NCBI RefSeq assembly: GCF_001529295.1
Contig: NZ_LLWK01000031.1
Span: 1-64,000, forward strand
DNA: 64,000 nt
DNA from: Flavobacterium sp. TAB 87
GTDB lineage: Bacteria > Bacteroidota > Bacteroidia > Flavobacteriales > Flavobacteriaceae
Direction: 5' to 3'
The position numbers and the translations under genes are program-made. The notes below the pieces were generated by a model that ran no database searches, was not told where the DNA came from, and was given only the letters and a program-made list of their open reading frames with translations. Positions 1 to 64,000 of the stretch are shown here, one piece after another. Each line of letters starts with the position of its first letter. Position 1 is the first letter of the stretch.

Positions 1-474
1 GTAATTGGGGACTTGTTATTTCCACCTCTCTTGCCAGTTCTGATACATTTGTTCTATCATCACTTAATTAAAAACTTTCTCTTAAATTTTACGGATTACA
101 TTTAAGGTTATTTCTTGACCTTTTATGATTTTTTAATTAGTACGTACAAATTTTTCATTGACTAATTCACATTCCGAAAAACAGATGAATCCCCAACAAG
201 ACATCCAAACCAAATTCATAAAGCCAATGAAAGATAGTAACTACATAAAATAAGCCAATAGCTTTAAATCCTCCATAAAAAGGTGCGTAATTTGTCCTTT
301 TGGGGTCACAAAAGCAAAAGCTCAATTCTTTCGAATTGAGCTTTTTTTATGCTTCATCTTTAATGTTATAAAAATTCAATATGTTGATGTTTAACAGTTT
401 GAATATATCTGTAAATTCAAAAGTTATAGAAGAAGGTAAACCGATCAAAACTACATTTCCATTTTTCTAATGTT
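1..474. other. gene-free left edge
   Basis: I see no convincing coding region in this AT-rich stretch. It holds one clear factor-independent terminator (316-347) that probably ends a rightward gene lying outside the window. Nothing else is recognisable. Confidence 0.5.
316..347 (+). terminator. rho-independent terminator
   Basis: A 10-bp perfect stem (AGCTCAATTC at 319-328 with GAATTGAGCT at 333-342) has a four-base loop, flanking A residues and a run of seven T. It would end a rightward transcript entering from outside the window. Confidence 0.8.
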
Positions 475-585
475 CTACTCTCGCCCAATCTGATATAAGG
501 CCTTTCTATTCGCAAGATCATTTGCTTTAGACGTTGTTGAAATAAAGAGTAGCGCTGTAAAAAGAAATTTATTTTTAAGATTCAT
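475..585 (-). CDS. possible small exported peptide (36 aa), doubtful
   Basis: The first ATG in this leftward frame gives 36 residues. They begin with a basic N-terminus and a hydrophobic stretch (FLFTALLFIS) that resembles a signal peptide, followed by a short polar tail. A longer version is possible only by extending upstream into sequence that does not look like protein. I do not recognise it. It could be a short exported peptide, a decayed 5' end of a larger gene, or chance. Confidence 0.2.
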   Translation of the reverse strand: MNLKNKFLFTALLFISTTSKANDLANRKALYQIGRE

Positions 586-790
586 CTGAATTTGAACGAT
601 TTCATATAAAAAATTATAAAAGTAATTTTTAAAACGTCCAGCAGTTTGAATTTTATTTCTATTTCTAAGCCGCACAAATTTTCCTCTCTTTTTATTACAA
701 CACAATTATGTAATTAACCTCCAGGATCGTATAATAAATTGCGGTGTTCTTTAGCTAATTTTATAGTAGACAATTATAATTTTATATGCC

Positions 791-1036
791 ATGGAAACCT
801 CAAAATATGACGATAGCATCACAGATAAAGGAAATGAAATAGACCACACTAATAATGCTAGTTCTTCCAATTCTAATAGTTCAATTTTGGAGATTGAGCA
901 TCATTTTACAAAAGAAGACAATCAATCAAAAGAGACCTCTTCTTACGCAAGTCAAGATCTTAAAGAAGAGTTCGATTTTAAATACCTTCAAGAAATTCAA
1001 CACAACAACAACCTAGATTCTCTTAATAACCACTAG
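791..1036 (+). CDS. small acidic Ser/Asn-rich hypothetical protein
   Basis: This 81-residue protein has no hydrophobic segment. It is rich in Ser, Asn, Asp, Glu and Lys (for example SSSNSNSS near residue 25) and looks intrinsically disordered. I recognise no domain. It lies 85 bases upstream of a membrane-anchored SRPBCC protein on the same strand and may be co-transcribed with it. A second protein of the same style lies at 41553-42002, directly before Ku, so this could be a lineage-specific class of stress-associated disordered proteins. That is inference from composition and position only. Confidence 0.55.
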   Translation: METSKYDDSITDKGNEIDHTNNASSSNSNSSILEIEHHFTKEDNQSKETSSYASQDLKEEFDFKYLQEIQHNNNLDSLNNH

Positions 1037-1121
1037 GCAAAAATTCAATATAAATTTTAATAACGCTGAGTTATTAGAAAACAATACAGATTTACAATTA
1101 TTTTAATTTAATAAACGAATT

Positions 1122-1802
1122 ATGGAAGCAACTACGCACAAATCGGGATTTTCACTACAAAGTATACTGCCAAAAAAAAATATTTCCACGACAGAACGAA
1201 TTTTAATGGTGGCTGGGGGAGCTTACTTTTTGTATAAAATTTTGTCAAAAAAAGATAAAAGCACTGCAAAAAGCACATTAGCTGGATCGATGCTAGTAAG
1301 AGGACTAACTGGATATTGCCCAGTTTACCAAGCAGTCGATGCTTATAAAAACACGTCTACGTCTAATGTCAATATTAGAGTGACAGGAATAGTGAATCGT
1401 CCTATTTTACAAGTCTACGCTTTTTGGCGCAATTTAGAAAATTTACCAAAATTCATGAATCATTTAGAGTCTGTGACTGCAATTGATACTAAAAGATCTG
1501 AATGGACAGCCAAAGGACCTTTCGGATTAGGAACAGTAACTTGGAAAGCGGAGATCGTAAAAGATGAAAAAGATAAATTTTTAAGCTGGAAATCTCTTCC
1601 AGGTTCTACCATTGAGAATTTTGGGAAGGTTGGCTTTAAACCAATAGGACAAGCAACTGAAATTGATGTTACTATATCATATAAAGCACCGCTAGGAATA
1701 GCTGGCGAGCAAGGGGCCAAAATTTTAAATCCGATTTTTGAAAAAATGGTACAAGATGACATTGAGAATTTAAAATCGTATATGGAGTCTGGTCAACATT
1801 AA
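1122..1802 (+). CDS. YgaP-like membrane segment plus SRPBCC (START-like) domain protein
   Basis: The 226 residues have two parts. Residues about 25-75 form a short hydrophobic region with LMVAGGAYFLYK and a second segment ending in GLTGYCPVYQA, the pattern of the YgaP/DUF2892 membrane domain. Residues about 85-220 read as an SRPBCC/polyketide-cyclase-like lipid-binding fold with the typical AFWRNLENLPKFMNHLESV start and a WTAKGP strand. Family members of this architecture are common in Bacteroidota, and their ligand is unknown. It is probably a membrane-associated protein handling a hydrophobic ligand. It may form a unit with the small gene before it, and a strong terminator follows at 1826. 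Confidence 0.8.
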   Translation: MEATTHKSGFSLQSILPKKNISTTERILMVAGGAYFLYKILSKKDKSTAKSTLAGSMLVRGLTGYCPVYQAVDAYKNTSTSNVNIRVTGIVNRPILQVYAFWRNLENLPKFMNHLESVTAIDTKRSEWTAKGPFGLGTVTWKAEIVKDEKDKFLSWKSLPGSTIENFGKVGFKPIGQATEIDVTISYKAPLGIAGEQGAKILNPIFEKMVQDDIENLKSYMESGQH

Positions 1803-1825
1803 GGATACTAAAACACGGTTACATT

Positions 1826-1866
1826 AAAGTCTTCATAAGGTTAACTTTATGAAGACTTTTTTTTTT
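1826..1866 (+). terminator. rho-independent terminator
   Basis: AAAGTCTTCATAA (1826-1838) pairs with TTATGAAGACTTT (1847-1859) around an 8-base loop, followed by an uninterrupted T run. It ends the SRPBCC gene. Confidence 0.9.
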
Positions 1867-1958
1867 ATTTAAAATAATTGTAATTGCAATGTCAAAACAA
1901 CAATATGTGGTAATTATGTAATGTTTAATGGTAATTTTATAAAATGAGATAAATTTAT

Positions 1959-1966
1959 TACATTTG
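1959..1966 (+). promoter_or_regulatory. -7 promoter box TACATTTG
   Basis: A full match to the Bacteroidota -7 consensus TAnnTTTG lies 70 bases upstream of the response-regulator start. I see no clear TTG at the -33 position, so support is only moderate. Confidence 0.4.
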
Positions 1967-2036
1967 TGCTACAAAATTTCGTACTTGTCAATTTAAATTA
2001 TTACTCGCGAAATACATAAAATTAAAAATATGCAGC

Positions 2037-2417
2037 ATGAAGTACGCTAATATCTTACAAATAGATGACGATTATGACGATTGCGAGTTTTTTAAAGAAG
2101 CGCTAGAATCCATTTCCCCAGCGAAATATACTGCTCAACACAATCCACTAGAGGCATTACGTAAATTGCTTTCAAATGAATTGCAACCCGACTTAATATT
2201 TTTGGACATCAATATGCCCACTATGGACGGACCTACTCTTTTAGAAGAAATTAAAAAACATGAAAATATCCAAAAAATCCCTGTGATTTTATTTTCTACT
2301 TCTCCTTTGGCTGCGCATCATCAAACTAAAAAAATTGATGTAAAAGAATATCTAACTAAACCTGGTGATTTTAATGATTTAATTAAAATGTTGAAACGCG
2401 TACTAGAGATTTATTAG
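2037..2417 (+). CDS. single-domain response regulator (receiver domain only)
   Basis: The 126 residues form one CheY-like receiver domain with no output domain. The acidic pocket is Asp10-Asp12, the phosphoacceptor is Asp57 in LIFLDINMP, the switch residue is Ser87 in ILFSTS, and the conserved Lys is Lys108 in YLTKP. All key residues are present, so it should be phosphorylatable. Such short regulators in Flavobacterium often act as phosphate shuttles or partners of PAS kinases, but no kinase is adjacent. Its partner cannot be named from here. It appears to be transcribed alone. Confidence 0.92.
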   Translation: MKYANILQIDDDYDDCEFFKEALESISPAKYTAQHNPLEALRKLLSNELQPDLIFLDINMPTMDGPTLLEEIKKHENIQKIPVILFSTSPLAAHHQTKKIDVKEYLTKPGDFNDLIKMLKRVLEIY

Positions 2418-2501
2418 ATCAAGTCAATAATTAAACTCGAGCTGCTAAAAGAATTAATAATATTTTCTTCAGTATGATTAAGTCTTCTCGCTAGAGCTAT
2501 T

Positions 2502-2846
2502 TTAGTCAATTACTGGTTTGGTAGTTGTATTCGTTTCTAATCGCTCTATGATTTTAGACGTTGCTGCATCAGACGAAATACCATAGCCATTTACTAAAGT
2601 TCCTTTAAGTTCAAAATGTGGCGAAGAAATAGCATATAAAATAGATTGGTCGTCTGGATTAGAAGCACCCTCAAAACGATATACTTTATCAATTTGAAAA
2701 TCCTCGGGATCTAGCGTTACATTATTTTGACGGCATACCAAACATTCTTCTTGAATATTAAAATCATGAATATAACCCGCACGGATTAACCCATTAATAG
2801 TTTCAGATAAAGTTCCAAAACTTTCTTTTAAATTATCTTGTTTCAT
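2502..2846 (-). CDS. conserved small Bacteroidota protein (misleadingly named PRPP synthetase in some annotations)
   Basis: This 114-residue soluble protein has a CLVCRQNN segment near residue 35, the central motif VYRFEGASNPDD and a downstream LVNGYGISSD strand. From memory, homologues in Flavobacteria have been labelled phosphoribosylpyrophosphate synthetase. However, the protein is about a third of the size of that enzyme and shows no PRPP-binding loop, so I do not accept the name. Function is unknown. It is divergently oriented from the polyketide operon and converges on the response regulator. Confidence 0.75.
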   Translation of the reverse strand: MKQDNLKESFGTLSETINGLIRAGYIHDFNIQEECLVCRQNNVTLDPEDFQIDKVYRFEGASNPDDQSILYAISSPHFELKGTLVNGYGISSDAATSKIIERLETNTTTKPVID

Positions 2847-2923
2847 TTCTTAAAGATAAGGCTTTAAATTGGATAAGAGGTTTTATTTTGAATTCTCAAT
2901 TAGATATACTAATTTCTAATTTC

Positions 2924-2937
2924 CGAAGTATACTTCG
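2924..2937. promoter_or_regulatory. perfect 14-bp palindrome in a divergent intergenic region
   Basis: CGAAGTA (2924-2930) is followed directly by its reverse complement TACTTCG (2931-2937). It sits between the divergent genes starting at 2846 (-) and 3108 (+), where an operator would be expected. A regulator cannot be named. Confidence 0.35.
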
Positions 2938-3107
2938 TTATTTTGCTTCTACCCTTTTTAATTTCATAATTTAGTAATTAATCAAGCAGCTATTTTCTGA
3001 ACTTTCAAAAACCTAAAACAAATAGTCTTTTTTACAATGACATTAGGGTCAAAATCAATTTTTATATCGCGTAACGTATCTCAGATTTTATACCTAAATT
3101 GCAGTAT

Positions 3108-4235
3108 ATGGAAACAAATCCTGATGTGGTACTAATTGGTGGTGGCTTAGCTGGACTAACAGCAGCAATACATTTATCCAAAAAAGGATTGAAAGTAACC
3201 CTGATAGAAAAATCAGATTATCCCCGTCATAAAGTCTGTGGCGAGTATATTTCGAATGAAATCTTACCTTATTTACAATGGCTTGATATTGATATCTCAG
3301 AATTGCAACCTACTAATATAAAAAACTTTAGATTTACGTCTAGAAGCGGTCAAGCGGCCAAAGCTCAACTACCCTTGGGCGGTTTTGGTATCAGTCGCTT
3401 TACACTGGATCATTTTTTATATCAAAAGGCGCTTGCTAACGGTTGCAGAGTGCTTAACGAAACAGTTAGCAATGTTACTTTTGGCGCCGATAGGTTTAGC
3501 GTTACAGTTTCGAGCCAAATTATAGAAACAAAATTAGTTTTAGGCGCTTACGGCAAGCGCTCGAACATCGATCAGGTTTTATCTCGTGATTTTATCGCAA
3601 AAAAATCGCCTTGGCTGGCGGTTAAAGCGCACTTTTCGGGCGACTTCCCTGATGATTTGGTAGCGCTTCATAACTTTGATGGTGGCTACTGCGGTATTTC
3701 GAAAGTCGAAAATAATGCGATAAACATCTGTTATCTGGCCGATTATGCCTCTTTCAAAAAATATAAAAACATTGATGATTTTCAACAGAATGTACTTTTC
3801 AAAAACAAAGAATTAAAATCAGTTTTTGAAAACGCAACACTACTCTTTGATAAGCCACTTACCATAAGTCAGATTTGTTTTGAAAAAAAATCACCTGTAG
3901 AAAACCACATTTTAATGATTGGCGATACTGCAGGTCTCATTCATCCTTTATGCGGCAATGGTATGGCTATGGCAATACATAGTTCTAAGATCGCGTCCGA
4001 ATTGGTTTTAGACTTTTATAATAGCACAATTAATTCACGCGAAGAATTGGAAAACAGCTATACCAAATTATGGAAAAAACAGTTTGGGAAACGCTTGTAT
4101 ATGGGCCGAATTTTAGCAAAGATCTTACGTAATAAAGCAATAACTACTTTTCTAATTAGTATTGTAGCTTCTATTCCAAAACTACTTCCATTATTAATTA
4201 AACAAACGCACGGCAAACCAATAGCAATTGATTAA
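3108..4235 (+). CDS. FAD-dependent oxidoreductase, geranylgeranyl-reductase/monooxygenase-like
   Basis: The start chosen is the ATG at 3108. The in-frame TTG nine bases earlier is less likely. The 375-residue protein opens with an FAD Rossmann motif (VVLIGGGLAGLTAA) and the RHKVCGEY segment typical of the geranylgeranyl reductase/UbiH-like superfamily. It carries the second flavin motif ILMIGDTAGLIHPLCGNGMA near residue 270. Family members reduce double bonds in isoprenoid or polyketide lipids or hydroxylate aromatic rings. It is the first gene of the polyketide operon and abuts the methyltransferase with no gap, so it is inferred to tailor the polyketide product by oxidation or reduction. 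It is cytosolic or membrane-peripheral. Confidence 0.88.
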   Translation: METNPDVVLIGGGLAGLTAAIHLSKKGLKVTLIEKSDYPRHKVCGEYISNEILPYLQWLDIDISELQPTNIKNFRFTSRSGQAAKAQLPLGGFGISRFTLDHFLYQKALANGCRVLNETVSNVTFGADRFSVTVSSQIIETKLVLGAYGKRSNIDQVLSRDFIAKKSPWLAVKAHFSGDFPDDLVALHNFDGGYCGISKVENNAINICYLADYASFKKYKNIDDFQQNVLFKNKELKSVFENATLLFDKPLTISQICFEKKSPVENHILMIGDTAGLIHPLCGNGMAMAIHSSKIASELVLDFYNSTINSREELENSYTKLWKKQFGKRLYMGRILAKILRNKAITTFLISIVASIPKLLPLLIKQTHGKPIAID

Positions 4236-4949
4236 ATGAATATAAACACTAAATACAGAACACAAGAAACCGAAATTATGGATGACTTTTCGCTGCAAGG
4301 CGAAGAGTTGCGTGATGCTTTAGATAAAATTGCAGGCATCAACCAATTATTAGGCGGTAACAAACTCACCGTCAATGGCGTTCGACACCTTTTAAAAAAA
4401 GCCGATACTACAAAAACGACAACTATAGCAGATGTAGGTTGCGGCAATGGCGATATGTTACGTGTGCTCGCGAATTACGCTAAAAAAAACAATCTTACTT
4501 TTAAACTCATTGGTATCGACGCCAATGCCTTTACCATAAATTATGCTAAAAAATTATCTACTGAGTATTCCAATATTGAATACAGTTGTGTTGATATATT
4601 TGGCGAGAATTTTAGCACTGTAAAATACGACATTGTTTTGTGTACGCTTACGCTGCACCATTTTACAAACGATCAAATATTAAATATAATTACTACCTTT
4701 AATAAGAATGCTACGATCGGAATTGTGATAAATGATTTGCATCGAAGTAAAGCAGCGTATCGACTTTTCGGAGTGATCTGTACTCTTTTTAGCCTTAACA
4801 AAATGTCTCGCGAAGACGGATTAGTATCGATATTACGAGGGTTTAAAAAACAAGAACTCGTAGATTTTTCTAAAAAATTAAATTTAAAAAACGATACCAT
4901 AAATTGGAAATGGGCTTTTCGATACCAATGGATAATTAGTAAAATATGA
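4236..4949 (+). CDS. class I SAM-dependent methyltransferase
   Basis: This 237-residue protein has the SAM-binding motif I (IADVGCGNGD, residues about 67-76), an acidic residue after strand 2 (LIGIDANAF) and the post-II motif VLCTLTLHHF. It begins immediately after the stop codon of the flavoprotein and overlaps the polyketide synthase by four bases (ATGA), so it is certainly co-transcribed and probably translationally coupled. It is inferred to O- or C-methylate the product of the adjacent type III polyketide synthase. The acceptor is unknown. Confidence 0.9.
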   Translation: MNINTKYRTQETEIMDDFSLQGEELRDALDKIAGINQLLGGNKLTVNGVRHLLKKADTTKTTTIADVGCGNGDMLRVLANYAKKNNLTFKLIGIDANAFTINYAKKLSTEYSNIEYSCVDIFGENFSTVKYDIVLCTLTLHHFTNDQILNIITTFNKNATIGIVINDLHRSKAAYRLFGVICTLFSLNKMSREDGLVSILRGFKKQELVDFSKKLNLKNDTINWKWAFRYQWIISKI

Positions 4950-5998
4950 GTGTAAAAATAGTTACAGTTGCAAAGCAACTACCCCAATATTCGCGCACAA
5001 CGGCCGATATACTTCCATTGCTTAACGTATGGCTGCAGGACCAAGACGAACGATTTATAAAAAAAGTAAAGAAAATTTTTGAAGGAGCTGCGGTAGACAA
5101 ACGCTATTCTATAATGGATCCAGCTGAAGTTTTTACAGCCACTTCTTTTGAAGATAAAAATGACATTTACAGTCGTGAGGTTATTATTTTGGGCGAACAG
5201 GTGTTAGGAAAAGCGCTTGCTAAATCAGGATGGGAACCGCAATCTATTGATTATATCATTACCGTAAGTTGCACGGGCATAATGATTCCCTCGTTAGATG
5301 CTTACCTAATCAATAAAATGAAATTGCGACAAGACATTGTGCGTCTTCCGGTAACTGAAATGGGTTGTGCGGCAGGAATATCCGGAATTATATATGCTAA
5401 AAACTTTTTGAAAGCCAATCCCGGTAAACGTGCAGCAGTAATTGCAGTAGAATCCCCCACGGCAACTTTTCAACTCAATGATTTTTCGATGCCGAATATT
5501 GTTAGCGCGGCCATTTTTGGTGACGGCGCTGCTTGTTGCTTACTGTCTTCACACAATGAGGATCAAGGGCCAGAAATAGTTGACGAACAAATGTATCATT
5601 TTTATGATGCCGAACATATGATGGGATTTAAGCTTACCAATACTGGTTTGCAAATGATTTTAGACATCGAAGTTCCCGACACCATTGCTTCCAATTTTGG
5701 AGATATTATTCATCCATTTCTTCAAAAAAATAATCTAGAAATCGCAGATATTGATCATATGATATTTCACCCTGGAGGAAAAAAAATTGTCACTACTGTA
5801 GAAGCACTTTTTTCGGGTTTAGGGAAAAACATAGACGATACCAAAGAAGTACTGAAGCAATACGGTAATATGTCGAGCGCTACCGTCTTATACGTTTTAG
5901 AACAAATTATAGATAAAAAACCGAAACCAGGAGAAAAAGGACTAATGCTTAGTTTTGGACCGGGATTTTCGGCGCAACGTGTGTTACTACAATGGTAG
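4946..5998 (+). CDS. type III polyketide synthase (chalcone/alkylresorcinol synthase-like)
   Basis: The 350 residues have the full thiolase-fold Cys-His-Asn triad of type III polyketide synthases: Cys141 in TEMGCAAGI, His275 in FHPGGKK and Asn308 in YGNMSSAT. The C-terminal GPG signature is SFGPGFSAQ. The enzyme extends an acyl starter with malonyl-CoA and cyclises it to a pyrone, resorcinol or similar ring. The operon also encodes its own carrier protein, ketosynthase and dehydratase, so the starter is inferred to be an acyl chain built on the dedicated carrier protein. The product cannot be read from sequence. It overlaps the methyltransferase by four bases. Confidence 0.95.
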   Translation: MSVKIVTVAKQLPQYSRTTADILPLLNVWLQDQDERFIKKVKKIFEGAAVDKRYSIMDPAEVFTATSFEDKNDIYSREVIILGEQVLGKALAKSGWEPQSIDYIITVSCTGIMIPSLDAYLINKMKLRQDIVRLPVTEMGCAAGISGIIYAKNFLKANPGKRAAVIAVESPTATFQLNDFSMPNIVSAAIFGDGAACCLLSSHNEDQGPEIVDEQMYHFYDAEHMMGFKLTNTGLQMILDIEVPDTIASNFGDIIHPFLQKNNLEIADIDHMIFHPGGKKIVTTVEALFSGLGKNIDDTKEVLKQYGNMSSATVLYVLEQIIDKKPKPGEKGLMLSFGPGFSAQRVLLQW

Positions 5999-6020
5999 TA
6001 TTCTTAAACTTAATAGTAAA

Positions 6021-6458
6021 ATGAATTTAAACGATATTGTAAAACAACTGCCGTACAGCAAACCCTTTTTATTTGTAGATGAGTTGCTGCATGCTGATGA
6101 AAACGGAGTTACAGGAACCTACACTTTTGATGAAAATTTAGATTTTTACAAAGGTCACTTTAAGGACAATCCGGTAACACCGGGAGTAATTTTAACCGAA
6201 ACAATGGCACAAATCGGAATGGTTTGCTTGGGTATTTATTTACTCCATAATGACCTAAAACAAAATACTGTTATCGCTTTTACTTCAGCCGATGTGCAGT
6301 TTTTAAAACCCGTATATCCGAAAGAAAAAGTTACAGTAACCTCACAAAAGACATTTTTTAGATTTGGAAAATTAAAATGCGATGTAGTGATGAAAAATGA
6401 AGCCGGACAAGAAGTTTGTAAAGGGGTTTTATCAGGAATGATAACCACAAAATTATGA
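6021..6458 (+). CDS. FabZ-like 3-hydroxyacyl-ACP dehydratase (hot-dog fold)
   Basis: The ATG at 6021 gives the 145-residue length expected for FabZ. An in-frame upstream extension would run back into the polyketide synthase gene. The catalytic pair is visible as His46 in YKGHFKDNPVTPGV and Glu60 in ILTETMAQIG, as in FabZ. It dehydrates a 3-hydroxyacyl chain on a carrier protein. In the operon it pairs with the beta-ketoacyl synthase and carrier protein that follow, suggesting a small fatty-acid-type module. Its stop overlaps the start of the ketosynthase (ATGA). No ketoreductase or enoyl reductase is present, so these would be borrowed from primary fatty-acid synthesis. Confidence 0.92.
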   Translation: MNLNDIVKQLPYSKPFLFVDELLHADENGVTGTYTFDENLDFYKGHFKDNPVTPGVILTETMAQIGMVCLGIYLLHNDLKQNTVIAFTSADVQFLKPVYPKEKVTVTSQKTFFRFGKLKCDVVMKNEAGQEVCKGVLSGMITTKL

Positions 6459-7738
6459 GTAAAAGAGTTGTAATTACAGGACTAGGTGTTGCTGCTCCTA
6501 ACGGGGTCGGTGTCTCTGCGTTTACTCATGCCCTAAAAAATGGTATTTCAGGCATCAGACATGATTCGCAATTACAAGAATTACAGTTTTCTTGCCAGAT
6601 TGCTGGTAAACCTGAAATAACTGAGGATATCAAATCAAACTATTTTACAGATTTAGAACTTAGAGGTTTTAACAGCACTGGAATTTTATATGGTGTTATT
6701 GCGGGTATGGAAGCTTGGAAGAACAGTGGTTTGCCTATAGGGCATAATATTGACCCCGATTGGGAAAGCGGAACTATCTTTGGCTCTGGAACTTCGGGAA
6801 TTGATAAATTTCGCGAAAGCATTTATAAAATAGACGATTTGCAAACGCGACGATTGGGCAGTACTGTCGTTGCACAAACTATGAACAGCGGAATTAGTGC
6901 CTATCTCGGCGGTAAACTAGGATTGGGCAATCAAGTAACTACCAATTCATCGGCTTGTGCAACGGGCACCGAAGCTATAATGATGGCTTATGATCGCATA
7001 CAATCAGGTCAAGCCCAACGAATATTAGCTGGAAGTACTGGCGATAGCGGACCGTATATTTGGGCTGGTTTTGATGCGTTGCGAGTTTGCAGTTCCAAAT
7101 ACAATGATCATCCGGAACAAGGCTCTCGCCCAATGAGTACTACTGCGGCAGGTTTTGTTCCTGGAAGCGGAGCTGGTGCATTAGTTATAGAGGATTTGGA
7201 TAGCGCCTTAAAACGGGGTGCTACAATTTATGCTGAAATACTTGGTGGTCATGTAAATTCTGGCGGACAACGTGGCAGCGGAAGTATGACTGCCCCTAAT
7301 AGTGTTGCCGTTCAGCGTTGCATTACTCAGGCACTACAAAGTTCTGGTATCGAAGCAGATGCTATTGATGCAATAAACGGACATCTAACTGCTACAACAA
7401 AAGACGGGCTGGAGATTGAGAATTGGACCAAAGCACTAAACAGAAGCGGTCTTGACTTTCCTTATATAAACTCCTTAAAAAGCATGACGGGCCACTGTCT
7501 TAGTGCTGCAGGAAGTATAGAAAGTGTGGCAACTGTATTGCAATTGCATGAAGGATTTTTATTTGGCAACTTAAATTGCGATGATCTTCATCCAGAAATT
7601 ACTGCTTTAATAGATGCATCTCGAGTACCAATAAAGACTAAGAACATCGATTTAAACATTATTGCCAAAGCAAGCTTTGGTTTTGGTGATGTAAATGCGT
7701 GTATTATATTTAAAAAATTTGAAACTGAACTAAGATGA
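6455..7738 (+). CDS. beta-ketoacyl-ACP synthase (KAS II/FabF-like)
   Basis: This 427-residue condensing enzyme has Cys168 in NSSACATGTEA, His310 in DAINGHLTATTKDG and His347 in SMTGHCLSAAG, the complete Cys-His-His triad of FabF-type synthases. The usual NAHGT sequence around the first His is changed to NGHLT, as in synthases of secondary pathways, so a special substrate is likely. It overlaps the preceding dehydratase and the following carrier protein by four bases each. It is inferred to elongate an acyl chain on the dedicated carrier protein before transfer to the type III synthase, or to make a tail joined to its product. Confidence 0.93.
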   Translation: MSKRVVITGLGVAAPNGVGVSAFTHALKNGISGIRHDSQLQELQFSCQIAGKPEITEDIKSNYFTDLELRGFNSTGILYGVIAGMEAWKNSGLPIGHNIDPDWESGTIFGSGTSGIDKFRESIYKIDDLQTRRLGSTVVAQTMNSGISAYLGGKLGLGNQVTTNSSACATGTEAIMMAYDRIQSGQAQRILAGSTGDSGPYIWAGFDALRVCSSKYNDHPEQGSRPMSTTAAGFVPGSGAGALVIEDLDSALKRGATIYAEILGGHVNSGGQRGSGSMTAPNSVAVQRCITQALQSSGIEADAIDAINGHLTATTKDGLEIENWTKALNRSGLDFPYINSLKSMTGHCLSAAGSIESVATVLQLHEGFLFGNLNCDDLHPEITALIDASRVPIKTKNIDLNIIAKASFGFGDVNACIIFKKFETELR

Positions 7739-7989
7739 ATAAAGAAGACCTAATTGCTAAATTAAAAGTTATTATAAAGCCCTACACTACCAATATAGAA
7801 GCTTATGATAACCTAACGGAAGACACCGATTTTATAAACGATCTCAACATTAATTCAGCAAACCTTGTTGATATTATATTGGATATTGAGGAAGCTTTTG
7901 ATGTCGTTATAGATAATACCGATATGGAACAAATGCTAGATGTAAAACGATCTGTAGCAATTATTGAAACTAAATTGGCGGCAAAGTGA
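7735..7989 (+). CDS. acyl carrier protein
   Basis: The 84-residue four-helix carrier protein has the phosphopantetheine site Ser41 in DLNINSANLVDI. This is a variant of the usual DSL motif (NSA instead of DSL) that suggests a dedicated rather than housekeeping carrier. It lies between the ketosynthase and the phosphopantetheinyl transferase with four-base overlaps on both sides. It carries intermediates of the operon's pathway after activation by the next gene product. Confidence 0.92.
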   Translation: MNKEDLIAKLKVIIKPYTTNIEAYDNLTEDTDFINDLNINSANLVDIILDIEEAFDVVIDNTDMEQMLDVKRSVAIIETKLAAK

Positions 7990-8480
7990 TCGGAAACGAT
8001 ATTGTAGATATTGTACAAGCACGGAAAGAAAGCAACTGGCAACGCAAAGGTTTTTTACAAAAAATATTTACTGCAAATGAACAGTTGCTCATTGCACAAA
8101 GTACCACGCCTGAAATCACGGTTTGGCTGCTTTGGAGTATGAAAGAAGCAGCATATAAAATTTACAACCGACAAACAACGATTCGAGCATTTATTCCAAC
8201 AAAGCTAGAGTGCTGTCTCCTTTCAGATAATGTTACTACTAAAACGGGGAGAGTACTTTGTTTCGGCACTATGTATTACACCAAATCGACGGTCATGAAT
8301 GATGTGATTCATACTATTGCAGTCAGTTATTTAAAAGATTTAAATAATATAATTGAAATTGAAAACAAAAACATCATCAAAGATAAATATGGTATTCCTT
8401 ATTTATCCACCGCTATTCTTCAGGATGTTTCTATTAGTCATCATGGTAAGTTTGAAAAAGTGGTTGTAATTTGCAACTAG
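7986..8480 (+). CDS. 4'-phosphopantetheinyl transferase superfamily protein
   Basis: The GTG start at 7986 overlaps the carrier-protein stop (GTGA). The 164 residues show the two PPTase signatures, GNDIVDI at residues 3-9 (metal-binding Asp) and WSMKEAAYKI near residue 50 (WxxKEAxxK). It is expected to transfer phosphopantetheine from CoA to Ser41 of the carrier protein encoded just upstream. As the last gene of the operon it makes the pathway independent of the housekeeping AcpS. No clear terminator follows. Confidence 0.92.
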   Translation: MIGNDIVDIVQARKESNWQRKGFLQKIFTANEQLLIAQSTTPEITVWLLWSMKEAAYKIYNRQTTIRAFIPTKLECCLLSDNVTTKTGRVLCFGTMYYTKSTVMNDVIHTIAVSYLKDLNNIIEIENKNIIKDKYGIPYLSTAILQDVSISHHGKFEKVVVICN

Positions 8481-8592
8481 ATGATTCAACTTTCAAAGAG
8501 CCCCCTTGCGAAATTAGTATCTAAATGTGATTTAGTATTTATTTAATATCTATTTTATAATAAAATTAACGACAAACAATAAAATACAATAG

Positions 8593-8600
8593 TAACTTTG
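8593..8600 (+). promoter_or_regulatory. -7 promoter box TAACTTTG for the metal-handling operon
   Basis: A TAnnTTTG match ends eight bases before the ATG at 8609, which would give a very short or absent leader. No good -33 TTG is visible. Confidence 0.4.
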
Positions 8601-8608
8601 CAATTGAA

Positions 8609-8971
8609 ATGACAAAAAACATCTACATATTATTAATTCTCACTTTTGGTCTGATTTTGGGACCAACGCAATCTTTTGCGCATAAAAGTAAGGTTGTAAT
8701 GGATTGTTGTCAAAAGGAATCAACTGATTCTGGAAAATCATGTTGTAGCGAAAAGCAATCTAAGGAAACCAATCACAATTGTGACAGCAGTTGCTCAGGA
8801 GCTTCTTGTGCTTGTCCTGTTGTTTATTCTGGTTTCACTATGGTCTTCAATTTTCAGGAAGAGAATAAATCTCTCTTTGATTTTCCAGAAACTACTGCAA
8901 ATTATTATTATACAGAAATCGGAGCTTCTTCTGATTTTCATTCGATCTGGCTTCCACCTAAATTGAGCTAG
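8609..8971 (+). CDS. exported Cys-rich small protein (HYC_CC_PP-like), metal-related
   Basis: The 120 residues begin with a signal peptide (hydrophobic residues 5-22, ending SFAH). A Cys-rich middle follows (MDCC, SCCSE, NCDSSC, SCACP), and the C-terminus is WLPPKLS. This resembles the small Bacteroidota family with HYC, CC and PP motifs that sits beside copper and heavy-metal genes. The ten Cys and several His in the exported part could bind a soft metal. It heads a rightward unit with two HMA-domain proteins, a thioredoxin-like protein and a predicted outer-membrane protein. The metal is not known, but copper is favoured by the Csp protein nearby. Confidence 0.72.
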   Translation: MTKNIYILLILTFGLILGPTQSFAHKSKVVMDCCQKESTDSGKSCCSEKQSKETNHNCDSSCSGASCACPVVYSGFTMVFNFQEENKSLFDFPETTANYYYTEIGASSDFHSIWLPPKLS

Positions 8972-9078
8972 AATTTATTTCATTGACTGCTATAAAAGCG
9001 TCAAATTCATGCCTAACCTGGGCAAAAAAAATAACTTAATAATACATCCATTTCAATTTCAAAATTAGTTTACTATAC

Positions 9079-9086
9079 TATTTTTG
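9079..9086 (+). promoter_or_regulatory. -7 promoter box TATTTTTG
   Basis: A TAnnTTTG match lies 42 bases upstream of the ATG at 9129. It argues against using the in-frame TTG at 9084 as a start, because that codon lies inside the promoter box. Confidence 0.45.
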
Positions 9087-9128
9087 CGCTTGTTCAATCG
9101 GATCAATTCATTCTTAAATTTAAATAAA

Positions 9129-9488
9129 ATGAAATCAATATATAAATTATTGATGGCAATAACACTATTGCTATCTGTTACTTTAACTAACGCACAAAGC
9201 AAAAATAATGTTACTGAAAGTGTAAAAATCAATGGCAACTGCGGCATGTGCAAAAAGACCATCGAAACGGCTGCGAACAATAAAACAGCAAATTTAACTT
9301 GGGACGTAGACTCGAAAATCGCTACGGTAACTTACGATTCTAAAAAAACAACTGTAGATGAAATTTTAAAACGAGTAGCTAATGTTGGGTATGATAATGA
9401 AAAATTTACAGCGCCAACTACTGCCTATAACAAATTGCCAGGATGTTGTCAATACGATAGAGAGCCTGCCACAGAAACGGATAAATAA
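9129..9488 (+). CDS. exported heavy-metal-associated (HMA) domain protein
   Basis: Starting at the ATG at 9129 gives 119 residues: a signal peptide ending TNAQ near residue 23, then one HMA (ferredoxin-like) domain. Its metal site is NGNCGMCKKTIE, so the usual GMTCxxC loop is CGMC here, and the C-terminal tail adds a CC pair (PGCCQYD). It is a likely periplasmic carrier of Cu(I) or another soft ion. It is followed after 34 bases by the thioredoxin-like protein and belongs to the 8.6-11.3 kb unit. A second, different HMA protein lies at 10010. Confidence 0.85.
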   Translation: MKSIYKLLMAITLLLSVTLTNAQSKNNVTESVKINGNCGMCKKTIETAANNKTANLTWDVDSKIATVTYDSKKTTVDEILKRVANVGYDNEKFTAPTTAYNKLPGCCQYDREPATETDK

Positions 9489-9522
9489 TTCCGTTCTTTC
9501 TTTCATTTAAAAGTAACACTTT

Positions 9523-10008
9523 ATGTTTTCAATAAAAAATAGTTTTGCGGTATTGGTTCTCCTATTTAGCTTTTCATTGGCAAATGCACAATTAAAGATA
9601 GGAGACCAATTACCCGATCTTCAATTACAAAATGACAAAAATAGTACGGTCAAACTAAATTCCTCTACAGGGAAAGTGGTCTTGGTAGATTTTTGGGCTT
9701 CTTGGTGTGGTCCTTGCCGATTAGCAAATAAAAATTTAGTAAAAATCTACGACAACTATAAATCTGAAAAATTTGAAATTGTAGGTATATCGATCGATAC
9801 TGATCAAGCCAAATGGCTAAAAGCCATTGAAAAAGACAAACTAAAAAACACGCAATTAATTGACGATAATGGATTTGACTCACAATCTGCAGTACTCTTT
9901 GGCGTAGATGCCTTGCCTGCAGCGTACCTTTTTGATGCATCAGGAACACTGATAGCTGTCAATCCAACCGAAGTTGAAATCATTGCACAAATCAAAAAAA
10001 ATAATTAA
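9523..10008 (+). CDS. exported TlpA/thioredoxin-like protein
   Basis: The 161 residues have a signal peptide (ends LANAQ, about residue 22) and a TlpA-like thioredoxin domain with the active site WASWCGPC near residues 59-66. The LKIGDQLPDLQL entry strand and the cis-Pro region DALPAAYL are present. It would act in the periplasm as a disulfide reductase or isomerase. In this operon it may keep the Cys residues of the HMA and Cys-rich proteins reduced for metal binding. The next gene starts one base after its stop. Confidence 0.88.
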   Translation: MFSIKNSFAVLVLLFSFSLANAQLKIGDQLPDLQLQNDKNSTVKLNSSTGKVVLVDFWASWCGPCRLANKNLVKIYDNYKSEKFEIVGISIDTDQAKWLKAIEKDKLKNTQLIDDNGFDSQSAVLFGVDALPAAYLFDASGTLIAVNPTEVEIIAQIKKNN

Positions 10009-10009
10009 T

Positions 10010-10537
10010 ATGAAATTCTCAAATATAAAATTCTTAACACTAACGCTCTTAGTTGTCTTAACAAGCTTCCAATCGTATGCACAAATCAATAAAGCAGAGA
10101 TCATTGCGACAGGACTAACCTGCTCGATGTGCTCTAACGCAATAAACAAGCAGTTAAAATCAATAACTGAAGTTGATAGTGTAGGCACCGATTTAAACAC
10201 AAATACCTTTACTGTCTACTTTAAAAAAAATACAGTATTGCAGCCTAAAGTATTAAAAAACGCAGTCGAAAAAGCAGGCTTTTTTGTGGGTTCAATGGTA
10301 GTAACTATGAAAACAGATCCTTCTAAAATTCAAAATAATTCGGTAAAAACGGATGCTGGAACTTTTATCTTTATCGATGCTAAAAATCCTATTACGTCTA
10401 CGGAAGCTTCGTACCAAGTTTTAGACAAAGGTTTTGTAACTCAAAAAGAATATAAAAAATTAGCTAAAACCTATGCTAAAAAAGATACATACAATGCCGA
10501 AAACGAAAATGATTACCATTTAAAATCTGTTAAATAA
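10010..10537 (+). CDS. exported HMA-domain protein with C-terminal extension
   Basis: The ATG at 10010 gives 175 residues: a signal peptide (ends SYAQ, about residue 25), then a ferredoxin-like HMA domain with the CxxC motif TGLTCSMCSNAI near residue 40. An approximately 80-residue C-terminal extension with no recognised domain follows and contains no further Cys. It is likely a periplasmic metal-binding or transfer protein. The start follows the thioredoxin stop by one base, and its stop overlaps the next ATG by one base (TAATG), so the three genes are tightly coupled. Confidence 0.82.
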   Translation: MKFSNIKFLTLTLLVVLTSFQSYAQINKAEIIATGLTCSMCSNAINKQLKSITEVDSVGTDLNTNTFTVYFKKNTVLQPKVLKNAVEKAGFFVGSMVVTMKTDPSKIQNNSVKTDAGTFIFIDAKNPITSTEASYQVLDKGFVTQKEYKKLAKTYAKKDTYNAENENDYHLKSVK

Positions 10538-11343
10538 TGAGGTATTTATCAGTCGTTTTTATACTGTTTATTTCACTGCAAATAGACGCACAAGAGCTGT
10601 TTGTAATGACAGAACCTGCCAGTAATGCTCCCGCAGGTTCTATTGGAGCGCGTCTTGGTCAGTCTTTATTGAAAAATAAAATAAATGGTGGTAGTACTTA
10701 CAGTGTAGCGCCAGAAGTTACTTGGGGAATCAACAAAAATGTAATGGTTCGCGCTTCTTCCTATTTTGATGATATGAACGATGGGTTTGATTACAGAGGA
10801 GCTGGTTTGTATGCCAAATACCGTTTTTTCTCTGTAGACGATCTGCAGAGTCATTTCAGAATGGCAGCTTACGGTCGCTATAGTTGGAACAACGCTGAAA
10901 TTAAGCAGGAAGCCATCGATATAAACGGAATGAATAGCGGTTACGAAGCTGGATTAGTAGCAACTCAATTGATTAAAAAAGTGGCACTTAGTTCTTCTGT
11001 GAGTTATAGTCAAGCTTTTAACAATGGAGATTACTCTTTTCCAAACAACCACGGCAAGCGAGCTGTGAACTATACTTTGTCGGCTGGACGTTTAATGTAT
11101 CCTAAAAAATACACCAGCTTTAAGCAAACCAACATTAACACGATGTTAGAATTTGTTGGGCAGACGATTACAGAAAATGGTCAATCGTATTTGGATGTCG
11201 TGCCTTCTGTTCAATTCATCATCAACAGTCAGGCTAGAATTGACTTGGCGTACAAAAAAGAATTGTACAGCTCGATGAGCCGCATCAATACTGACGGTGT
11301 TTTCTTAAAATTAGAATATACATTTTTTAACGTTACCCAATAA
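10537..11343 (+). CDS. predicted outer-membrane beta-barrel protein
   Basis: The 268 residues have a signal peptide (ends IDAQ, residue about 18) followed by alternating amphipathic strands rich in Tyr and Ser and a C-terminal aromatic strand (FLKLEYTFFNVTQ), the layout of a small outer-membrane barrel. No named family is certain. It is the last gene of the metal unit, overlapping the HMA gene by one base, and may be an outer-membrane channel or sensor for the metal. A strong two-way terminator follows. Confidence 0.68.
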   Translation: MRYLSVVFILFISLQIDAQELFVMTEPASNAPAGSIGARLGQSLLKNKINGGSTYSVAPEVTWGINKNVMVRASSYFDDMNDGFDYRGAGLYAKYRFFSVDDLQSHFRMAAYGRYSWNNAEIKQEAIDINGMNSGYEAGLVATQLIKKVALSSSVSYSQAFNNGDYSFPNNHGKRAVNYTLSAGRLMYPKKYTSFKQTNINTMLEFVGQTITENGQSYLDVVPSVQFIINSQARIDLAYKKELYSSMSRINTDGVFLKLEYTFFNVTQ

Positions 11344-11422
11344 GATACGCAGATTAGTTACGTTCAATTAAAAAATAGGTTCGAGAATGGTTTGACTAAC
11401 TATCAGTAATTTCTAAAACAAA

Positions 11423-11454
11423 AAAAGCTGTCCAATTCGTTTTGGACAGCTTTT
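11423..11454. terminator. bidirectional rho-independent terminator
   Basis: AAAAGCTGTCCA (11423-11434) pairs with TGGACAGCTTTT (11443-11454) in a 12-bp stem with A and T runs on both sides. It separates the convergent metal units ending at 11343 (+) and 11495 (-). Confidence 0.92.
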
Positions 11455-11494
11455 CTATTTTAAACTCACAATTAAATATTTTTAAAATTGAGTT

Positions 11495-11815
11495 TTATTT
11501 TAAGTAGGCTTCGCAAGCTGCTTCGCATGACCTGCACGCTGCTGCGCAATCTTTACAATGTTGGTGGTCGTGTTGTTCGCATTCCTCTGCACATTTTTTA
11601 CAGATTTCAAGACAAACTTGCACTAGTGATTTTACATCTTCGTAATTTCCTGCCAGTAGTTTTGCTGTTGTAGTGCAAATTTCTGCACAAGCAATGTCTG
11701 TTTTAATGCAATTGACCATCATTTTTACGTGATCTTCATCCAGACAAGCATCTGCACAATACTTACAATGCATCGCACAATTATTTAAAGCCTCAATCAA
11801 TTTTGTATTTTTCAT
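11495..11815 (-). CDS. four-helix-bundle copper-storage protein (Csp/DUF326)
   Basis: The 106 residues contain 16 Cys, mostly in CxxxC spacing along predicted helices (for example CAMHCKYCADAC at residues 13-24, and eight more between about residues 68 and 101), plus a His-rich turn EQHDHQHCKDC. This is the pattern of Csp-type four-helix bundles that bind many Cu(I) ions inside the helix tube. There is no signal peptide, so it is the cytosolic Csp3-like form. It is the last gene downstream of the efflux-pump cluster and converges on the HMA unit. Cu(I) storage or buffering is inferred. Confidence 0.88.
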   Translation of the reverse strand: MKNTKLIEALNNCAMHCKYCADACLDEDHVKMMVNCIKTDIACAEICTTTAKLLAGNYEDVKSLVQVCLEICKKCAEECEQHDHQHCKDCAAACRSCEAACEAYLK

Positions 11816-12008
11816 ATCTAACCTATTTAAAATTAATAAAATTTGAAACCTTCCTAATTAGAAAAGGCTTCTTAATAATTTTTAAGGTATTGACTTTACG
11901 TTTAGTAAACTGTTCTAAAAAATATTATTTTTAACTCATTTGCTATTTACTTCAATATGCTTTCGCAAAATTTACGCTGGTTAAAGCAATGATTTCGATT
12001 TTATTATT

Positions 12009-12629
12009 TTATTCAGCAAGCATTTTTTCGATCTGAAGATGAAAGTTTTTAGCATCATAATTAGCAAAGCCAGTATGGCGCATTCGCACTATTCCATTTT
12101 TATCTAAAATGACCGAAGTCGGTAAAGAACCCGAATAAATTTCTTTAGGTACAGCGGATGTCGCTTGAGCAATTGGCAGCGAATAGTTTTTCTTATCATA
12201 AAATTGTTGTCCGGTCTTAATGTCATCGTCCATGTTGATCATCAAAAACACCATCTTATCATTGTTTTTAAACTTAGAATGGAATTTTTCTATCGAAGGA
12301 AATTCGGCAATGCAAGGCGGACACCAAGAAGCCCAAAAGTTAATAAAAACTACTTTTCCCTTTAAGTCGGCTGTGCTTTTTATGTTTCCTTCATAATCCT
12401 CGAAATCAAAATGATTTTTAAGTTCGTTATCAGTCGAATTAACCGAAGATACTTCAGCGTTAAAAATTCCAGTAAATAGCAATTGTTTAATGAGAAATGA
12501 TTTTGCATCTGGGCTGAACAACAGAATTCCGAAAATAAATACCATCAAAATTGTAGGTATTTTTTTCTTGACTTTGTCCCACGTTGATAGTTCAATAGCT
12601 TGTTTCTCGTTTGTATTTTTTTCAATCAT
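12009..12629 (-). CDS. membrane-anchored TlpA/ResA-like thioredoxin
   Basis: The 206 residues have one N-terminal membrane anchor (about residues 26-45) and a periplasmic thioredoxin domain with FWASWCPPCIAEFPSIEKF (active-site CPPC near residue 105) and the cis-Pro loop SGSLPTSVI. It would be a thiol-disulfide reductase facing the periplasm. It follows the pump gene at 12782 after 152 bases. A parallel TlpA gene lies in the opposing metal unit, so both metal units carry their own redox protein. CPPC is the sequence usual in TlpA/ResA-type reductases. Confidence 0.88.
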   Translation of the reverse strand: MIEKNTNEKQAIELSTWDKVKKKIPTILMVFIFGILLFSPDAKSFLIKQLLFTGIFNAEVSSVNSTDNELKNHFDFEDYEGNIKSTADLKGKVVFINFWASWCPPCIAEFPSIEKFHSKFKNNDKMVFLMINMDDDIKTGQQFYDKKNYSLPIAQATSAVPKEIYSGSLPTSVILDKNGIVRMRHTGFANYDAKNFHLQIEKMLAE

Positions 12630-12781
12630 TATAATTCTTTTTTAAGTCTGTTTTTTTTTGAATAAAATTATTAATTATAACATTTGTCAGGTTGAACGCA
12701 GTCAAAACTCTTTTTATAAGTAACCTACACTCTCGACTACGCTCGATTTGACAACAATAAAACCTTATTTTCAAAAATTAA

Positions 12782-13879
12782 TTAGTAAATCTTTCCTTCT
12801 TTCATTTCTTCTGAAGGCTTCAAAAGTATCAGATCTTGATCTGAAAAATCACCAAATACTTCCGATAGAGTATCCAATTTAATGCCTTCGGTGATTGGAA
12901 CTTTTTTAATCTCATTATTGTTAAAGGTAAGCACAAAATTACCGCGTTGCGTATTTAAAATACTTCCGTTTTGAACCCAATAGGAGGGTGCTTTGCGTTG
13001 CAATTTCAAATTTACTTGGGCGTAATCGCCACCTTGTAATTCTCCTGAAGGGTTGTCGACATCAAACTCTATGGTCAAAGAACGATCGGCTTTGTTTAAG
13101 AATCCTGAACTGCGCGATAGTTTCGTTTTAAATGTTTTTCCGGGTTGCGAACTGATTGTGAATGTAGCCGGCATTCCGTCAGTGATTGACGCTGCATGTT
13201 TTTCGGGTAGCGAAACGGTCAAACGCAAACGGTTTCCTTGTGCAATCATAAACAATGGCACTCCTGAACCCGATCCAGCAAGCGCTCCAACCGATACATT
13301 TCTAGCTGTAATAATGCCGTCAAAAGGTGCTGTAATTCTCAAGTATTTTTGCAATTGTGCAGATCCTGCTGTTCCAGCACTTGCACTTCTGTACGCTGCT
13401 TGCGCACTTTCCATAGCGCTTTTAGATCGTTCTACTTCAATCGCTGCAACAGCTCCTGCAGTTTTCGAAGCCTCTAACATTCGGTCGTGCGCTTGCTTGG
13501 CATACAAATAATCGCTTTTAATTTTTTGTTCAGAAGATTGATCGGAAATGTACTTTTGATTCATTTCCGGTGCAACAAGCTCGGCCAACAACTGGCCTTT
13601 TTTTACTTTTTGGCCACGTTCTACAAAAAGCTTTTGTACAAATCCACTCACTCTAGCGTAAACCGCTACTTCCTCATACGGTTGCAATTCTGCCGGCAAG
13701 GATAGTTCGTATTCAGGCTTTATAAATTGGATAACTTCTGTTTTATGACTTTGTAATTTTGCCGTTGGCGCTTTCTCAACTTCCGCTTTAACTTCGTTCT
13801 TATCCGAACAAGCGGCAAGAAAGAGCAAAGTAAAGACTGCAATTGCGATCATTTTTATTTTTTGATTTATAGTGTCCAT
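12782..13879 (-). CDS. RND efflux periplasmic adaptor (membrane fusion protein), lipoprotein
   Basis: The 365 residues start with a lipoprotein signal (LLFLAAC, Cys24). Then come a barrel-sandwich strand with ARVSGFVQKLFVERGQKVKKGQLLAELV, a helical hairpin rich in Ala, Glu and Gln, a second lipoyl half (ITAPFDGIITARNVSVG) and beta-barrel parts. It bridges the RND pump and the outer-membrane channel, whose genes lie directly upstream in transcription order (17 bases between stop and start). The helical hairpin is short. The metal units around it suggest metal efflux, but drug efflux cannot be excluded. Confidence 0.93.
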   Translation of the reverse strand: MDTINQKIKMIAIAVFTLLFLAACSDKNEVKAEVEKAPTAKLQSHKTEVIQFIKPEYELSLPAELQPYEEVAVYARVSGFVQKLFVERGQKVKKGQLLAELVAPEMNQKYISDQSSEQKIKSDYLYAKQAHDRMLEASKTAGAVAAIEVERSKSAMESAQAAYRSASAGTAGSAQLQKYLRITAPFDGIITARNVSVGALAGSGSGVPLFMIAQGNRLRLTVSLPEKHAASITDGMPATFTISSQPGKTFKTKLSRSSGFLNKADRSLTIEFDVDNPSGELQGGDYAQVNLKLQRKAPSYWVQNGSILNTQRGNFVLTFNNNEIKKVPITEGIKLDTLSEVFGDFSDQDLILLKPSEEMKEGKIY

Positions 13880-13895
13880 TTTTTAGGTATTAAAG

Positions 13896-16800
13896 TTATT
13901 TGATAAAATATTGACTTTCCTCATCATCTGGATCAAGGGAAGGATTCACAACTGCCGTTTTTGACAACATGGATGCAAAGAAATGCGGTACCAATAATAA
14001 TATGGTAGCAGTAGACGCTATTAAACCACCAATCACGGCGCGAGCCAAAGGTGCCACTTGTTCGGCGCCATCACCAATTCCGATTGCCATTGGTAACATT
14101 CCTGCTAACATTGCTGCAGCTGTCATTAATATTGGTCTAAGTCTAGATGATGCTGCTAAACGCGCTGCATTTGCAGGTTTCAGCAACAAGTCTTTTCGAT
14201 AATATTCGGCTTGATTGACCAGCAAAACAGCATTAGAAACCGAAACACCAATCGACATAATGATTCCCATGTACGATTGTAAATTGAGTGTACTTTGCGT
14301 TAGAAATAAAATCAGCAAGCTTCCTGCAATAACGGCGGGAACCACCGATAAAATAATAAGCGGCACTTTATACGATTGATAATAAGCGGCCAACATTAAA
14401 AATATAGCTATAATTGCCACGCCTAAACCAGCTAATAAATTGCTCAATGTTTCGTCTAAAAGTTTAATAGTTCCTTCGGTCCAGACAGTAACGCCTCGCG
14501 GTGGCTCACCCACATCTTTAATTGCTTTTTTTACCGCACCAGAAGCAGTTCCCAAATCTTTGCCGTGCAAATTCGCAATTATGGTTACATAACGATTGGC
14601 TCCTTTTCGGTTTACTTGGGCGGGAGAACTTACTCTTTTTATGGTGGCCACATCCTCTAAAACAGGTCTCAAACTACCTTTCTTTAAAGGCAATGCTCTG
14701 AGATTTTGTTCTGATGACATAATGGCTTCTGGAATTTGAACCTGCACCTGAAAAACAAGTCCCGATTTTGGGTCAATCCAAAGATTTTTATCGGTGAAAC
14801 GAGTCGATGACGTGGCCGTCACTAAGCTTTTGGTAATTTCTTGAACTGTTAAGCCAAATTGCCCAGCGAGATCACGATTGATTTCAATTTCTAGCGTAGG
14901 ATAAGCAACAGGTTCTGCAATGCGAACGTCTCGCAAGTAGGGAATTGCTTTTAAATTGGCTTCAATTTTCTTCGCAAAAGCAACAGCACCTTTTAATTGT
15001 CCAGCGCCCACTTTTACTTCAATCGGAGTCATAGCGCCTTGACCCATAATTTTCTCAGTAAGTTCCATCGGTTCAAAATTAATCGCCACAGCTGGATGAC
15101 TTTTTTGAAGTTTTATTCTAATTTCTTCTTTTAAATCTTGAATTGATCCAGAATACAAGTCTTGGTTTACCGATACTTGCAAAATGGCCTCGTGAGAAGC
15201 ATTGGTAAAGGTAAATATTGGATTGATGGGTGAAGTTGCAGGTTGCATTCCAACAAAAGCCGAAGATATAGCCACTCCATTTTCTGGAAGTTGTGTTTTA
15301 ATCTCTTCTAAAATTTCTTTTACAATTCGCTCTGTTTTTTCCAACCTACTTCCTGTTGGCGCTTGAATGCGGAGTTGGAAATCACCACTATTGGATACCG
15401 GCATTACATCTGTTCCTACATTGGGCAGCAACAATGCAATTACACCTACAGCTACAAAAATATAAAGTATAAAAAGCGACATCGATCTTGTGGACCACTT
15501 GCGCATTCGATATGAATAATTGACACGAAATTTATCAAAAAAAGCACGCTTGCGAGGCGTATTTGCCACTTCATTTTTTTTCATTTTCATCATCCAGTTG
15601 GCCAGAATTGGCACAAAGGTTTGAGAAGCAATAAAAGAAGCCACCATCGCAAAAGCTACTGCCATCGATAAAGGCATGAACATGTCTTTTGGAATACCCG
15701 TCATAATAAACGCAGGCGTTAAAACTGCTAGAATACAAAGTAAAATAAGGAGTTTGGGAATCGAAATTTCAACCAAAGCGTCACTAATAGCACGCTGTTT
15801 GGGTTTTCCCATTTCCATGTGTTGGTGGATATTTTCAATGGTGACGGTGGCTTCATCTACTAAGATCCCGATCGAAAGTGCCAAACCGCTCAACGTCATA
15901 ATATTGATTGTTTCTCCTAAAAAATAAAGCGCAGCAACCGCACTTAAAATCGCAATGGGAATGGTGAGCACCACAATTAGTGCGCCTCTAGAATCTCCCA
16001 AAAACAATAAAATAACCAATCCTGTAAATACTGCTCCCAATAATCCTTCGTGGATTAAATTAGATAGCGAACTTTCGATGTACTTGGATTGGTCAAATTC
16101 GTATTTTATATTCACATCTTCAGGAAGTTGATCCTTCAGCATTGGCAAAGCTTCTTTCAAATTTTTAACAGCTTCTAGTGTCGAAGCATCCGCTTTTTTT
16201 ATAATGGGAAGATAAACAGACCGTTTGCCGTTGATGAGTGCATAACCAACCGTTTGATCTGCGCCATCTTGCACATTGGCTACATCTCTGATATAGATGG
16301 TGCGCGAATCGTTCGTTTTAATGGGTGTGTTTAAAAATTCTTCGGGACTTTTTGCAATAGAATTAATAGGTGCCATTAAGTTTTCATCGCCAATGCGAAT
16401 GTTTCCTGCTGGCGACGGTAAACTGTTTTTAGTGATTGCAATAGTAATTTCTTCGGCACTCAAACCGTTGGCTTGCATGGCTTGTGGATCAATATTAACA
16501 ATAATAGAACGTGCGTTTCCGCCAAATGGAGCTGGCGCAGTAATGCCAGGAATGGCCACAAACATTGGGCGTATTTTGGTAAGTACCAAAGTCTGAATTT
16601 CATTAATAGAGCGCTCGTCACTTTCAAAAACCAACTGTCCAACAGGCAAGGAACTTCCGTCAAAACGAACTACCATAGGCGGTACGGCACCTGGCGGGAG
16701 GAATCCCATTGCTCTAGACACTGAAGTCGAAACCTCTCCAGCAGCTTGGGCCATATTAGTTCCGGGATAAAAAGTCAATTTCATTAAGGTTAGACCTTGA

Positions 16801-17054
16801 ATACTTTTGAAGTCCATGCTTTTTACTCCGCCAACAAAAAGCAGTACTTTTTGAAATTCATTGGCCATAAAACCGTCCATATAAGCGGGTGATAGTCCGC
16901 CGTACGGCATGGCGATATACATGGCTGGAAGTTCAACTTCGGGAAATATATCTACGTTTATTTTTTTTATTGCTGCAAAGGACAAGAAGACAATGGCAGC
17001 CACAGCCACAATAACCGATATGGGTCTTCTTAATGCAAATTGTATTAAGTTCAT
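13896..17054 (-). CDS. RND-type efflux pump, inner-membrane permease
   Basis: At 1052 residues it has the normal length of AcrB/CusA-type pumps: an N-terminal transmembrane helix (RRPISVIVAVAAIVFLS), two large periplasmic loops, and the TM4 charge motif GILVDEATVTIENIHQHME around residue 400. A conserved MLAGMLPMAIG segment lies near the C-terminal helices. The pump uses proton flow to export substrates from the periplasm or membrane. Genes order TolC-RND-adaptor, all leftward with 10-17 base gaps, form one operon. The substrate is uncertain. The flanking copper-storage and HMA genes favour a metal cation. Confidence 0.95.
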   Translation of the reverse strand: MNLIQFALRRPISVIVAVAAIVFLSFAAIKKINVDIFPEVELPAMYIAMPYGGLSPAYMDGFMANEFQKVLLFVGGVKSMDFKSIQGLTLMKLTFYPGTNMAQAAGEVSTSVSRAMGFLPPGAVPPMVVRFDGSSLPVGQLVFESDERSINEIQTLVLTKIRPMFVAIPGITAPAPFGGNARSIIVNIDPQAMQANGLSAEEITIAITKNSLPSPAGNIRIGDENLMAPINSIAKSPEEFLNTPIKTNDSRTIYIRDVANVQDGADQTVGYALINGKRSVYLPIIKKADASTLEAVKNLKEALPMLKDQLPEDVNIKYEFDQSKYIESSLSNLIHEGLLGAVFTGLVILLFLGDSRGALIVVLTIPIAILSAVAALYFLGETINIMTLSGLALSIGILVDEATVTIENIHQHMEMGKPKQRAISDALVEISIPKLLILLCILAVLTPAFIMTGIPKDMFMPLSMAVAFAMVASFIASQTFVPILANWMMKMKKNEVANTPRKRAFFDKFRVNYSYRMRKWSTRSMSLFILYIFVAVGVIALLLPNVGTDVMPVSNSGDFQLRIQAPTGSRLEKTERIVKEILEEIKTQLPENGVAISSAFVGMQPATSPINPIFTFTNASHEAILQVSVNQDLYSGSIQDLKEEIRIKLQKSHPAVAINFEPMELTEKIMGQGAMTPIEVKVGAGQLKGAVAFAKKIEANLKAIPYLRDVRIAEPVAYPTLEIEINRDLAGQFGLTVQEITKSLVTATSSTRFTDKNLWIDPKSGLVFQVQVQIPEAIMSSEQNLRALPLKKGSLRPVLEDVATIKRVSSPAQVNRKGANRYVTIIANLHGKDLGTASGAVKKAIKDVGEPPRGVTVWTEGTIKLLDETLSNLLAGLGVAIIAIFLMLAAYYQSYKVPLIILSVVPAVIAGSLLILFLTQSTLNLQSYMGIIMSIGVSVSNAVLLVNQAEYYRKDLLLKPANAARLAASSRLRPILMTAAAMLAGMLPMAIGIGDGAEQVAPLARAVIGGLIASTATILLLVPHFFASMLSKTAVVNPSLDPDDEESQYFIK

Positions 17055-17064
17055 CTAAATTGAT

Positions 17065-18444
17065 TTAAAGATTAGTGAAGAGAAAATTAAAATCTGAAGT
17101 CAATTCTGCTTCATAAGCGACCAACATCCAATAGTCACGCGATGCTTCTAAATGCTGATTTTCTGCCACTTCAAATAAAAGTTGAATTTGCAACAGTTCA
17201 TTCAGCGCAATAAGTCCGCTCTTGTAACGTGACAAGTACATATTATACGCATCATTGGCTTGTTTTACTGCTGTGCTCGTTTTTTCAATTTGTTTAAATT
17301 GTTGACTAATTTGCACTTGTGCCGCCGTTAAATCTGCTTGCATTGCTTGCTCGTATTGGGCATGAAGATGCGCCACACTTTCCGCTTCTTTGCCCAAACG
17401 GTTGCTTTTATAGTTGTTGGTAAGCACGTTTGTAATATTCCATGTGATTCCAATGCCAGCTAAAAAATTATTGGCATTATTAGAAAAACCATCTTCCCAT
17501 TTTCCAGAAACATAACCGTTGTCATTGATGCTGCTGCCTTTGTATGACAAGCCTCCCAAAAAATGAACGGATGGTAAAGAAGCGCTTTTCTCGACTGCAC
17601 TTTTAGATCTGTAAAATTCGGTCTGATGTTTTAGTGTCGCCAGAACAGGATGCGAATCAACAATTATTGCGGTCCGTTCTTCGATGTAAACCATAGGTTT
17701 AGCAAAATGCGACAACGCACTATTGAACTGTATCATTTCCTTACCAGAAAGTTCTTGAAGTTTAATAAGCGCAGCACTACTGTTTCCTTCTAATTTATCA
17801 TTTTGTGCGAGTGATTGTGTATAGGCAGATGAAGCCAACAAACTATCGGCAGCAGGTTTTAATCCCGCTTTTGATAAACCTGAAGTAATCAATCGAATCT
17901 CATCTAGTCGTTCGAGCGTTTTTTCATTCCACGATAGTTTTGTTTTGTTGTATAAGAGTTTGATATACCTTTCGGATAAAAGCTTTTTAAGCGTGAGCAC
18001 ATAGGTCTCTTTTTCGCTGCTTGCTTTATTGGTTAACGATCGCGCCGCTTGGGTTTCATTTTGAAGTTTCCCAAAAGAAAAAACTTCCCAATCTACCACA
18101 GCAGATCCAAATGAATTGGAAGAAAGCGAAGCGCCATGCAAGGAAGCATCGCCACTCACATTAAAAAATCCAGCTTGCGGGAAAAATGCACCGCCAGCTC
18201 CATTATACGTTCCGTAGCTACTTTGTGCTTGTGCTTTGATTTGCGGAAGGTGATTAGATTGAACCGCACGCTCATTCAAGGCAGCAGCATCAGTAGCAGT
18301 TTGTTTGGCTTTAATACCGGCGTAATTTTCGGCTACGTTTCGCCACAAATCAGCTAAATTGTTAGAAGATTGTTGGGCATATAAGGGAACTGTTATTCCC
18401 GTGACTAGCCACAGGAATGTGACCGCCAATACTAATTTGACCAT
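17065..18444 (-). CDS. TolC-family outer-membrane efflux channel
   Basis: The 459 residues have a signal peptide (ends VPLYAQ, residue about 24) and two repeats of long amphipathic helices typical of outer-membrane factors. These include NLADLWRNVAENYAGIKA at the start of repeat 1 and a C-terminal half with YLSRYKSGLIALNELLQIQ, a TolC-family signature. It forms the exit duct for the RND pump encoded ten bases downstream. It is upstream in the operon, preceded by a small membrane protein at 18557-18958. Confidence 0.92.
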   Translation of the reverse strand: MVKLVLAVTFLWLVTGITVPLYAQQSSNNLADLWRNVAENYAGIKAKQTATDAAALNERAVQSNHLPQIKAQAQSSYGTYNGAGGAFFPQAGFFNVSGDASLHGASLSSNSFGSAVVDWEVFSFGKLQNETQAARSLTNKASSEKETYVLTLKKLLSERYIKLLYNKTKLSWNEKTLERLDEIRLITSGLSKAGLKPAADSLLASSAYTQSLAQNDKLEGNSSAALIKLQELSGKEMIQFNSALSHFAKPMVYIEERTAIIVDSHPVLATLKHQTEFYRSKSAVEKSASLPSVHFLGGLSYKGSSINDNGYVSGKWEDGFSNNANNFLAGIGITWNITNVLTNNYKSNRLGKEAESVAHLHAQYEQAMQADLTAAQVQISQQFKQIEKTSTAVKQANDAYNMYLSRYKSGLIALNELLQIQLLFEVAENQHLEASRDYWMLVAYEAELTSDFNFLFTNL

Positions 18445-18556
18445 ACTAAATAATAGTTTTTGAGATCAGAATTTGATCATCTAATTAAAAAATTGATGTA
18501 CTGAAAGATGCCTTTTCAGAAGAATTTTGAAAGGCACAACTAAAACTACTATTTTA

Positions 18557-18958
18557 TCAAATGATGAGTTTGCGGTACAGCAGGAAAATCGGAAAAGAAT
18601 CCGTGATTTTTAAGCTATTGTAGCGGGGATGTTTTCTTTTTTCAATTTCATAAACAGAAAAAAGAAGCATTACAATTGCACTTAAAGTGACAAATGCTAC
18701 TAAATTTGAAGAAAGTAATGTGATTTTTGGAGATTGCGATACATCAGCATTAAAAGCGTTCGCACAAAGATCAGATAGAGCAGTAGAAAATAAAGTAACT
18801 CTTTGGTTTCCATTTTGCTCGATTGCGATTGGAATTCCTAAAATTTCTTTTATTTCATTCTTTACAGAACAAGTAGAAAAAAGCACCACAGTTACTGCGA
18901 CAATTGAAAATAAATGTCGCAACAAGGATTTCGTTCTATTTTGTAAACACTTGTTCAT
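18557..18958 (-). CDS. small membrane protein at the head of the efflux operon
   Basis: The 133 residues contain two hydrophobic segments (about residues 15-30, ending in a Cys, FSTCSVKNEIKEILGIP; and about residues 88-108, LVAFVTLSAIVMLLFSVYEI). I recall uncharacterised proteins of this type at the start of CusCBA-like operons in Bacteroidota, but I cannot name a family with certainty. It is leftward and 112 bases upstream of the TolC gene, so co-transcription is likely. A role in metal sensing or pump assembly is inference from position only. Confidence 0.65.
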   Translation of the reverse strand: MNKCLQNRTKSLLRHLFSIVAVTVVLFSTCSVKNEIKEILGIPIAIEQNGNQRVTLFSTALSDLCANAFNADVSQSPKITLLSSNLVAFVTLSAIVMLLFSVYEIEKRKHPRYNSLKITDSFPIFLLYRKLII

Positions 18959-19138
18959 TGTTGCGAAGATATGTTTAATGTTTGCAAGCGCAAAAAAAAC
19001 AGCACTTAAACAACTAATTTTAACTTCTAGTTAACTTCTTTTATATCGTACAGATAAAAATTCAAAGCAAAATAATCTTAAAAAAAAATCTACTAACCAA
19101 GAGATTCATCAAACCAAAAATTTTAAAATAAAGACAAA

Positions 19139-19168
19139 TAAAAAGGAGCCATTACAGCTCCTTTTTTG
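19139..19168 (-). terminator. rho-independent terminator of the galactose operon
   Basis: AAAGGAGC and GCTCCTTT pair around a short loop, with T-rich flanks in both directions. On the minus strand it lies about 50 bases after the symporter stop, so it ends the gal operon before the efflux operon. Confidence 0.85.
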
Positions 19169-19217
19169 GCTAACCAAACCAACCTAAGTTTAGAAGTGTG
19201 GAATTCTAAACGTATTT

Positions 19218-20882
19218 TTATTTCCAAAAAACAGCATATACTGCTACTAAAATGATCATGATAGCAAAAGCACAAATGTTGAATAATGGAGATGTTTTAA
19301 ATAAACTCTTACTTAATGTAATTGCCTTAGGATCATTAACTCCTTTGTTCTGAGTTAAGCTTATTACTGCAATAATGATCATGGTAAGAACTGCTGTTAT
19401 TCCCATTTGATCCATCCACGGTAGTGTAGGGAAAATGTTTTCAAGACCTGATCCTGAAACCCAACCTTTTGGACCAATTTTAAAGAACATTGCGATAGGA
19501 ATAGAAAGCAAAGCGCCCCAAATTGCCGCCTTGTTAGTTGTTTTCTTCCAAAATAAACCTAAAAGGAAAACCGCTAAGATACCTGGGCTAACGACACCGG
19601 TATATTCTTGAATAAATTGAAACGCTTGGTCAATACCTCCTAATAAAGGAGCTGTAATTACTGCTATTAGTAAAGCAATACCTCCAGACAAACGACCCAC
19701 TTTTACCAAATTCTTTTCGCTTGAATTTTTATTGATGTACTGTTTGTAAATGTCCATTGTGAAAATCGTTGACGTCGAATTTAGCATGGAGGCCAAAGAC
19801 GATACAATTGCCGCCGCTAAAGCTGCAAAAGCCAATCCTTTTAAACCGGTAGGCAAAAAGTGCAACAACCACGGATACGCTCTGTCTGCTGTTCCTACAC
19901 CTGGTAAATTTTCTAAAGCGGTAACACCTAATCGTGCCATTATTGCTGGATCTTTAATAATTACGTAAGCCGCAATTCCTGGAATTACAACAATAAGCGG
20001 AATAATTAATTTTAAGAAAGCGGCTAATAAAATTCCTTTTTGTGCTTCTTTTAATGATTTAGCCGCCAAAGTACGTTGAATAATGTACTGATTGAATCCC
20101 CAATAATACAAGTTGGCAACCCAAAGACCACCTACTAAAACACCAATTCCTGGTAAATTAGAGTATTCTGGACTTGACTCATCTAAAATCATTGTAAAAT
20201 GATCGGGCGCCGCATTGTAAATAGCTTTCAACCCTTCAATAGCTCCTGCTCCGTTAGAAACAGTATCTAATGCCAAGTACGTAGTTACTAAACCTCCCAG
20301 TACTAAAAATATAACTTGAATAACATCAGTCCACGCTACAGCAGAAAGACCTCCGTATAAAGAATACGCAGCTGCAAATAAGGCTAAACCAATGATGGCA
20401 TAAACCATTTTTACACCCAAAATTGTTTCGATTGCTAAACCTCCTAAGTATAAAACGGTTGTTAAGTTTACGAAAACATACAAAGCGATCCAGAAAACCG
20501 CTAAAATTGTTTTTAGATTAGTTGAAAATCGCTTTTCGACAAATTGTGGAATGGTATAAATTCCCTTTTCGATAAAAATTGGCAAGAAATATTTACCTAC
20601 AATGATCAACGTTAACGCAGCCATCCATTCGTAAGATGCGATTGCTAAACCTAACGCAAAACCAGATCCTGACATACCAATAAATTGTTCTGCCGAAATA
20701 TTTGCTGCGATAAGTGAAGATCCAATCGCCCACCATGGTAATGACTTACTAGCCAGAAAATAATCTTCGGCGTTTTTCTCATGTCCGTCTTTATCGCGCG
20801 AAACCCATAAACCTACACCTAAAATTAATACAGCGTACGCTGCAAAAACTAAATAATCTACTAATCCAAAATGTGTTTCCAT
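19218..20882 (-). CDS. sodium:solute symporter (SGLT-like sugar transporter)
   Basis: The 554-residue polytopic protein (about 13-14 membrane segments) has the SSS-family opening LVFAAYAVLILGVGLWVS, the sodium-site region ISAEQFIGMSGSG near residue 65 and a GGLSAVAWTDVIQ segment in the middle. It brings a sugar in with Na+. It is the last gene of galM-galK-galT-galE-symporter, so galactose is the likely cargo, but glucose or another monosaccharide is possible. It starts 34 bases after galE and is the inner-membrane entry step for sugars released by the polysaccharide locus. Confidence 0.9.
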   Translation of the reverse strand: METHFGLVDYLVFAAYAVLILGVGLWVSRDKDGHEKNAEDYFLASKSLPWWAIGSSLIAANISAEQFIGMSGSGFALGLAIASYEWMAALTLIIVGKYFLPIFIEKGIYTIPQFVEKRFSTNLKTILAVFWIALYVFVNLTTVLYLGGLAIETILGVKMVYAIIGLALFAAAYSLYGGLSAVAWTDVIQVIFLVLGGLVTTYLALDTVSNGAGAIEGLKAIYNAAPDHFTMILDESSPEYSNLPGIGVLVGGLWVANLYYWGFNQYIIQRTLAAKSLKEAQKGILLAAFLKLIIPLIVVIPGIAAYVIIKDPAIMARLGVTALENLPGVGTADRAYPWLLHFLPTGLKGLAFAALAAAIVSSLASMLNSTSTIFTMDIYKQYINKNSSEKNLVKVGRLSGGIALLIAVITAPLLGGIDQAFQFIQEYTGVVSPGILAVFLLGLFWKKTTNKAAIWGALLSIPIAMFFKIGPKGWVSGSGLENIFPTLPWMDQMGITAVLTMIIIAVISLTQNKGVNDPKAITLSKSLFKTSPLFNICAFAIMIILVAVYAVFWK

Positions 20883-20916
20883 TACAATATTTTCATAAAA
20901 TTAAATTCTTCTTATT

Positions 20917-21930
20917 TTATTTTCTAATTTTTTGTTCCCATTTCCAAGCGCTGGCCATGGCATCTTCTAAACTTAATTCTGTTTTCCAACCTAATACTTC
21001 ATTGGCTTTATCTGTATTTGCATACGCTCTAGTAATATCACCTTCGCGTCTGTCTACTATTTTGTAAGCTAATTTTTGATCGCTAACTTTCTCAAAAGCC
21101 TGAATCACCTCCAACACCGAACTGCCTACGCCAGAACCTAAATTAAAAACTTCTACTTTGTCTTTATTTTTTTTATCAATCAAACGCTTTAACGCTACAA
21201 CGTGGGCTTTGGCTAAATCAACGACATGTATATAATCACGAATACAAGTTCCGTCTGCGGTGTCATAATCGGCTCCATAAACTGATAATTCTTTACGCAA
21301 ACCAATTCCCGTTTGAGTTATAAATGGTACTAGATTTTGAGGAACTCCCAAAGGCAATTCTCCGATTGCATTTGACGAATGCGCTCCAACTGGATTAAAA
21401 TAACGCAATAAAATTGCTGACATATTAGTTACTTTCGCCGTATCAGTAATAATCTCCTCTCCCATTTGCTTGGTATTTCCATAAGGAGAAACAGCCGGCT
21501 GAATAGGTGAATTTTCATCTATTGGCATTTTTTCGGCTTGACCGTAAACCGTGCAAGAAGAGCTAAAAATAAAATTTGCTTCTGGCTTATTTTTTAGTTC
21601 TTGTAATAAATAAACTAAAGAGCTGATGTTATTTTCATAATAGTCCAACGGTTTTTCAACACTTTCGCCCACAGCTTTTGATGCTGCAAAATGAATCACA
21701 TTTGATAAATCAGTATGTTTTTTAAAAAATGCCTGCACTTCTACTTTATTTCTTAAATCGATATTTTCAAAAATGGGCTCTTTACCAGTAATAGATTGAA
21801 TTCCTTGCAACACATCAATCGATGAATTAGACAAATTATCTACAATAATTACCTCAAATCCTTCTTGTTGCAATTCTACCACGGTATGGGAACCGATGAA
21901 ACCTAAACCTCCTGTAACTAAGATTTTCAT
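20917..21930 (-). CDS. galE: UDP-glucose 4-epimerase
   Basis: The 337 residues form a short-chain dehydrogenase/epimerase with the NAD motif VTGGLGFIGSH (residues 5-15) and the catalytic Tyr-x-x-x-Lys in SPYGNTKQMGEE near residue 150, plus a Ser-Ser-Cys region (FIFSSSCTVYG). It interconverts UDP-galactose and UDP-glucose, the last step of the Leloir pathway. It lies between galT and the symporter, all leftward. UDP-GalNAc epimerisation is also possible in some family members and would fit a hexosamine-containing substrate, but cannot be decided here. Confidence 0.95.
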   Translation of the reverse strand: MKILVTGGLGFIGSHTVVELQQEGFEVIIVDNLSNSSIDVLQGIQSITGKEPIFENIDLRNKVEVQAFFKKHTDLSNVIHFAASKAVGESVEKPLDYYENNISSLVYLLQELKNKPEANFIFSSSCTVYGQAEKMPIDENSPIQPAVSPYGNTKQMGEEIITDTAKVTNMSAILLRYFNPVGAHSSNAIGELPLGVPQNLVPFITQTGIGLRKELSVYGADYDTADGTCIRDYIHVVDLAKAHVVALKRLIDKKNKDKVEVFNLGSGVGSSVLEVIQAFEKVSDQKLAYKIVDRREGDITRAYANTDKANEVLGWKTELSLEDAMASAWKWEQKIRK

Positions 21931-22045
21931 TGTTGTATTTTTAAATTTTTAACTATCAATTTGGCAACTCTATTGGTTCTAATTACACTAATAAACAAAT
22001 ACTTATATTATATATGCTTAAAAATAAGCGAATAAATCCAATCTT

Positions 22046-23101
22046 TTATTTACTATTCAATTTATAATGTACATCTGGTAAATTGCGTAAAATTTCTGCA
22101 CTTTTTTCTGCGGTAATGTCGCGCTGTGATTCACCTAACAATTCGTAACCGACCATGAATTTTTTGACTGTAGCAGAACGCAATAATGGTGGATAAAAAT
22201 GCATGTGAAAATGCCATTCTGGATGGGCTTCTCCATCGGTCGGCGTTTGATGAATTCCAGAAGAATAAGGAAAAGACGTACTGAATAAATTATCGTATTT
22301 AACGGTAATTGCTTTTAAAATTGCGGCGTACGCTTTAATTTCTTCGTCGGTCATATCGGTAATTTTACCAAAATGACGCTTACTTACAATCATCGTTTCA
22401 TAGGGCCAAATGGCCCAAAACGGAATCAACACCACGAAATACTCGTTTTCGATTACAATTCTTTCCTGCTGCGCTACTTCTTGTTTTAAATAATCTCCTA
22501 AAAGACTCGACTGATTTTCAGCGTAGTATTTTTTAAAATTTGCTTGTGTTCTGGACACTTGTGTAGGAAGTGATGACTGTGCCCATATTTGACCGTGCGG
22601 GTGCGGATTACTGCAGCCCATCACGCTTCCTTTATTTTCAAAAATTTGTACGTAATTGATAAAATCCTTTGCACCTAAAGCTGTATATTCTTGTTGCCAT
22701 GTGCGTATAATATTTTCAATATCTTTTTCTTCCATTTCTGGAAGTGTTAAATCATGCCTAGGCGAGAAACAAACTACTCTCGAAATTCCGCGTTCGGGTT
22801 GCGATTTAAAAAAAGTAGGTTTTATGTCGGATTCAAAAGCTAGTTCTTCTTCTTTCATCGCGGCAAAATCATTCTCAAAAACGTAACAGTCTTTATACTC
22901 TGGATTTTGAAGTCCGTTGGCTCTCACATTTCCAGGACATAAGTAACATTCCGGATCGTATTTTGGTCTTTTTTCGGTAGAAATTGTTTCGTTTTGACCT
23001 TGCCACGGACGTTTCGATCGGTGTGGCGAAACCAAAACCCATTCGTCTAACAACGGATTGTATCTTCTATGTGGATCTTCGTATATATCAAATTTTTTCA
23101 T
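22046..23101 (-). CDS. galT: galactose-1-phosphate uridylyltransferase
   Basis: The start at 23101 (MKKFDIYED) lies four bases after the galK stop and gives 351 residues, the normal GalT length. A longer in-frame start inside galK is unlikely. The active site HPHGQIW has the nucleophile His169, and zinc-site residues lie in CYLCPG (Cys52, Cys55). It exchanges UMP between UDP-glucose and galactose-1-phosphate. It is tightly coupled to galK and followed by galE. Confidence 0.95.
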   Translation of the reverse strand: MKKFDIYEDPHRRYNPLLDEWVLVSPHRSKRPWQGQNETISTEKRPKYDPECYLCPGNVRANGLQNPEYKDCYVFENDFAAMKEEELAFESDIKPTFFKSQPERGISRVVCFSPRHDLTLPEMEEKDIENIIRTWQQEYTALGAKDFINYVQIFENKGSVMGCSNPHPHGQIWAQSSLPTQVSRTQANFKKYYAENQSSLLGDYLKQEVAQQERIVIENEYFVVLIPFWAIWPYETMIVSKRHFGKITDMTDEEIKAYAAILKAITVKYDNLFSTSFPYSSGIHQTPTDGEAHPEWHFHMHFYPPLLRSATVKKFMVGYELLGESQRDITAEKSAEILRNLPDVHYKLNSK

Positions 23102-23105
23102 TGGT

Positions 23106-24272
23106 TTATCCTTTATATAGTGAAGTCCCTTCACTGATTTTGACATCGTAGGTTTTCAATTCTATTCCAAATTCTTTATCGTACAATGCTGCAAATTTTT
23201 CTTTGACTGCTTCTTCTTGCCCTTTTTTGATTAAGTTGATGGTGCAACCTCCAAAGCCACCACCCATTAAACGCGAACCAATAACTGAAGCGTCATCTTT
23301 AGCATAACCAACCAAAGCATCTAGTTCTGCACAACTTACCTCGTAATCTTTAGACAAACCCTCGTGCGTGTCAAAAAGTAATTGACCTAGCACTTCAATA
23401 TTTCCAGCATCCAAAGCTGCACAAGCTAGACTTACACGGGCAATTTCTTTGACCACATAATCTACCCTTTTATACACATTGGGACTTAATTTATCTTTTA
23501 TTTCCACTACTTGGTCAGTGGTACAATCTCTAAAAGTTTTTAGAGATGGAAAATTTTCTTTCAGCATTTTAAAACCTTCTTCGCACTCTTCACGTCGAGT
23601 ATTGTATGCCGATGTAAACAGCGAATGTTTTACGTTACTATCTAACAAAACCAAAGAGTAATCGCTAAAATTAGCGTCATGATATGAAAACTCCAACGTA
23701 TTGCAATCTAACTTCATTACTTTGTCTTTTTTACCGTGAACACTGGCAAACTGATCCATAATTCCGCAATTGATGCCTACCCAATGTTCTGCTTTTTGTC
23801 CCATTAAAGCCATATCTTTTTTTGAAATTTCAAAATTAAATACGGATTTTAATCCGAAAAGAAAACCACATTCTAAAGCTGCTGAAGACGACAAACCTGA
23901 ACCAATTGGAATATTACTACTAAAAGTACAATTTACTCCTTCGAAAGAAAGTCCTGCTTCTTTTAAATATTTAATAATGCCTGAAAAATAATTAGTCCAG
24001 ATAGCATTATTTAATTTCATTTCTGAATTTAAGTCTATTTCAAATTCTTCGTCTAAATCTATTGCAAATATTTTCGACGTAGTACTGTTGTTTTTTTCAA
24101 AAGCAAAACAAATCACTTTGTCTATTGCTGCAGGTAACACGTAACCGTCATTATAATCTACGTGCTCGCCAATAATATTAATTCTACCTGGCGAAAGAAC
24201 AATGGTCTTTGGTTCTGTGCCAAACTTTTCTTTAAAAGCGTTAGTAGTATTTTTTATTAAAATTTCATTCAT
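23106..24272 (-). CDS. galK: galactokinase
   Basis: The 388-residue GHMP kinase has the galactokinase signature SPGRINIIGEHVDYNDGYVL at residues 27-46, the ATP motif PIGSGLSSSAALE near residue 115 and the C-terminal GGGFGGCTI. It phosphorylates alpha-D-galactose with ATP. It follows galM after 21 bases and precedes galT by four, in one leftward operon under the shared regulon promoter at 25373-25418. Confidence 0.96.
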   Translation of the reverse strand: MNEILIKNTTNAFKEKFGTEPKTIVLSPGRINIIGEHVDYNDGYVLPAAIDKVICFAFEKNNSTTSKIFAIDLDEEFEIDLNSEMKLNNAIWTNYFSGIIKYLKEAGLSFEGVNCTFSSNIPIGSGLSSSAALECGFLFGLKSVFNFEISKKDMALMGQKAEHWVGINCGIMDQFASVHGKKDKVMKLDCNTLEFSYHDANFSDYSLVLLDSNVKHSLFTSAYNTRREECEEGFKMLKENFPSLKTFRDCTTDQVVEIKDKLSPNVYKRVDYVVKEIARVSLACAALDAGNIEVLGQLLFDTHEGLSKDYEVSCAELDALVGYAKDDASVIGSRLMGGGFGGCTINLIKKGQEEAVKEKFAALYDKEFGIELKTYDVKISEGTSLYKG

Positions 24273-24293
24273 AATATATATTTTTGGGGATCC

Positions 24294-25268
24294 TTATATA
24301 TTTTGGAACCTGTATGTTGTTTTATGATAGTATTTTTCGCCCTTGCGCAATACTGCTGTTGGAAAATTTTTATGATTCGGTGCATCAGGAAAATTTTGCG
24401 TTTCAAAACAAATTCCGCTTAAAGCATGATACCTCGCATTTTCTTTTCCTTTTAGATCCTCAGAACAATTACCGCCCACATAAATATGAATTCCAGGTTG
24501 AGTGGTGGTAACATCCATTTGAAGTCCATTTTTCTTACTCACTAAAGTCGCCGCTACTTCTGCGTTGTCAGCCACGACAAACGTACTGTCAATAGTAGTT
24601 GGACATTTTTTAATGGTAGAAAAATCAAACGCATGATCCTGTAAAGCAATCATTTTTCCCGATGGCACATTGTCACAATTAGTTTCTAAGACTTCCTTTG
24701 CATTGACAAATAATTCTTGATCTACAATGGCAGCATCGTGTCCTTCTAAATTAAAATAACTGTGATGCGTTAAATTGACAATCGTGTCTTTTGATGACAC
24801 TGCAGCGTACTCGATGCAAACTTCATTTTTTTCGGTTAGCGTATAAGTAACTTCAATTTGTAATTCTCCTGGAAAATTTTCTTCTAAATCTGGACTGATG
24901 TACTTAAAAGTCACCGACGGGTTTTTATCGGAATTTTGAGCGGCTATTTGCCATTCTTTTTGACTAAAACCAACAGCTCCACCATGTAGACAATTACCAT
25001 GGTTATTCTGATGCAATTGATATTCTTGACCGTTTAATGAAAAAACACCTCTACTTATTCTACCGGCATATCGTCCTACTGTAGCTCCAAAATAAGGCGC
25101 TCCTGCGGAATCAAACGATTTGATATACTTTTCAATAGAATCAAATCCAAGAACTACATCTACTTTCTTGCCATTTTTTAAAGGAATTATAATAGAGGAA
25201 AGCGTTGCGCCATACCTCAACAGTGTAACGCTTATGCCATTTTGATTTGTTAAGGTATAATTATCCAT
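24294..25268 (-). CDS. galM: aldose 1-epimerase (galactose mutarotase)
   Basis: The 324 residues contain the mutarotase landmarks: NNHGNCLHGG near residue 90, the catalytic His in NLTHHSYFNLEGH near residue 165 and the catalytic Glu in GICFETQNFPDAPN near residue 300. It converts beta- to alpha-galactose for GalK. There is no signal peptide, so it is cytosolic. It is the first gene of the galactose operon, whose leader is about 100 bases from the -7 box at 25373-25380. Confidence 0.94.
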   Translation of the reverse strand: MDNYTLTNQNGISVTLLRYGATLSSIIIPLKNGKKVDVVLGFDSIEKYIKSFDSAGAPYFGATVGRYAGRISRGVFSLNGQEYQLHQNNHGNCLHGGAVGFSQKEWQIAAQNSDKNPSVTFKYISPDLEENFPGELQIEVTYTLTEKNEVCIEYAAVSSKDTIVNLTHHSYFNLEGHDAAIVDQELFVNAKEVLETNCDNVPSGKMIALQDHAFDFSTIKKCPTTIDSTFVVADNAEVAATLVSKKNGLQMDVTTTQPGIHIYVGGNCSEDLKGKENARYHALSGICFETQNFPDAPNHKNFPTAVLRKGEKYYHKTTYRFQNI

Positions 25269-25372
25269 TTATCGTACTACTTATTAATTTTGGCAGTGAA
25301 TTAAAAAAACAAAATGTAAATAAATTAAAGAATCAATTTAAAATACGACATTTCATTAAAAACTTAAAAATA

Positions 25373-25418
25373 CAAATCTAAAATAAAACAGTATAAATAC
25401 ATACTAGTACCTACCAGT
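25373..25418 (-). promoter_or_regulatory. regulon element plus -7 box, gal operon promoter (copy a)
   Basis: Read leftward, ACTGGTAGGTACTAGTATG (25418-25400) is followed by 19 bases and then the -7 box TAGATTTG (25380-25373). The first 16 bases form a near-palindrome of two ACTRGTA half-sites around two bases. The same element with the same spacing precedes the sulfatase pair, susC and the GH20 operon. The rest of the 299-base gap to the sulfatase gene shows nothing else clear. Confidence 0.8.
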
Positions 25419-25567
25419 TTTACAGTTGTTTTATTAAAAAAAATTTGTGCGCTTAATTAGATCCTCTTTCATACGAGAGATGACGCTCTTTTGCTAAATC
25501 TAATTTTAACGATGAAGCTGATAAAAATTAAAAGCAACATTATCAAATTTTACTTTTTTTTTAGAAA

Positions 25568-27166
25568 TTAATCGTTGGTAGCTTTACTATTCCACCAATC
25601 TTTATTTGGCACAAAATCCTTATTTAAAATTGCTTTGCGTTGCCTCTCTAATTCGGGAAGCATAGTATTCTCGCGCGTTTCATACTGTTTTTGAGCTAAA
25701 ACGGAATCGTAATTCGGATCTGCTTTTGGGATTTTAGCATTAGTTTCGGCTAGAAACGTATCTAACTTTGCTCTCAATTCTTGCCCTACTTTGGTGTTTT
25801 CTCTATAAACGTCTTTTTTCTCTGCAGGATCGTTTACTAAATTATAAAGCTCGTCGCGGCCATCTTCCCAATAATGAATTAGTTTCCATTCTTCTAGTCT
25901 AATACTACTAACTGGCTCACCCCCTTGATTTCCATAATGAGGATAATGCCAAAAAAGAGGCCTACTAGTTATAGTTTTCCCTTTTAAAAGTGGCACTAAA
26001 CTAATGCCATCTATTTTTTGTACTGGTTTGCTTTTTACACCCGCCAATTCAAGTATCGTAGGATAGAAATCAATGCCCGAAACAGGAAAACTTACGGTTT
26101 TAGGAGCATTTTGCATAGCAGGAAGTTTTATAAAATACGGTTCTCTAATTCCGCCTTCCCATTGGTAGCCTTTTCCTCCTCGTAAAGGATAATTTGATGT
26201 AGAAAACGAATCACCACTTGCTACACCACCATTGTCTGACGTAAAAATCACAATCGTATTTTTATCTAATTTCAACTCTTTCAGTCTTTTCATTAGCAAT
26301 CCAACAGCATCATCCATGGTTTCAACTAATCCAGCATAAATTGGATTATCCTGCTCCACTCGAATCGGCAGTACGTGTTCCATTTTATATCCAGAATCGG
26401 CAATACCTAATTTTTCAGCCTTGTCTCTGTATTTGCTCCATTTTTCTTGCGTAGTTTCTATAGGTCCATGAACGGCATAAAAAGACAAGAATGCAAAAAA
26501 GGGTTTGTTTTTATTATCGGAAATAAAATCGGCTGTTTCTTGTGCCAATCGCATCGAAAGATTCTCTCCTTTATATTTGTACGGCAATTTTGGATTTTCC
26601 CAAGGCCCATAATAGCCACCCGCAGGACTACCTACTTCCCATCCTCCTTTATTGATATCAAAACCATTATTTTCAGGAGTTGAATCACCATTGCCCAAAT
26701 GCCATTTTCCAGCAAAGAATGTCTTATATCCTCCTACTCTCATCGCTTCAGCAATGGTTACATCAGTAGAAGAAAGGCCATGTTTGTAGTCTGCCGGAAT
26801 TACTTTATCATTATTGCCTTGCACTCTCCAATTCGTTCCAGAAGTAGCACCAATCCAATCGGTAATTCCATGTCTTGCTGTAGATTGACCTAACATAATA
26901 CTAGCTCTTGAAGGACTACATACCTGACAAGCTGCATAACCCGAAGTAAACACCACACCTTCTTTCGCAAGTTGATCTATGTTTGGTGTTTCGTAATATT
27001 TACTTCCAGAAAAACTAAGATCATTAACTCCATAGTCATCTGCCAGAATAAAGATTACGTTGGGTTTTTTGGTGCTTACAATTTCTTTCTGGTTAGTCGT
27101 TTTACAACCAAGAACCAAAGAAATCATGCAACAAATTCCCCCAAGAGTTTTAACTGTTCTTACCAT
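25568..27166 (-). CDS. S1-family sulfatase, lipoprotein
   Basis: The 532 residues carry a lipoprotein signal (SLVLGC, Cys21), so it is anchored at the outer or inner membrane. The formylglycine site is CSPSR (Cys83), and metal-binding LADDYG (Asp43, Asp44) and FTSDNGG lie around. It removes sulfate esters from a glycan after maturation of Cys83 by an anaerobic or FGly-type maturase not seen in this window. It is the second gene of a two-sulfatase unit, 113 bases downstream of the other. S1 subfamily and exact bond cannot be told by eye. Confidence 0.93.
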   Translation of the reverse strand: MVRTVKTLGGICCMISLVLGCKTTNQKEIVSTKKPNVIFILADDYGVNDLSFSGSKYYETPNIDQLAKEGVVFTSGYAACQVCSPSRASIMLGQSTARHGITDWIGATSGTNWRVQGNNDKVIPADYKHGLSSTDVTIAEAMRVGGYKTFFAGKWHLGNGDSTPENNGFDINKGGWEVGSPAGGYYGPWENPKLPYKYKGENLSMRLAQETADFISDNKNKPFFAFLSFYAVHGPIETTQEKWSKYRDKAEKLGIADSGYKMEHVLPIRVEQDNPIYAGLVETMDDAVGLLMKRLKELKLDKNTIVIFTSDNGGVASGDSFSTSNYPLRGGKGYQWEGGIREPYFIKLPAMQNAPKTVSFPVSGIDFYPTILELAGVKSKPVQKIDGISLVPLLKGKTITSRPLFWHYPHYGNQGGEPVSSIRLEEWKLIHYWEDGRDELYNLVNDPAEKKDVYRENTKVGQELRAKLDTFLAETNAKIPKADPNYDSVLAQKQYETRENTMLPELERQRKAILNKDFVPNKDWWNSKATND

Positions 27167-27279
27167 ACTATTTTTTTTACTTTATTAAAAAGTGAGAAAC
27201 ATAACGAGTGCAAATTATCTCCATAAAACTCATGATATGTCGGCTTATTTATTTCTAATTTTCATATATAAATATTTTG

Positions 27280-28803
27280 TTATTCATCGCCTTTTAAATC
27301 GTTATAAATTGCAATACATTTTGCTAATTCTTTCTTTTTAGAAGAAGCTAAATTTTGCTGCTGACCTACATCATTTCTCAAATCATACAATTGATATTCT
27401 GATGATTTACCAAGTTCAGTACTCACATTTTTATTGAATGCTGCTCCATTGTAAGGCGGAATCATAAACCAATTTTCATGTCGCAAAGCCGTATTTCCAT
27501 CAGCCTCTAAAATTAAACTTTCTCTTCCTTTGGTACTTTTTCCTAAAAGTACAGGCCAGTAGTTTTTACTGTCTGAAATTATTTTTTGTTCTCCTGTTAA
27601 AGAAGCGAAGGAGGCTAATAAGTCCAGTTGAAAAACTATTGCGTTGGAAACTCCAGGTTTGATTTTTCCTTTCCAGTAGGTAATAAACGGAACTCTAGTT
27701 CCACCTTCAAAAAGACTGTATTTCCCTCCTCTTAGTTTTCCTGCAGGCTTATGATCGCCTGTTTTTTCTACGGCATCATCGGCGTAGCCATCGTTTAGAA
27801 CGGGACCATTATCACTTGAAAATACAATTAATGTGTTTTCTAAAATACCTTCGTTTTCTAAGGTCTTCACAAATTCACCGACACACCAATCGGCCTCCAA
27901 AATAACATCACCTCTCGGACCAAGACCTGATTTACCAGCAAATTGCGCTGATGGCGTACGAGGAACGTGCGGTTGCTGCATTGCATAATATAAAAAGAAC
28001 GGTTTTTCTTTATGAGTTTTTACATAATTCTGCGCTTTAGTTAAAAAACTAGAAGCCATATCTGTATCCTTCCATTTTGCTGTTTCTCCACCTTTCATAA
28101 ATCCGATGCGCGGAATTCCGTTTACAATACTGTTATTGTGGCCGTGATCCCATTTCATTTTCAAAAGTTCCGGATTTGAAAGTGCAGTAGGTTCTCCTTC
28201 AAAATTAGTATCGTAATTTACACTTATCGGATCATTAGCATCCAGATTCGCTACTGTTCCGTTTTCTATATAAACTGTAGGCACTCGGTCTTGAGTAGCT
28301 GCCATGATATACGATTCATCAAAGCCAACTTCGTTAGGACCTGGAGTAATTTTTTTATTCCAATCGGTATCACCGCTACCTAAACCCAAATGCCATTTTC
28401 CGATAACAGCGGTTTGATAGCCTTCTTTTTTTAACATCTTCGGAATCGTTTCTTGCGTGGTAGTTAACAATAATGGTGCAGTTCCGGGTAAAATTTTAGC
28501 ATTTTTATTACGCCAAGGATATTGTCCTGTTAACATGCCGTATCGACTTGGCGTGCAAGTTGCCGAAGTAGCGTAGCCGTCGGTAAAACGTATGCCTCCT
28601 TTTGCCAAAGCATCAATATTTGGTGTTTGAAGCGCTGTTGCTCCGTAGCAACTCAAATCACCGTAGCCAAGATCGTCTAGATAAATTATAACTATATTGG
28701 GTTTTGACTTTGCCTCTTTTGATTGAGCTTTACTGCTATATAATCCAAGGTAAAAAAAACTTAGTAGCAGAAGAAAACAACTGTAGTGAGTATTTATTTT
28801 CAT
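27280..28803 (-). CDS. S1-family sulfatase, secreted
   Basis: The 507 residues begin with a signal peptide ending SSKAQ near residue 27, without a lipobox. The formylglycine motif is CTPSR (Cys83). Metal residues are in IYLDDLGYGDL (Asp43, Asp44) and VFSSDNGPV. It is a periplasmic sulfatase of the arylsulfatase A type. It differs enough from the neighbour at 25568 (different C-terminal half and anchor) to expect a different sulfate position. It is the first gene after the shared promoter element at 28939-28984, with a leader of about 130 bases. Confidence 0.93.
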   Translation of the reverse strand: MKINTHYSCFLLLLSFFYLGLYSSKAQSKEAKSKPNIVIIYLDDLGYGDLSCYGATALQTPNIDALAKGGIRFTDGYATSATCTPSRYGMLTGQYPWRNKNAKILPGTAPLLLTTTQETIPKMLKKEGYQTAVIGKWHLGLGSGDTDWNKKITPGPNEVGFDESYIMAATQDRVPTVYIENGTVANLDANDPISVNYDTNFEGEPTALSNPELLKMKWDHGHNNSIVNGIPRIGFMKGGETAKWKDTDMASSFLTKAQNYVKTHKEKPFFLYYAMQQPHVPRTPSAQFAGKSGLGPRGDVILEADWCVGEFVKTLENEGILENTLIVFSSDNGPVLNDGYADDAVEKTGDHKPAGKLRGGKYSLFEGGTRVPFITYWKGKIKPGVSNAIVFQLDLLASFASLTGEQKIISDSKNYWPVLLGKSTKGRESLILEADGNTALRHENWFMIPPYNGAAFNKNVSTELGKSSEYQLYDLRNDVGQQQNLASSKKKELAKCIAIYNDLKGDE

Positions 28804-28938
28804 GATATTTAGTTTAGTTTAATTTAAATTTTATGGTTTCAAGCAACAATACAATACTGACTGGAAGTCTAACTTATATTAGTAATAATTGGGAATCGAT
28901 TGGACTACAATTGGATGATTTTAGGAACTCTAGAAATT

Positions 28939-28984
28939 CAAAAATAGAACTCTTTGTTTCAAGAACACACTAGAACCTACCAGT
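28939..28984 (-). promoter_or_regulatory. regulon element plus -7 box, sulfatase promoter (copy b)
   Basis: Read leftward, ACTGGTAGGTTCTAGTGTG (28984-28966) is followed by 19 bases and the -7 box TATTTTTG (28946-28939). It matches copy a at 17 of 19 positions and has identical spacing. Confidence 0.8.
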
Positions 28985-29050
28985 TATTTTTATGGCTTTA
29001 GAGCAAAAAGATATTTTATATTTTTGCTATTTAGCTACTTGTTTAGGCAT

Positions 29051-29113
29051 TAAAAAAAAACCATTACTATCATTCACTGAATTTTAAACATCGGTAAATG
29101 AGAGTAATGGTTT
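29051..29113 (-). terminator. rho-independent terminator after susCD
   Basis: An 11-bp arm AAACCATTACT (29058-29068) pairs with AGTAATGGTTT (29103-29113), extended by five further pairs past one mismatch. On the minus strand it ends in a run of nine T. Confidence 0.9.
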
Positions 29114-29156
29114 AACTTATTTTACTATTGTAAGTAAACAAACACTTACTTTGGAC

Positions 29157-30641
29157 CTATTTTACGAAAGGAATCGGTGCCCAGTAATATTTATGACTTG
29201 CATCGTCTGCTTGATTGATAAGAGCAGCTTCGCTAGCATCTCTAGTCGAATTCATTTTTTGAACCGTTTCTGTTCTCAATAAATCAAACCATCTATTACC
29301 AAATTCAGCTGCAAATTCCCAACCTCTTTCTGCTACAACAGCATCTTTAAAATCTTTTGGTGATAAACCTGCTGTCAAGTTTGCCAATCCAGCTCTAGTT
29401 CTCACCTTGTTTATAGCTGCATATGCAGAAGCATCTGCACCAGAAGCCATAGCTTGCGATTCTGCATAAATAAGCAATACATCAGAATAACGAATTAGAT
29501 AACTAGTTGCGTCTCCCCACCAGTTTGGACTTGAATGGGTAGCCCAGTCATAATCGTTAGTATCTCTGTACTTCCAAAAGTAAGGATGCTTTTGTTGTGT
29601 TTGTTGCCAAGTTATTACATTATTAGGGTTGTTTTTTACAAAATATTCTTCTTGATAGGTAGCCGCTTTTCTAGGACCTTCAGGAAAATTTTCATAAAAA
29701 GTAATATCTCCTAATAAATCATCCCAACCACCTTCTTCAAAATCTGGACCTGTTGACAATGGTCCATTTTGGCTACCGTTTTCCCAAACATATTCAGGAA
29801 CATTTACATTATAGTAACATCCAAAAACAGTTTCTTTATTAAATTTGTTCTTAATTCTCCATAAATCACCATAATTAGGTAAAAGATCATAGCCCCAAGT
29901 TGCACTATTATCAATTACTTCTTTGGATTTTGCAGCTGCTAACGCATATTTACTTTCGTCTTTAATTGGCCATCCTGCCATATTTAAATACACACTAGCT
30001 AGCAATGATTTAGCAGATCCTTTTGTGGGAAAAATATCAACGCCATTTTGTTGCTTTAAACCTGTCCAATGATCTGGTAACATGGTTTCTGCTTTTTGAA
30101 GATCGGCAATCATTAATTCATAGATTTCTTGCACTTTTGCATTTGATCTATTTTCATCAATTTTAGTATCGGTAGGCATAGGAACTTCACCCCATGTTCT
30201 TGTTAAATAAAAATAACTGATAGCACGCATAAAGTAACCCATACCACCTGCATTATTTCGTACTTCTTCTTTTACATCTGTGGCCTCATTATAATTAGCA
30301 ACAAGTGAATTAGCCGATTTAATCGTACTGTACGCATAATTCCAAAGCGCTGTCATTCTATTATTGGACGACGTTGCATTAAACACATCAAAATCAGAAA
30401 ATTCAATTTTGTTACCAGTTCTTTTCGAAGTAATATCATCAGCAGCATAGGCAGGACCCTGCAATTGATTGAACATACCATTAAACTGCACCACTAGAGC
30501 AGCTTGAGCCATGTCAAAATCTTGCTCTGTTTTATAAAAATTACTTGGCGTTAAACTTCCTTTAGGATTCTCGTCTAAAAAATCACCTGAACAAGAAGAT
30601 AAAAAGGCTGCCGCTAAAAGGCATATAGAATATTTTTTCAT
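29157..30641 (-). CDS. SusD/RagB-family glycan-binding lipoprotein
   Basis: The 494 residues start with a lipoprotein signal (AAFLSSC, Cys17) followed by DFLDENPKGSLTPSNFYKTEQDF, the classic SusD start. Tetratricopeptide-like helices and the C-terminal AERGWEFAAEFGNRWFDLLR signature are present. It is a surface lipoprotein that captures oligosaccharide and forms the lid of the SusC channel encoded 72 bases upstream. The substrate is inferred from the neighbours to be a sulfated Gal/HexNAc glycan. The C-terminus ends WAPIPFVK, as usual for the family. Confidence 0.96.
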   Translation of the reverse strand: MKKYSICLLAAAFLSSCSGDFLDENPKGSLTPSNFYKTEQDFDMAQAALVVQFNGMFNQLQGPAYAADDITSKRTGNKIEFSDFDVFNATSSNNRMTALWNYAYSTIKSANSLVANYNEATDVKEEVRNNAGGMGYFMRAISYFYLTRTWGEVPMPTDTKIDENRSNAKVQEIYELMIADLQKAETMLPDHWTGLKQQNGVDIFPTKGSAKSLLASVYLNMAGWPIKDESKYALAAAKSKEVIDNSATWGYDLLPNYGDLWRIKNKFNKETVFGCYYNVNVPEYVWENGSQNGPLSTGPDFEEGGWDDLLGDITFYENFPEGPRKAATYQEEYFVKNNPNNVITWQQTQQKHPYFWKYRDTNDYDWATHSSPNWWGDATSYLIRYSDVLLIYAESQAMASGADASAYAAINKVRTRAGLANLTAGLSPKDFKDAVVAERGWEFAAEFGNRWFDLLRTETVQKMNSTRDASEAALINQADDASHKYYWAPIPFVK

Positions 30642-30713
30642 CGTTTTATTTTTTATAAATTATTTTAAATTATTCCCTTATCACTAGTACAAATAATAAG
30701 GGAAAAAATTTTA

Positions 30714-33700
30714 TTAAAATCTAATTTGACCTCCTACTGTAATAGTTTTAGGTGACGGGTAAGCTCCTAAGTCAACACCTGCATTAGTGTCTCCTGTTAC
30801 TGTACTTGCTTCTGGATCAAATCCTTTGTATTTTGTAAATGTTAAATAATTTTGTGCACTTACTGTTAATTTAATGTCTGCAAATTTTAATAAGTCTTTA
30901 GAAATATCGTAAGATAAACTAATGTTCTTCATACGTACATAACTACCATCTTGTAAAAACTGAGTAGATTCAATCCAACTCTTACTTGTATTACCAGGAT
31001 TTGCCCAAGTTGAACTTGTGTTTGTTGGAGTCCAGTAATTTGCAGCATCGGCTAGCGTAATAAATTTATTATCACTTGTAGGAATTGCAGCAGCAGCATA
31101 CGTTGCGTTAAATACTTTATTTCCAAAAGATCCTTGAAAGAAAACGTTCAATTCGAATTTTTTATACGTAAAAGTGTTATTAAATCCTACTTGAATTTTA
31201 GGAGTTGCAGATCCAGAAACTACTCTGTCTTCAAAACCGATAGAACCATTTCCACTTACATCTTTATATTTTGCATCTCCAGCTTTGTGAGTTCCTTCGT
31301 CTGTTTGGTATACTCCTTCCCATGGAATTAAATAAAACGCACCCATTGATTCTCCAACTTTAACAACCTGAATATTAGTAGTAATTAAACCACCACCAAT
31401 GTGCGGAATGTTGATATAATCGTCTTTACCTAAACTCTGTACTTTATTTTTGTTAGAGGCAAAATTAAAACCAGAAGACCATTGAAAATTATCTGTTTTG
31501 ATAGGCGTACCGTCAATTACAAGTTCAAATCCTTTGTTACTTACCACTCCAACGTTTTTGAAGAAAGAACCTCCACCGTCATAATTATTTACAACTGTTT
31601 TTAACAAAAGATCTGATGTTGTTTTATCGTAGTAGTCTGCACTAATGTTTAATCTATTGTTTAAAAATGATACATCAATTCCAAAATCTTTTTGCTCAGT
31701 AGTTTCCCATTTTAAATCTGGTGTAGATGGACTACCCAAACTGTATGCTGGAGATAAAACACCCGTTCCATAAGAATAGGACAAGTTATTTAACAATCCT
31801 AAAGTGCTGTAAGGATTAATTGCTTGGCTACCTGTAATTCCCCAACCCGCTCTTAATTTAAGATTAGAAACAACGTCTAGATCTTGAATAAAAGACTCAT
31901 TTGAAAGTTTCCAAGCAGCACCTACAGAAGGAAACGTACTCCATTTGTTATCTCCTTGAAATTTAGAAGAACCGTCACGTCTTAAACTTGCTGTCAATAA
32001 AAATCTATCATCATATCCATAAGAAACACGACCTAAATAAGACAACAAAGAGTAATCAGAGTAATAAGAAGAAATCGCTTGAGAAGCATTTAATCCTAAA
32101 TTATAATAGCCGTTAGTTAAAGACGCTAATCCAGAACCCGATGCTTTAAAACCGCTGTTTGTATTTGACAAAGACTCCAATACGGCTACAGCATTAACGT
32201 TATGCTTGTCAAAAGTTTTATTAAATTCTAATATACTACTGTTTTGGAACGTGTAATTTTCAGAATACGATTGACCAGAACCGTAAGAAGGTTGCAACCA
32301 TTGGTTTTGCAAATACGCTGCTTTTTCATTTAGCATTTCTAAACCTGAGTTATTAGTAAATGAAAGCCAATCTGTAATTGTGTATTTAATTTTACCATTA
32401 AAAGATCCAATATTTCTAAAAAAGTCTTTGTTGGTTTCTTTACTAGTCATGTACGGATTGTTCCAAATTGGTGAAACTCCTGTCACATTGTAAATTCCTT
32501 CCGAATCATAAACCAATTCAGTTGGTGCCCAAGTAACAGCTCCCATAACTGGATTTCCTTTGTAACCGTAGTCATCATTATTATGACCTTCAATTCTACT
32601 AGCAAATACATCTACTCCCAGACTTAACTTACTGCTAATTTTAATATCAACATTAGACCTACCTCCAAACTTCTTTTGACCTGTATTGATTAAAAGTCCG
32701 CCTTGATCAATATGAAATCCAGAAACAAAATATTTAACACTTTCTGAACCACCAGATACAGACAATTGGTTGCTGGTTGTAATAGAGTTTGCAAAAATTA
32801 AATCTTGCCAATCGGTACCTTTACCAGCAAATGAATCTGGATTAGCAAATGCTCCAGGCGCAGAAAGGTTAGCAATTTTAGCATACGTTACTGCGTCCAT
32901 TACATCATACTTTTCCATCGGAGAGTTAAAACTGGTAAAGTTGTTAAACTCTATTTTAGCCACGCCCGATTTTCCTTTTTTAGTAGTTATGATAATTACA
33001 CCATTTGCTCCTCTTGAACCGTAAATTGCAGTAGCAGAAGCATCTTTTAAAACTTCCATCGATTCGATATCGTTTACATTGATTTGGTTGAAACCAATAC
33101 TTCCTAAAGCAATTCCATCAACTACATACAATGGAGAATTTGATCCGTTGATCGAGTTGGCCCCTCTAATTCTAATTTTCACATCTCCACCTGGAGCTCC
33201 AGAGTTTGCGCTAACAGAAACTCCAGCTACTCTTCCTTGTATTGCCGCAGCACCGTCTAATACTGGCTGATTTTTAAATGCTTTTGCAGATAAAGTAGAA
33301 ACCGAGCCTGTTAAGTCTTTACGCTTCACAGTACCGTATCCTACCACAACTACTTCGTTCATTTGCTGAGCTTGCGATCTTAAAACGATAGTCAGCTTGT
33401 TGTTGTCCTTAATTTGAACTTCTTGATCAGTAAACCCCAAATAAGAAAAAATAAATACGTCTCCTTTTTTAGCATCAATGGTAAAAGTACCATCCATATC
33501 ACTACTTGCTCCCATTTGAGCTCCCTTTTTAACGATATTCACTCCAGGAAGCGGCAAGCCTTGTTCGTCAACTACTTTTCCTGTAATTTGATCAAATGCA
33601 ATAGCACTTGCTTTTACCAATTTTAAATTCGTATTGATTTCGATACTTGCCACATTTCTAGTAGCAAGGACATCGTATTTTTCTAAAAATTTAACTTCGT

Positions 33701-33809
33701 TGCTATTTCCAGCGTACGAAGTAGTAGCTATCATAGATCCTAGAACCAATTGTAGGAATACGATTTTATTTTTATTGAAAATCATTTTAGTTTTATTATT
33801 TATAACCAT
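30714..33809 (-). CDS. SusC/RagA-family TonB-dependent outer-membrane transporter
   Basis: At 1031 residues it has the usual length. The order is signal peptide, short N-terminal region, carboxypeptidase-regulatory-like domain (ITGKVVDEQGLPLPGVNIVK near residue 75), TonB-dependent plug (VVVVGYGTVKRKDLTGSVSTL near residue 155, then IRGANSINGSNSPLYVVDG) and beta-barrel with a C-terminal strand ending GGQIRF. It imports oligosaccharide with energy from TonB. An alternative ATG at 33785 would give a more compact signal peptide and cannot be excluded. The leader of about 205 bases contains a stem-loop (33876-33908). Confidence 0.96.
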   Translation of the reverse strand: MVINNKTKMIFNKNKIVFLQLVLGSMIATTSYAGNSNEVKFLEKYDVLATRNVASIEINTNLKLVKASAIAFDQITGKVVDEQGLPLPGVNIVKKGAQMGASSDMDGTFTIDAKKGDVFIFSYLGFTDQEVQIKDNNKLTIVLRSQAQQMNEVVVVGYGTVKRKDLTGSVSTLSAKAFKNQPVLDGAAAIQGRVAGVSVSANSGAPGGDVKIRIRGANSINGSNSPLYVVDGIALGSIGFNQINVNDIESMEVLKDASATAIYGSRGANGVIIITTKKGKSGVAKIEFNNFTSFNSPMEKYDVMDAVTYAKIANLSAPGAFANPDSFAGKGTDWQDLIFANSITTSNQLSVSGGSESVKYFVSGFHIDQGGLLINTGQKKFGGRSNVDIKISSKLSLGVDVFASRIEGHNNDDYGYKGNPVMGAVTWAPTELVYDSEGIYNVTGVSPIWNNPYMTSKETNKDFFRNIGSFNGKIKYTITDWLSFTNNSGLEMLNEKAAYLQNQWLQPSYGSGQSYSENYTFQNSSILEFNKTFDKHNVNAVAVLESLSNTNSGFKASGSGLASLTNGYYNLGLNASQAISSYYSDYSLLSYLGRVSYGYDDRFLLTASLRRDGSSKFQGDNKWSTFPSVGAAWKLSNESFIQDLDVVSNLKLRAGWGITGSQAINPYSTLGLLNNLSYSYGTGVLSPAYSLGSPSTPDLKWETTEQKDFGIDVSFLNNRLNISADYYDKTTSDLLLKTVVNNYDGGGSFFKNVGVVSNKGFELVIDGTPIKTDNFQWSSGFNFASNKNKVQSLGKDDYINIPHIGGGLITTNIQVVKVGESMGAFYLIPWEGVYQTDEGTHKAGDAKYKDVSGNGSIGFEDRVVSGSATPKIQVGFNNTFTYKKFELNVFFQGSFGNKVFNATYAAAAIPTSDNKFITLADAANYWTPTNTSSTWANPGNTSKSWIESTQFLQDGSYVRMKNISLSYDISKDLLKFADIKLTVSAQNYLTFTKYKGFDPEASTVTGDTNAGVDLGAYPSPKTITVGGQIRF

Positions 33810-33875
33810 TATTTAGTTTGTTTGTTAGTTCATAACTTTTACAATGCGTTACTATCACTTGACAATAACTTTTTT

Positions 33876-33908
33876 ATCAGGAAGAATTTAAAAAAAAATC
33901 TTCCTGAT
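33876..33908. promoter_or_regulatory. stem-loop in the susC leader
   Basis: ATCAGGAAGA (33876-33885) pairs perfectly with TCTTCCTGAT (33899-33908). In the rightward direction it is followed by CTTTTT, which is terminator-like. In the susC mRNA (leftward) it is a leader hairpin followed by A residues. It could end an antisense RNA or shape the leader. Confidence 0.45.
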
Positions 33909-34021
33909 CTTTTTCGATTAATTTGTTAAGTCGGTTTTCCCTTTTTCATATCTATTGTTTTGATTAGTATTTGGCTTTTAGTTTTAGTTAATTTTTTATT
34001 AAAATATTTTAATTTAGATTT

Positions 34022-34067
34022 CAAAAGTAGAACGGATTTTTAAAAAAGCATATCACTACCAACCAGT
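34022..34067 (-). promoter_or_regulatory. regulon element plus -7 box, susC promoter (copy c)
   Basis: Read leftward, ACTGGTTGGTAGTGATATG (34067-34049) is followed by 19 bases and the -7 box TACTTTTG (34029-34022). It is the most divergent of the five copies but keeps the exact spacing. Confidence 0.75.
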
Positions 34068-34652
34068 TTTTTTATTAATTGTGAAAAAAAAATAAAGCAT
34101 TAGTACATTTTATACGGCTTAATTAATAAAAACATAAAGAAAACTCCGCAATCGAGATAGTCGAAATTATAGTTGTCGAATAAAAATTCGTAGGATTATT
34201 TTTTGTTTTTAAAAATTATATCGGAGCTGTCAACCGACCTAAATTCATTTTTTTATCTGAGTTTCTATGGATTTTTGAATTAATTATATTGACTAATATT
34301 TAAAATTATTTCCTATTTTACAGCTCCACATAAAAATAAAACAGCTACTACATATTCTTTAATTTAAGTTTTTTTTTAGAAGAATTTTCAGTGTAATCAG
34401 TACGTGCCATAGCACCTGAAGCTTATTTTATATCGTTTTTATTTGTAAGAGTACAATTGAATTTTTTTTTAAATAAGATCTTTCTACTAGTACAATCAGA
34501 AATTTTAGACAGAACGAAATTTTGAGTCAGAGATCAAGAAAAAATGTTTTTAAACAGTGCCTATCAAATTATTTATTGGTACATGATACAACTGCGACGA
34601 ACAATTTATCTCAGTATTAAATAGTCAATACAATAATTTTCGTCCAATTAAA

Positions 34653-34671
34653 ACTGGTAGGTACTGATATG
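34653..34671 (+). promoter_or_regulatory. orphan copy of the regulon element (copy d)
   Basis: ACTGGTAGGTACTGATATG matches copy a at 17 of 19 positions but faces right, away from susC. No TAnnTTTG box lies at the expected distance (34691-34698 reads CGGATAAA), and no gene starts for about 690 bases. Confidence 0.65.
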
Positions 34672-35266
34672 GGCTGATAATCCCGTTTTACGGATAAATC
34701 ACGATAATCTTCTAAGGTCGAAAATAACACAACAATCAAATATCAGCGAGCTACAAAGAAATTTCATCAATGAATATGCTTTTTATTTATAAAACTGAAG
34801 TCAAGTACTATCCAATTACTACAACTGTAATGAAGTAATCGGTAGTTATAAAATTTAATTAGCTCCATATTGCAATCTTATTCATGCATTTTCTTTATTT
34901 GTATGAAATAAACACCGGATCCTTTTGGAAAATAAAAATTCCTTTAAAGACAAACATCTTTTCGCCCTTAGTTCAGAAATTGGAATAATTTAATTTTCAA
35001 ACTACCTACAGTTGAAAGTGAGCATAAACAAAATAAAATCAGTCATTTTAATTTTTCCTGCTATTTTCTCTTAACTTTTAAGAAAAAAAAAAGAAAAATC
35101 GATAATTTCAATAAATATTACATTTTAAATAAAAACATTAAAATATTTTTTACTGTTAAAATAACGAATAAAGAGCAATGAAAAAGGTTTAAATAAAAGG
35201 TTGCTAATCTTTGCAATACCATTCGCTACATTTAAATTAAAAATAATTCAATTCACTTTTAATAGC

Positions 35267-35296
35267 TTGAAACCTCAAAATAATCTCATAATTTTG
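35267..35296 (+). promoter_or_regulatory. complete promoter TTG-N19-TAATTTTG
   Basis: TTG at 35267-35269 and TAATTTTG at 35289-35296 are separated by 19 bases, the ideal Bacteroidota promoter. It drives the exported Ppx/GppA-like gene with a leader of about 60 bases. Confidence 0.75.
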
Positions 35297-35310
35297 CACT
35301 TCATTTCTAC

Positions 35311-35330
35311 ATACTTGTATATACAAGTAT
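35311..35330. promoter_or_regulatory. perfect 20-bp palindrome downstream of the -7 box
   Basis: ATACTTGTATATACAAGTAT is its own reverse complement. It starts 14 bases after the -7 box and lies about 30 bases before the ATG, where a repressor site would block initiation or elongation. Confidence 0.55.
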
Positions 35331-35361
35331 ATTGTTAAATACCACTTTAAAACAGAATTGA

Positions 35362-36459
35362 ATGAAAACAAAATTACTTCTAAGGACTATTTTTTATATC
35401 CTTATATTATCCTTATCCTCTACAACTGTCTTTGCACAAAAAGAACTTTACGCTGGTATTGAAATTGGAAGCAAGGGTGTCAAGATTTCGGTAATTCACG
35501 TCAGCAACATCAAAAAAGGTAATTACGATATTACTGCCTATTGGACTGAAAATGTCGGAATAGCGAAAGGAATCCAAATCGATGGCAAATTAGATCAAAA
35601 AGATATTGACAGAGCCGCAGCAGTCGTTTTCGAAAACTTAGCCAAAATTAAAAACAAATACGCCGTTGCCGATGACAATATTTTTATTGTTGGTTCTTCG
35701 GGAGTAGCTATGGCCAGTAATACCCAAGATTTAACTGCAAGAGTAAAAACACTAACAGGAAAAGATCTTGAGTTTATAGATGTAGAAACCGAAGGAAAAA
35801 TGCTCTTGAAAGGCTGTATACCTCCAAAAGACTACGAAAGCGCTATGGTTTTAGACATTGGCGGTGGTAACACTAAAGGTGGTTATGTAGATACCTTAAA
35901 TGACAATAAATTTGAATTCTTTCCATTGTCATTAGATTATGGTACCATAACACTAACTGAAGCAGTAAATAAAACAATCGTTAACAAGGCCGATATCGAT
36001 AACATCGAAGTGTATAAAGAGAAGTCTTTTGCTTATATCTCGATGTTAAGAGAAAAAGTAGCAGCCATGTTAAACTCAAAACCAATTGTAAACCGCAAGA
36101 GAAATGTATACTTATCTGGCGGAGCACTATGGGCTTTTAATGAGTTGTACTATAATGATAGTGCAAATGATAAAAATTTAGTTCCGATGAAGCTGCGTGA
36201 TGTTATGGAGTATGATGCGATACTAAAGAACAATTTTAGCAAATTCGAAACATTATCAAGAACAAACAGTAACGCTAAAAAAGTAATAGAAACGTACAGT
36301 CAGAAGCATTTAATTTCTGCCAATAACATTTTGCTTACTTGTTTAGAAACTATCCCAGACATAAAGAGTAAAAATATATATTTTGCTAAGGAGGGTCAAA
36401 TAGCTTGGCTGGTTTCTTATGTTGTAGACCGTTCTAAAAAAGTAAAAATTAATTTTTAA
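35362..36459 (+). CDS. exported Ppx/GppA-like (actin-fold) phosphatase-family protein
   Basis: The 365 residues carry a signal peptide (hydrophobic 8-22, ending VFAQ at residue 26). Then the elements of the actin/Hsp70/exopolyphosphatase fold follow: phosphate loop 1 AGIEIGSKG (31-39, with Glu in place of the usual Asp), a Glu-containing segment VETEGKMLLKG (141-151) at the place of the catalytic Glu of Ppx/GppA, phosphate loop 2 LDIGGGNTKGG (164-174) and the adenosine-type motif LSGGALWAF (251-259). Normal members are cytosolic, so the signal peptide is odd. It could act on periplasmic polyphosphate or nucleotides. The gene 36551 follows after 91 bases. Function is not established. Confidence 0.7.
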   Translation: MKTKLLLRTIFYILILSLSSTTVFAQKELYAGIEIGSKGVKISVIHVSNIKKGNYDITAYWTENVGIAKGIQIDGKLDQKDIDRAAAVVFENLAKIKNKYAVADDNIFIVGSSGVAMASNTQDLTARVKTLTGKDLEFIDVETEGKMLLKGCIPPKDYESAMVLDIGGGNTKGGYVDTLNDNKFEFFPLSLDYGTITLTEAVNKTIVNKADIDNIEVYKEKSFAYISMLREKVAAMLNSKPIVNRKRNVYLSGGALWAFNELYYNDSANDKNLVPMKLRDVMEYDAILKNNFSKFETLSRTNSNAKKVIETYSQKHLISANNILLTCLETIPDIKSKNIYFAKEGQIAWLVSYVVDRSKKVKINF

Positions 36460-36550
36460 TTCCGCTTTTATCCACAACTAAACTTGCTCAAGCCTTAGCA
36501 AACTACTTAGGCTAACCTTAATTAGTAGTAATTTTTTAATATATATAAAA

Positions 36551-36925
36551 ATGTCAGATTTTTTAAAACAATTCGGAGAGGAAATTAAAAAAAATATTCC
36601 TGGTTACATTGCAGTTGCTGTTACCGAAATTAAAAGCGGAATTTCATATTACAGTGATTCTGCAATAGCTGGATTTGATCCAGAACTTGCATCGGCTTTT
36701 AATTTAGAGGTGGTAAAAGCAAAACTTAATGCCATTAGCGCATTAGATTTAGATCAAAAAATCGATGATATTTTGATCACATTGACCAATCAAATACATA
36801 TTATTGACATTTCAGAGAACAGCGAGTACTTTATTTACTTAGCAGTAGACTCTACTAAAGCAAACTTAGGTTTAACTAAGGCTTTACTTAATAAGTATAA
36901 AAAAGAGATTGCTAGTAAACTATAG
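36551..36925 (+). CDS. roadblock/LC7-like domain protein
   Basis: The 124 residues form a single small alpha/beta domain: a hydrophobic strand (GYIAVAVTEIKSGISYYS), a long helix, then strands TLTNQIHIIDISENSEYFIYLAVDS and a last helix beginning NLGLTKALLNKY. This strand-helix order and the ANLGL motif resemble roadblock/LC7 (MglB-like) proteins, which regulate small GTPases or act as dimeric scaffolds. There is no signal peptide. It follows the exported Ppx/GppA-like gene on the same strand. The family call is by eye and needs a profile search. Confidence 0.55.
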   Translation: MSDFLKQFGEEIKKNIPGYIAVAVTEIKSGISYYSDSAIAGFDPELASAFNLEVVKAKLNAISALDLDQKIDDILITLTNQIHIIDISENSEYFIYLAVDSTKANLGLTKALLNKYKKEIASKL

Positions 36926-37001
36926 TTTTAGTTTACTTTAAAATTTACCTGATTTTTTCCCAATAGATTAGTGTATATTAAAAAACCTACTTAAAATTAC
37001 T

Positions 37002-37037
37002 AAAGTTTATTGATGCTATGCATTAATAAACTTTTTT
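37002..37037 (+). terminator. rho-independent terminator
   Basis: AAAGTTTATT (37002-37011) pairs with AATAAACTTT (37025-37034), followed by T residues. It ends the rightward LC7-like gene. Confidence 0.8.
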
Positions 37038-37138
37038 GCTTTAATAGTGTTTCGTAAAAGTAATTGTATTGGTTTCTGCAATTGTCTACCAATTCAGAAA
37101 GTATCAAATTAGAAGCACGTTGCATACCACTGAGCAAA

Positions 37139-37174
37139 AAAAATTAAGCCCAATATAGATTAGGCTTAATTTTT
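37139..37174 (-). terminator. rho-independent terminator
   Basis: AAAAATTAAGCC (37139-37150) pairs with GGCTTAATTTTT (37163-37174). With eight T residues on the minus strand, it ends the leftward MFS gene. Confidence 0.88.
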
Positions 37175-37289
37175 AATGTGAAATTTTATGTCGCACTATA
37201 TGCTTTTAATACAAAAATAGGCTGTTGCTTTGGAATTAAGATGAATATATAAATACGCACTTAATTGTCCTAATATTTTGATATTGGTA

Positions 37290-38552
37290 CTAACTTTTTT
37301 CTGTAGCGAAAATAGATTGTATAATTTTAGCATTGATCTCTAACTTCTCCTTTTTAACGATGAAGACCAAGCGATACGCGATAGCAAAACCTATAAATCC
37401 TAGAAAAGCTAAAAAGATCCAATTGGTTCTGTAACCATAATTTGCAATGATTTCCATACCTGTTTTAGTACTCAAAATTTGAGCAACGCTATAACTCATG
37501 GTAAAAATAGACATGAATCTTCCTTCCTGTTTTTTACGCGATCGCTGTTTAACAAAATGGTTAGCGAACGGAAATGTAAGCATCACCCCAATTGTCATAA
37601 ATACCATCATTAAAACTAGTGATACCACACTTCCTTCTACTAAAAGAAACAAATAACTTATTGCCATGGCCAAAACTCCTACCGAAACCACTGCCAAACG
37701 ATCAATTTTCTTTTTTTCGACATAGGTTACAATAGGCAACTCAAACAATAAAAGTATGATCCCGTTTAAACCCAAGAACAATCCCGCTTGAAAGCTAGAA
37801 AAATTAAAACCTTCTTTATAAAATAATGATAAAGTGGTGAAAATTTGAAAAAACAAAAATCCCGTAATTAGTGTCACCACTAAGTGAATGAGAAAAGGTT
37901 TATCAGATAAAATTGAGTCAGTATCTTTTAAATGTTCAAATTTCTTTAATACATACAATAATTTCTTTTCTTTTACATAGATTGAAAACAACAAAACACT
38001 TAAAACACAAGTTAAACCATCAATTACAAACAGCATATCATAGTCTAAAAACGTGATTATAATACCTCCTATTACTGGTCCGAACATAAAACCCAAATTT
38101 ACCGATGATCGAACGAGCGACAATGCTCGGGTTCTTTCTTCTTTACGGGCATAAGTATCTATAGAGATTAGCATGGCTGGTCGATACATATCTGCAACGG
38201 TAGTTAGCACTAATACGCCACAGCAAAAACTAAAAAAAGTAGTTAGAAAAGGTAAAACTAAAAATATTAAACCTGTTGAGAACAAACTAAAAACCATGAT
38301 TTTATAAAAGCCAACTTGGTCTGCTAATTTGCCACTGATCCATGTTCCTAGAAAAGAACCCACACCAAAAAATACCATTACCCAACCAATTTGACCGTAA
38401 GAAAAGTGAAGTTCTTCGAGCATGTATTTAGAAAGAAATGGCACAACCATCGCTCCTGCTCTATTGATAAAAGTAGTAATGGCTAAAATTTTAATTTCAA
38501 GCGAAAACCCACTGAAATTTTTAAGATAATTTTTAAGTAATGTTTTTATCAT
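37290..38552 (-). CDS. MFS transporter
   Basis: The 420 residues contain about 12 hydrophobic segments. The inter-helix motif GKLADQVGFYKIMVFSL sits between TM2 and TM3 near residue 75, and a RSSVNLGFMFGPVIGG segment fits the TM5 motif. It is an inner-membrane major-facilitator exporter of unknown substrate. Its start overlaps the last 20 bases of the GNAT gene, so the two genes form one leftward unit. An acetyltransferase paired with an MFS exporter often indicates export or modification of a small toxic molecule, but this is inference. Confidence 0.9.
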   Translation of the reverse strand: MIKTLLKNYLKNFSGFSLEIKILAITTFINRAGAMVVPFLSKYMLEELHFSYGQIGWVMVFFGVGSFLGTWISGKLADQVGFYKIMVFSLFSTGLIFLVLPFLTTFFSFCCGVLVLTTVADMYRPAMLISIDTYARKEERTRALSLVRSSVNLGFMFGPVIGGIIITFLDYDMLFVIDGLTCVLSVLLFSIYVKEKKLLYVLKKFEHLKDTDSILSDKPFLIHLVVTLITGFLFFQIFTTLSLFYKEGFNFSSFQAGLFLGLNGIILLLFELPIVTYVEKKKIDRLAVVSVGVLAMAISYLFLLVEGSVVSLVLMMVFMTIGVMLTFPFANHFVKQRSRKKQEGRFMSIFTMSYSVAQILSTKTGMEIIANYGYRTNWIFLAFLGFIGFAIAYRLVFIVKKEKLEINAKIIQSIFATEKS

Positions 38553-39051
38553 ATAATTTATTTTTATAATTTATTTTTAATTCCTGCGTCAGCTGCAGTT
38601 CGTAATAGTAATAATTGGCTATAAAGTTCATTCGTCTAAAACCAAAACTTTCGTACAGCTTGTGTGACGGATAATTATCAGCGTCTGTATTTAAGGAAAT
38701 ATGATTTACTTTGGTTGTCGAGGCAAAATCAATGCATTTTTCTAAAATTTCGCTTGCAATGTATTTTCTTCTACAATCTGGTTTGACATATAAATAAGAG
38801 ATGTGCCAATTGTAATGGATCGCAGATAATGGATTTACTTTATAATATAAGAGTATAAAAGCAATGAATGTATCTTCGTGTTTTTTTACAAAAATTTTAG
38901 CCTTATTTCGCATCATTTTATTTTTGATAAAAAGCGCTGCATTTTGTTTGTCAAGCAGTTTATCGTCGATCAATTTCGATTCGTAAATTATATCCGACAC
39001 TAAATCGAAATCTTTAAACTTTATCTCTACAATATCATCCAAATTATCCAT
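38533..39051 (-). CDS. GNAT-family N-acetyltransferase
   Basis: The first ATG in frame (39051) gives 172 residues. A longer version would need a TTG start and adds a poor N-terminus. The acetyl-CoA motif A is SYLYVKPDCRRKYIASEIL near residue 95, and SHKLYESFGFRRM near residue 140 is the typical motif B. The substrate is unknown. It overlaps the MFS gene by 20 bases. Confidence 0.88.
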   Translation of the reverse strand: MDNLDDIVEIKFKDFDLVSDIIYESKLIDDKLLDKQNAALFIKNKMMRNKAKIFVKKHEDTFIAFILLYYKVNPLSAIHYNWHISYLYVKPDCRRKYIASEILEKCIDFASTTKVNHISLNTDADNYPSHKLYESFGFRRMNFIANYYYYELQLTQELKINYKNKLYDKNIT

Positions 39052-39826
39052 CAAAAAAAAGCGAATTAGATTAAAAAACTGAATGAATTCAGGAGTTGAC
39101 AAGACTTGAAAATAATTTTTAAAGTGATGCAAACTTATATAAAATTTTCAATAAAAAGCAATACTTTAACTTAATTATACTGAGAAAATTAGCTCTTTTT
39201 TTTAGTACGATTTCTCTTTCTAGCAGCGCCCAAAATATTCTTTTTAAAACGTGAAATGTAATCAGAATTAAGTCCTTATATAAATCAAAATAACTTCACA
39301 TTTTCTAGGCTAAAATCAGACAAACAGCTATCTATTTAATCTAAATAATCTTTAGCGTTCACTTTTAAACTTCACTGTAAATTTGACGCCAACGCTAAGT
39401 GTGTTTTCATAACATTTAGTGTTAATTAGTAAAAATATCCATTTACGAAATATTTGAAATTGACGAAATCTAGTCAACAAATATTGTATCGCTCACCACT
39501 TTTCTTCTTTTTATCTACTCTACAATTATATAATAAATTATATAAAAGCAGCTACACAAAACAACAATAACAATTAAAATATCCTGATTTTCAAACAACT
39601 AAAGCTTATCTTTGATAAAATCATTATTTACGCTGAGATTGCAAATTGAATTAAACGCAATCACAATTGTGCTACAAAGCAGTAAAACTAATTGTAAAAA
39701 GAAAATACAAAAATAATATTCGACTGCTAAAATTTTTGAATTTCAACTGCATTACTATACTTAAAAATATGATGTTAAAAATTACATTACTTTAATTTTA
39801 GATCGAAAAAATAAAAAAATACTAGC
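39052..39826. other. 775-base gene-free region
   Basis: No reading frame is supported. There is an 8-bp inverted repeat (TTAGCGTT 39352-39359 with AACGCTAA 39391-39398) and two isolated TAnnTTTG matches (39378-39385 and 39607-39614, rightward). The second could start a long leader for the reductase gene at 39827. Otherwise I see nothing. Confidence 0.5.
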
Positions 39827-40495
39827 ATGGGAACACTTGTAAAAATTCAATATTTAGAAAAAATCACGCCCGATGTACTTCGAATTCAGTTTGAAAAACC
39901 AGAAGGATATTCATTTATCACAGGTCAAGCAGCAGATATTTCTTTTGATGAAGAAGGCTGGAAGGACAAACTCAGTTGCTTTACGTTCACCTCATTACCC
40001 GAAGATGATTTTTTAGAATTCACTATGAAAACGTATCCCGTGCACGAACGAGTAACTAATAAAATGCTTTCGGCCAAAGTTGGAGATCAACTTGTACTTG
40101 AAGAAGCTTTTGGCGACATAAAAAATGAAGGCGAAGGAATTTTTATTGCTGGTGGAGCTGGTATTACTCCATTTATTGCTATTTTAAAAGTACTAGAGAA
40201 AAGCGGAAAAATCGGGAACAGTAAATTAATTTTTGCCAACAAAACCAGTACTGACATTATTGATAAAGTATATTTTGAAAAAATATTAGATAAAAATTTT
40301 ATCAATGTTCTTTCTGAAGAAAATGTAGAAGGCTACGAGCATGGTCGTATTTCTGCTGAAATAATTAAAAAATACGTGAACGGAAATGGAGATAAATACT
40401 ACCTCTGCGGTCCACCACCGATGATGGAAGCTGTCGAAAAAATTTTAGCATCGCTTGGCATTACTGTAAATCAAATTATTAAAGAAGCTTTTTAA
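39827..40495 (+). CDS. flavodoxin/ferredoxin-NADP reductase-like FAD oxidoreductase
   Basis: The 222 residues have an FAD-binding barrel with FTFTSLPEDDFLEF (residues 52-65) and an NAD(P)-binding half with FIAGGAGITPFIAIL near residue 103 and the C-terminal YLCGPPPMMEAVEK. The usual flavin-binding Arg before the FTFTS strand is replaced (SCFTFTS, Ser50-Cys51), which is unusual and could weaken pyrophosphate binding. It probably passes electrons from NAD(P)H to a small redox partner. It is transcribed alone. Confidence 0.88.
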   Translation: MGTLVKIQYLEKITPDVLRIQFEKPEGYSFITGQAADISFDEEGWKDKLSCFTFTSLPEDDFLEFTMKTYPVHERVTNKMLSAKVGDQLVLEEAFGDIKNEGEGIFIAGGAGITPFIAILKVLEKSGKIGNSKLIFANKTSTDIIDKVYFEKILDKNFINVLSEENVEGYEHGRISAEIIKKYVNGNGDKYYLCGPPPMMEAVEKILASLGITVNQIIKEAF

Positions 40496-40879
40496 ATTTA
40501 CACATCAAGCATGTCAATTCTTTTTGAGGAAGCAACACCGTGTCAGTTGTATCTTTTTATAAATTTTTTGCAACCGTAACGAAAAACTGGATTTGTCGAA
40601 TGTACTTACTGCTTCAATAAGCCTACAAAAACCCGACATAAAGTAGTGCTTTCATTTAAAAAGAGAATTAGATCCGTTTTGTGCTCAAAATTAAAAGACT
40701 AATTGAACGTAGAATGAACATTAAAAAAGAGTAAAACGATTTACTGGCATCTAAAGTCGAATTCGAGAATAGAATCGTACAACAGTTAAATTTACGACTC
40801 TACTTCATTCAATCTTAATTTTTTATAATTACCTTTGACACGTAAAGCACTCATAAATAAATACTTAAATAGTACTATT
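40496..40879. other. 384-base gene-free region
   Basis: It holds the promoter box of the next gene (40830-40837). No other element is convincing. Confidence 0.55.
40830..40837 (+). promoter_or_regulatory. -7 promoter box TACCTTTG
   Basis: A TAnnTTTG match lies 42 bases upstream of the ATG at 40880. The in-frame TTG at 40835 lies inside this box and is not a start. Confidence 0.45.
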
Positions 40880-41353
40880 ATGAAAACAGTATTTTTAACA
40901 ATCGCTTTTTTTTCTTTGGTTTTTATATCCAAGATAGATGCACAAGACATCCTCACCGAAAATACTACACCGCCTTTTGAAGTGGCACGTACATTTGAAA
41001 AAATCTTCCCGAAAGAAATACCAAAGTGGTCGAAAGACTATGAAGGACAAGACCACGATCAACTTATTTATAGAGCAAAATTTAAAACTGCTACTTCCGA
41101 AGGTTTAGCCGTATTCGATAATGTCGGAAACTTAAAAGTGTACGAGTTTTTGATTCCGATCAAAGACATTCCAGCAAATGCAATTCGGTATCTCAACGAC
41201 AATTACCTTTACTTTACAATCACTGAAGCAGCCAAAACCATCGAATCTAGTAATGTTACTACTTATGAAGTAGGAATTGTTAGAGATCACGTTTTTTATG
41301 ACGTTGTTTTTGATCATGATGGTAATTTTTTAGAAATTGTAGAAAAAGACTAG
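40880..41353 (+). CDS. exported PepSY-like protein
   Basis: Starting at 40880 gives 157 residues: a signal peptide (hydrophobic 6-18, ending IDAQ) and a mature part with two similar halves, each with a short helix followed by antiparallel strands (for example AYARFKTATSEG-like YRAKFKTATSEG and YEVGIVRDHVFYDVVFDHDGNFLEIV). The VVFDHDGNFLEI ending matches small PepSY-like/BLIP-like periplasmic proteins of Bacteroidota. Function is unknown, and a periplasmic inhibitor or stress role is often assumed for the fold. It is monocistronic by spacing. Confidence 0.7.
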   Translation: MKTVFLTIAFFSLVFISKIDAQDILTENTTPPFEVARTFEKIFPKEIPKWSKDYEGQDHDQLIYRAKFKTATSEGLAVFDNVGNLKVYEFLIPIKDIPANAIRYLNDNYLYFTITEAAKTIESSNVTTYEVGIVRDHVFYDVVFDHDGNFLEIVEKD

Positions 41354-41552
41354 TATTTGTTTTTCTGAACAGATGCTGATGTACTCAAATACGTATAAGT
41401 TTCTGTACGCTATTTTAGCTTGGCTACTCACTCCTAAACGCTTAAAAATAAAATACAACCAACTGAAAATTATATAATTGAAACGAAAGTATATATAAAA
41501 AATTTGATTGTGGAGTAGCTACTTTTAATTGAACAAAATTAAAAATCACAGT

Positions 41553-42002
41553 ATGGAATTTTCAAATCATAGAAGCAGTACCATTGTAAACAGAGATTCA
41601 CCAGATAACCAGTATTTTACAAGTACGAAGTCGCACTCTAATCCAGAATATTTTTCTAAAAAGAAAAATTCTGTAACCCAAGAGGACGAAAGTAATTCCT
41701 CCACTGCATCCAGTACCAACTCAGATACTGATCCTGTTTTAAAAGATGAAATTATTACGAACGATCAAGAGCACGATACTTATGAATCTGTTGTACTCGA
41801 TTCTCCCAAAAAGACAGACCCCAATAAAAAATATGCACCTCAACCAGAAGATCCAGATCAAGACAGTACCACAGACGATGAAGATATTTATGTAGATGTA
41901 GAGCATATGCCGAGCAACACTGCCGCTGAATCTCCGATAGATGAATATTCGGGAAAAGATGTAGAAGAAAGTGATCCTATCGATAATCCTAGCTTATATT
42001 AA
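41553..42002 (+). CDS. acidic Ser/Asp-rich hypothetical protein upstream of Ku
   Basis: The ATG at 41553 gives 149 residues without hydrophobic segments. It is strongly acidic (runs such as DQDSTTDDEDIYVDVE) with Ser/Thr/Asn-rich linkers (SSTASSTNSDTD), so it is probably disordered. No domain is recognised. It lies 56 bases upstream of the Ku gene on the same strand and may be co-transcribed. Its composition recalls the small protein at 791-1036. Confidence 0.6.
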   Translation: MEFSNHRSSTIVNRDSPDNQYFTSTKSHSNPEYFSKKKNSVTQEDESNSSTASSTNSDTDPVLKDEIITNDQEHDTYESVVLDSPKKTDPNKKYAPQPEDPDQDSTTDDEDIYVDVEHMPSNTAAESPIDEYSGKDVEESDPIDNPSLY

Positions 42003-42058
42003 ATTTATAGCCTTTACTATAAAAACACTCGGATTACCTAAACTATAAATTTTAATAT

Positions 42059-42832
42059 ATGAGATCAATTTGGACTGGCGCCATTAGCTTCGGACTTATT
42101 AATATTCCCGTGAAACTTTTTTCTGCGGTTCAAACTAGTACTTTGGACTTAGATATGCTGGACAAAAAAGATCATGCGAATATTAAATTTAAACGCATCA
42201 ATGAAAATACGGGCAAAGAAGTTTCTTATGCTGATATTGTAAAAGGCTATAAAATCGAAGATAAATATGTGGTTTTGGATGATGAAGATTTTGAAGAAGC
42301 CGCGGCCGTAAAAAGTAAAACTATTGACATTTTGAGTTTTGCATTAGAAAAAGAAATTGACAGCTTATATTACGAACAACCGTATTATTTAGAGCCTGAC
42401 AAAGGCGCAGCCAAAGCGTATGCTTTATTGCGTGATGCCATGGAGAAAACAGGCAAAGTGGGTGTGACTAGCTTTGTCATGCGAAACAAAGAAGCTTTGG
42501 CCATTTTAAAACCGTATAAAAATGTAATTGTTTTGAATAGGATTCGTTTTGAACAAGAAATACGCGATACCAAAGACTTAAAGTTACCTGCAATTTCTAA
42601 GAAAACCACAGCAAAAGAGTTGGACATGGCCAATCAGCTGGTCGAACAATTAACTGAAAAATTTGATATTTCTGCTTATAAGGACGATTACTCTAAAAAT
42701 TTACTAGCAATTATTAAAAACAAATCTAAGGGAAAAAAAGCAATTGCACCTAAGTTAGAAGTTGTTCACAAACAAAATGATGACTTAATGGAAATGCTTA
42801 AAGCCAGCCTCGAAAAGAAAAAATCTTCTTAA
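42059..42832 (+). CDS. ku: Ku protein (non-homologous end joining)
   Basis: The 257 residues start with [23 protein letters not shown], the bacterial Ku opening, and include the core [18 protein letters not shown] and the [19 protein letters not shown] segment. It forms a homodimeric ring on DNA ends and recruits LigD. Its stop codon overlaps the LigD stop codon by four bases in the opposite direction, so the two partners are convergent. The C-terminal tail is Lys-rich, as in Ku proteins that bind DNA and LigD. Confidence 0.96.
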
Positions 42833-45369
42833 GAATTATAATTCTTTAAAATTTCCAACATATCAATGCCAGGACCTAATACCGGCTTCCACAAATCGCC
42901 TTTTTTTTCAAATCGCTGCAATACGTTCTTAATAGTAAATTGAGAGGGAGATAATTTTACATTTACCTCGCTCCATTCTAGCGGAGTCGACACTGTAGCT
43001 CCTCTTCTAGGTCGAACAGAATAGGGAGCTGCAATAGTTTGGCCTTTTCTGTTTTGCAAGTAGTCAATGTATATTTTATGGTTTCGCTTTTTTATACTTC
43101 TCTCTAAAGTCGTGGTATCTGGTAATTTTGCTTGCACTTCACGAGCGATAAGTTGTGCAAATAATTTAACCGAATCGTACTCGTATTTTGCTCCCAAAGG
43201 AATGTAGACATGCAAACCAGTTGCGCCAGACGTTTTGCAATAACCATCAACTTCTAGTTGATCTAATACTTCTTTTACCGCTAATGCAGCTTGAACTACT
43301 TCTTTAAAATCATCTTTTTCAGGATCTAGATCGATCACCAGCCAATCTGGATTGTCGAGATTTTTGACAGTCGAATTCCATGGATTTAGGTCAATACAAC
43401 CTAAATTTATCATGTACAATAATGTCTCTTTATCATTGCAAATGAGGTAGTCTATTTCGGACTTGCCCGATTCTGAAGCTATTTGTTTTGTAGTGAGCCA
43501 TGAAGGGACCTTTTTTAAATCGATATCTTTTTGATAGAAGCTTGGTTGATCAATTCCATTCGGGAAGCGATTGAGCGATTCAGGACGACCCTTTAAATAT
43601 GGTAAAATAAAAGACGCAACCTCATCATAGTAAGCGATAAGATCTCCTTTGGTTATATTATCTTCAGGAAAATATATTTTACTTTGATTGGTAAAAACTA
43701 ATTGTTGCTTGCCGATTTTTTTCTCAAAATCATTTCTCAAAGATCGATTTGGATCTGATTTTTTTTCTATTATTTCATTTCTTTCCGTTGATTTCGCTGC
43801 TACATTTTCATGAAAAATAACTTCCTCAACATTTTTATCTGGTCGGAGTCCGCTATAAACAGGATGTCGCAATTTTCCGTCTTTAGTAAATTGTGCGAAC
43901 TTTACCGAACAGACAAATTTTGGTTCTACCCATTGAATCTTTTCACGCAGCGCAATTTTTTTGATAATTGGAGAATCAGTTACGAAAAAAGGCAGAAATT
44001 GTTCGTGCAATTCATGTAGATTTTGTTCAGTAAATCCTGTTCCGCACTTACCAATGTAAGTTAATCTTCCGTCTTTATACTGTGCCAAGAGTAAAGCACC
44101 AAAATGACTACGAGAATTCTTAGGTTCTGTAATTCCAATAATTACGGCTTCTTCTTGCTGCACTACTTTAATTTTAAGCCAATCGTTGCTCCGCTTTGAT
44201 ATATGATAGTTACCATTGGCTTTTTTGGCCATTATACCTTCCGCATTTAAGTTCTCGGCTTGTTCAAACGCAGCGATTCCTTCTTCATGAATGTGCTCTG
44301 AATAAAATACTGTAGAAAGATTTGATTTTGAAAGTAAGTTTTCTAAAAGCTCTTTCCGCTGTAGTAAGGTAAAATTTGTAATGTCGTTTTCATCTAGGTT
44401 TAGCATGTCAAATACATAATATTTCAATTTACCTTTGCCCGTTTTCATATAGTTTTGAAGTAATTCAAAGTCAGATTGACCATGTTCATTTTCTACAACC
44501 ACTTCTCCATCCAAAACAACATCATGATTTAACTTTTTTAAGTCATCAGTTACCGATTGAAAGTCAGTCGTAAACGATTGCTCATTTCGACTGTACAATT
44601 GAACTTCGTGATTCTTAATAACAGCAATAGTTCTGTATCCATCGTATTTATTTTCAAAGATCCAATCGGCATCATCAAAAGATTTTTTTGCTGCGGTTGC
44701 CAACATTGGACTTTGAAAAGCCACTGGACTTTTATTGTAATGATCCGCTACTTTTGTTGACTTAACACGAGCTTCTGATCGCTTTTCCTGTTCGCTATTT
44801 GCCGTCACTGCTTCTAAAGTAAGACCTGAAATAGCAGAAATATCATTTGTTAGAATATCGGTATCGGTTGCAAAAGAATCTTGCTTTTTAAGTAACAACC
44901 AGGCATTTTCTTGCTTTCCTTTTAGTTTAACCAATGAAAAAGCACCTTTCAATTTTGTACCGTGTAACGTAAAACTCAAATGACCTTTCTTTAGATCTTC
45001 CGTTAGTTTTTGTTCGCTAGTTTTGTTCTGACCTTCATCAATAGATTCATACGTTCCGGTATCCCAAACAATAACATTTCCAGCACCATAATTCCCTTTC
45101 GGAATAGTACCTTCAAAATCTTTGTAACTGTACGGGTGATCTTCAACCATCATAGCCAAACGTTTTATAGTAGGATCTAGTGATGGTCCTTTTGGAACGG
45201 CCCAACTTTTTAAAACACCCTCAAGTTCTAGCCTAAAATCATAATGCAGATGAGATGCCGCATGTTTTTGAACTACAAAAATCAACTGATCTGATGAACT
45301 TTCGAGTTTACCTTTCGGTTCGGATGTATGTTTAAAATCGCGCTTTTGATTGTATTTTTCTAAAGACAT
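42829..45369 (-). CDS. ligD: ATP-dependent DNA ligase D (PE-LIG-POL)
   Basis: The 846 residues have three modules. The N-terminal phosphoesterase domain (about 25-165) includes [20 protein letters not shown]. The ligase domain (about 220-520) has the adenylated Lys241 in ENKYDGYR. The C-terminal primase/polymerase domain (about 555-840) has the acidic pair in [11 protein letters not shown]. It processes, fills and seals double-strand breaks with Ku. The domain order PE-LIG-POL differs from the POL-first order of Mycobacterium LigD. It converges on and overlaps ku. Confidence 0.96.
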
Positions 45370-45498
45370 AATTCTATTGTATCATTTTCATTAGTATTTT
45401 TGTGTCTTTTCCCAAATAAAAAAATCATTCCACCAGCTGAACGATTAAAAGTACAGCTGATGTCATGATTCTAAATCTTCAAAACTATAAAACTTATT

Positions 45499-47646
45499 TT
45501 ATAGTTCTTTCTCTCTTTCCCAAAAACGGTGTTTACCAAGCATTTTTATAAAATTTTGAGCTAAACTTTTGTCTCCTGCTTGATCTGAAAGTAGTATTCC
45601 TTCGTCCGCTTTTTTATCACTCGGTTTTGCATGAGTTCCATCGAGAACTGATGCTCCTTGACCTTCTGCAGCAATAAATTTGCAATGTTTAAAAGAATCG
45701 TTGATAAATTCTTTTACTTCATCCATGTTATTTAATTCTGATATTCCTTCGCCTGCTGGCACAAATACGCCATCAAATAAAACAGAAGCCGCAATTAAAT
45801 AACTTTGATCTACAGGAATCTCAGTTCCATCCGAACATACAATTGTACCTAAATGTGGCGCTACAATTTTAACTACTGCACCGGCCGCTTCTAGGCTCGC
45901 ACGCATGTTCATTATCGACTCCATAGCAACGCCGTCGGCACATAGAAAGGCAATTTGACGCGTTTCTATCGTATCAGACAATGTTTTGTTTTTCAACATA
46001 CTTAACGCATCCGAACTTTTAATTTTTTGCTCCACTTTAGTCGGTTCTTGGCTGTTATCCGTATCTGCTCCTACTCCGTGATTCATTGGCTTTTCTGGAG
46101 TTAGGGGCACTGACAATCCCAAACCTTTGGCTACTTTTGCGGCCAGACTTTTGTCAACCTGAGAAAGTAAACCAAGCATTCGCTCTCGTATCGCTACGGT
46201 TTCTACTTTACCCAATTCAAAACGCAAGGCTTTGATAATATGATTTTGTTCAACGGGAGTTTGACTGTTATAAAATAAAGTAGCTTGGCCAAAATGATCT
46301 GTAAAACTTGTGCTTCTAGCTCTCACTTTTTTAGCATCGATCCGCTCATTAAAACTACTAAAACCTCCTTCGTCTATTTTAGCTTGAAACGGGCAACCAC
46401 CACCCAAAGAGTTTGGATGATACGCAACGCGGCCTTTGCTTATTTCTTGTCGCATGTGACCGTCACGTTGATTGTTATGCGTCGGTGCAATGCTTCGGTT
46501 AATCGGAATTTCATGGAAATTTGGACTACCTAATCTAGATAATTGAGTATCGGTATAAGAGAATAGTCGTCCTTGCAGTAAAGGATCGTTTGTAAAATCG
46601 ATTCCCGGAACTACATGCCCAGGGTGAAAGGCCACTTGCTCTGTTTCTGCAAAAAAATTATCTGGATTTCTGTTTAAAACCATTTTACCAATTATGGTGA
46701 CGGGCACCAATTCTTCTGGAATTAGTTTGGTTGGATCCAGTAAATCAAAATCAAATTTATGTTCATCTGCCTCTGGAATTATTTGAACCCCAAGTTCCCA
46801 TTCAGGGAAGTTTCCGTTATCAATTGCTTCCCATAAATCTTGCTTGTGAAAGTCAGAATTTTTTCCTGAAATTTTCTGTGCTTCATCCCAAACTACAGCG
46901 TGTGTTCCTAATTTTGGTTTCCAGTGGAATTTGACAAAATGAGATTCATTGGCACTGTTGATAAAACGAAAGGTATGGACTCCAAAACCTTCCATCATTC
47001 GTAAACTTCTAGGAATAGCGCGATCACTCATTATCCACATAATCATGTGCATCGACTCTGGCATGAGCGAAATAAAATCCCAAAATGTATCGTGGGCCGA
47101 AGCGGCTTGCGGAATTTCATTATGAGGTTCCGCTTTTACGGCATGCACCAAGTCAGGAAATTTCATGGCATCTTGAATAAAGAAGACCGGCATATTATTT
47201 CCTACCAAGTCATAATTACCTTGTTGCGTATAAAATTTAATCGCAAAACCACGAACATCACGAGCCAAATCGGTCGAGCCACGCGAACCTGCCACTGTCG
47301 AAATTCGAATAAAAATGGGCGTTTTTACCGAAGTATCTGTAAGAAATTCTGCTTTGGTGTATTTTTCCATGGATTGATACAATTCAAAATAACCATGCGC
47401 TGCAGATCCTCGAGCGTGAACAATTCTTTCTGGAATGCGTTCGTGATCAAAATGAGTAATTTTTTCTCGAAGAATAAAGTCCTCCAGTAATGAAGATCCT
47501 CTTTCGCCAGATTTTAAAGAATTATTATCGTCATTAATTTTAACTCCCTGATTAGTCGTTAAAAATTGATCGGTACCATCAGACGTGTTTCTGTTTAAGT
47601 CCTGAATTTTTGCATCAGAACTGTCCTTCGGAATTTCATTTTTCAT
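45499..47646 (-). CDS. katE: large-subunit catalase (HPII type)
   Basis: At 715 residues it is a clade-2 large catalase. The catalytic His77 is in [12 protein letters not shown], the conserved [20 protein letters not shown] loop follows, and the haem-ligand Tyr is in [14 protein letters not shown] near residue 365. The C-terminal 150 residues form the flavodoxin-like domain typical of large catalases ([16 protein letters not shown], then [15 protein letters not shown]). It destroys hydrogen peroxide in the cytosol. Upstream lies a candidate promoter with an inverted repeat at 47689-47737. It neighbours ligD and ku, suggesting a stress-protection cluster. Confidence 0.96.
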
Positions 47647-47688
47647 TGTGATACTACTTTAAATTAAAAAAAATTTGATTTTACCACC

Positions 47689-47737
47689 CAAATTTAAAAA
47701 ATCACAACTGCTTTATTATTACACAATTACGGTGTAA
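47689..47737 (-). promoter_or_regulatory. katE promoter candidate with inverted repeat
   Basis: On the minus strand a TAAATTTG box (47696-47689) is preceded, 22 bases upstream, by TTACAC-N7-GTGTAA (47719-47737). The repeat could be a regulator site. No -33 TTG is clear. Confidence 0.35.
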
Positions 47738-47833
47738 ATTTCATTTTTTTCCATATCTACAACTATCGTTCTTTTTCAATTAAACTATTATAAATAAAGT
47801 ACATCCTATTTTGAAAGGAGAATTTAATAAAAA

Positions 47834-47864
47834 ACCCGTAATGCATACACATTACAGGTTTTAT
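47834..47864. terminator. imperfect hairpin, possible terminator
   Basis: AAAACC and GTAATG pair with CATTAC and GGTTTT around a short loop with one C-A mismatch, followed by T and A residues. It lies between katE and the left end of the insertion sequence. Its direction is unclear. Confidence 0.4.
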
Positions 47865-47915
47865 AATTAATAAAATGTCCCGTCCTGAAATAGCGATACA
47901 CAAAAATGTATCCCT

Positions 47916-48350
47916 ATGGAAAACCTAGAAGTAAGTCGCTATTTAAAGCGAACCCAAAAAGACTATTCAATGTCTTTTAAATTACAAATTGTTCAAGAAA
48001 TTGAACAAGGACAACTCACAGCTACAGAGGCTACAAAGAAATATGGGATTCAATGTAGAAAAACCATTGTTAATTGGCGTAGAAAATTTGGTAACTTTGA
48101 TTGGGAAAATCAGACACCTTTGAATATGCCCAAATCACCCGAACACAAGATAATGGAACTTGAGGCTCAAGTCAAATTATTAGAAAAACAGAAAGCCCTT
48201 CTAGAGCGACAAGCTTATGTAGCCGACAAGAAAGCTATCATTTTTGATATGATGATTGATATTGCAGAAAAAGAATATCAAATTGACATACGAAAAAACT
48301 CATCACCCGAACAATCAATCATTTTAAAGAACAACAAAATCAAACAGTAA
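47916..48350 (+). CDS. IS3-family transposase OrfA (DNA-binding)
   Basis: The 144 residues have an N-terminal helix-turn-helix (YSMSFKLQIVQEIEQGQLTA, then YGIQCRKTIVNWRRKFG) and a C-terminal leucine-zipper-like coiled coil (MELEAQVKLLEKQKALLER), the OrfA layout. It binds the element's ends. A slippery heptamer T-TTA-AAG at 48323-48329, nine codons from its stop, could allow a -1 shift to make the OrfAB fusion. Confidence 0.92.
   Translation: MENLEVSRYLKRTQKDYSMSFKLQIVQEIEQGQLTATEATKKYGIQCRKTIVNWRRKFGNFDWENQTPLNMPKSPEHKIMELEAQVKLLEKQKALLERQAYVADKKAIIFDMMIDIAEKEYQIDIRKNSSPEQSIILKNNKIKQ
48323..48329 (+). promoter_or_regulatory. candidate -1 frameshift heptamer TTTAAAG
   Basis: The heptamer has the form X XXY YYZ in the OrfA frame (ATT TTA AAG). 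After a -1 slip the frame stays open through the OrfB ATG at 48350, giving an OrfAB fusion. Confidence 0.6.
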
Positions 48351-49204
48351 TGTTTGCCTGTACTTTGTTTGGGGTAGATAGACAGGTTTATTATCGGAAA
48401 ATAAAAAGAAGAACAGTTAGACAATCTAATGCTATAAAAGTGGTTTCTATGGTTTTAGAAATCAGACAAACTATGCCTAGAATTGGGAGTAAAAAGTTAT
48501 ATTTTCTTTTAAATAACGAATTAAAAGAACTAAAAATAGGTAGGGATAAGTTTATTAACATGCTTAGAGCCAATCATTTATTAATAGCACCTAAACGTTC
48601 CTATCATATAACAACGAACTCTCATCATCGATTCAGGAAACATCAAAACCAAATTCTAGATTTACAAATACAGCGGCCAGAACAAGTCTGGGTATCGGAC
48701 ATCACATATATTGGAAAAAGAGACAATCCATATTATTTAAGCCTAGTAACTGATGCATATTCAAAAAAAATAATGGGCTTTAATGTGGCTGATAATATGA
48801 ACACAAAAAGCACTTTGGTTGCTTTAGAAAATGCAGTAAAGCACAGAAAAGACAAGGACTTATCATTAATACATCATTCAGATAGAGGTTTACAATATTG
48901 TGCTATTGAATATCAAAAACTACTCAACAAAAGTGAAATAAAATGTAGTATGACACAAAATTCAGATCCTTACGAAAATGCTGTGGCAGAAAGAATAAAT
49001 GGTATTTTAAAGCAAGAATTTAATATTGATAAACACAACCAAAGCTTGCCTATAATAAAAGAAGTTGTTGAAATTTACAACAATAAAAGACCCCATTATT
49101 CTAATTTTATGCTTACGCCTAATCAAATGCATGTGCAAAATCAAATTAAAATGAGAACTTATAAAACCAAAAACAGTAGTAAGCTTTTGCTCACTACTGT
49201 TTAA
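48350..49204 (+). CDS. IS3-family transposase OrfB (DDE integrase core)
   Basis: The 284 residues contain an HTH_21-like N-terminus (MPRIGSKKLYFLLN) and the rve integrase core: Asp in WVSDITYIG, Asp in HHSDRGLQY and Glu in NAVAERINGILKQEF, followed by YNNKRPHYS. The DDE triad is complete and the gene is intact. Its ATG overlaps the OrfA stop by one base. Confidence 0.95.
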   Translation: MFACTLFGVDRQVYYRKIKRRTVRQSNAIKVVSMVLEIRQTMPRIGSKKLYFLLNNELKELKIGRDKFINMLRANHLLIAPKRSYHITTNSHHRFRKHQNQILDLQIQRPEQVWVSDITYIGKRDNPYYLSLVTDAYSKKIMGFNVADNMNTKSTLVALENAVKHRKDKDLSLIHHSDRGLQYCAIEYQKLLNKSEIKCSMTQNSDPYENAVAERINGILKQEFNIDKHNQSLPIIKEVVEIYNNKRPHYSNFMLTPNQMHVQNQIKMRTYKTKNSSKLLLTTV

Positions 49205-49302
49205 TAATTTGTATATTTATTTTATTAATCCTGTATCGTTTTTTTAGGACTAGACAAAAGAATACAAATTTATACTCTAATTTAAAACTTTATCCTCTCA
49301 AT

Positions 49303-49503
49303 TTATGGTTGAATCACCGTTGTTGCCGTATCAATAATAGTACTGTCTTGCACTACGTAAATACTATCTGCATCACTTTCTGATGAGTTAATATCATAAT
49401 CAGTAGTTGTTGTTGGTTCAACTGTATCTTTATCTTTGCAAGAAACAATAGTACCCATCGCCAACGCTAATACTCCAATTTTTATTTTAAGTACTGTTTT
49501 CAT
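49303..49503 (-). CDS. small lipoprotein
   Basis: The 66 residues have a lipoprotein signal (MGTIVSC, Cys22) and a short acidic Thr/Ser-rich tail (TTTTDYDINSSESDADSIY). No domain is recognised. It lies between the insertion sequence and the PAS-kinase-like gene on the same strand as the latter. A TAAATTTG box at 49532-49539 on the minus strand could be its own promoter. Confidence 0.75.
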   Translation of the reverse strand: MKTVLKIKIGVLALAMGTIVSCKDKDTVEPTTTTDYDINSSESDADSIYVVQDSTIIDTATTVIQP

Positions 49504-49531
49504 AATAATTAATTTTAAGTTATTTACTTTT

Positions 49532-49539
49532 CAAATTTA
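49532..49539 (-). promoter_or_regulatory. -7 promoter box TAAATTTG
   Basis: A TAnnTTTG match on the minus strand lies about 30 bases upstream of the small lipoprotein ATG. No -33 element is at the right distance. Confidence 0.4.
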
Positions 49540-49655
49540 CGCGTTGACTACAAAAATATTTTATATGTTTTTTTAAATATCTTATACAATACCTCCATAA
49601 TCTAGATTGTATGAAATTTAAGTCAGTAAATAGCAATGATTTGAATATAGTTTGA

Positions 49656-52091
49656 TTACTTGAATAACGAATTTCTATTGTCAATTGCTGTCGAAACATC
49701 AATATTGAGTTTAGTACTCTTTCGTTTCTGTTGGTAATTTCGATTGAGTTCGTGAATAAATTTGTCCATTTCTAATGCAATAAGGTTCAACTTAGTAGAA
49801 GAATCTTTGAGTTCATTCGGATTAAAATAATTTTCCATAAGTAATTTAGTCATACCGATCATAGAACAAAGCGGCCTGCGAATGACATGACCGATATCGA
49901 ATATAATTTGTTCGATAGACGTGATATAATCAACCAGATCAGTAATATCGCTTGTTGCACCATACCAAATGATTTTGCCGTTTACATCTTTTTCAGGAAT
50001 TGCCTGCAGCCATCGCCACCTACTATGACCATTTACCACTAACCTAAACTGTATACTAATTGCTGCTTGCGTATGAAAGGCGTCTTTCATCGTATTGTCA
50101 AACTTAACTCTATCATCGTCGTGTATTAAATTTATAAGTTTTTCAGGAGCTTTTAAAAGTTCGTGGGTTTCAAACGGATGGTTAAAAAGATCTGTTCCTT
50201 TATTATTAAAAATCATGATACAATTACCACTTTCTTCGATTTCAAACATATAGGTATTGCCAGGAACTTGACTGGTGATTTTTCTCATCAGTTGTTCACT
50301 TTCCCTAATTTTTTGTTCTGATTTGACGCGGTCTGAAATATCAATATGAGTTCCGAGCGTAATACTGGTAACGTTGCCGTTACTGTCTTTAAGTTTTTTG
50401 GCACGCGACCAAATCCAAACCCATTTCCCGTTTTCATGCTTTAATCTAAAAATATTTTCGTAAAAACCAGTTGAATCACCTTTAATAAAATCCTCAAAAG
50501 TCTGTACTGCCTTTTCCTTATCTTCAGGATGCAATTTATCAATCCAATCTGTATTAATTCCTTGCGGCAACGTCATATCAGGTCGATCGATACCGAGTAA
50601 AGAAAAATATTGTTTGCTATACCAAACTTGATTATTCTCAAAATTGTATTCCCAAGCACCAGTATTTGAAACGTTAATGATCGATTTATAACGTTCTTGA
50701 CTAATTCTAAAATTCTCTAATACCTCTTTTAATTCGGTGATATTATGATTGATGCAAATGTATTTACATACTTTTCCTTCTTGGTTTGAAATAGGAACTA
50801 TTGTAGAATCAATCCAGTAAAAACTTCCATCTTTTGCTTTGTTTCTAAATTCTCCTCTAAAGATTTCCCCTTTTCTTATTGTATCCTTTACTTCCTGAAA
50901 CTTTTTGGTGGAATGAAAATCAGTTGATAACATTTTGTAGTTCTTACCAATTAGCTCTGAACAATTGTACTTACTAATTCTAGCAAAATTTTCGTTCACA
51001 TAAGAAAAATCGCCACCAACTTCTGTAACGCATACCATAGAAGCGCTATCGAGCGCTTTTTTATAATCATTAAGCTCCGTCGTACACTCTTTATGTTTGG
51101 CATAGACCGTAAGCATAGCTAGTAATTCGTTTAAAAACAACTCTTCTTCTTCTAAAAGTGACTCTTCGTCAAGTTCTTGTCTTGGTTTTAAATAGTCTAT
51201 CTCGATACGAATTGCAACACCCTTTACTGACTCTACCTCGGCATGAACAGCATGGTTCGATGATCGGAAATTGGAGGTTTTGTAGCATGCTTTTCCAATG
51301 TTCAGTTGTGCCGCAATTTTATGTGGATGCTGGTAGGATTGAGCTATAGTATCTATCACTTGTTGGTAAACGATCGGAGAAGAAAACTCGTCTTTGTGCA
51401 AAATACGACTCACTGCATAAAGTGTTTCTGCGCGTTTAACTTTAGTTTGCAGTTCGGCAATAGCTACTTCTTTTACTTTTAACTCTTGCGCGAATCCCGT
51501 AATTTTCTGTTGAAGAATACTGTCGCTACTATTTTTATCCTGACTTTTATAATACCACAGTATAAAAATAGTACTGAGTATAATTGTAAACTCAATCCAT
51601 CCAACGAGAGGATAATTTAAAACAATTGGAGAAGCGAAATAAGTAAAGCTGTCTAAATAAGGTTTTGTAAAGCTTGAAATTAAAACTAGAACTAATAATG
51701 TTATTCCGCCTTTCCATCCCAATAAAAATAATGCAGTTAAAACCACACTTATCTGTATGAATAAATTTGGAGCTATAGATACACCGATTAAATAGCCGGA
51801 AAAAGCAATAAAGAGCCACAATGCGATAGAAAGAGACCAGTTGGCTAGTCGTAATTTACCTAAGCTTATTAAAACAAATAGAAAGGTCGAGACAATGACC
51901 AAAAAACTTAGAAAGGTGACCCATCTTAACCATAGATCAGGAAATAAGTAAAACCCTCTAACAAAAAAAGAGACAAATAAAACCAACCAAACTATGAGTA
52001 CTGTTTTGGTTGCATACTTTTTAGTACTGCTGAAACTAGAATAGTCAAATAATTTAAGCCCGCCTTTTGTACCTTTTCTCTCCTCCTGCAT
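49656..52091 (-). CDS. membrane multi-PAS sensor protein with histidine-kinase dimerisation helix but no ATPase domain
   Basis: The 811 residues show six or so membrane helices (about 25-180), a coiled coil, a GAF-like region (about 230-345), three PAS/PAC domains (about 350-475, 480-600, 605-725; for example WSRAKKLKDSNGNVTSITLGTHIDISDR) and a terminal segment IIFDIGHVIRRPLCSMIGMTKLL (about 735-755). The last resembles the H-box helix of Flavobacterium histidine kinases with His in GHVIRRPL. The HATPase domain that should follow is absent, and the protein ends about 60 residues later. It could be phosphorylated by another kinase, act as a pseudokinase or be truncated. It is not adjacent to a regulator. 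Confidence 0.85.
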   Translation of the reverse strand: MQEERKGTKGGLKLFDYSSFSSTKKYATKTVLIVWLVLFVSFFVRGFYLFPDLWLRWVTFLSFLVIVSTFLFVLISLGKLRLANWSLSIALWLFIAFSGYLIGVSIAPNLFIQISVVLTALFLLGWKGGITLLVLVLISSFTKPYLDSFTYFASPIVLNYPLVGWIEFTIILSTIFILWYYKSQDKNSSDSILQQKITGFAQELKVKEVAIAELQTKVKRAETLYAVSRILHKDEFSSPIVYQQVIDTIAQSYQHPHKIAAQLNIGKACYKTSNFRSSNHAVHAEVESVKGVAIRIEIDYLKPRQELDEESLLEEEELFLNELLAMLTVYAKHKECTTELNDYKKALDSASMVCVTEVGGDFSYVNENFARISKYNCSELIGKNYKMLSTDFHSTKKFQEVKDTIRKGEIFRGEFRNKAKDGSFYWIDSTIVPISNQEGKVCKYICINHNITELKEVLENFRISQERYKSIINVSNTGAWEYNFENNQVWYSKQYFSLLGIDRPDMTLPQGINTDWIDKLHPEDKEKAVQTFEDFIKGDSTGFYENIFRLKHENGKWVWIWSRAKKLKDSNGNVTSITLGTHIDISDRVKSEQKIRESEQLMRKITSQVPGNTYMFEIEESGNCIMIFNNKGTDLFNHPFETHELLKAPEKLINLIHDDDRVKFDNTMKDAFHTQAAISIQFRLVVNGHSRWRWLQAIPEKDVNGKIIWYGATSDITDLVDYITSIEQIIFDIGHVIRRPLCSMIGMTKLLMENYFNPNELKDSSTKLNLIALEMDKFIHELNRNYQQKRKSTKLNIDVSTAIDNRNSLFK

Positions 52092-52525
52092 TAGTTAAAA
52101 TTTAGTAATTAATTTTTACTGTATGTTTTGTTGGCACATAAATACTTTCAGTAAAAAACGATAATATCTTGAATGAAACACAGAAAGTCTGATTTTCTTA
52201 TAAAATTTGATAGCTCATATAATTACGAGATTAGTAAATATACAAAAATATTTAAAAAACTCAGATATCGGAAAACGAAAAAATAGCTATAAAAATGATA
52301 AAACTATATTCTTTTATACTAAAACTTAAATTTTAATAAATCCTGAACCTAAAAACGTATAAATAAATAATTACATAAAATGCACTATTTCATTTAAGCT
52401 AGTATTTGATTTAATGCAAAAACCTTTAGCAAGTACGCTAAAGGTTTTTTTAATTTTTGTTTTAAAATAAAATATAGAAGTCGCTTAGTATAAATATATA
52501 TATATTTTATATTATATTAGTGATT
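52092..52525. other. 434-base intergenic region
   Basis: It contains the terminator of the upstream surface-protein operon (52418-52450) and a TATTTTTG match on the minus strand (52243-52250) that could be the promoter of the PAS gene. No reading frame is supported. Confidence 0.55.
52418..52450 (-). terminator. rho-independent terminator
   Basis: AAAAACCTTTAGC (52418-52430) pairs with GCTAAAGGTTTTT (52437-52449), a 13-bp stem with T runs in both directions. It lies just after the end of the gene at 52526 on the minus strand. Confidence 0.9.
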
Positions 52526-54013
52526 TTATTTGAGTGAAAGATTATAAGAAACAAGGTTTACACCATTACTCCCATTTAATCTTTGGGCATATAATTCTAC
52601 TGATTCACCAGCAGCTAGAACGATCGTTCCCGTGACCGTTATGTTACTTATTATACTACCAGTTTTTGTATCGGTATATGTTTCCGTTTCCGGAAGTGCT
52701 GTAACCATTGTTCCGTTTATTCTAACAAAATAGAAGATTGTATCGCTATTTGTTGAACCTGTTCCTTCAAAAGATATGGTGCAAGTTGCTTGAAAAGCCC
52801 TAGGTTTTTTACCTTCGTAAGTCAATCGTCCTGTAGTAGACGTAAATCTAAATAAATTCTTGGGTTGGGTGGTTGGAGTATTAACTTTGACTCCTGAACC
52901 ACTATTAGTTGGGATGAAATCTCTATTGTTTTTATAGATGGTACCTGTTGCTGCTGCATCACCTTCACGTGGTATACCAGGAGAATCTACGTACCAATCA
53001 TTTGTAAAGTTATAATTTGGATAACTTTCTAAAGTATAGCCTTTCACATATTTACCCGATGTAGGCGTTCCTGAAAAATTTACATTTGACATTACCGCAT
53101 TTCCAGTAATGTCTGGATTGCTAGAAACATCTAATCCGACGTACGTGCCGTTTACCTCGCTAAATCCACCCTGCTTTTGAAAGGAATCAAATGTTCCTTC
53201 AAGTTTTTCAAAAGTTCCTTGATTGTTAGCAAACCATCCTTGATTTTCCAATAACAATTTTCCAATATCTTTATATACAATACCATCATTATTATTTACA
53301 TACTGAACAATCGTGGAAAAAACCAGACCGAAATTCTCTAGCGACCCAACTGATCCGGAATTGACCACTATCATATCTCTAAATATTAAGTTCTGAATAT
53401 TGACTCCAGATCCTACGCCAACGATATCAAAGATTTTTCCTGGTGCCGAAACAGTTAGCAATTTTATATAACCGCCTGTACTACCAACAAATAGATTTCC
53501 GCTAGCCCTTATCAATTTATCCTCGCCTGAATCCAGTCCAACAATAGATGCATTGTTTAATTCGATAGGAAAATTAAGATTGATAGTCCCATTTATTTCA
53601 TAAAGTGATTTTTCATTTAATTTATAAACTGATCCACCTCCAGCAGCAAGTTCAGCTGCTAGAACAACTGATAAATTATCTGTACTTTTTATTCTTTTAA
53701 AATTAGTTCTACCATTTACTGAACTATTAACTGGAACCCACGACGATGTTGGAGCTTCGACATAATAGTAAAAAGATCTTAAATCGGTATCGTACACTAT
53801 AAGACCATTGGCTGGTGTTACTATAGCTGTACGCTGAGCAGTTGTCATTCTAGGAGTTAACATTCCTTTTTCTGTAGAAGATACATCTAAAATAGAACTA
53901 GCGTCTGGTGTCGTAGTTCCAATTCCTATTTGCGCATGTACTACTATAGAAATCATTAAGCAAATAAATAATAAGAATTTCTTATGATTTTGGAGAGTAA
54001 TTTTATGTATCAT
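52526..54013 (-). CDS. exported surface/adhesin-like protein of unknown function
   Basis: The 495 residues start with a signal peptide (ends VVHAQ near residue 27) and the Bacteroidota surface-protein opening IGIGTTTPDASSILDVSSTEKG, then PRMTTAQRTAI. The middle is a right-handed-beta-helix-like series of Gly/Asn-rich turns (for example LNNASIVGLDSGEDKLI). The last 130 residues look like a beta-sandwich. No catalytic motif is seen and there is no T9SS tail. It is the third gene of an operon with the T9SS protein at 54060. Adhesion or matrix binding is a guess from composition. Confidence 0.65.
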   Translation of the reverse strand: MIHKITLQNHKKFLLFICLMISIVVHAQIGIGTTTPDASSILDVSSTEKGMLTPRMTTAQRTAIVTPANGLIVYDTDLRSFYYYVEAPTSSWVPVNSSVNGRTNFKRIKSTDNLSVVLAAELAAGGGSVYKLNEKSLYEINGTINLNFPIELNNASIVGLDSGEDKLIRASGNLFVGSTGGYIKLLTVSAPGKIFDIVGVGSGVNIQNLIFRDMIVVNSGSVGSLENFGLVFSTIVQYVNNNDGIVYKDIGKLLLENQGWFANNQGTFEKLEGTFDSFQKQGGFSEVNGTYVGLDVSSNPDITGNAVMSNVNFSGTPTSGKYVKGYTLESYPNYNFTNDWYVDSPGIPREGDAAATGTIYKNNRDFIPTNSGSGVKVNTPTTQPKNLFRFTSTTGRLTYEGKKPRAFQATCTISFEGTGSTNSDTIFYFVRINGTMVTALPETETYTDTKTGSIISNITVTGTIVLAAGESVELYAQRLNGSNGVNLVSYNLSLK

Positions 54014-54059
54014 AGTTTATATTAGTGTTAAGGGTTATTAATTTTGGAATGGCTGCTAA

Positions 54060-55862
54060 TTATTTTTTGGTCGATTTTGAAATCAGTATTTTCTGTGTGA
54101 TCTTTTTATTATTCGGGGTGAGAAATTCTACGATATAGACTCCGTCACTGAAAGCACTGGTTGAAAATTCAAAATTGGTGTTACTGCCCAATTTTGTCTT
54201 AGACAACAGACGTTTCCCGGTTAGGTCATACAACTGAAAAGAGTGTAAATCAATAGTATTGGGATTACTTATTTTTAAACTGCGATTATAATTGTCTTGA
54301 TAAATAACCAACTGCTGCTGTGTGTTTTCGGTAGTTCCGAGCGTGCTATTAGAAAAAGTCAATGTAAAGCGATCAGTATAAACGCCAGCAGGAATATCTA
54401 ATAAATACGACCCTGTCTTAATATTATGATAAATACCTGTTACATTATCGTACAAATACACCATTTGATTGGGGTCAAAATTTACCGATTCTGGTATAGA
54501 AAATTTAAAAGTAGAATTTGTAGTTGCTCTAACAAGTAACGGTATTTTTTTAGTTGCATCAAAATTGACTCCTTGAATTACGAAACTATCGTCGGCTAAC
54601 CAAAAAGTAACGTCATTGGGTAACTCGCTGTCCATATTTAATGCATCAATTCCAAAATCAACTTCATCAGTTGCGGTAGGTAAAAACGCCAAAGCTATTT
54701 GTCTGGTAAATCGATTATTTATAATCGTATTCATTCTAAAATAAGACATCTCATTGACCGTCTCGGCACCAATTGCAGTTTTTTTTGTTTTATCCTCTTT
54801 AACTGCTGGCTTATGAAATTGTGAGCTGCTAAGTCCAGAACCTTCTTTAATATAGATTCGATGCGAATTTTTGAAGGTTACAGTTCCACTAGTAACTGCA
54901 TTAAGTACGAATCCTTGCCCTATAGGAGCATATTTTCGAGGATAAATTATACTCGTAACTTCGGTTCCGGGATTGACTGAGCCATCAGCATTATAAGATT
55001 TAAAAGTTGCTGGAGTATATATTCCATCACTACCCAGTGAGCCAGCAGCATACGATCCATATCCTCCACTATAATCTTCTAAATAATGAGAATCTATTGT
55101 CACATCTTGATCCCAAAAATAAGCAATGCCACCTGTGACTGTAACGTTTTCATTAAGAAATGCATTTAAATCTAAAGCAGATGGATAAGGGTTCCCAGTT
55201 AAAAGTAAATTATCTTGCATTAATGAAAATGAAATATTTCCATCGTTTGGTCTGCCTCTGAAATCGTATCGTTGTGCACTACCAGGATTATTTATAGTGC
55301 TAGTATCTGGATTAGTAGTATCAGTGCCGCTCGTACCTTTCATTGTAAAGCCCTCGCCTGGAAGAATAGAAGTTGCTCCCTCTACAGAAACCCAACTTGA
55401 ATACTCAGTTCCAGCTACTAATTTATTAATCCAATATGTCGAAATTTTAAGCGGACTTGAAACACCATCCAAATTTTCAAGACCATCGATTAAAATTGCA
55501 GATGTTGAAAATAGTGTAGTTGTGGGTCGACTCAACATACTTACACCAAAATTCCCATTACCTGGAGTTGCAGAGGCGATGCCTACGGGTGAACACCAAT
55601 AATTAAACTCATAATTATCAGACGTACCTTCTTGATACACTGACAATTCACCCGTACCACTATTTACTGAAGCGGTTTCGGCACCTTGAATTAATTGTCC
55701 ATTATTTCTTAAATATAAATTAGAACCTTCTCCTAAATCTACATATTGCTTTACAAAAAGAATCTCATCCTTAACATACATCAAAGCGCTTGAACGAAAA
55801 TTGATTTGAGAAAAACAACTGCTTGATGCGAGTAATAAATAAAATAAAGTAGTTTTTTTCAT
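54060..55862 (-). CDS. T9SS type A sorting-domain protein, secreted
   Basis: The 600 residues have a signal peptide (ends SCFSQ near residue 19) and a C-terminal T9SS sorting domain (about 515-600) with LQLYDLTGKRLLSK-like QLYDLTGKRLLSKTKLG, FSDGVYIVEFLT and a Lys-rich end. Type IX secretion would move it across the outer membrane and anchor or release it. The body contains repeats of Ser/Thr/Gly-rich strands and no recognised enzyme. It follows the 74-residue protein at 55905 after 42 bases and precedes the 52526 gene by 46 bases. Confidence 0.85.
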   Translation of the reverse strand: MKKTTLFYLLLASSSCFSQINFRSSALMYVKDEILFVKQYVDLGEGSNLYLRNNGQLIQGAETASVNSGTGELSVYQEGTSDNYEFNYWCSPVGIASATPGNGNFGVSMLSRPTTTLFSTSAILIDGLENLDGVSSPLKISTYWINKLVAGTEYSSWVSVEGATSILPGEGFTMKGTSGTDTTNPDTSTINNPGSAQRYDFRGRPNDGNISFSLMQDNLLLTGNPYPSALDLNAFLNENVTVTGGIAYFWDQDVTIDSHYLEDYSGGYGSYAAGSLGSDGIYTPATFKSYNADGSVNPGTEVTSIIYPRKYAPIGQGFVLNAVTSGTVTFKNSHRIYIKEGSGLSSSQFHKPAVKEDKTKKTAIGAETVNEMSYFRMNTIINNRFTRQIALAFLPTATDEVDFGIDALNMDSELPNDVTFWLADDSFVIQGVNFDATKKIPLLVRATTNSTFKFSIPESVNFDPNQMVYLYDNVTGIYHNIKTGSYLLDIPAGVYTDRFTLTFSNSTLGTTENTQQQLVIYQDNYNRSLKISNPNTIDLHSFQLYDLTGKRLLSKTKLGSNTNFEFSTSAFSDGVYIVEFLTPNNKKITQKILISKSTKK

Positions 55863-55904
55863 GTTACAAAATTTAAAATGAAATGTTTGATTGACTAATT
55901 ACAA

Positions 55905-56129
55905 TTAAGTTGCAGCAATTTCATTAGTAATTTGTTTGGACTTTTTTTTCTTCTTAGCAATGAAATACAGTCCCATTATAATTGCTATGGCAATAAAAAT
56001 AGGTATTCCTCCATCTATCGGAAGTTTTTTAGGAGGTAATCCAGGCGGTGGCGGTATTGATCGTGCTGTACATTCAAGAAATGTATAAATGAACAAACAT
56101 AATGTGATAATGAATTTTTTATTTCGCAT
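55905..56129 (-). CDS. small PID-type sorting-tail membrane protein
   Basis: The ATG at 56129 gives 74 residues. A longer version would need a GTG start. It has a signal peptide-like N-terminus (FIITLCLFIYTFLE, then CTARS), the Pro-rich motif PPPPGLPPKKLPIDGG near residue 30, a hydrophobic helix (IPIFIAIAIIMGLYFIA) and a Lys-rich tail (KKKKKSK). The PIDGG-helix-basic layout is the PID-type C-terminal sorting tail of Bacteroidota. It is the first gene of the surface-protein operon. The protein seems to be little more than the sorting tail itself. Confidence 0.75.
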   Translation of the reverse strand: MRNKKFIITLCLFIYTFLECTARSIPPPPGLPPKKLPIDGGIPIFIAIAIIMGLYFIAKKKKKSKQITNEIAAT

Positions 56130-56617
56130 AATAATCGTAGTTCTGAGTTTATAAAATTCATTACAACAATTCACTTTTACAGCAATTAATTAAAAAGTTT
56201 CTTAAATATAGCAAAACATAATCGACTGATAACGTGAATAGTCGGCAAAGATAAAAATATATTGAATTTTATCGACAAAAAGCATAAATAAACGATGAAC
56301 TACATTAAAATCACTAAAAAAAAGAACTAATCTTACAAAAATCTAAAGATTAGATCGCGAAAATAATTTGTGTTCGTGCACAAAATAAAAAAAAATCTAT
56401 TTTTGAAGAATATTAAATGACGTAAAAAAGCAACGCCTAATCCGATAAAATTTCTAGAAATTTAGCACTATAATAGTAAAAGATGAAACCGTCCGTATTA
56501 TCAATTTTCGCAGAAATACTTTTGACGGAATGAAAACTTATAAGCAATAAAGTACAAAATTAACCATGACAAAATCATTATTCCTTACATTCGCAAATTC
56601 ACAAAATAAAAAATAAG
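56130..56617. other. 488-base divergent intergenic region
   Basis: It separates the leftward surface operon from the rightward peptidase. It holds a TATCTTTG box (56246-56253, minus) with a possible TTG 22 bases upstream, and a TACATTCG near-match (56586-56593, plus) before the peptidase. A short inverted repeat CGACT...AGTCG is at 56223-56245. No gene is supported. Confidence 0.5.
56246..56253 (-). promoter_or_regulatory. -7 promoter box TATCTTTG for the surface-protein operon
   Basis: A TAnnTTTG match on the minus strand lies about 117 bases upstream of the first operon gene. A TTG 22 bases further upstream could be the -33 element. Confidence 0.4.
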
Positions 56618-57574
56618 ATGAAAACCACGTTTCTAATAATGCTTGTAACGATCTTTTGTTTTTCTGGATATTCGCAATCAGAAATTACTGAAAAAGAAAT
56701 AAAAGACCATATTTTATTTTTGGCGTCCGAAAAAAATGCAGGCCGTTATCCTGGAGGAAAAGCAAATAAAAGAGTAGTTAAATACCTCGAAAAAGATTTT
56801 AAAAAGCAAGGATTGCTTTCATTTGAAAAAAAGTATCTGCAAAATTTTAAAGCACGGTTACGTGTAGAAAAAGGCGAACAAGAAAAGCCTTTAGTGAATA
56901 CGTCAAACGTGGTTGGTTATTTAGAAGGGAATGATCCCATTCTTAAAAACGAATATATTATCCTGGGGGCACATTACGATCATTTAGGAATGGGTGGACC
57001 TTCGTCAAAATCGGATAAGAAAAACACCATTCATTACGGTGCCGACGACAACGCCAGCGGTACTGCGGCACTTTTAGAAATTGCAGAAAAGGTAGCTGCT
57101 CACAAAAATGAACTTAAACGAAGCGTAATTTTTATTGCATTTGGTGCCGAAGAGCAAGGATTGTTAGGCAGTAACTATTTTGTAGAAAATCCACTAGTTC
57201 CCCTTTCACAAATTAAGTTAATGATCAATATGGATATGGTTGGCCGATTAAATGAACAAAACCATATTTATATGGGCGGTGCTGGTACTTTTCCCGATGG
57301 CGTAGCATTTATGCAAAATTTGGGTGAATCGCTAGGACTATCTCCTATCGTTCATGCGGGTTCTGTTGGCGGATCTGATCACGTATCGTTTTACGCCAAA
57401 GATCTTTCAGTTTTAGGACTCCATACTGGTGGTCACCCACAATACCACATGCCGGAAGACACTGTGGATTTAATTAATATTCCTGGTGAGAAAAAAGTAA
57501 GCGATTACATTTATAAAGCGCTAATGAAATTTGCTGCTACCGATTACAAAATGGAATTTATCAAACAAGATTAG
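56618..57574 (+). CDS. secreted M28-family metallopeptidase
   Basis: The 318 residues have a signal peptide (ends GYSQ near residue 20) and the M28 zinc-aminopeptidase motifs in order: LGAHYDHLG (His/Asp ligand region, about 117-125), GADDNASGTAALLE (about 140-153), FGAEEQGLLG (catalytic Glu-Glu, about 176-185), MDMVGRLNEQ and GGSDHVSFY (last His). It would cleave N-terminal residues in the periplasm or outside. It is monocistronic with a strong terminator after it. It is not obviously linked to the glycan locus. Confidence 0.93.
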   Translation: MKTTFLIMLVTIFCFSGYSQSEITEKEIKDHILFLASEKNAGRYPGGKANKRVVKYLEKDFKKQGLLSFEKKYLQNFKARLRVEKGEQEKPLVNTSNVVGYLEGNDPILKNEYIILGAHYDHLGMGGPSSKSDKKNTIHYGADDNASGTAALLEIAEKVAAHKNELKRSVIFIAFGAEEQGLLGSNYFVENPLVPLSQIKLMINMDMVGRLNEQNHIYMGGAGTFPDGVAFMQNLGESLGLSPIVHAGSVGGSDHVSFYAKDLSVLGLHTGGHPQYHMPEDTVDLINIPGEKKVSDYIYKALMKFAATDYKMEFIKQD

Positions 57575-57597
57575 ACTTTGTTAAAATAGTGTAACGA

Positions 57598-57630
57598 ACG
57601 AGCTTAAAGCAATTTAAGCTCGTTTTTTTA
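57598..57630 (+). terminator. rho-independent terminator
   Basis: ACGAGCTTAAA (57598-57608) pairs with TTTAAGCTCGT (57613-57623) around a GCAA loop, followed by seven T. It ends the M28 peptidase. Confidence 0.92.
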
Positions 57631-58023
57631 TGCCTTATACAAACAGCATAACACTTTAAGCGAAACAAATTCACCCGCTAACCTCAAAAATATGCCCTTG
57701 GTCGAAATAATACTAGTCTTGCTTAAATTTAATATAAATTCGAACTATGCATAGTACTGCAAAACAGCACTCTAATTTACATTCAGGATAAAAAATGGTA
57801 GTGCAAATTTTTAGAAAGTAAAATAATAATTGAAATGAGTAGACAACCACTTAATCTCAAATAAATCAATAGCGTGTACTATTTTAGATTTGTACAAACA
57901 TTTATAAAAGATTCTTTTATTAACTGTTCTAAATCGCAAATACAATCAGCTTTATCAATTTACAGCTACAATTTATTTCATCTGTTCAAAATTAATTAGC
58001 AATCATTAAAGTATTCGCAAAAA

Positions 58024-58069
58024 AACTGGTAGGCACTGGTGTGATTAATATATAATCTTTGCTATTTTT
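58024..58069 (+). promoter_or_regulatory. regulon element plus -7 box, hexosaminidase promoter (copy e)
   Basis: ACTGGTAGGCACTGGTGTG (58024-58042) is followed by 19 bases and the -7 box TATTTTTG (58062-58069). The core differs from copy a at two positions. The hexosaminidase ATG lies about 60 bases further on. Confidence 0.8.
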
Positions 58070-58130
58070 GGAAATCGATTTATAATAAAATTAAGAAAAC
58101 TAAAAACTATTGAAACCTAAACTAGTAAAC

Positions 58131-59783
58131 ATGAGACTAACCGTATTTGCACTCGTAGCATTATTAACACTAACCAATTGTGCCGAAAAAAACAGATCGT
58201 TTTCAAAAGCTGACATCGCTATAGTTCCACAGCCATTGTCTTTGGTTTTAAACGAATCTTCATTTGCGTTACAAGACGGACAAACTATTTTTTCAGATTT
58301 AGATGAACAGCAAAGCGCTGTAAAAGATTTGCAAAACTACGTTACAGCAACAACAAAGTTTACTTTAGTCGCAAACGCCGACAAGCAATCAGCGATTGTA
58401 TTTGAGAAAAAAGAAGGGTTAGATCCCGAAGCTTACGAATTGCAAGTAACACCCAAAAAAATAATCATTTCTGCTACTGGTAAAGCAGGTTATTTTTATG
58501 GTGTACAAACATTGAAACAGTTACTGTCTGTTGAAGCTACAAAAGAATCTCAAGCAATAACGTATTTAATACCATCGGTCGCTATAGAGGACAATCCCCG
58601 TTTTAAATGGCGCGCTTTTATGTTGGATGATGCCCGTTATTTTCATGGCGAAGCTTTCGTAAAACAAATGCTTGACCAAATGGCATTACTAAAAATGAAC
58701 ACCTTGCATTGGCATTTGATCGATGATGCAGGATGGCGTATTGAAATAAAAAAATACCCACTTTTAACTAAAGTAGGTGCTTTTCGTACTGATAGCGAAA
58801 TTGGAACGTGGAAAAGTGGAAAAACTTCCGGCCAACCTCATGGCGGATTTTACACTCAAGAGCAGTTAAAAGATATTGTGGCTTATGCCGCAGCTCGAAA
58901 TATTAACATCGTTCCTGAATTTGAAATGCCAGGACATTCTAGTGCCGCAATTGCTGCCTATACGTGGTTAGGAACTGCTGGTGTAAAGATTGACGTACCC
59001 GTTAAATTTGGTCGTTTATACGATAATTACGATGTCACTAAACCGGAAGTGGTTACTTTCATTAAAGATGTTTTAACTGAAATCTTTCAAATATTTCCAT
59101 CAGAAGTAATTCATATTGGTGGTGATGAAGTTGGTTATGAAGTTTGGCAAAACTCTAAGTCGGTTCAAAAATACATGAAAGAACATAACATCAACACACC
59201 TGCCGATTTACAAATTGATTTTACAAATAGCATCTCTAAATTCATTGAAGCAAACGGGCGCAGAATGATGGGATGGAACGAAATTTTAGGAAAAAATATT
59301 CATACTGATTTTGAAGAAAAACAAGGCGATCAAGAAGCTGAGAAAGAATTAGCTAAAAACGTTATTGTTCAATTCTGGAAAGGTGATTTAGAGCTCTTAA
59401 CAGATGCTGCCAAAAAGGGCTACGGAATTGTAAATTCTTTACACGACAGAACCTATTTAGATTACAGCTACGAATCTATTCCGCTAGAAAAGGCATATAG
59501 CTTCGACCCAATTCCAGAAGGTTTAGATAAGCAATTTCACAAAAATATTTATGGAGTAGGTTGCCAAATGTGGAGCGAATGGACACCAACAAATGCCGAC
59601 GTAGAACGCCAAGCTTTTCCAAGAATCGCTGCTTACGCCGAAGTAGGATGGACAACAATGGAAAATAAAAATTACGATACCTTTAAAGTAGCGCTAAAGA
59701 AAATGCAAAAACATTGGGATACTTTAGGCATTAATTATTTTAAAGATTCTGATAAATTGGAAGCTGCCTTACAAGCAAAATAA
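58131..59783 (+). CDS. GH20 beta-N-acetylhexosaminidase, lipoprotein
   Basis: The ATG at 58131 gives 550 residues. An upstream TTG is unlikely. Lipobox LTLTNC puts Cys17 at the membrane. An N-terminal GH20b domain (about 30-150) is followed by the TIM barrel with the catalytic Asp-Glu pair in HIGGDEVGYE (Asp332, Glu333), preceded by WHLIDDAGWR and EFEMPGHSS. It releases terminal GlcNAc or GalNAc, possibly sulfated. It is the first gene under copy e and is followed after 28 bases by a second GH20. Confidence 0.95.
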   Translation: MRLTVFALVALLTLTNCAEKNRSFSKADIAIVPQPLSLVLNESSFALQDGQTIFSDLDEQQSAVKDLQNYVTATTKFTLVANADKQSAIVFEKKEGLDPEAYELQVTPKKIIISATGKAGYFYGVQTLKQLLSVEATKESQAITYLIPSVAIEDNPRFKWRAFMLDDARYFHGEAFVKQMLDQMALLKMNTLHWHLIDDAGWRIEIKKYPLLTKVGAFRTDSEIGTWKSGKTSGQPHGGFYTQEQLKDIVAYAAARNINIVPEFEMPGHSSAAIAAYTWLGTAGVKIDVPVKFGRLYDNYDVTKPEVVTFIKDVLTEIFQIFPSEVIHIGGDEVGYEVWQNSKSVQKYMKEHNINTPADLQIDFTNSISKFIEANGRRMMGWNEILGKNIHTDFEEKQGDQEAEKELAKNVIVQFWKGDLELLTDAAKKGYGIVNSLHDRTYLDYSYESIPLEKAYSFDPIPEGLDKQFHKNIYGVGCQMWSEWTPTNADVERQAFPRIAAYAEVGWTTMENKNYDTFKVALKKMQKHWDTLGINYFKDSDKLEAALQAK

Positions 59784-59811
59784 CAAATTAACACCCCAAA
59801 ATAACAAAAAG

Positions 59812-62109
59812 ATGAAATATTATTCGATAATCCTGATGCTATTAGTAGTATGCAACAGCTGTCAGACCACCACTAAAACATTTACGGAAGAAGAAATATC
59901 CCTTGTTCCGAAACCGTCTGAAATGGTTCTTACGGAAGGTTCGTACTCCTTTTCTAAAAGCACCACGGTTTTTATTGATAATGACAAACAAAAACCTGCA
60001 GCCACTTATTTATCTGATTTATTTAAAAATGCTGCAGGTTATCCTATTGCTGTTTCAGAAAGTAGAGACGGTGCCGCTATTGTTTTTTCAAAAGATGATA
60101 ACATTAAACCAGAAGCGTATCATTTAGAAGTCACTCCAAAAAAAATTAGTATAAAAGCAAGTGATGCTGCCGGTTATTTTTACGCGGTTCAAACGCTTCG
60201 TCAATTGCTTCCAGCAAGCATTGAAAAAGCAAACAGCGACGAGAAAAATTGGTTGGTTCCAAGCGTTGTAATTAATGATCAACCTCGTTTTTCTTGGCGA
60301 GGAATGCAAATGGATTTTAGCAGACACTTTTTTGGAATCGATGATGTAAAGACCTTTTTAAATTACATGGCATTGTACAAATTAAATACCTACCACATGC
60401 ATTTAACAGATGATCAAGGGTGGCGTATCGAAATAAAAAAATATCCTTTATTAACCGAAAAGGGGGCTTGGCGTATTGAGAGTTCTCACGATAAAACGTG
60501 CAATGAACTTGCCAAAACAGATCCTTTATATAGTATTGATCCAACGCATTATCACGAGCGCGATGGACAAAAAATGTACGGCGGTTTTTTTACTCAAGAA
60601 CAGATTAAAGAAATTATTGCCTACGCTGCAGAAAGACAAATTGAAGTGATTCCAGAAATTGATATGCCTGGACATTTAAAAGCAGCTATTGATAATTATC
60701 CGTATTTATCCTGTACCAATGAAGCAGGTTGGGGCGAAAACTTCTCTCACCCAGCGTGTTTAGGAAAAGAAACTACGTATGAATTTACCAAAAATATATT
60801 AACTGAAATTGCCGAATTATTTCCTTCAAAATACATTCATATCGGTGGCGACGAAGTAAATATTCAATCTTGGAAAGAATGTCCGCTTTGCCAAAAAGCA
60901 ATCAAAGACAATCATTTAAAAAATGAGCACGAATTACAATCTTTTTTCAATAAAGACATTGAAGCTTTTTTAAATTCAAAAGGAAAAAGATTATTAGGTT
61001 GGGATGAAATTGTTGAAGGTGGTTTGTCTAAAGATGGAACAATGATGTGGTGGCGCAACTGGGCTCCAAAGATGAGAGACATTGCTGCACAACATGGTAA
61101 CGATATGGTAATTACGCCTTGCTTCGAGTACTATTTTGATGCACAACACGCGGTAACTCCGTTCGATAAAGTATACCAATACGAGCCAGTTCCAGAAAAT
61201 TTCACCAAAGAACAAGCCAAACATATTTTGGGTGTTCAGGCGAATTTATGGTCCGAAATGATTCCCAATTTCAAACGTTTGCAATACATGGCTTTCCCAA
61301 GAATGTTAGCATTAGCAGAAACAGCATGGACTTCAAAAGAGGACAAAAATTACGATGATTTTCAAAGAAGAATGAACATGCAGTATCAAAGATTAGATGC
61401 TTTGAATATTCGTTACCATATTCCTACCGTAACTGGTTTGAAAGACAAAGTGGCCTTTTTGGATAAAGCGACTGTCGAATTGAAAGCGCCATTAGAAAAT
61501 ATGGAGATTTATTACACCACCGATGGAAGTATACCGACAAAAACATCTAAAAGATATACGGCTCCGTTAGAATTTACAGCAACAACAAAATTAAACACGA
61601 TCGCTTACCGCGGAGAAGTGGCAAGTGAAACAAAATCGGCACTTATCGAAAAGCAAACCTACTTAGAACCTGTAACGATCACTCCGACTAAAGGAGCCTT
61701 AAAACGTTGGTCAGCGGTAAAACAATTTACTGTTGTGGACTCTGTGGCTTTGCCTAAAAATGCCATTTTTACTACTGTGAAAGAAATTAATTTAGCAGGT
61801 AAAGAGGGCATTGAACAACTTTCGATGGTTTTCAAAGGTTATTTTTACGCACAAACAGAAGGTCTGTACGAGTTCGCTACAAAATCTGACGATGGTAGTT
61901 TATTATATATTGGCGACAAATTTGTAGTAGATAACGGCGGAAATCATTCGGCAATCGAAAAAAACGGAATGGTCGCTCTAAAAAAAGGATGGCATCCAAT
62001 TACGATCAATTACCACGAGGCAACTGGTGGCGGTGCACTTGAAGTTTTTTACAAAGCACCAAATAGTGAGAAAAAAGTTTTAAATGGAAATGCAATAGCA
62101 CATGACTAA
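59812..62109 (+). CDS. GH20 beta-N-acetylhexosaminidase with C-terminal PA14-like domain, lipoprotein
   Basis: The 765 residues have a lipobox (LVVCNSC, Cys17), a GH20b domain, the catalytic barrel with Asp347-Glu348 in HIGGDEVNIQ, then a chitobiase-type C-terminal strand region (about 560-620, TTDGSIPTKTSKRYTAPL) and a PA14-like domain (about 660-760, KGYFYAQTEGLYEFATKSDDGS) that may bind glycan. It differs from the first GH20 by an inserted loop with CTNEAGWG and CPLCQKA. Both being in one operon suggests different hexosaminide linkages. Its stop overlaps the sulfatase start. Confidence 0.95.
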   Translation: MKYYSIILMLLVVCNSCQTTTKTFTEEEISLVPKPSEMVLTEGSYSFSKSTTVFIDNDKQKPAATYLSDLFKNAAGYPIAVSESRDGAAIVFSKDDNIKPEAYHLEVTPKKISIKASDAAGYFYAVQTLRQLLPASIEKANSDEKNWLVPSVVINDQPRFSWRGMQMDFSRHFFGIDDVKTFLNYMALYKLNTYHMHLTDDQGWRIEIKKYPLLTEKGAWRIESSHDKTCNELAKTDPLYSIDPTHYHERDGQKMYGGFFTQEQIKEIIAYAAERQIEVIPEIDMPGHLKAAIDNYPYLSCTNEAGWGENFSHPACLGKETTYEFTKNILTEIAELFPSKYIHIGGDEVNIQSWKECPLCQKAIKDNHLKNEHELQSFFNKDIEAFLNSKGKRLLGWDEIVEGGLSKDGTMMWWRNWAPKMRDIAAQHGNDMVITPCFEYYFDAQHAVTPFDKVYQYEPVPENFTKEQAKHILGVQANLWSEMIPNFKRLQYMAFPRMLALAETAWTSKEDKNYDDFQRRMNMQYQRLDALNIRYHIPTVTGLKDKVAFLDKATVELKAPLENMEIYYTTDGSIPTKTSKRYTAPLEFTATTKLNTIAYRGEVASETKSALIEKQTYLEPVTITPTKGALKRWSAVKQFTVVDSVALPKNAIFTTVKEINLAGKEGIEQLSMVFKGYFYAQTEGLYEFATKSDDGSLLYIGDKFVVDNGGNHSAIEKNGMVALKKGWHPITINYHEATGGGALEVFYKAPNSEKKVLNGNAIAHD

Positions 62110-63661
62110 ATCATTTCAAAAAATATTGTTTTTATGCGGTGTCTTCGTAGCTTTTACGTCTTGTAAAAGCACGAAAAACAACCAGGCAATTACAGCTAAG
62201 CAACCAAATATTATTCTGTTTTTAGTAGATGATATGGGTTGGCAAGATACTTCTGTTCCTTTTTGGACAGAAAAGACGCCTTTAAATTCGAGATACCACA
62301 CACCCAATATGGAGCGTTTGGCCAAAGAAGGAATGAAATTCACGCAAGCATATGCAACTCCTATCTGCACACCTACTAGAGTGAGCTTAATGTCTGGAAT
62401 GAATGCCGCGAGGCACAGAGTAACAAATTGGACTTTTAAAAGAGATACCTTGATGGTTGCTCCTCCTGCTGGATTAAAAATGCCCGAATGGAATTTGAAC
62501 GGTGCGCAATCTTCCGACACTATACCTCGTTCTACCTACATTACCTCGTTGCCAGAAATTTTAAAAAACAATGGTTACCAAACTATTATCGTTGGAAAAG
62601 CACATTTTGGTGCCTTTAAAACGCCGAGTGCAGATCCTACTAATCTTGGGTTTGATATTAATATTGGCGGTCACGCTGCGGGTCAACCGGGCAGTTATTA
62701 TGGGACAGATAATTTTAGAGATCTAAATCGAAAAACTACTGATTATGATGTTCCTGGTTTAGAAAAATACCACGGAAAAGACATTTTTCTTACCGAAGCA
62801 CTGACCCAAGAAGCCATTAGTGCCATGGATGATGCTGTAGCTGATAAAAAACCGTTTTATCTGTATCTATCGCAATATGCACTTCATACCCCAATTCAAG
62901 GAGATCCAAGATTTGAGCAAAAATACAAGGATGCTGGTTTGGATCCTACGGAAGCCAACTATGCCTCTTTAATTGAAGGAATGGATAAAAGTTTGGGAGA
63001 TATTTTAGATCATTTAGACCAAAAAAACCTTTCCAAAAACACGATTATATTATTCATGTCTGACAACGGCGGCTTAAGTGCAGTAGAAAGAGGAGGCGTA
63101 AAACACACGCACAACAAACCTTTATCTAGTGGAAAAGGTTCGGTACACGAAGGTGGAATTCGCGAGCCAATGATCGTAAAATGGCCTGGAATCACAACCG
63201 CAAATTCAACTACTGATGATTTTGTTATTATAGAAGATTATTTTCCTACACTTTTAGAAATGGCAGGAATAACCAAATACAAAACCGTTCAAACTGTCGA
63301 CGGAAAAAGTTTTACGCCCATTTTAAAAGGAAAAAAACAAGACAACAATACCAGAGCTTTATTTTGGCATTACCCAAACAATTGGGGACCAACTGGTCCT
63401 GGAATTGGAGCATCGAGCACGATACGAAAAGGAGATTGGAAATTGATTTACTACCATTTGAATCGCAGTTTTGAGTTGTTTAACATTACCAATGATATTG
63501 GAGAAACTACTAATTTGGCAAACCAAGACCCGAACAAAGTCAAAGCATTAGCGCAGGAATTGAGTGCATATTTAAGAAGTGTCAATGCGCAAATGCCAAC
63601 AGATACCAATACCAATACCTTGGTTCCTTGGCCAGACAGTGACACAGTATTGCGTAAATAA
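62102..63661 (+). CDS. S1-family sulfatase, lipoprotein
   Basis: The 519 residues have a lipobox (VAFTSC, Cys21), metal residues in LVDDMGWQD, the formylglycine site CTPTR (Cys89, with Thr instead of the usual Ser) and FMSDNGG. It starts eight bases inside the second GH20, so it is coupled to it. As a cell-envelope sulfatase it likely removes a sulfate that blocks the hexosaminidases. The CTPTR variant is still within the accepted S1 motif. Confidence 0.93.
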   Translation: MTKSFQKILFLCGVFVAFTSCKSTKNNQAITAKQPNIILFLVDDMGWQDTSVPFWTEKTPLNSRYHTPNMERLAKEGMKFTQAYATPICTPTRVSLMSGMNAARHRVTNWTFKRDTLMVAPPAGLKMPEWNLNGAQSSDTIPRSTYITSLPEILKNNGYQTIIVGKAHFGAFKTPSADPTNLGFDINIGGHAAGQPGSYYGTDNFRDLNRKTTDYDVPGLEKYHGKDIFLTEALTQEAISAMDDAVADKKPFYLYLSQYALHTPIQGDPRFEQKYKDAGLDPTEANYASLIEGMDKSLGDILDHLDQKNLSKNTIILFMSDNGGLSAVERGGVKHTHNKPLSSGKGSVHEGGIREPMIVKWPGITTANSTTDDFVIIEDYFPTLLEMAGITKYKTVQTVDGKSFTPILKGKKQDNNTRALFWHYPNNWGPTGPGIGASSTIRKGDWKLIYYHLNRSFELFNITNDIGETTNLANQDPNKVKALAQELSAYLRSVNAQMPTDTNTNTLVPWPDSDTVLRK

Positions 63662-63730
63662 ACAGTAGAAAAAAATTAAAATGAATAAAGTGGTTCAAAC
63701 ACATGGAAGCATACCTTTTCTTTAAACAGA

Positions 63731-63768
63731 AAACACATTGCAACTGTGTGTTTGGACTTTTTTTATAA
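63731..63768 (+). terminator. weak terminator-like hairpin
   Basis: AAACACA pairs with TGTGTTT around a short loop, followed after a few bases by a T run. It could end the GH20-sulfatase operon. Confidence 0.4.
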
Positions 63769-63809
63769 TGTGCAATTTGCATTAAGACCTCATCCTAAAA
63801 TTCATTACT

Positions 63810-64000
63810 ATGAAACGTATAGTGCTACTCTTCGGTATTTGTTTATTCGCATTTAGTTGTAAAAATCAGCAAAACATTGTGGTCGCGAAAACGTACCAAG
63901 AACCGCAAGATCCCAATCCCACCAAAAATGAAGACTGGTTACTTATTTCAAACGCTTTGCAAGCATCGATTGCATCCACAAATATTCGGTTCTTACGCAG
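63810..64000 (+). CDS. lipoprotein, 5' part only (cut by the window edge)
   Basis: The first 63 residues are visible: a lipoprotein signal with Cys17 (LFAFSCKNQ), then a polar linker rich in Pro and Asn and the start of a domain (EDWLLISNALQASIAST). The frame is open to the end of the window. It follows the third sulfatase on the same strand after about 150 bases and is probably part of the glycan locus, but no family can be named from this much sequence. Confidence 0.7.
   Translation, partial: MKRIVLLFGICLFAFSCKNQQNIVVAKTYQEPQDPNPTKNEDWLLISNALQASIASTNIRFLR

Follow-up and report, generated by a model that had tools for sequence, protein, structure and literature searches.

A Flavobacterium operon that probably couples a dedicated acyl-ACP module to a type III polyketide synthase

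An operon of Flavobacterium sp. TAB 87 encodes a type III polyketide synthase (PKS) together with its own acyl carrier protein (ACP), ketosynthase (KAS), FabZ-like dehydratase and phosphopantetheinyl transferase (PPTase). The reading that we consider probable is that the PKS receives its acyl chain, bound to the ACP, from a dedicated type II fatty acid synthase module, and that the resulting alkylresorcinol or pyrone is methylated and hydroxylated, so that the operon as a whole would make one phenolic-type lipid. This reading draws on a conserved gene order, the co-occurrence of PKS and KAS in the same genomes and the single group formed by the cassette-linked PKSs, as well as on the presence of the cassette beside DarB, a CylI-like PKS model and tailoring homologues beside cassette-less PKSs. 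The window, by which we mean the whole stretch analysed, comprises 64,000 nucleotides (GCF_001529295.1, contig NZ_LLWK01000031.1, positions 1-64,000, forward strand).

Gene content and layout

Seven intact open reading frames lie at 3108-8480, all on the plus strand, where the original prediction had placed them. The first (3108-4235) encodes a FAD-dependent oxidoreductase of the geranylgeranyl-reductase/UbiH/halogenase superfamily, likely a ring hydroxylase to judge from Pfam, NCBIfam, motifs and fold matches. It is followed by a class I SAM-dependent methyltransferase (MT; 4236-4949), assigned by Pfam and NCBIfam and with homologues that adjoin cassette-less type III PKSs, and by the type III PKS with its Cys141/His275/Asn308 triad (4946-5998; Pfam, conserved residues, tree and fold match). 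A 22-base gap (5999-6020) marks the site at which many relatives, when their loci are compared with this sequence, carry a further, eighth gene for a FabL-like enoyl reductase, which is absent here. Beyond it lie the FabZ-like 3-hydroxyacyl-ACP dehydratase with His46/Glu60 (6021-6458; Pfam, NCBIfam, conserved residues), a KAS II-like ketosynthase of the GHLT/FGFGD group with Cys168/His310/His347 (6455-7738; NCBIfam, residues, tree, motifs), an ACP with the phosphopantetheine site NSA at Ser41 (7735-7989; Pfam, residues, motifs) and an AcpS-type 4'-phosphopantetheinyl transferase with a GTG start (7986-8480; Pfam, locus comparison).

Each of the seven proteins is placed by Pfam, its best match exceeding the curated cut-off, that of the ACP barely so (21.8 vs 20.8 bits), and the gene set thus stands as originally described. 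Four-base overlaps, said to occur at most junctions, are present at four of six (MT/PKS, FabZ/KAS, KAS/ACP and ACP/PPTase), while flavoprotein and MT abut with 0 bases between them; a promoter and terminator scan gave counts close to those of shuffles. The catalytic residues named in advance are retained across relatives: the PKS triad in 112/112, the FabZ pair in 111/111, the ACP serine in 108/108, KAS Cys168 in 110/110 and its two histidines in 109/110, where one row is gapped. The operon does lack a ketoreductase, as had been noted, though in many relatives the FabL-like gene makes the complement of reductive enzymes more complete.

Conservation and spread

The order flavoprotein-MT-PKS-[FabL]-FabZ-KAS-ACP, for which a comparison across Bacteroidota had been proposed, is kept in 106 of the 112 loci whose PKS is close; of the six that depart from it, three (L082, L165, L168) are truncated where their contigs end. 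One carrier of the operon is Flavobacterium johnsoniae strain CI04 (L119). The named loci, 80 in number, are the best-matching ones of at least 567 and are weighted to Flavobacterium; another 40 were hand-picked from matches, and the two draws of 395 genomes are samples. Six genes are under purifying selection, with dN/dS of 0.039-0.141 relative to locus L064 (proteins 59-91% identical, dS near saturation, ACP excluded), and these low ratios together with the conserved order exclude chance. The operon is nevertheless patchy, since a PKS of at least 61% identity occurs in only 30 of 60 same-genus genomes, which counts against the preferred reading, as does locus L077, where PKS and KAS are kept with no ACP or PPTase after them. 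No relative was found among the viral contigs searched.

A ketosynthase set apart from the housekeeping enzymes

The label "KAS II-like" holds for the Cys-His-His triad and the fold family and fails at the level of FabF itself, as the protein scores 269 bits against a FabF cut-off of 493.75 (NCBIfam). It carries FGFGD (signature FGFGDVN) at the gating loop where FabF has FGFGG, and GHLT instead of HGT; these differences mean that its chemistry could differ as well, a point that weighs against the preferred reading. In a tree whose outside sequences number only three, each on a long branch, it clusters separately from the FabF of the same genome, and the housekeeping acpP-fabF pair is located elsewhere in the genome. 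The NSA and NGHLT motifs, originally taken as signs of non-housekeeping proteins, prove to be marks of the lineage, with NSAN in 107/108 ACP relatives and GHLT in 109/110 KAS relatives.

In the phylum draw of 395 genomes, PKSs of at least 67% identity and KASs of at least 60% identity fall in an identical set of 33, so that every genome with a close PKS also has a close KAS. Along with the single PKS group and the separate acpP-fabF, this supports the predicted existence of an ACP/KAS/FabZ set that, on sequence comparison, appears dedicated and co-inherited with the type III PKS. It also bears on the quite improbable alternative that the PKS draws acyl-CoA from beta-oxidation or primary metabolism while the cassette now serves as a general supplementary fatty acid synthase. 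No PPTase was detected in 9 of the 106 loci that retain the other genes; this implies that the design can do without it and lends this alternative some weight, as does the long-held belief that type III PKSs use CoA-bound substrates only (PMC8086630). The shared 33 genomes argue against it, and so does a KAS that lies under the FabF cut-off and apart from the genome's FabF.

The type III PKS and its starter

The chalcone/stilbene synthase N and C domains of the PKS score 71.3 and 73.2 bits against a cut-off of 27 (Pfam). Its best NCBIfam match is DpgA at 172.5 bits, short of the cut-off of 425, and the next is KAS III at 78.2 bits. DpgA is named for making 3,5-dihydroxyphenylacetyl-CoA, and its rank as best match is counted against the preferred reading. 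In the predicted structure, of moderate confidence (pLDDT 73.8), the nearest fold is CylI with PKS11 close behind, and PKS11 comes first by sequence; a naphthalene synthase (1u0m) outranks CylI in a profile search with the PKS. That ranking and the moderate confidence of the model also count against the preferred reading. All 25 cassette-linked PKSs sampled fall on one side of a branch (100/99), with 13 cassette-less PKSs on the other.

These matches are relevant to an unlikely scheme that runs in reverse order, with the PKS making a small aromatic acid in the manner of DpgA, which would be loaded onto the ACP, extended by KAS and FabZ to an aryl polyene-like chain, methylated and oxidised. 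DpgA's wide lead over KAS III speaks for it, and a polyene would suit an operon without an enoyl reductase. The DpgA cut-off is missed, however, the best folds CylI and PKS11 are alkyl-chain PKSs, and the enoyl reductase is part of the set in many relatives, being found in 12/13 type III PKS loci of one fetched set and in 16/112 closer loci. Aryl polyene clusters have their own ketoreductase and aromatic-acid ligase, and neither is found in the operon; nor does the scheme account readily for a cassette that adjoins DarB too.

The original prediction held that type III PKSs normally work without a carrier protein. This does not stand as a rule, as ACP-bound chains are reported to be accepted by CylI (PMC8086630) and by ArsB and ArsC (PMC6274091). 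ArsB Trp281/ArsC Gly284 is described as a site bearing on resorcinol versus pyrone formation (PMC6274091); ArsC was not found among the 60 structures listed in our structure searches.

The cassette beside other partners

In locus L200, homologues of FabL, FabZ, KAS, ACP and PPTase adjoin DarA, DarB and DarG, and the same cassette stands beside Dar genes in L201, whose DarB, DarA and DarG are 75%, 64% and 70% identical to those of L200. DarA and DarB are reported to make dialkylresorcinol from fatty acid intermediates (PMC3992019). A related cassette also adjoins partners other than a type III PKS or DarA/DarB, and the cassette is therefore not tied to type III PKSs. In the class draw, 7/33 copies of the GHLT-type KAS lie where no type III PKS can be seen, which is counted against the preferred reading; three of these seven lie on contigs shorter than 9.2 kb (L243, L248 and L256) that possibly hide partners.

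The occurrence of the cassette without a PKS in sight could also favour an improbable arrangement of two moieties, in which acyl-CoA is the starting point for a head group formed by PKS, MT and flavoprotein, and a second acyl chain, the product of the cassette, is attached afterwards, as in flexirubin. A cassette-less PKS-MT-FAD set in the same genus (L083) indicates that the three genes can occur alone. The operon, however, encodes no acyltransferase or ligase to join the two parts, and the cassette-bearing PKSs group apart from that of L083, as expected if they are adapted to the cassette.

It is nearly an even question, tilting slightly towards doubt, whether Bacteroidota possess a portable acyl-ACP cassette (FabL-FabZ-GHLT ketosynthase-ACP-PPTase) which has been combined with a cassette-adapted group of type III PKSs, with DarB and with at least two further partner sets. 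If so, each pairing would yield a membrane lipid of its own, built from a chain not supplied by primary metabolism, and the enoyl reductase would have been lost from most of the same-genus members sampled, possibly leaving an unsaturated chain. Elsewhere in the TAB 87 genome FabL has 11 matches, none close, the best being 27% identical. The marks of the shared cassette, GHLT in the KAS and NSAN in the PKS- and DAR-linked ACPs, allow related lipid loci to be found and compared, in a family where type III PKS clusters are reported to make up 9% of predicted clusters (Flavobacteriaceae; PMC7440613). The titles and abstract openings listed in our literature searches gave no account of, or product for, this gene set, a statement that concerns those listings and not print at large.

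Tailoring enzymes

The flavoprotein keeps GxGxxG in 110/112 relatives. Its nearest folds are the halogenases PltA and ChlB4, with a GG-reductase-like protein and Mpy16 also matched and 3-hydroxybenzoate 6-hydroxylase lower. A role as a halogenase is thought unlikely despite the PltA-type folds, because WxWxIP, which we take to be the halogenase motif, occurs in 0/112 relatives. Both MT and flavoprotein have homologues next to the cassette-less type III PKSs of Paracoccus, of Psychrobacter and of L083, a locus from the same genus; identities are only 26-36%, which is counted against the preferred reading. Three-gene sets of PKS, MT and FAD oxidoreductase are reported to yield alkylresorcinols or quinones (PMC9927152, PMC10896814).

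Proposed pathway

On the preferred reading, the PPTase would arm the ACP, on which an acyl chain would be built or lengthened by KAS, FabZ, FabL (in many relatives) and a ketoreductase from primary metabolism. The acyl-ACP would then deliver its chain to the catalytic cysteine of the PKS, and the addition of malonyl units would give a cyclised alkylresorcinol or alkylpyrone, whose chain length and mode of cyclisation we infer. MT and flavoprotein would methylate and hydroxylate the ring, and the product would probably be a methylated, oxidised phenolic lipid of the methoxy-hydroquinone/quinone type with a presumed membrane or respiratory role. The original interpretation is supported in part: its dedicated ACP/KAS/FabZ set co-inherited with the PKS stands, with the corrections that ACP-bound starters are not foreign to type III PKSs and that the cassette has other partners too.

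Comparison with known systems

DarA/DarB loci L200 and L201 resemble this kind of operon in their FabL-FabZ-KAS-ACP-PPTase homologues, the KAS having GHLT and FGFGDVN, and differ in that the ring comes from DarB and DarA and not from a type III PKS. Membership of the window's operon among flexirubin loci was rejected, as DarB has no match in the genome at 1e-70. FabF has the Cys-His-His triad and fold family in common with the window's KAS, which stands apart in its sub-cut-off score, its GHLT and FGFGDVN motifs and its separate grouping.

We take srsABC to be the gene names of the Streptomyces phenolic lipid operon. Together with pkqABC (polyketide quinone) and hidABC (hierridin), it resembles the window's operon, by description, in combining genes for a type III PKS, an MT and an oxidoreductase (PMC9927152, PMC10896814). 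Published descriptions give these operons three genes each and no ACP, KAS, FabZ, FabL or PPTase, whereas the window's operon has FabZ, KAS, ACP and PPTase, with the tailoring genes and PKS in the order FAD-MT-PKS.

The CylH-CylI pair of cylindrocyclophane biosynthesis, which includes the nearest fold match, is reported to pass an ACP-bound chain to an alkylresorcinol-forming type III PKS (PMC8086630), a transfer of the kind proposed here, and differs in its type I PKS donor, halogenase, dimerising enzyme and cyanobacterial origin. The Azotobacter ars system, in which the fatty acid synthase ArsA serves ArsB and ArsC, links a dedicated fatty acid synthase to a type III PKS, and the acyl chain is reported to move from the synthase's ACP domain onto the cysteine of the PKS (PMC6274091); in the window's operon the genes are linked and a corresponding coupling is predicted. 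The Azotobacter synthase is a type I multidomain protein, in contrast to the discrete type II proteins encoded here, and the window's operon differs further in including an MT and a flavoprotein. By analogy with these systems, the operon may best be read as combining an Ars/Cyl-like coupling of acyl-ACP to a type III PKS with tailoring of the Pkq/Hid/Srs kind.

Organization of the operon and conservation of its active sites

The seven genes at 3108-8480 lie intact in one direction on the forward strand, and Pfam assigns each of them: in order, an FAD oxidoreductase (the flavoprotein), a class I methyltransferase, a type III polyketide synthase (PKS), a FabA/FabZ-like dehydratase (FabZ), a beta-ketoacyl synthase (KAS), an ACP and an AcpS-type PPTase. 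Four of the six junctions are 4-base overlaps, while the flavoprotein and methyltransferase genes abut and 22 bases separate PKS from FabZ, bearing out the seven-gene operon of the original prediction. The catalytic residues named there are likewise conserved in relatives: PKS Cys141, His275 and Asn308 in 112/112 aligned rows, FabZ His46 and Glu60 in 111/111, KAS Cys168 in 110/110, KAS His310 and His347, together with Lys342, in 109/110 (one row is gapped), and ACP Ser41 in 108/108. The KAS motifs GHLT and FGFGD each occur in 109/110 rows, and the ACP motif NSAN in 107/108. Compared with the operon of relative L064, protein identity is 59-91% and dN/dS is 0.104 (flavoprotein), 0.070 (methyltransferase), 0.040 (PKS), 0.080 (FabZ), 0.039 (KAS) and 0.141 (PPTase), a set of six genes without ACP in which dS, at 1.2-2.7, is near saturation. 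The host genome, in which the operon lies on contig C31, is 3.8 Mb long and 99.98% complete.

A perfect palindrome at 2924-2937, about 170 bases 5′ of the operon, is possibly an operator or a piece of a terminator. On the 3′ side, 9084-17054 holds a metal-related block, whose products we take from sequence to be small HMA-like proteins, TlpA-like thioredoxins and a large RND efflux protein, the last encoded on the minus strand.

Distribution and gene order

A PKS of at least 61% identity is present in 30 of 60 same-genus genomes and in 0 of 39 genomes from other families of the order. We compared 120 loci (40 hand-chosen from the matches and the best 80 of at least 567), of which 112 have a close PKS. 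The order flavoprotein-methyltransferase-PKS-[FabL]-FabZ-KAS-ACP is kept in 106 of these 112, with a PPTase in 97 and none detected in nine. Among the six exceptions, contig ends truncate the operon in L082, L165 and L168, the scan found no methyltransferase ORF in L133 and L173, and L077 is without ACP or PPTase downstream of KAS. The other eight loci hold distant PKSs, seven without operon neighbours and one (L083) with PKS-methyltransferase-flavoprotein alone. Carriers among the best 80 of at least 567 include F. johnsoniae, F. flevense, Myroides guanonis, Kaistella and Sphingobacterium. The truncated L165 (CALQCV020000159.1) is a 5.3 kb contig with an 80% identical PKS, and its Candidatus Nitrotoga MAG label is probably a binning error. 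A second methyltransferase gene related to that of the operon lies within or directly after it at L254:5111-6537 and L249:11596-12318.

Across 395 genomes drawn from the phylum, 98 have PKS matches at 1e-40, split into 33 at ≥67% identity and 65 at ≤37%. KAS matches at 1e-60 occur in 38 of the 395: the same 33 with a close PKS, here at ≥60%, and five at 48-54%.

An eighth gene resembling FabL

In relatives, an SDR gene sits between PKS and FabZ. The top NCBIfam model for the three copies tested is FabL enoyl-ACP reductase (148, 150 and 141 bits, below the cut-off of 328), with the runner-up at no more than 115.3 bits. The Y-x6-K motif, a mark of enoyl reductases, was matched in 14 of 16 in-operon copies; in L093 the pattern matched elsewhere, yet the motif is present in the sequence, and L096 is the remaining copy. 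The FabL-like gene lies inside the operon in 16 of the 112 close loci; two more, L105 and L127, have SDR matches, but not between PKS and FabZ. Of the 13 type III PKS loci in a further set, 12 have the gene in the operon, the exception being L258. Since the window genome holds no close copy (best match 27% identity), its seven-gene operon has probably been reduced from an eight-gene set. Neither the window operon, as originally noted, nor those of relatives showed a ketoreductase gene.

Affinities of the PKS and tailoring enzymes

In the PKS tree, all 25 sampled cassette-linked PKSs (those beside the [FabL]-FabZ-KAS-ACP-[PPTase] set) fall on one side of a branch (100/99) and 13 cassette-less PKSs on the other, although the depth of this split is unsure because several cassette-less rows are on long branches. 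Among solved structures, PKS11 is closest in sequence, followed by CylI in a single-sequence search; in a profile search CylI ranks behind naphthalene synthase 1u0m. An AlphaFold2 model (pLDDT 73.8) is nearest in fold to CylI (8yst, E 2.6e-30), closely followed by PKS11 (4jap, 1.3e-29). The top NCBIfam model is DpgA, scoring far under its cut-off, which keeps a rival assignment alive.

The methyltransferase and flavoprotein have homologues, at 26-36% identity, next to type III PKSs that lack the cassette in Psychrobacter, Paracoccus and L083; in the Deinococcus set, PKS and methyltransferase alone matched operon proteins, and the FAD gene is known there from annotation. The flavoprotein model (pLDDT 84.6) is nearest to flavin halogenases and a geranylgeranyl-reductase-like protein, with 3-hydroxybenzoate 6-hydroxylase lower. 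As the halogenase motif was not found in it, the flavoprotein is more plausibly a putative ring hydroxylase.

A possibly portable cassette and a separate KAS group

The five KAS homologues at 48-54% identity (L200-L204) occur in other gene settings. In L200 and L201, FabL-FabZ-KAS-ACP-PPTase is divergent from DarB and DarG, which in L200 score 634.8 (cut-off 550) and 197.8 bits (cut-off 170) with NCBIfam; because NCBIfam gave no match for the L200 protein that we take to be DarA, this name comes from its position. L201 is 75% (DarB), 64% (DarA) and 70% (DarG) identical to L200. L202:7325-11689, L203:8797-13946 and L204:7606-11856 combine FabZ-KAS-ACP with a GT2-type glycosyltransferase (by NCBIfam for L203, by likeness for L202 and L204) and what from sequence is presumably a GNAT-like protein; FabL is also present in L203, and no PPTase was detected in the three. 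They are possibly a lipid locus of their own. A serine-palmitoyltransferase-like gene lies close to the L203 locus.

A class draw of 395 genomes gave 33 KAS copies in 32 genomes at 1e-100. Twenty-six adjoin a type III PKS operon, and none is in sight for L200, L242, L243, L245, L246, L248 and L256, three of them on short contigs (L243, 5.9 kb; L248, 9.1 kb; L256, 5.4 kb). In L245 and L248, KAS-ACP-PPTase (FabZ too in L245) lies beside a dioxygenase-like gene, with neighbours we presume to be glycosyltransferase-like and asparagine-synthase-like.

In a 23-row KAS tree, the PKS-, DAR- and GT2-linked proteins form one group with 100/99 support. Outside it stand the FabF of the window genome and two further KAS proteins; these three rows, all on long branches, make up the tree's whole outside sample. 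GHLT is present in all 20 rows of the cassette group; FGFGDVN is present in PKS- and DAR-linked rows and had no match in the three GT2-linked ones. The window genome has adjacent housekeeping acpP and fabF on contig C38, and two further PPTases. Its contig C34 carries, at about 32000-46000, a separate megasynthase cluster with open reading frames of 2233, 1324 and 1346 aa; it includes carrier domains and a PPTase of its own.

Proposed mechanism and comparison with known systems

The original prediction had an ACP-bound chain passed to the type III PKS and then tailored to a membrane lipid. This outline stands, but it was incomplete: the newer points here are the enoyl reductase in relatives, the grouping of the KAS apart from FabF, and the occurrence of the cassette beside DarB. 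By analogy with known systems, the operon would most likely work by such coupling: the cassette would build an acyl-ACP, the chain would pass from its ACP to the PKS, and the PKS would extend it with malonyl units and cyclise it, giving a product that may then be methylated and hydroxylated. ArsB and ArsC are reported to receive chains from the ACP domain of ArsA (PMC6274091), and ACP-bound substrates to be usable by CylI (PMC8086630). Three-gene sets of type III PKS, methyltransferase and oxidoreductase have been linked to the making of alkylresorcinols and of polyketide quinones (PMC10896814, PMC9927152), and the authors of one study leave the oxidoreductase role open (PMC10896814). In the DAR system, the dialkylresorcinol is reported to be made by DarA and DarB out of fatty acid intermediates (PMC3992019).
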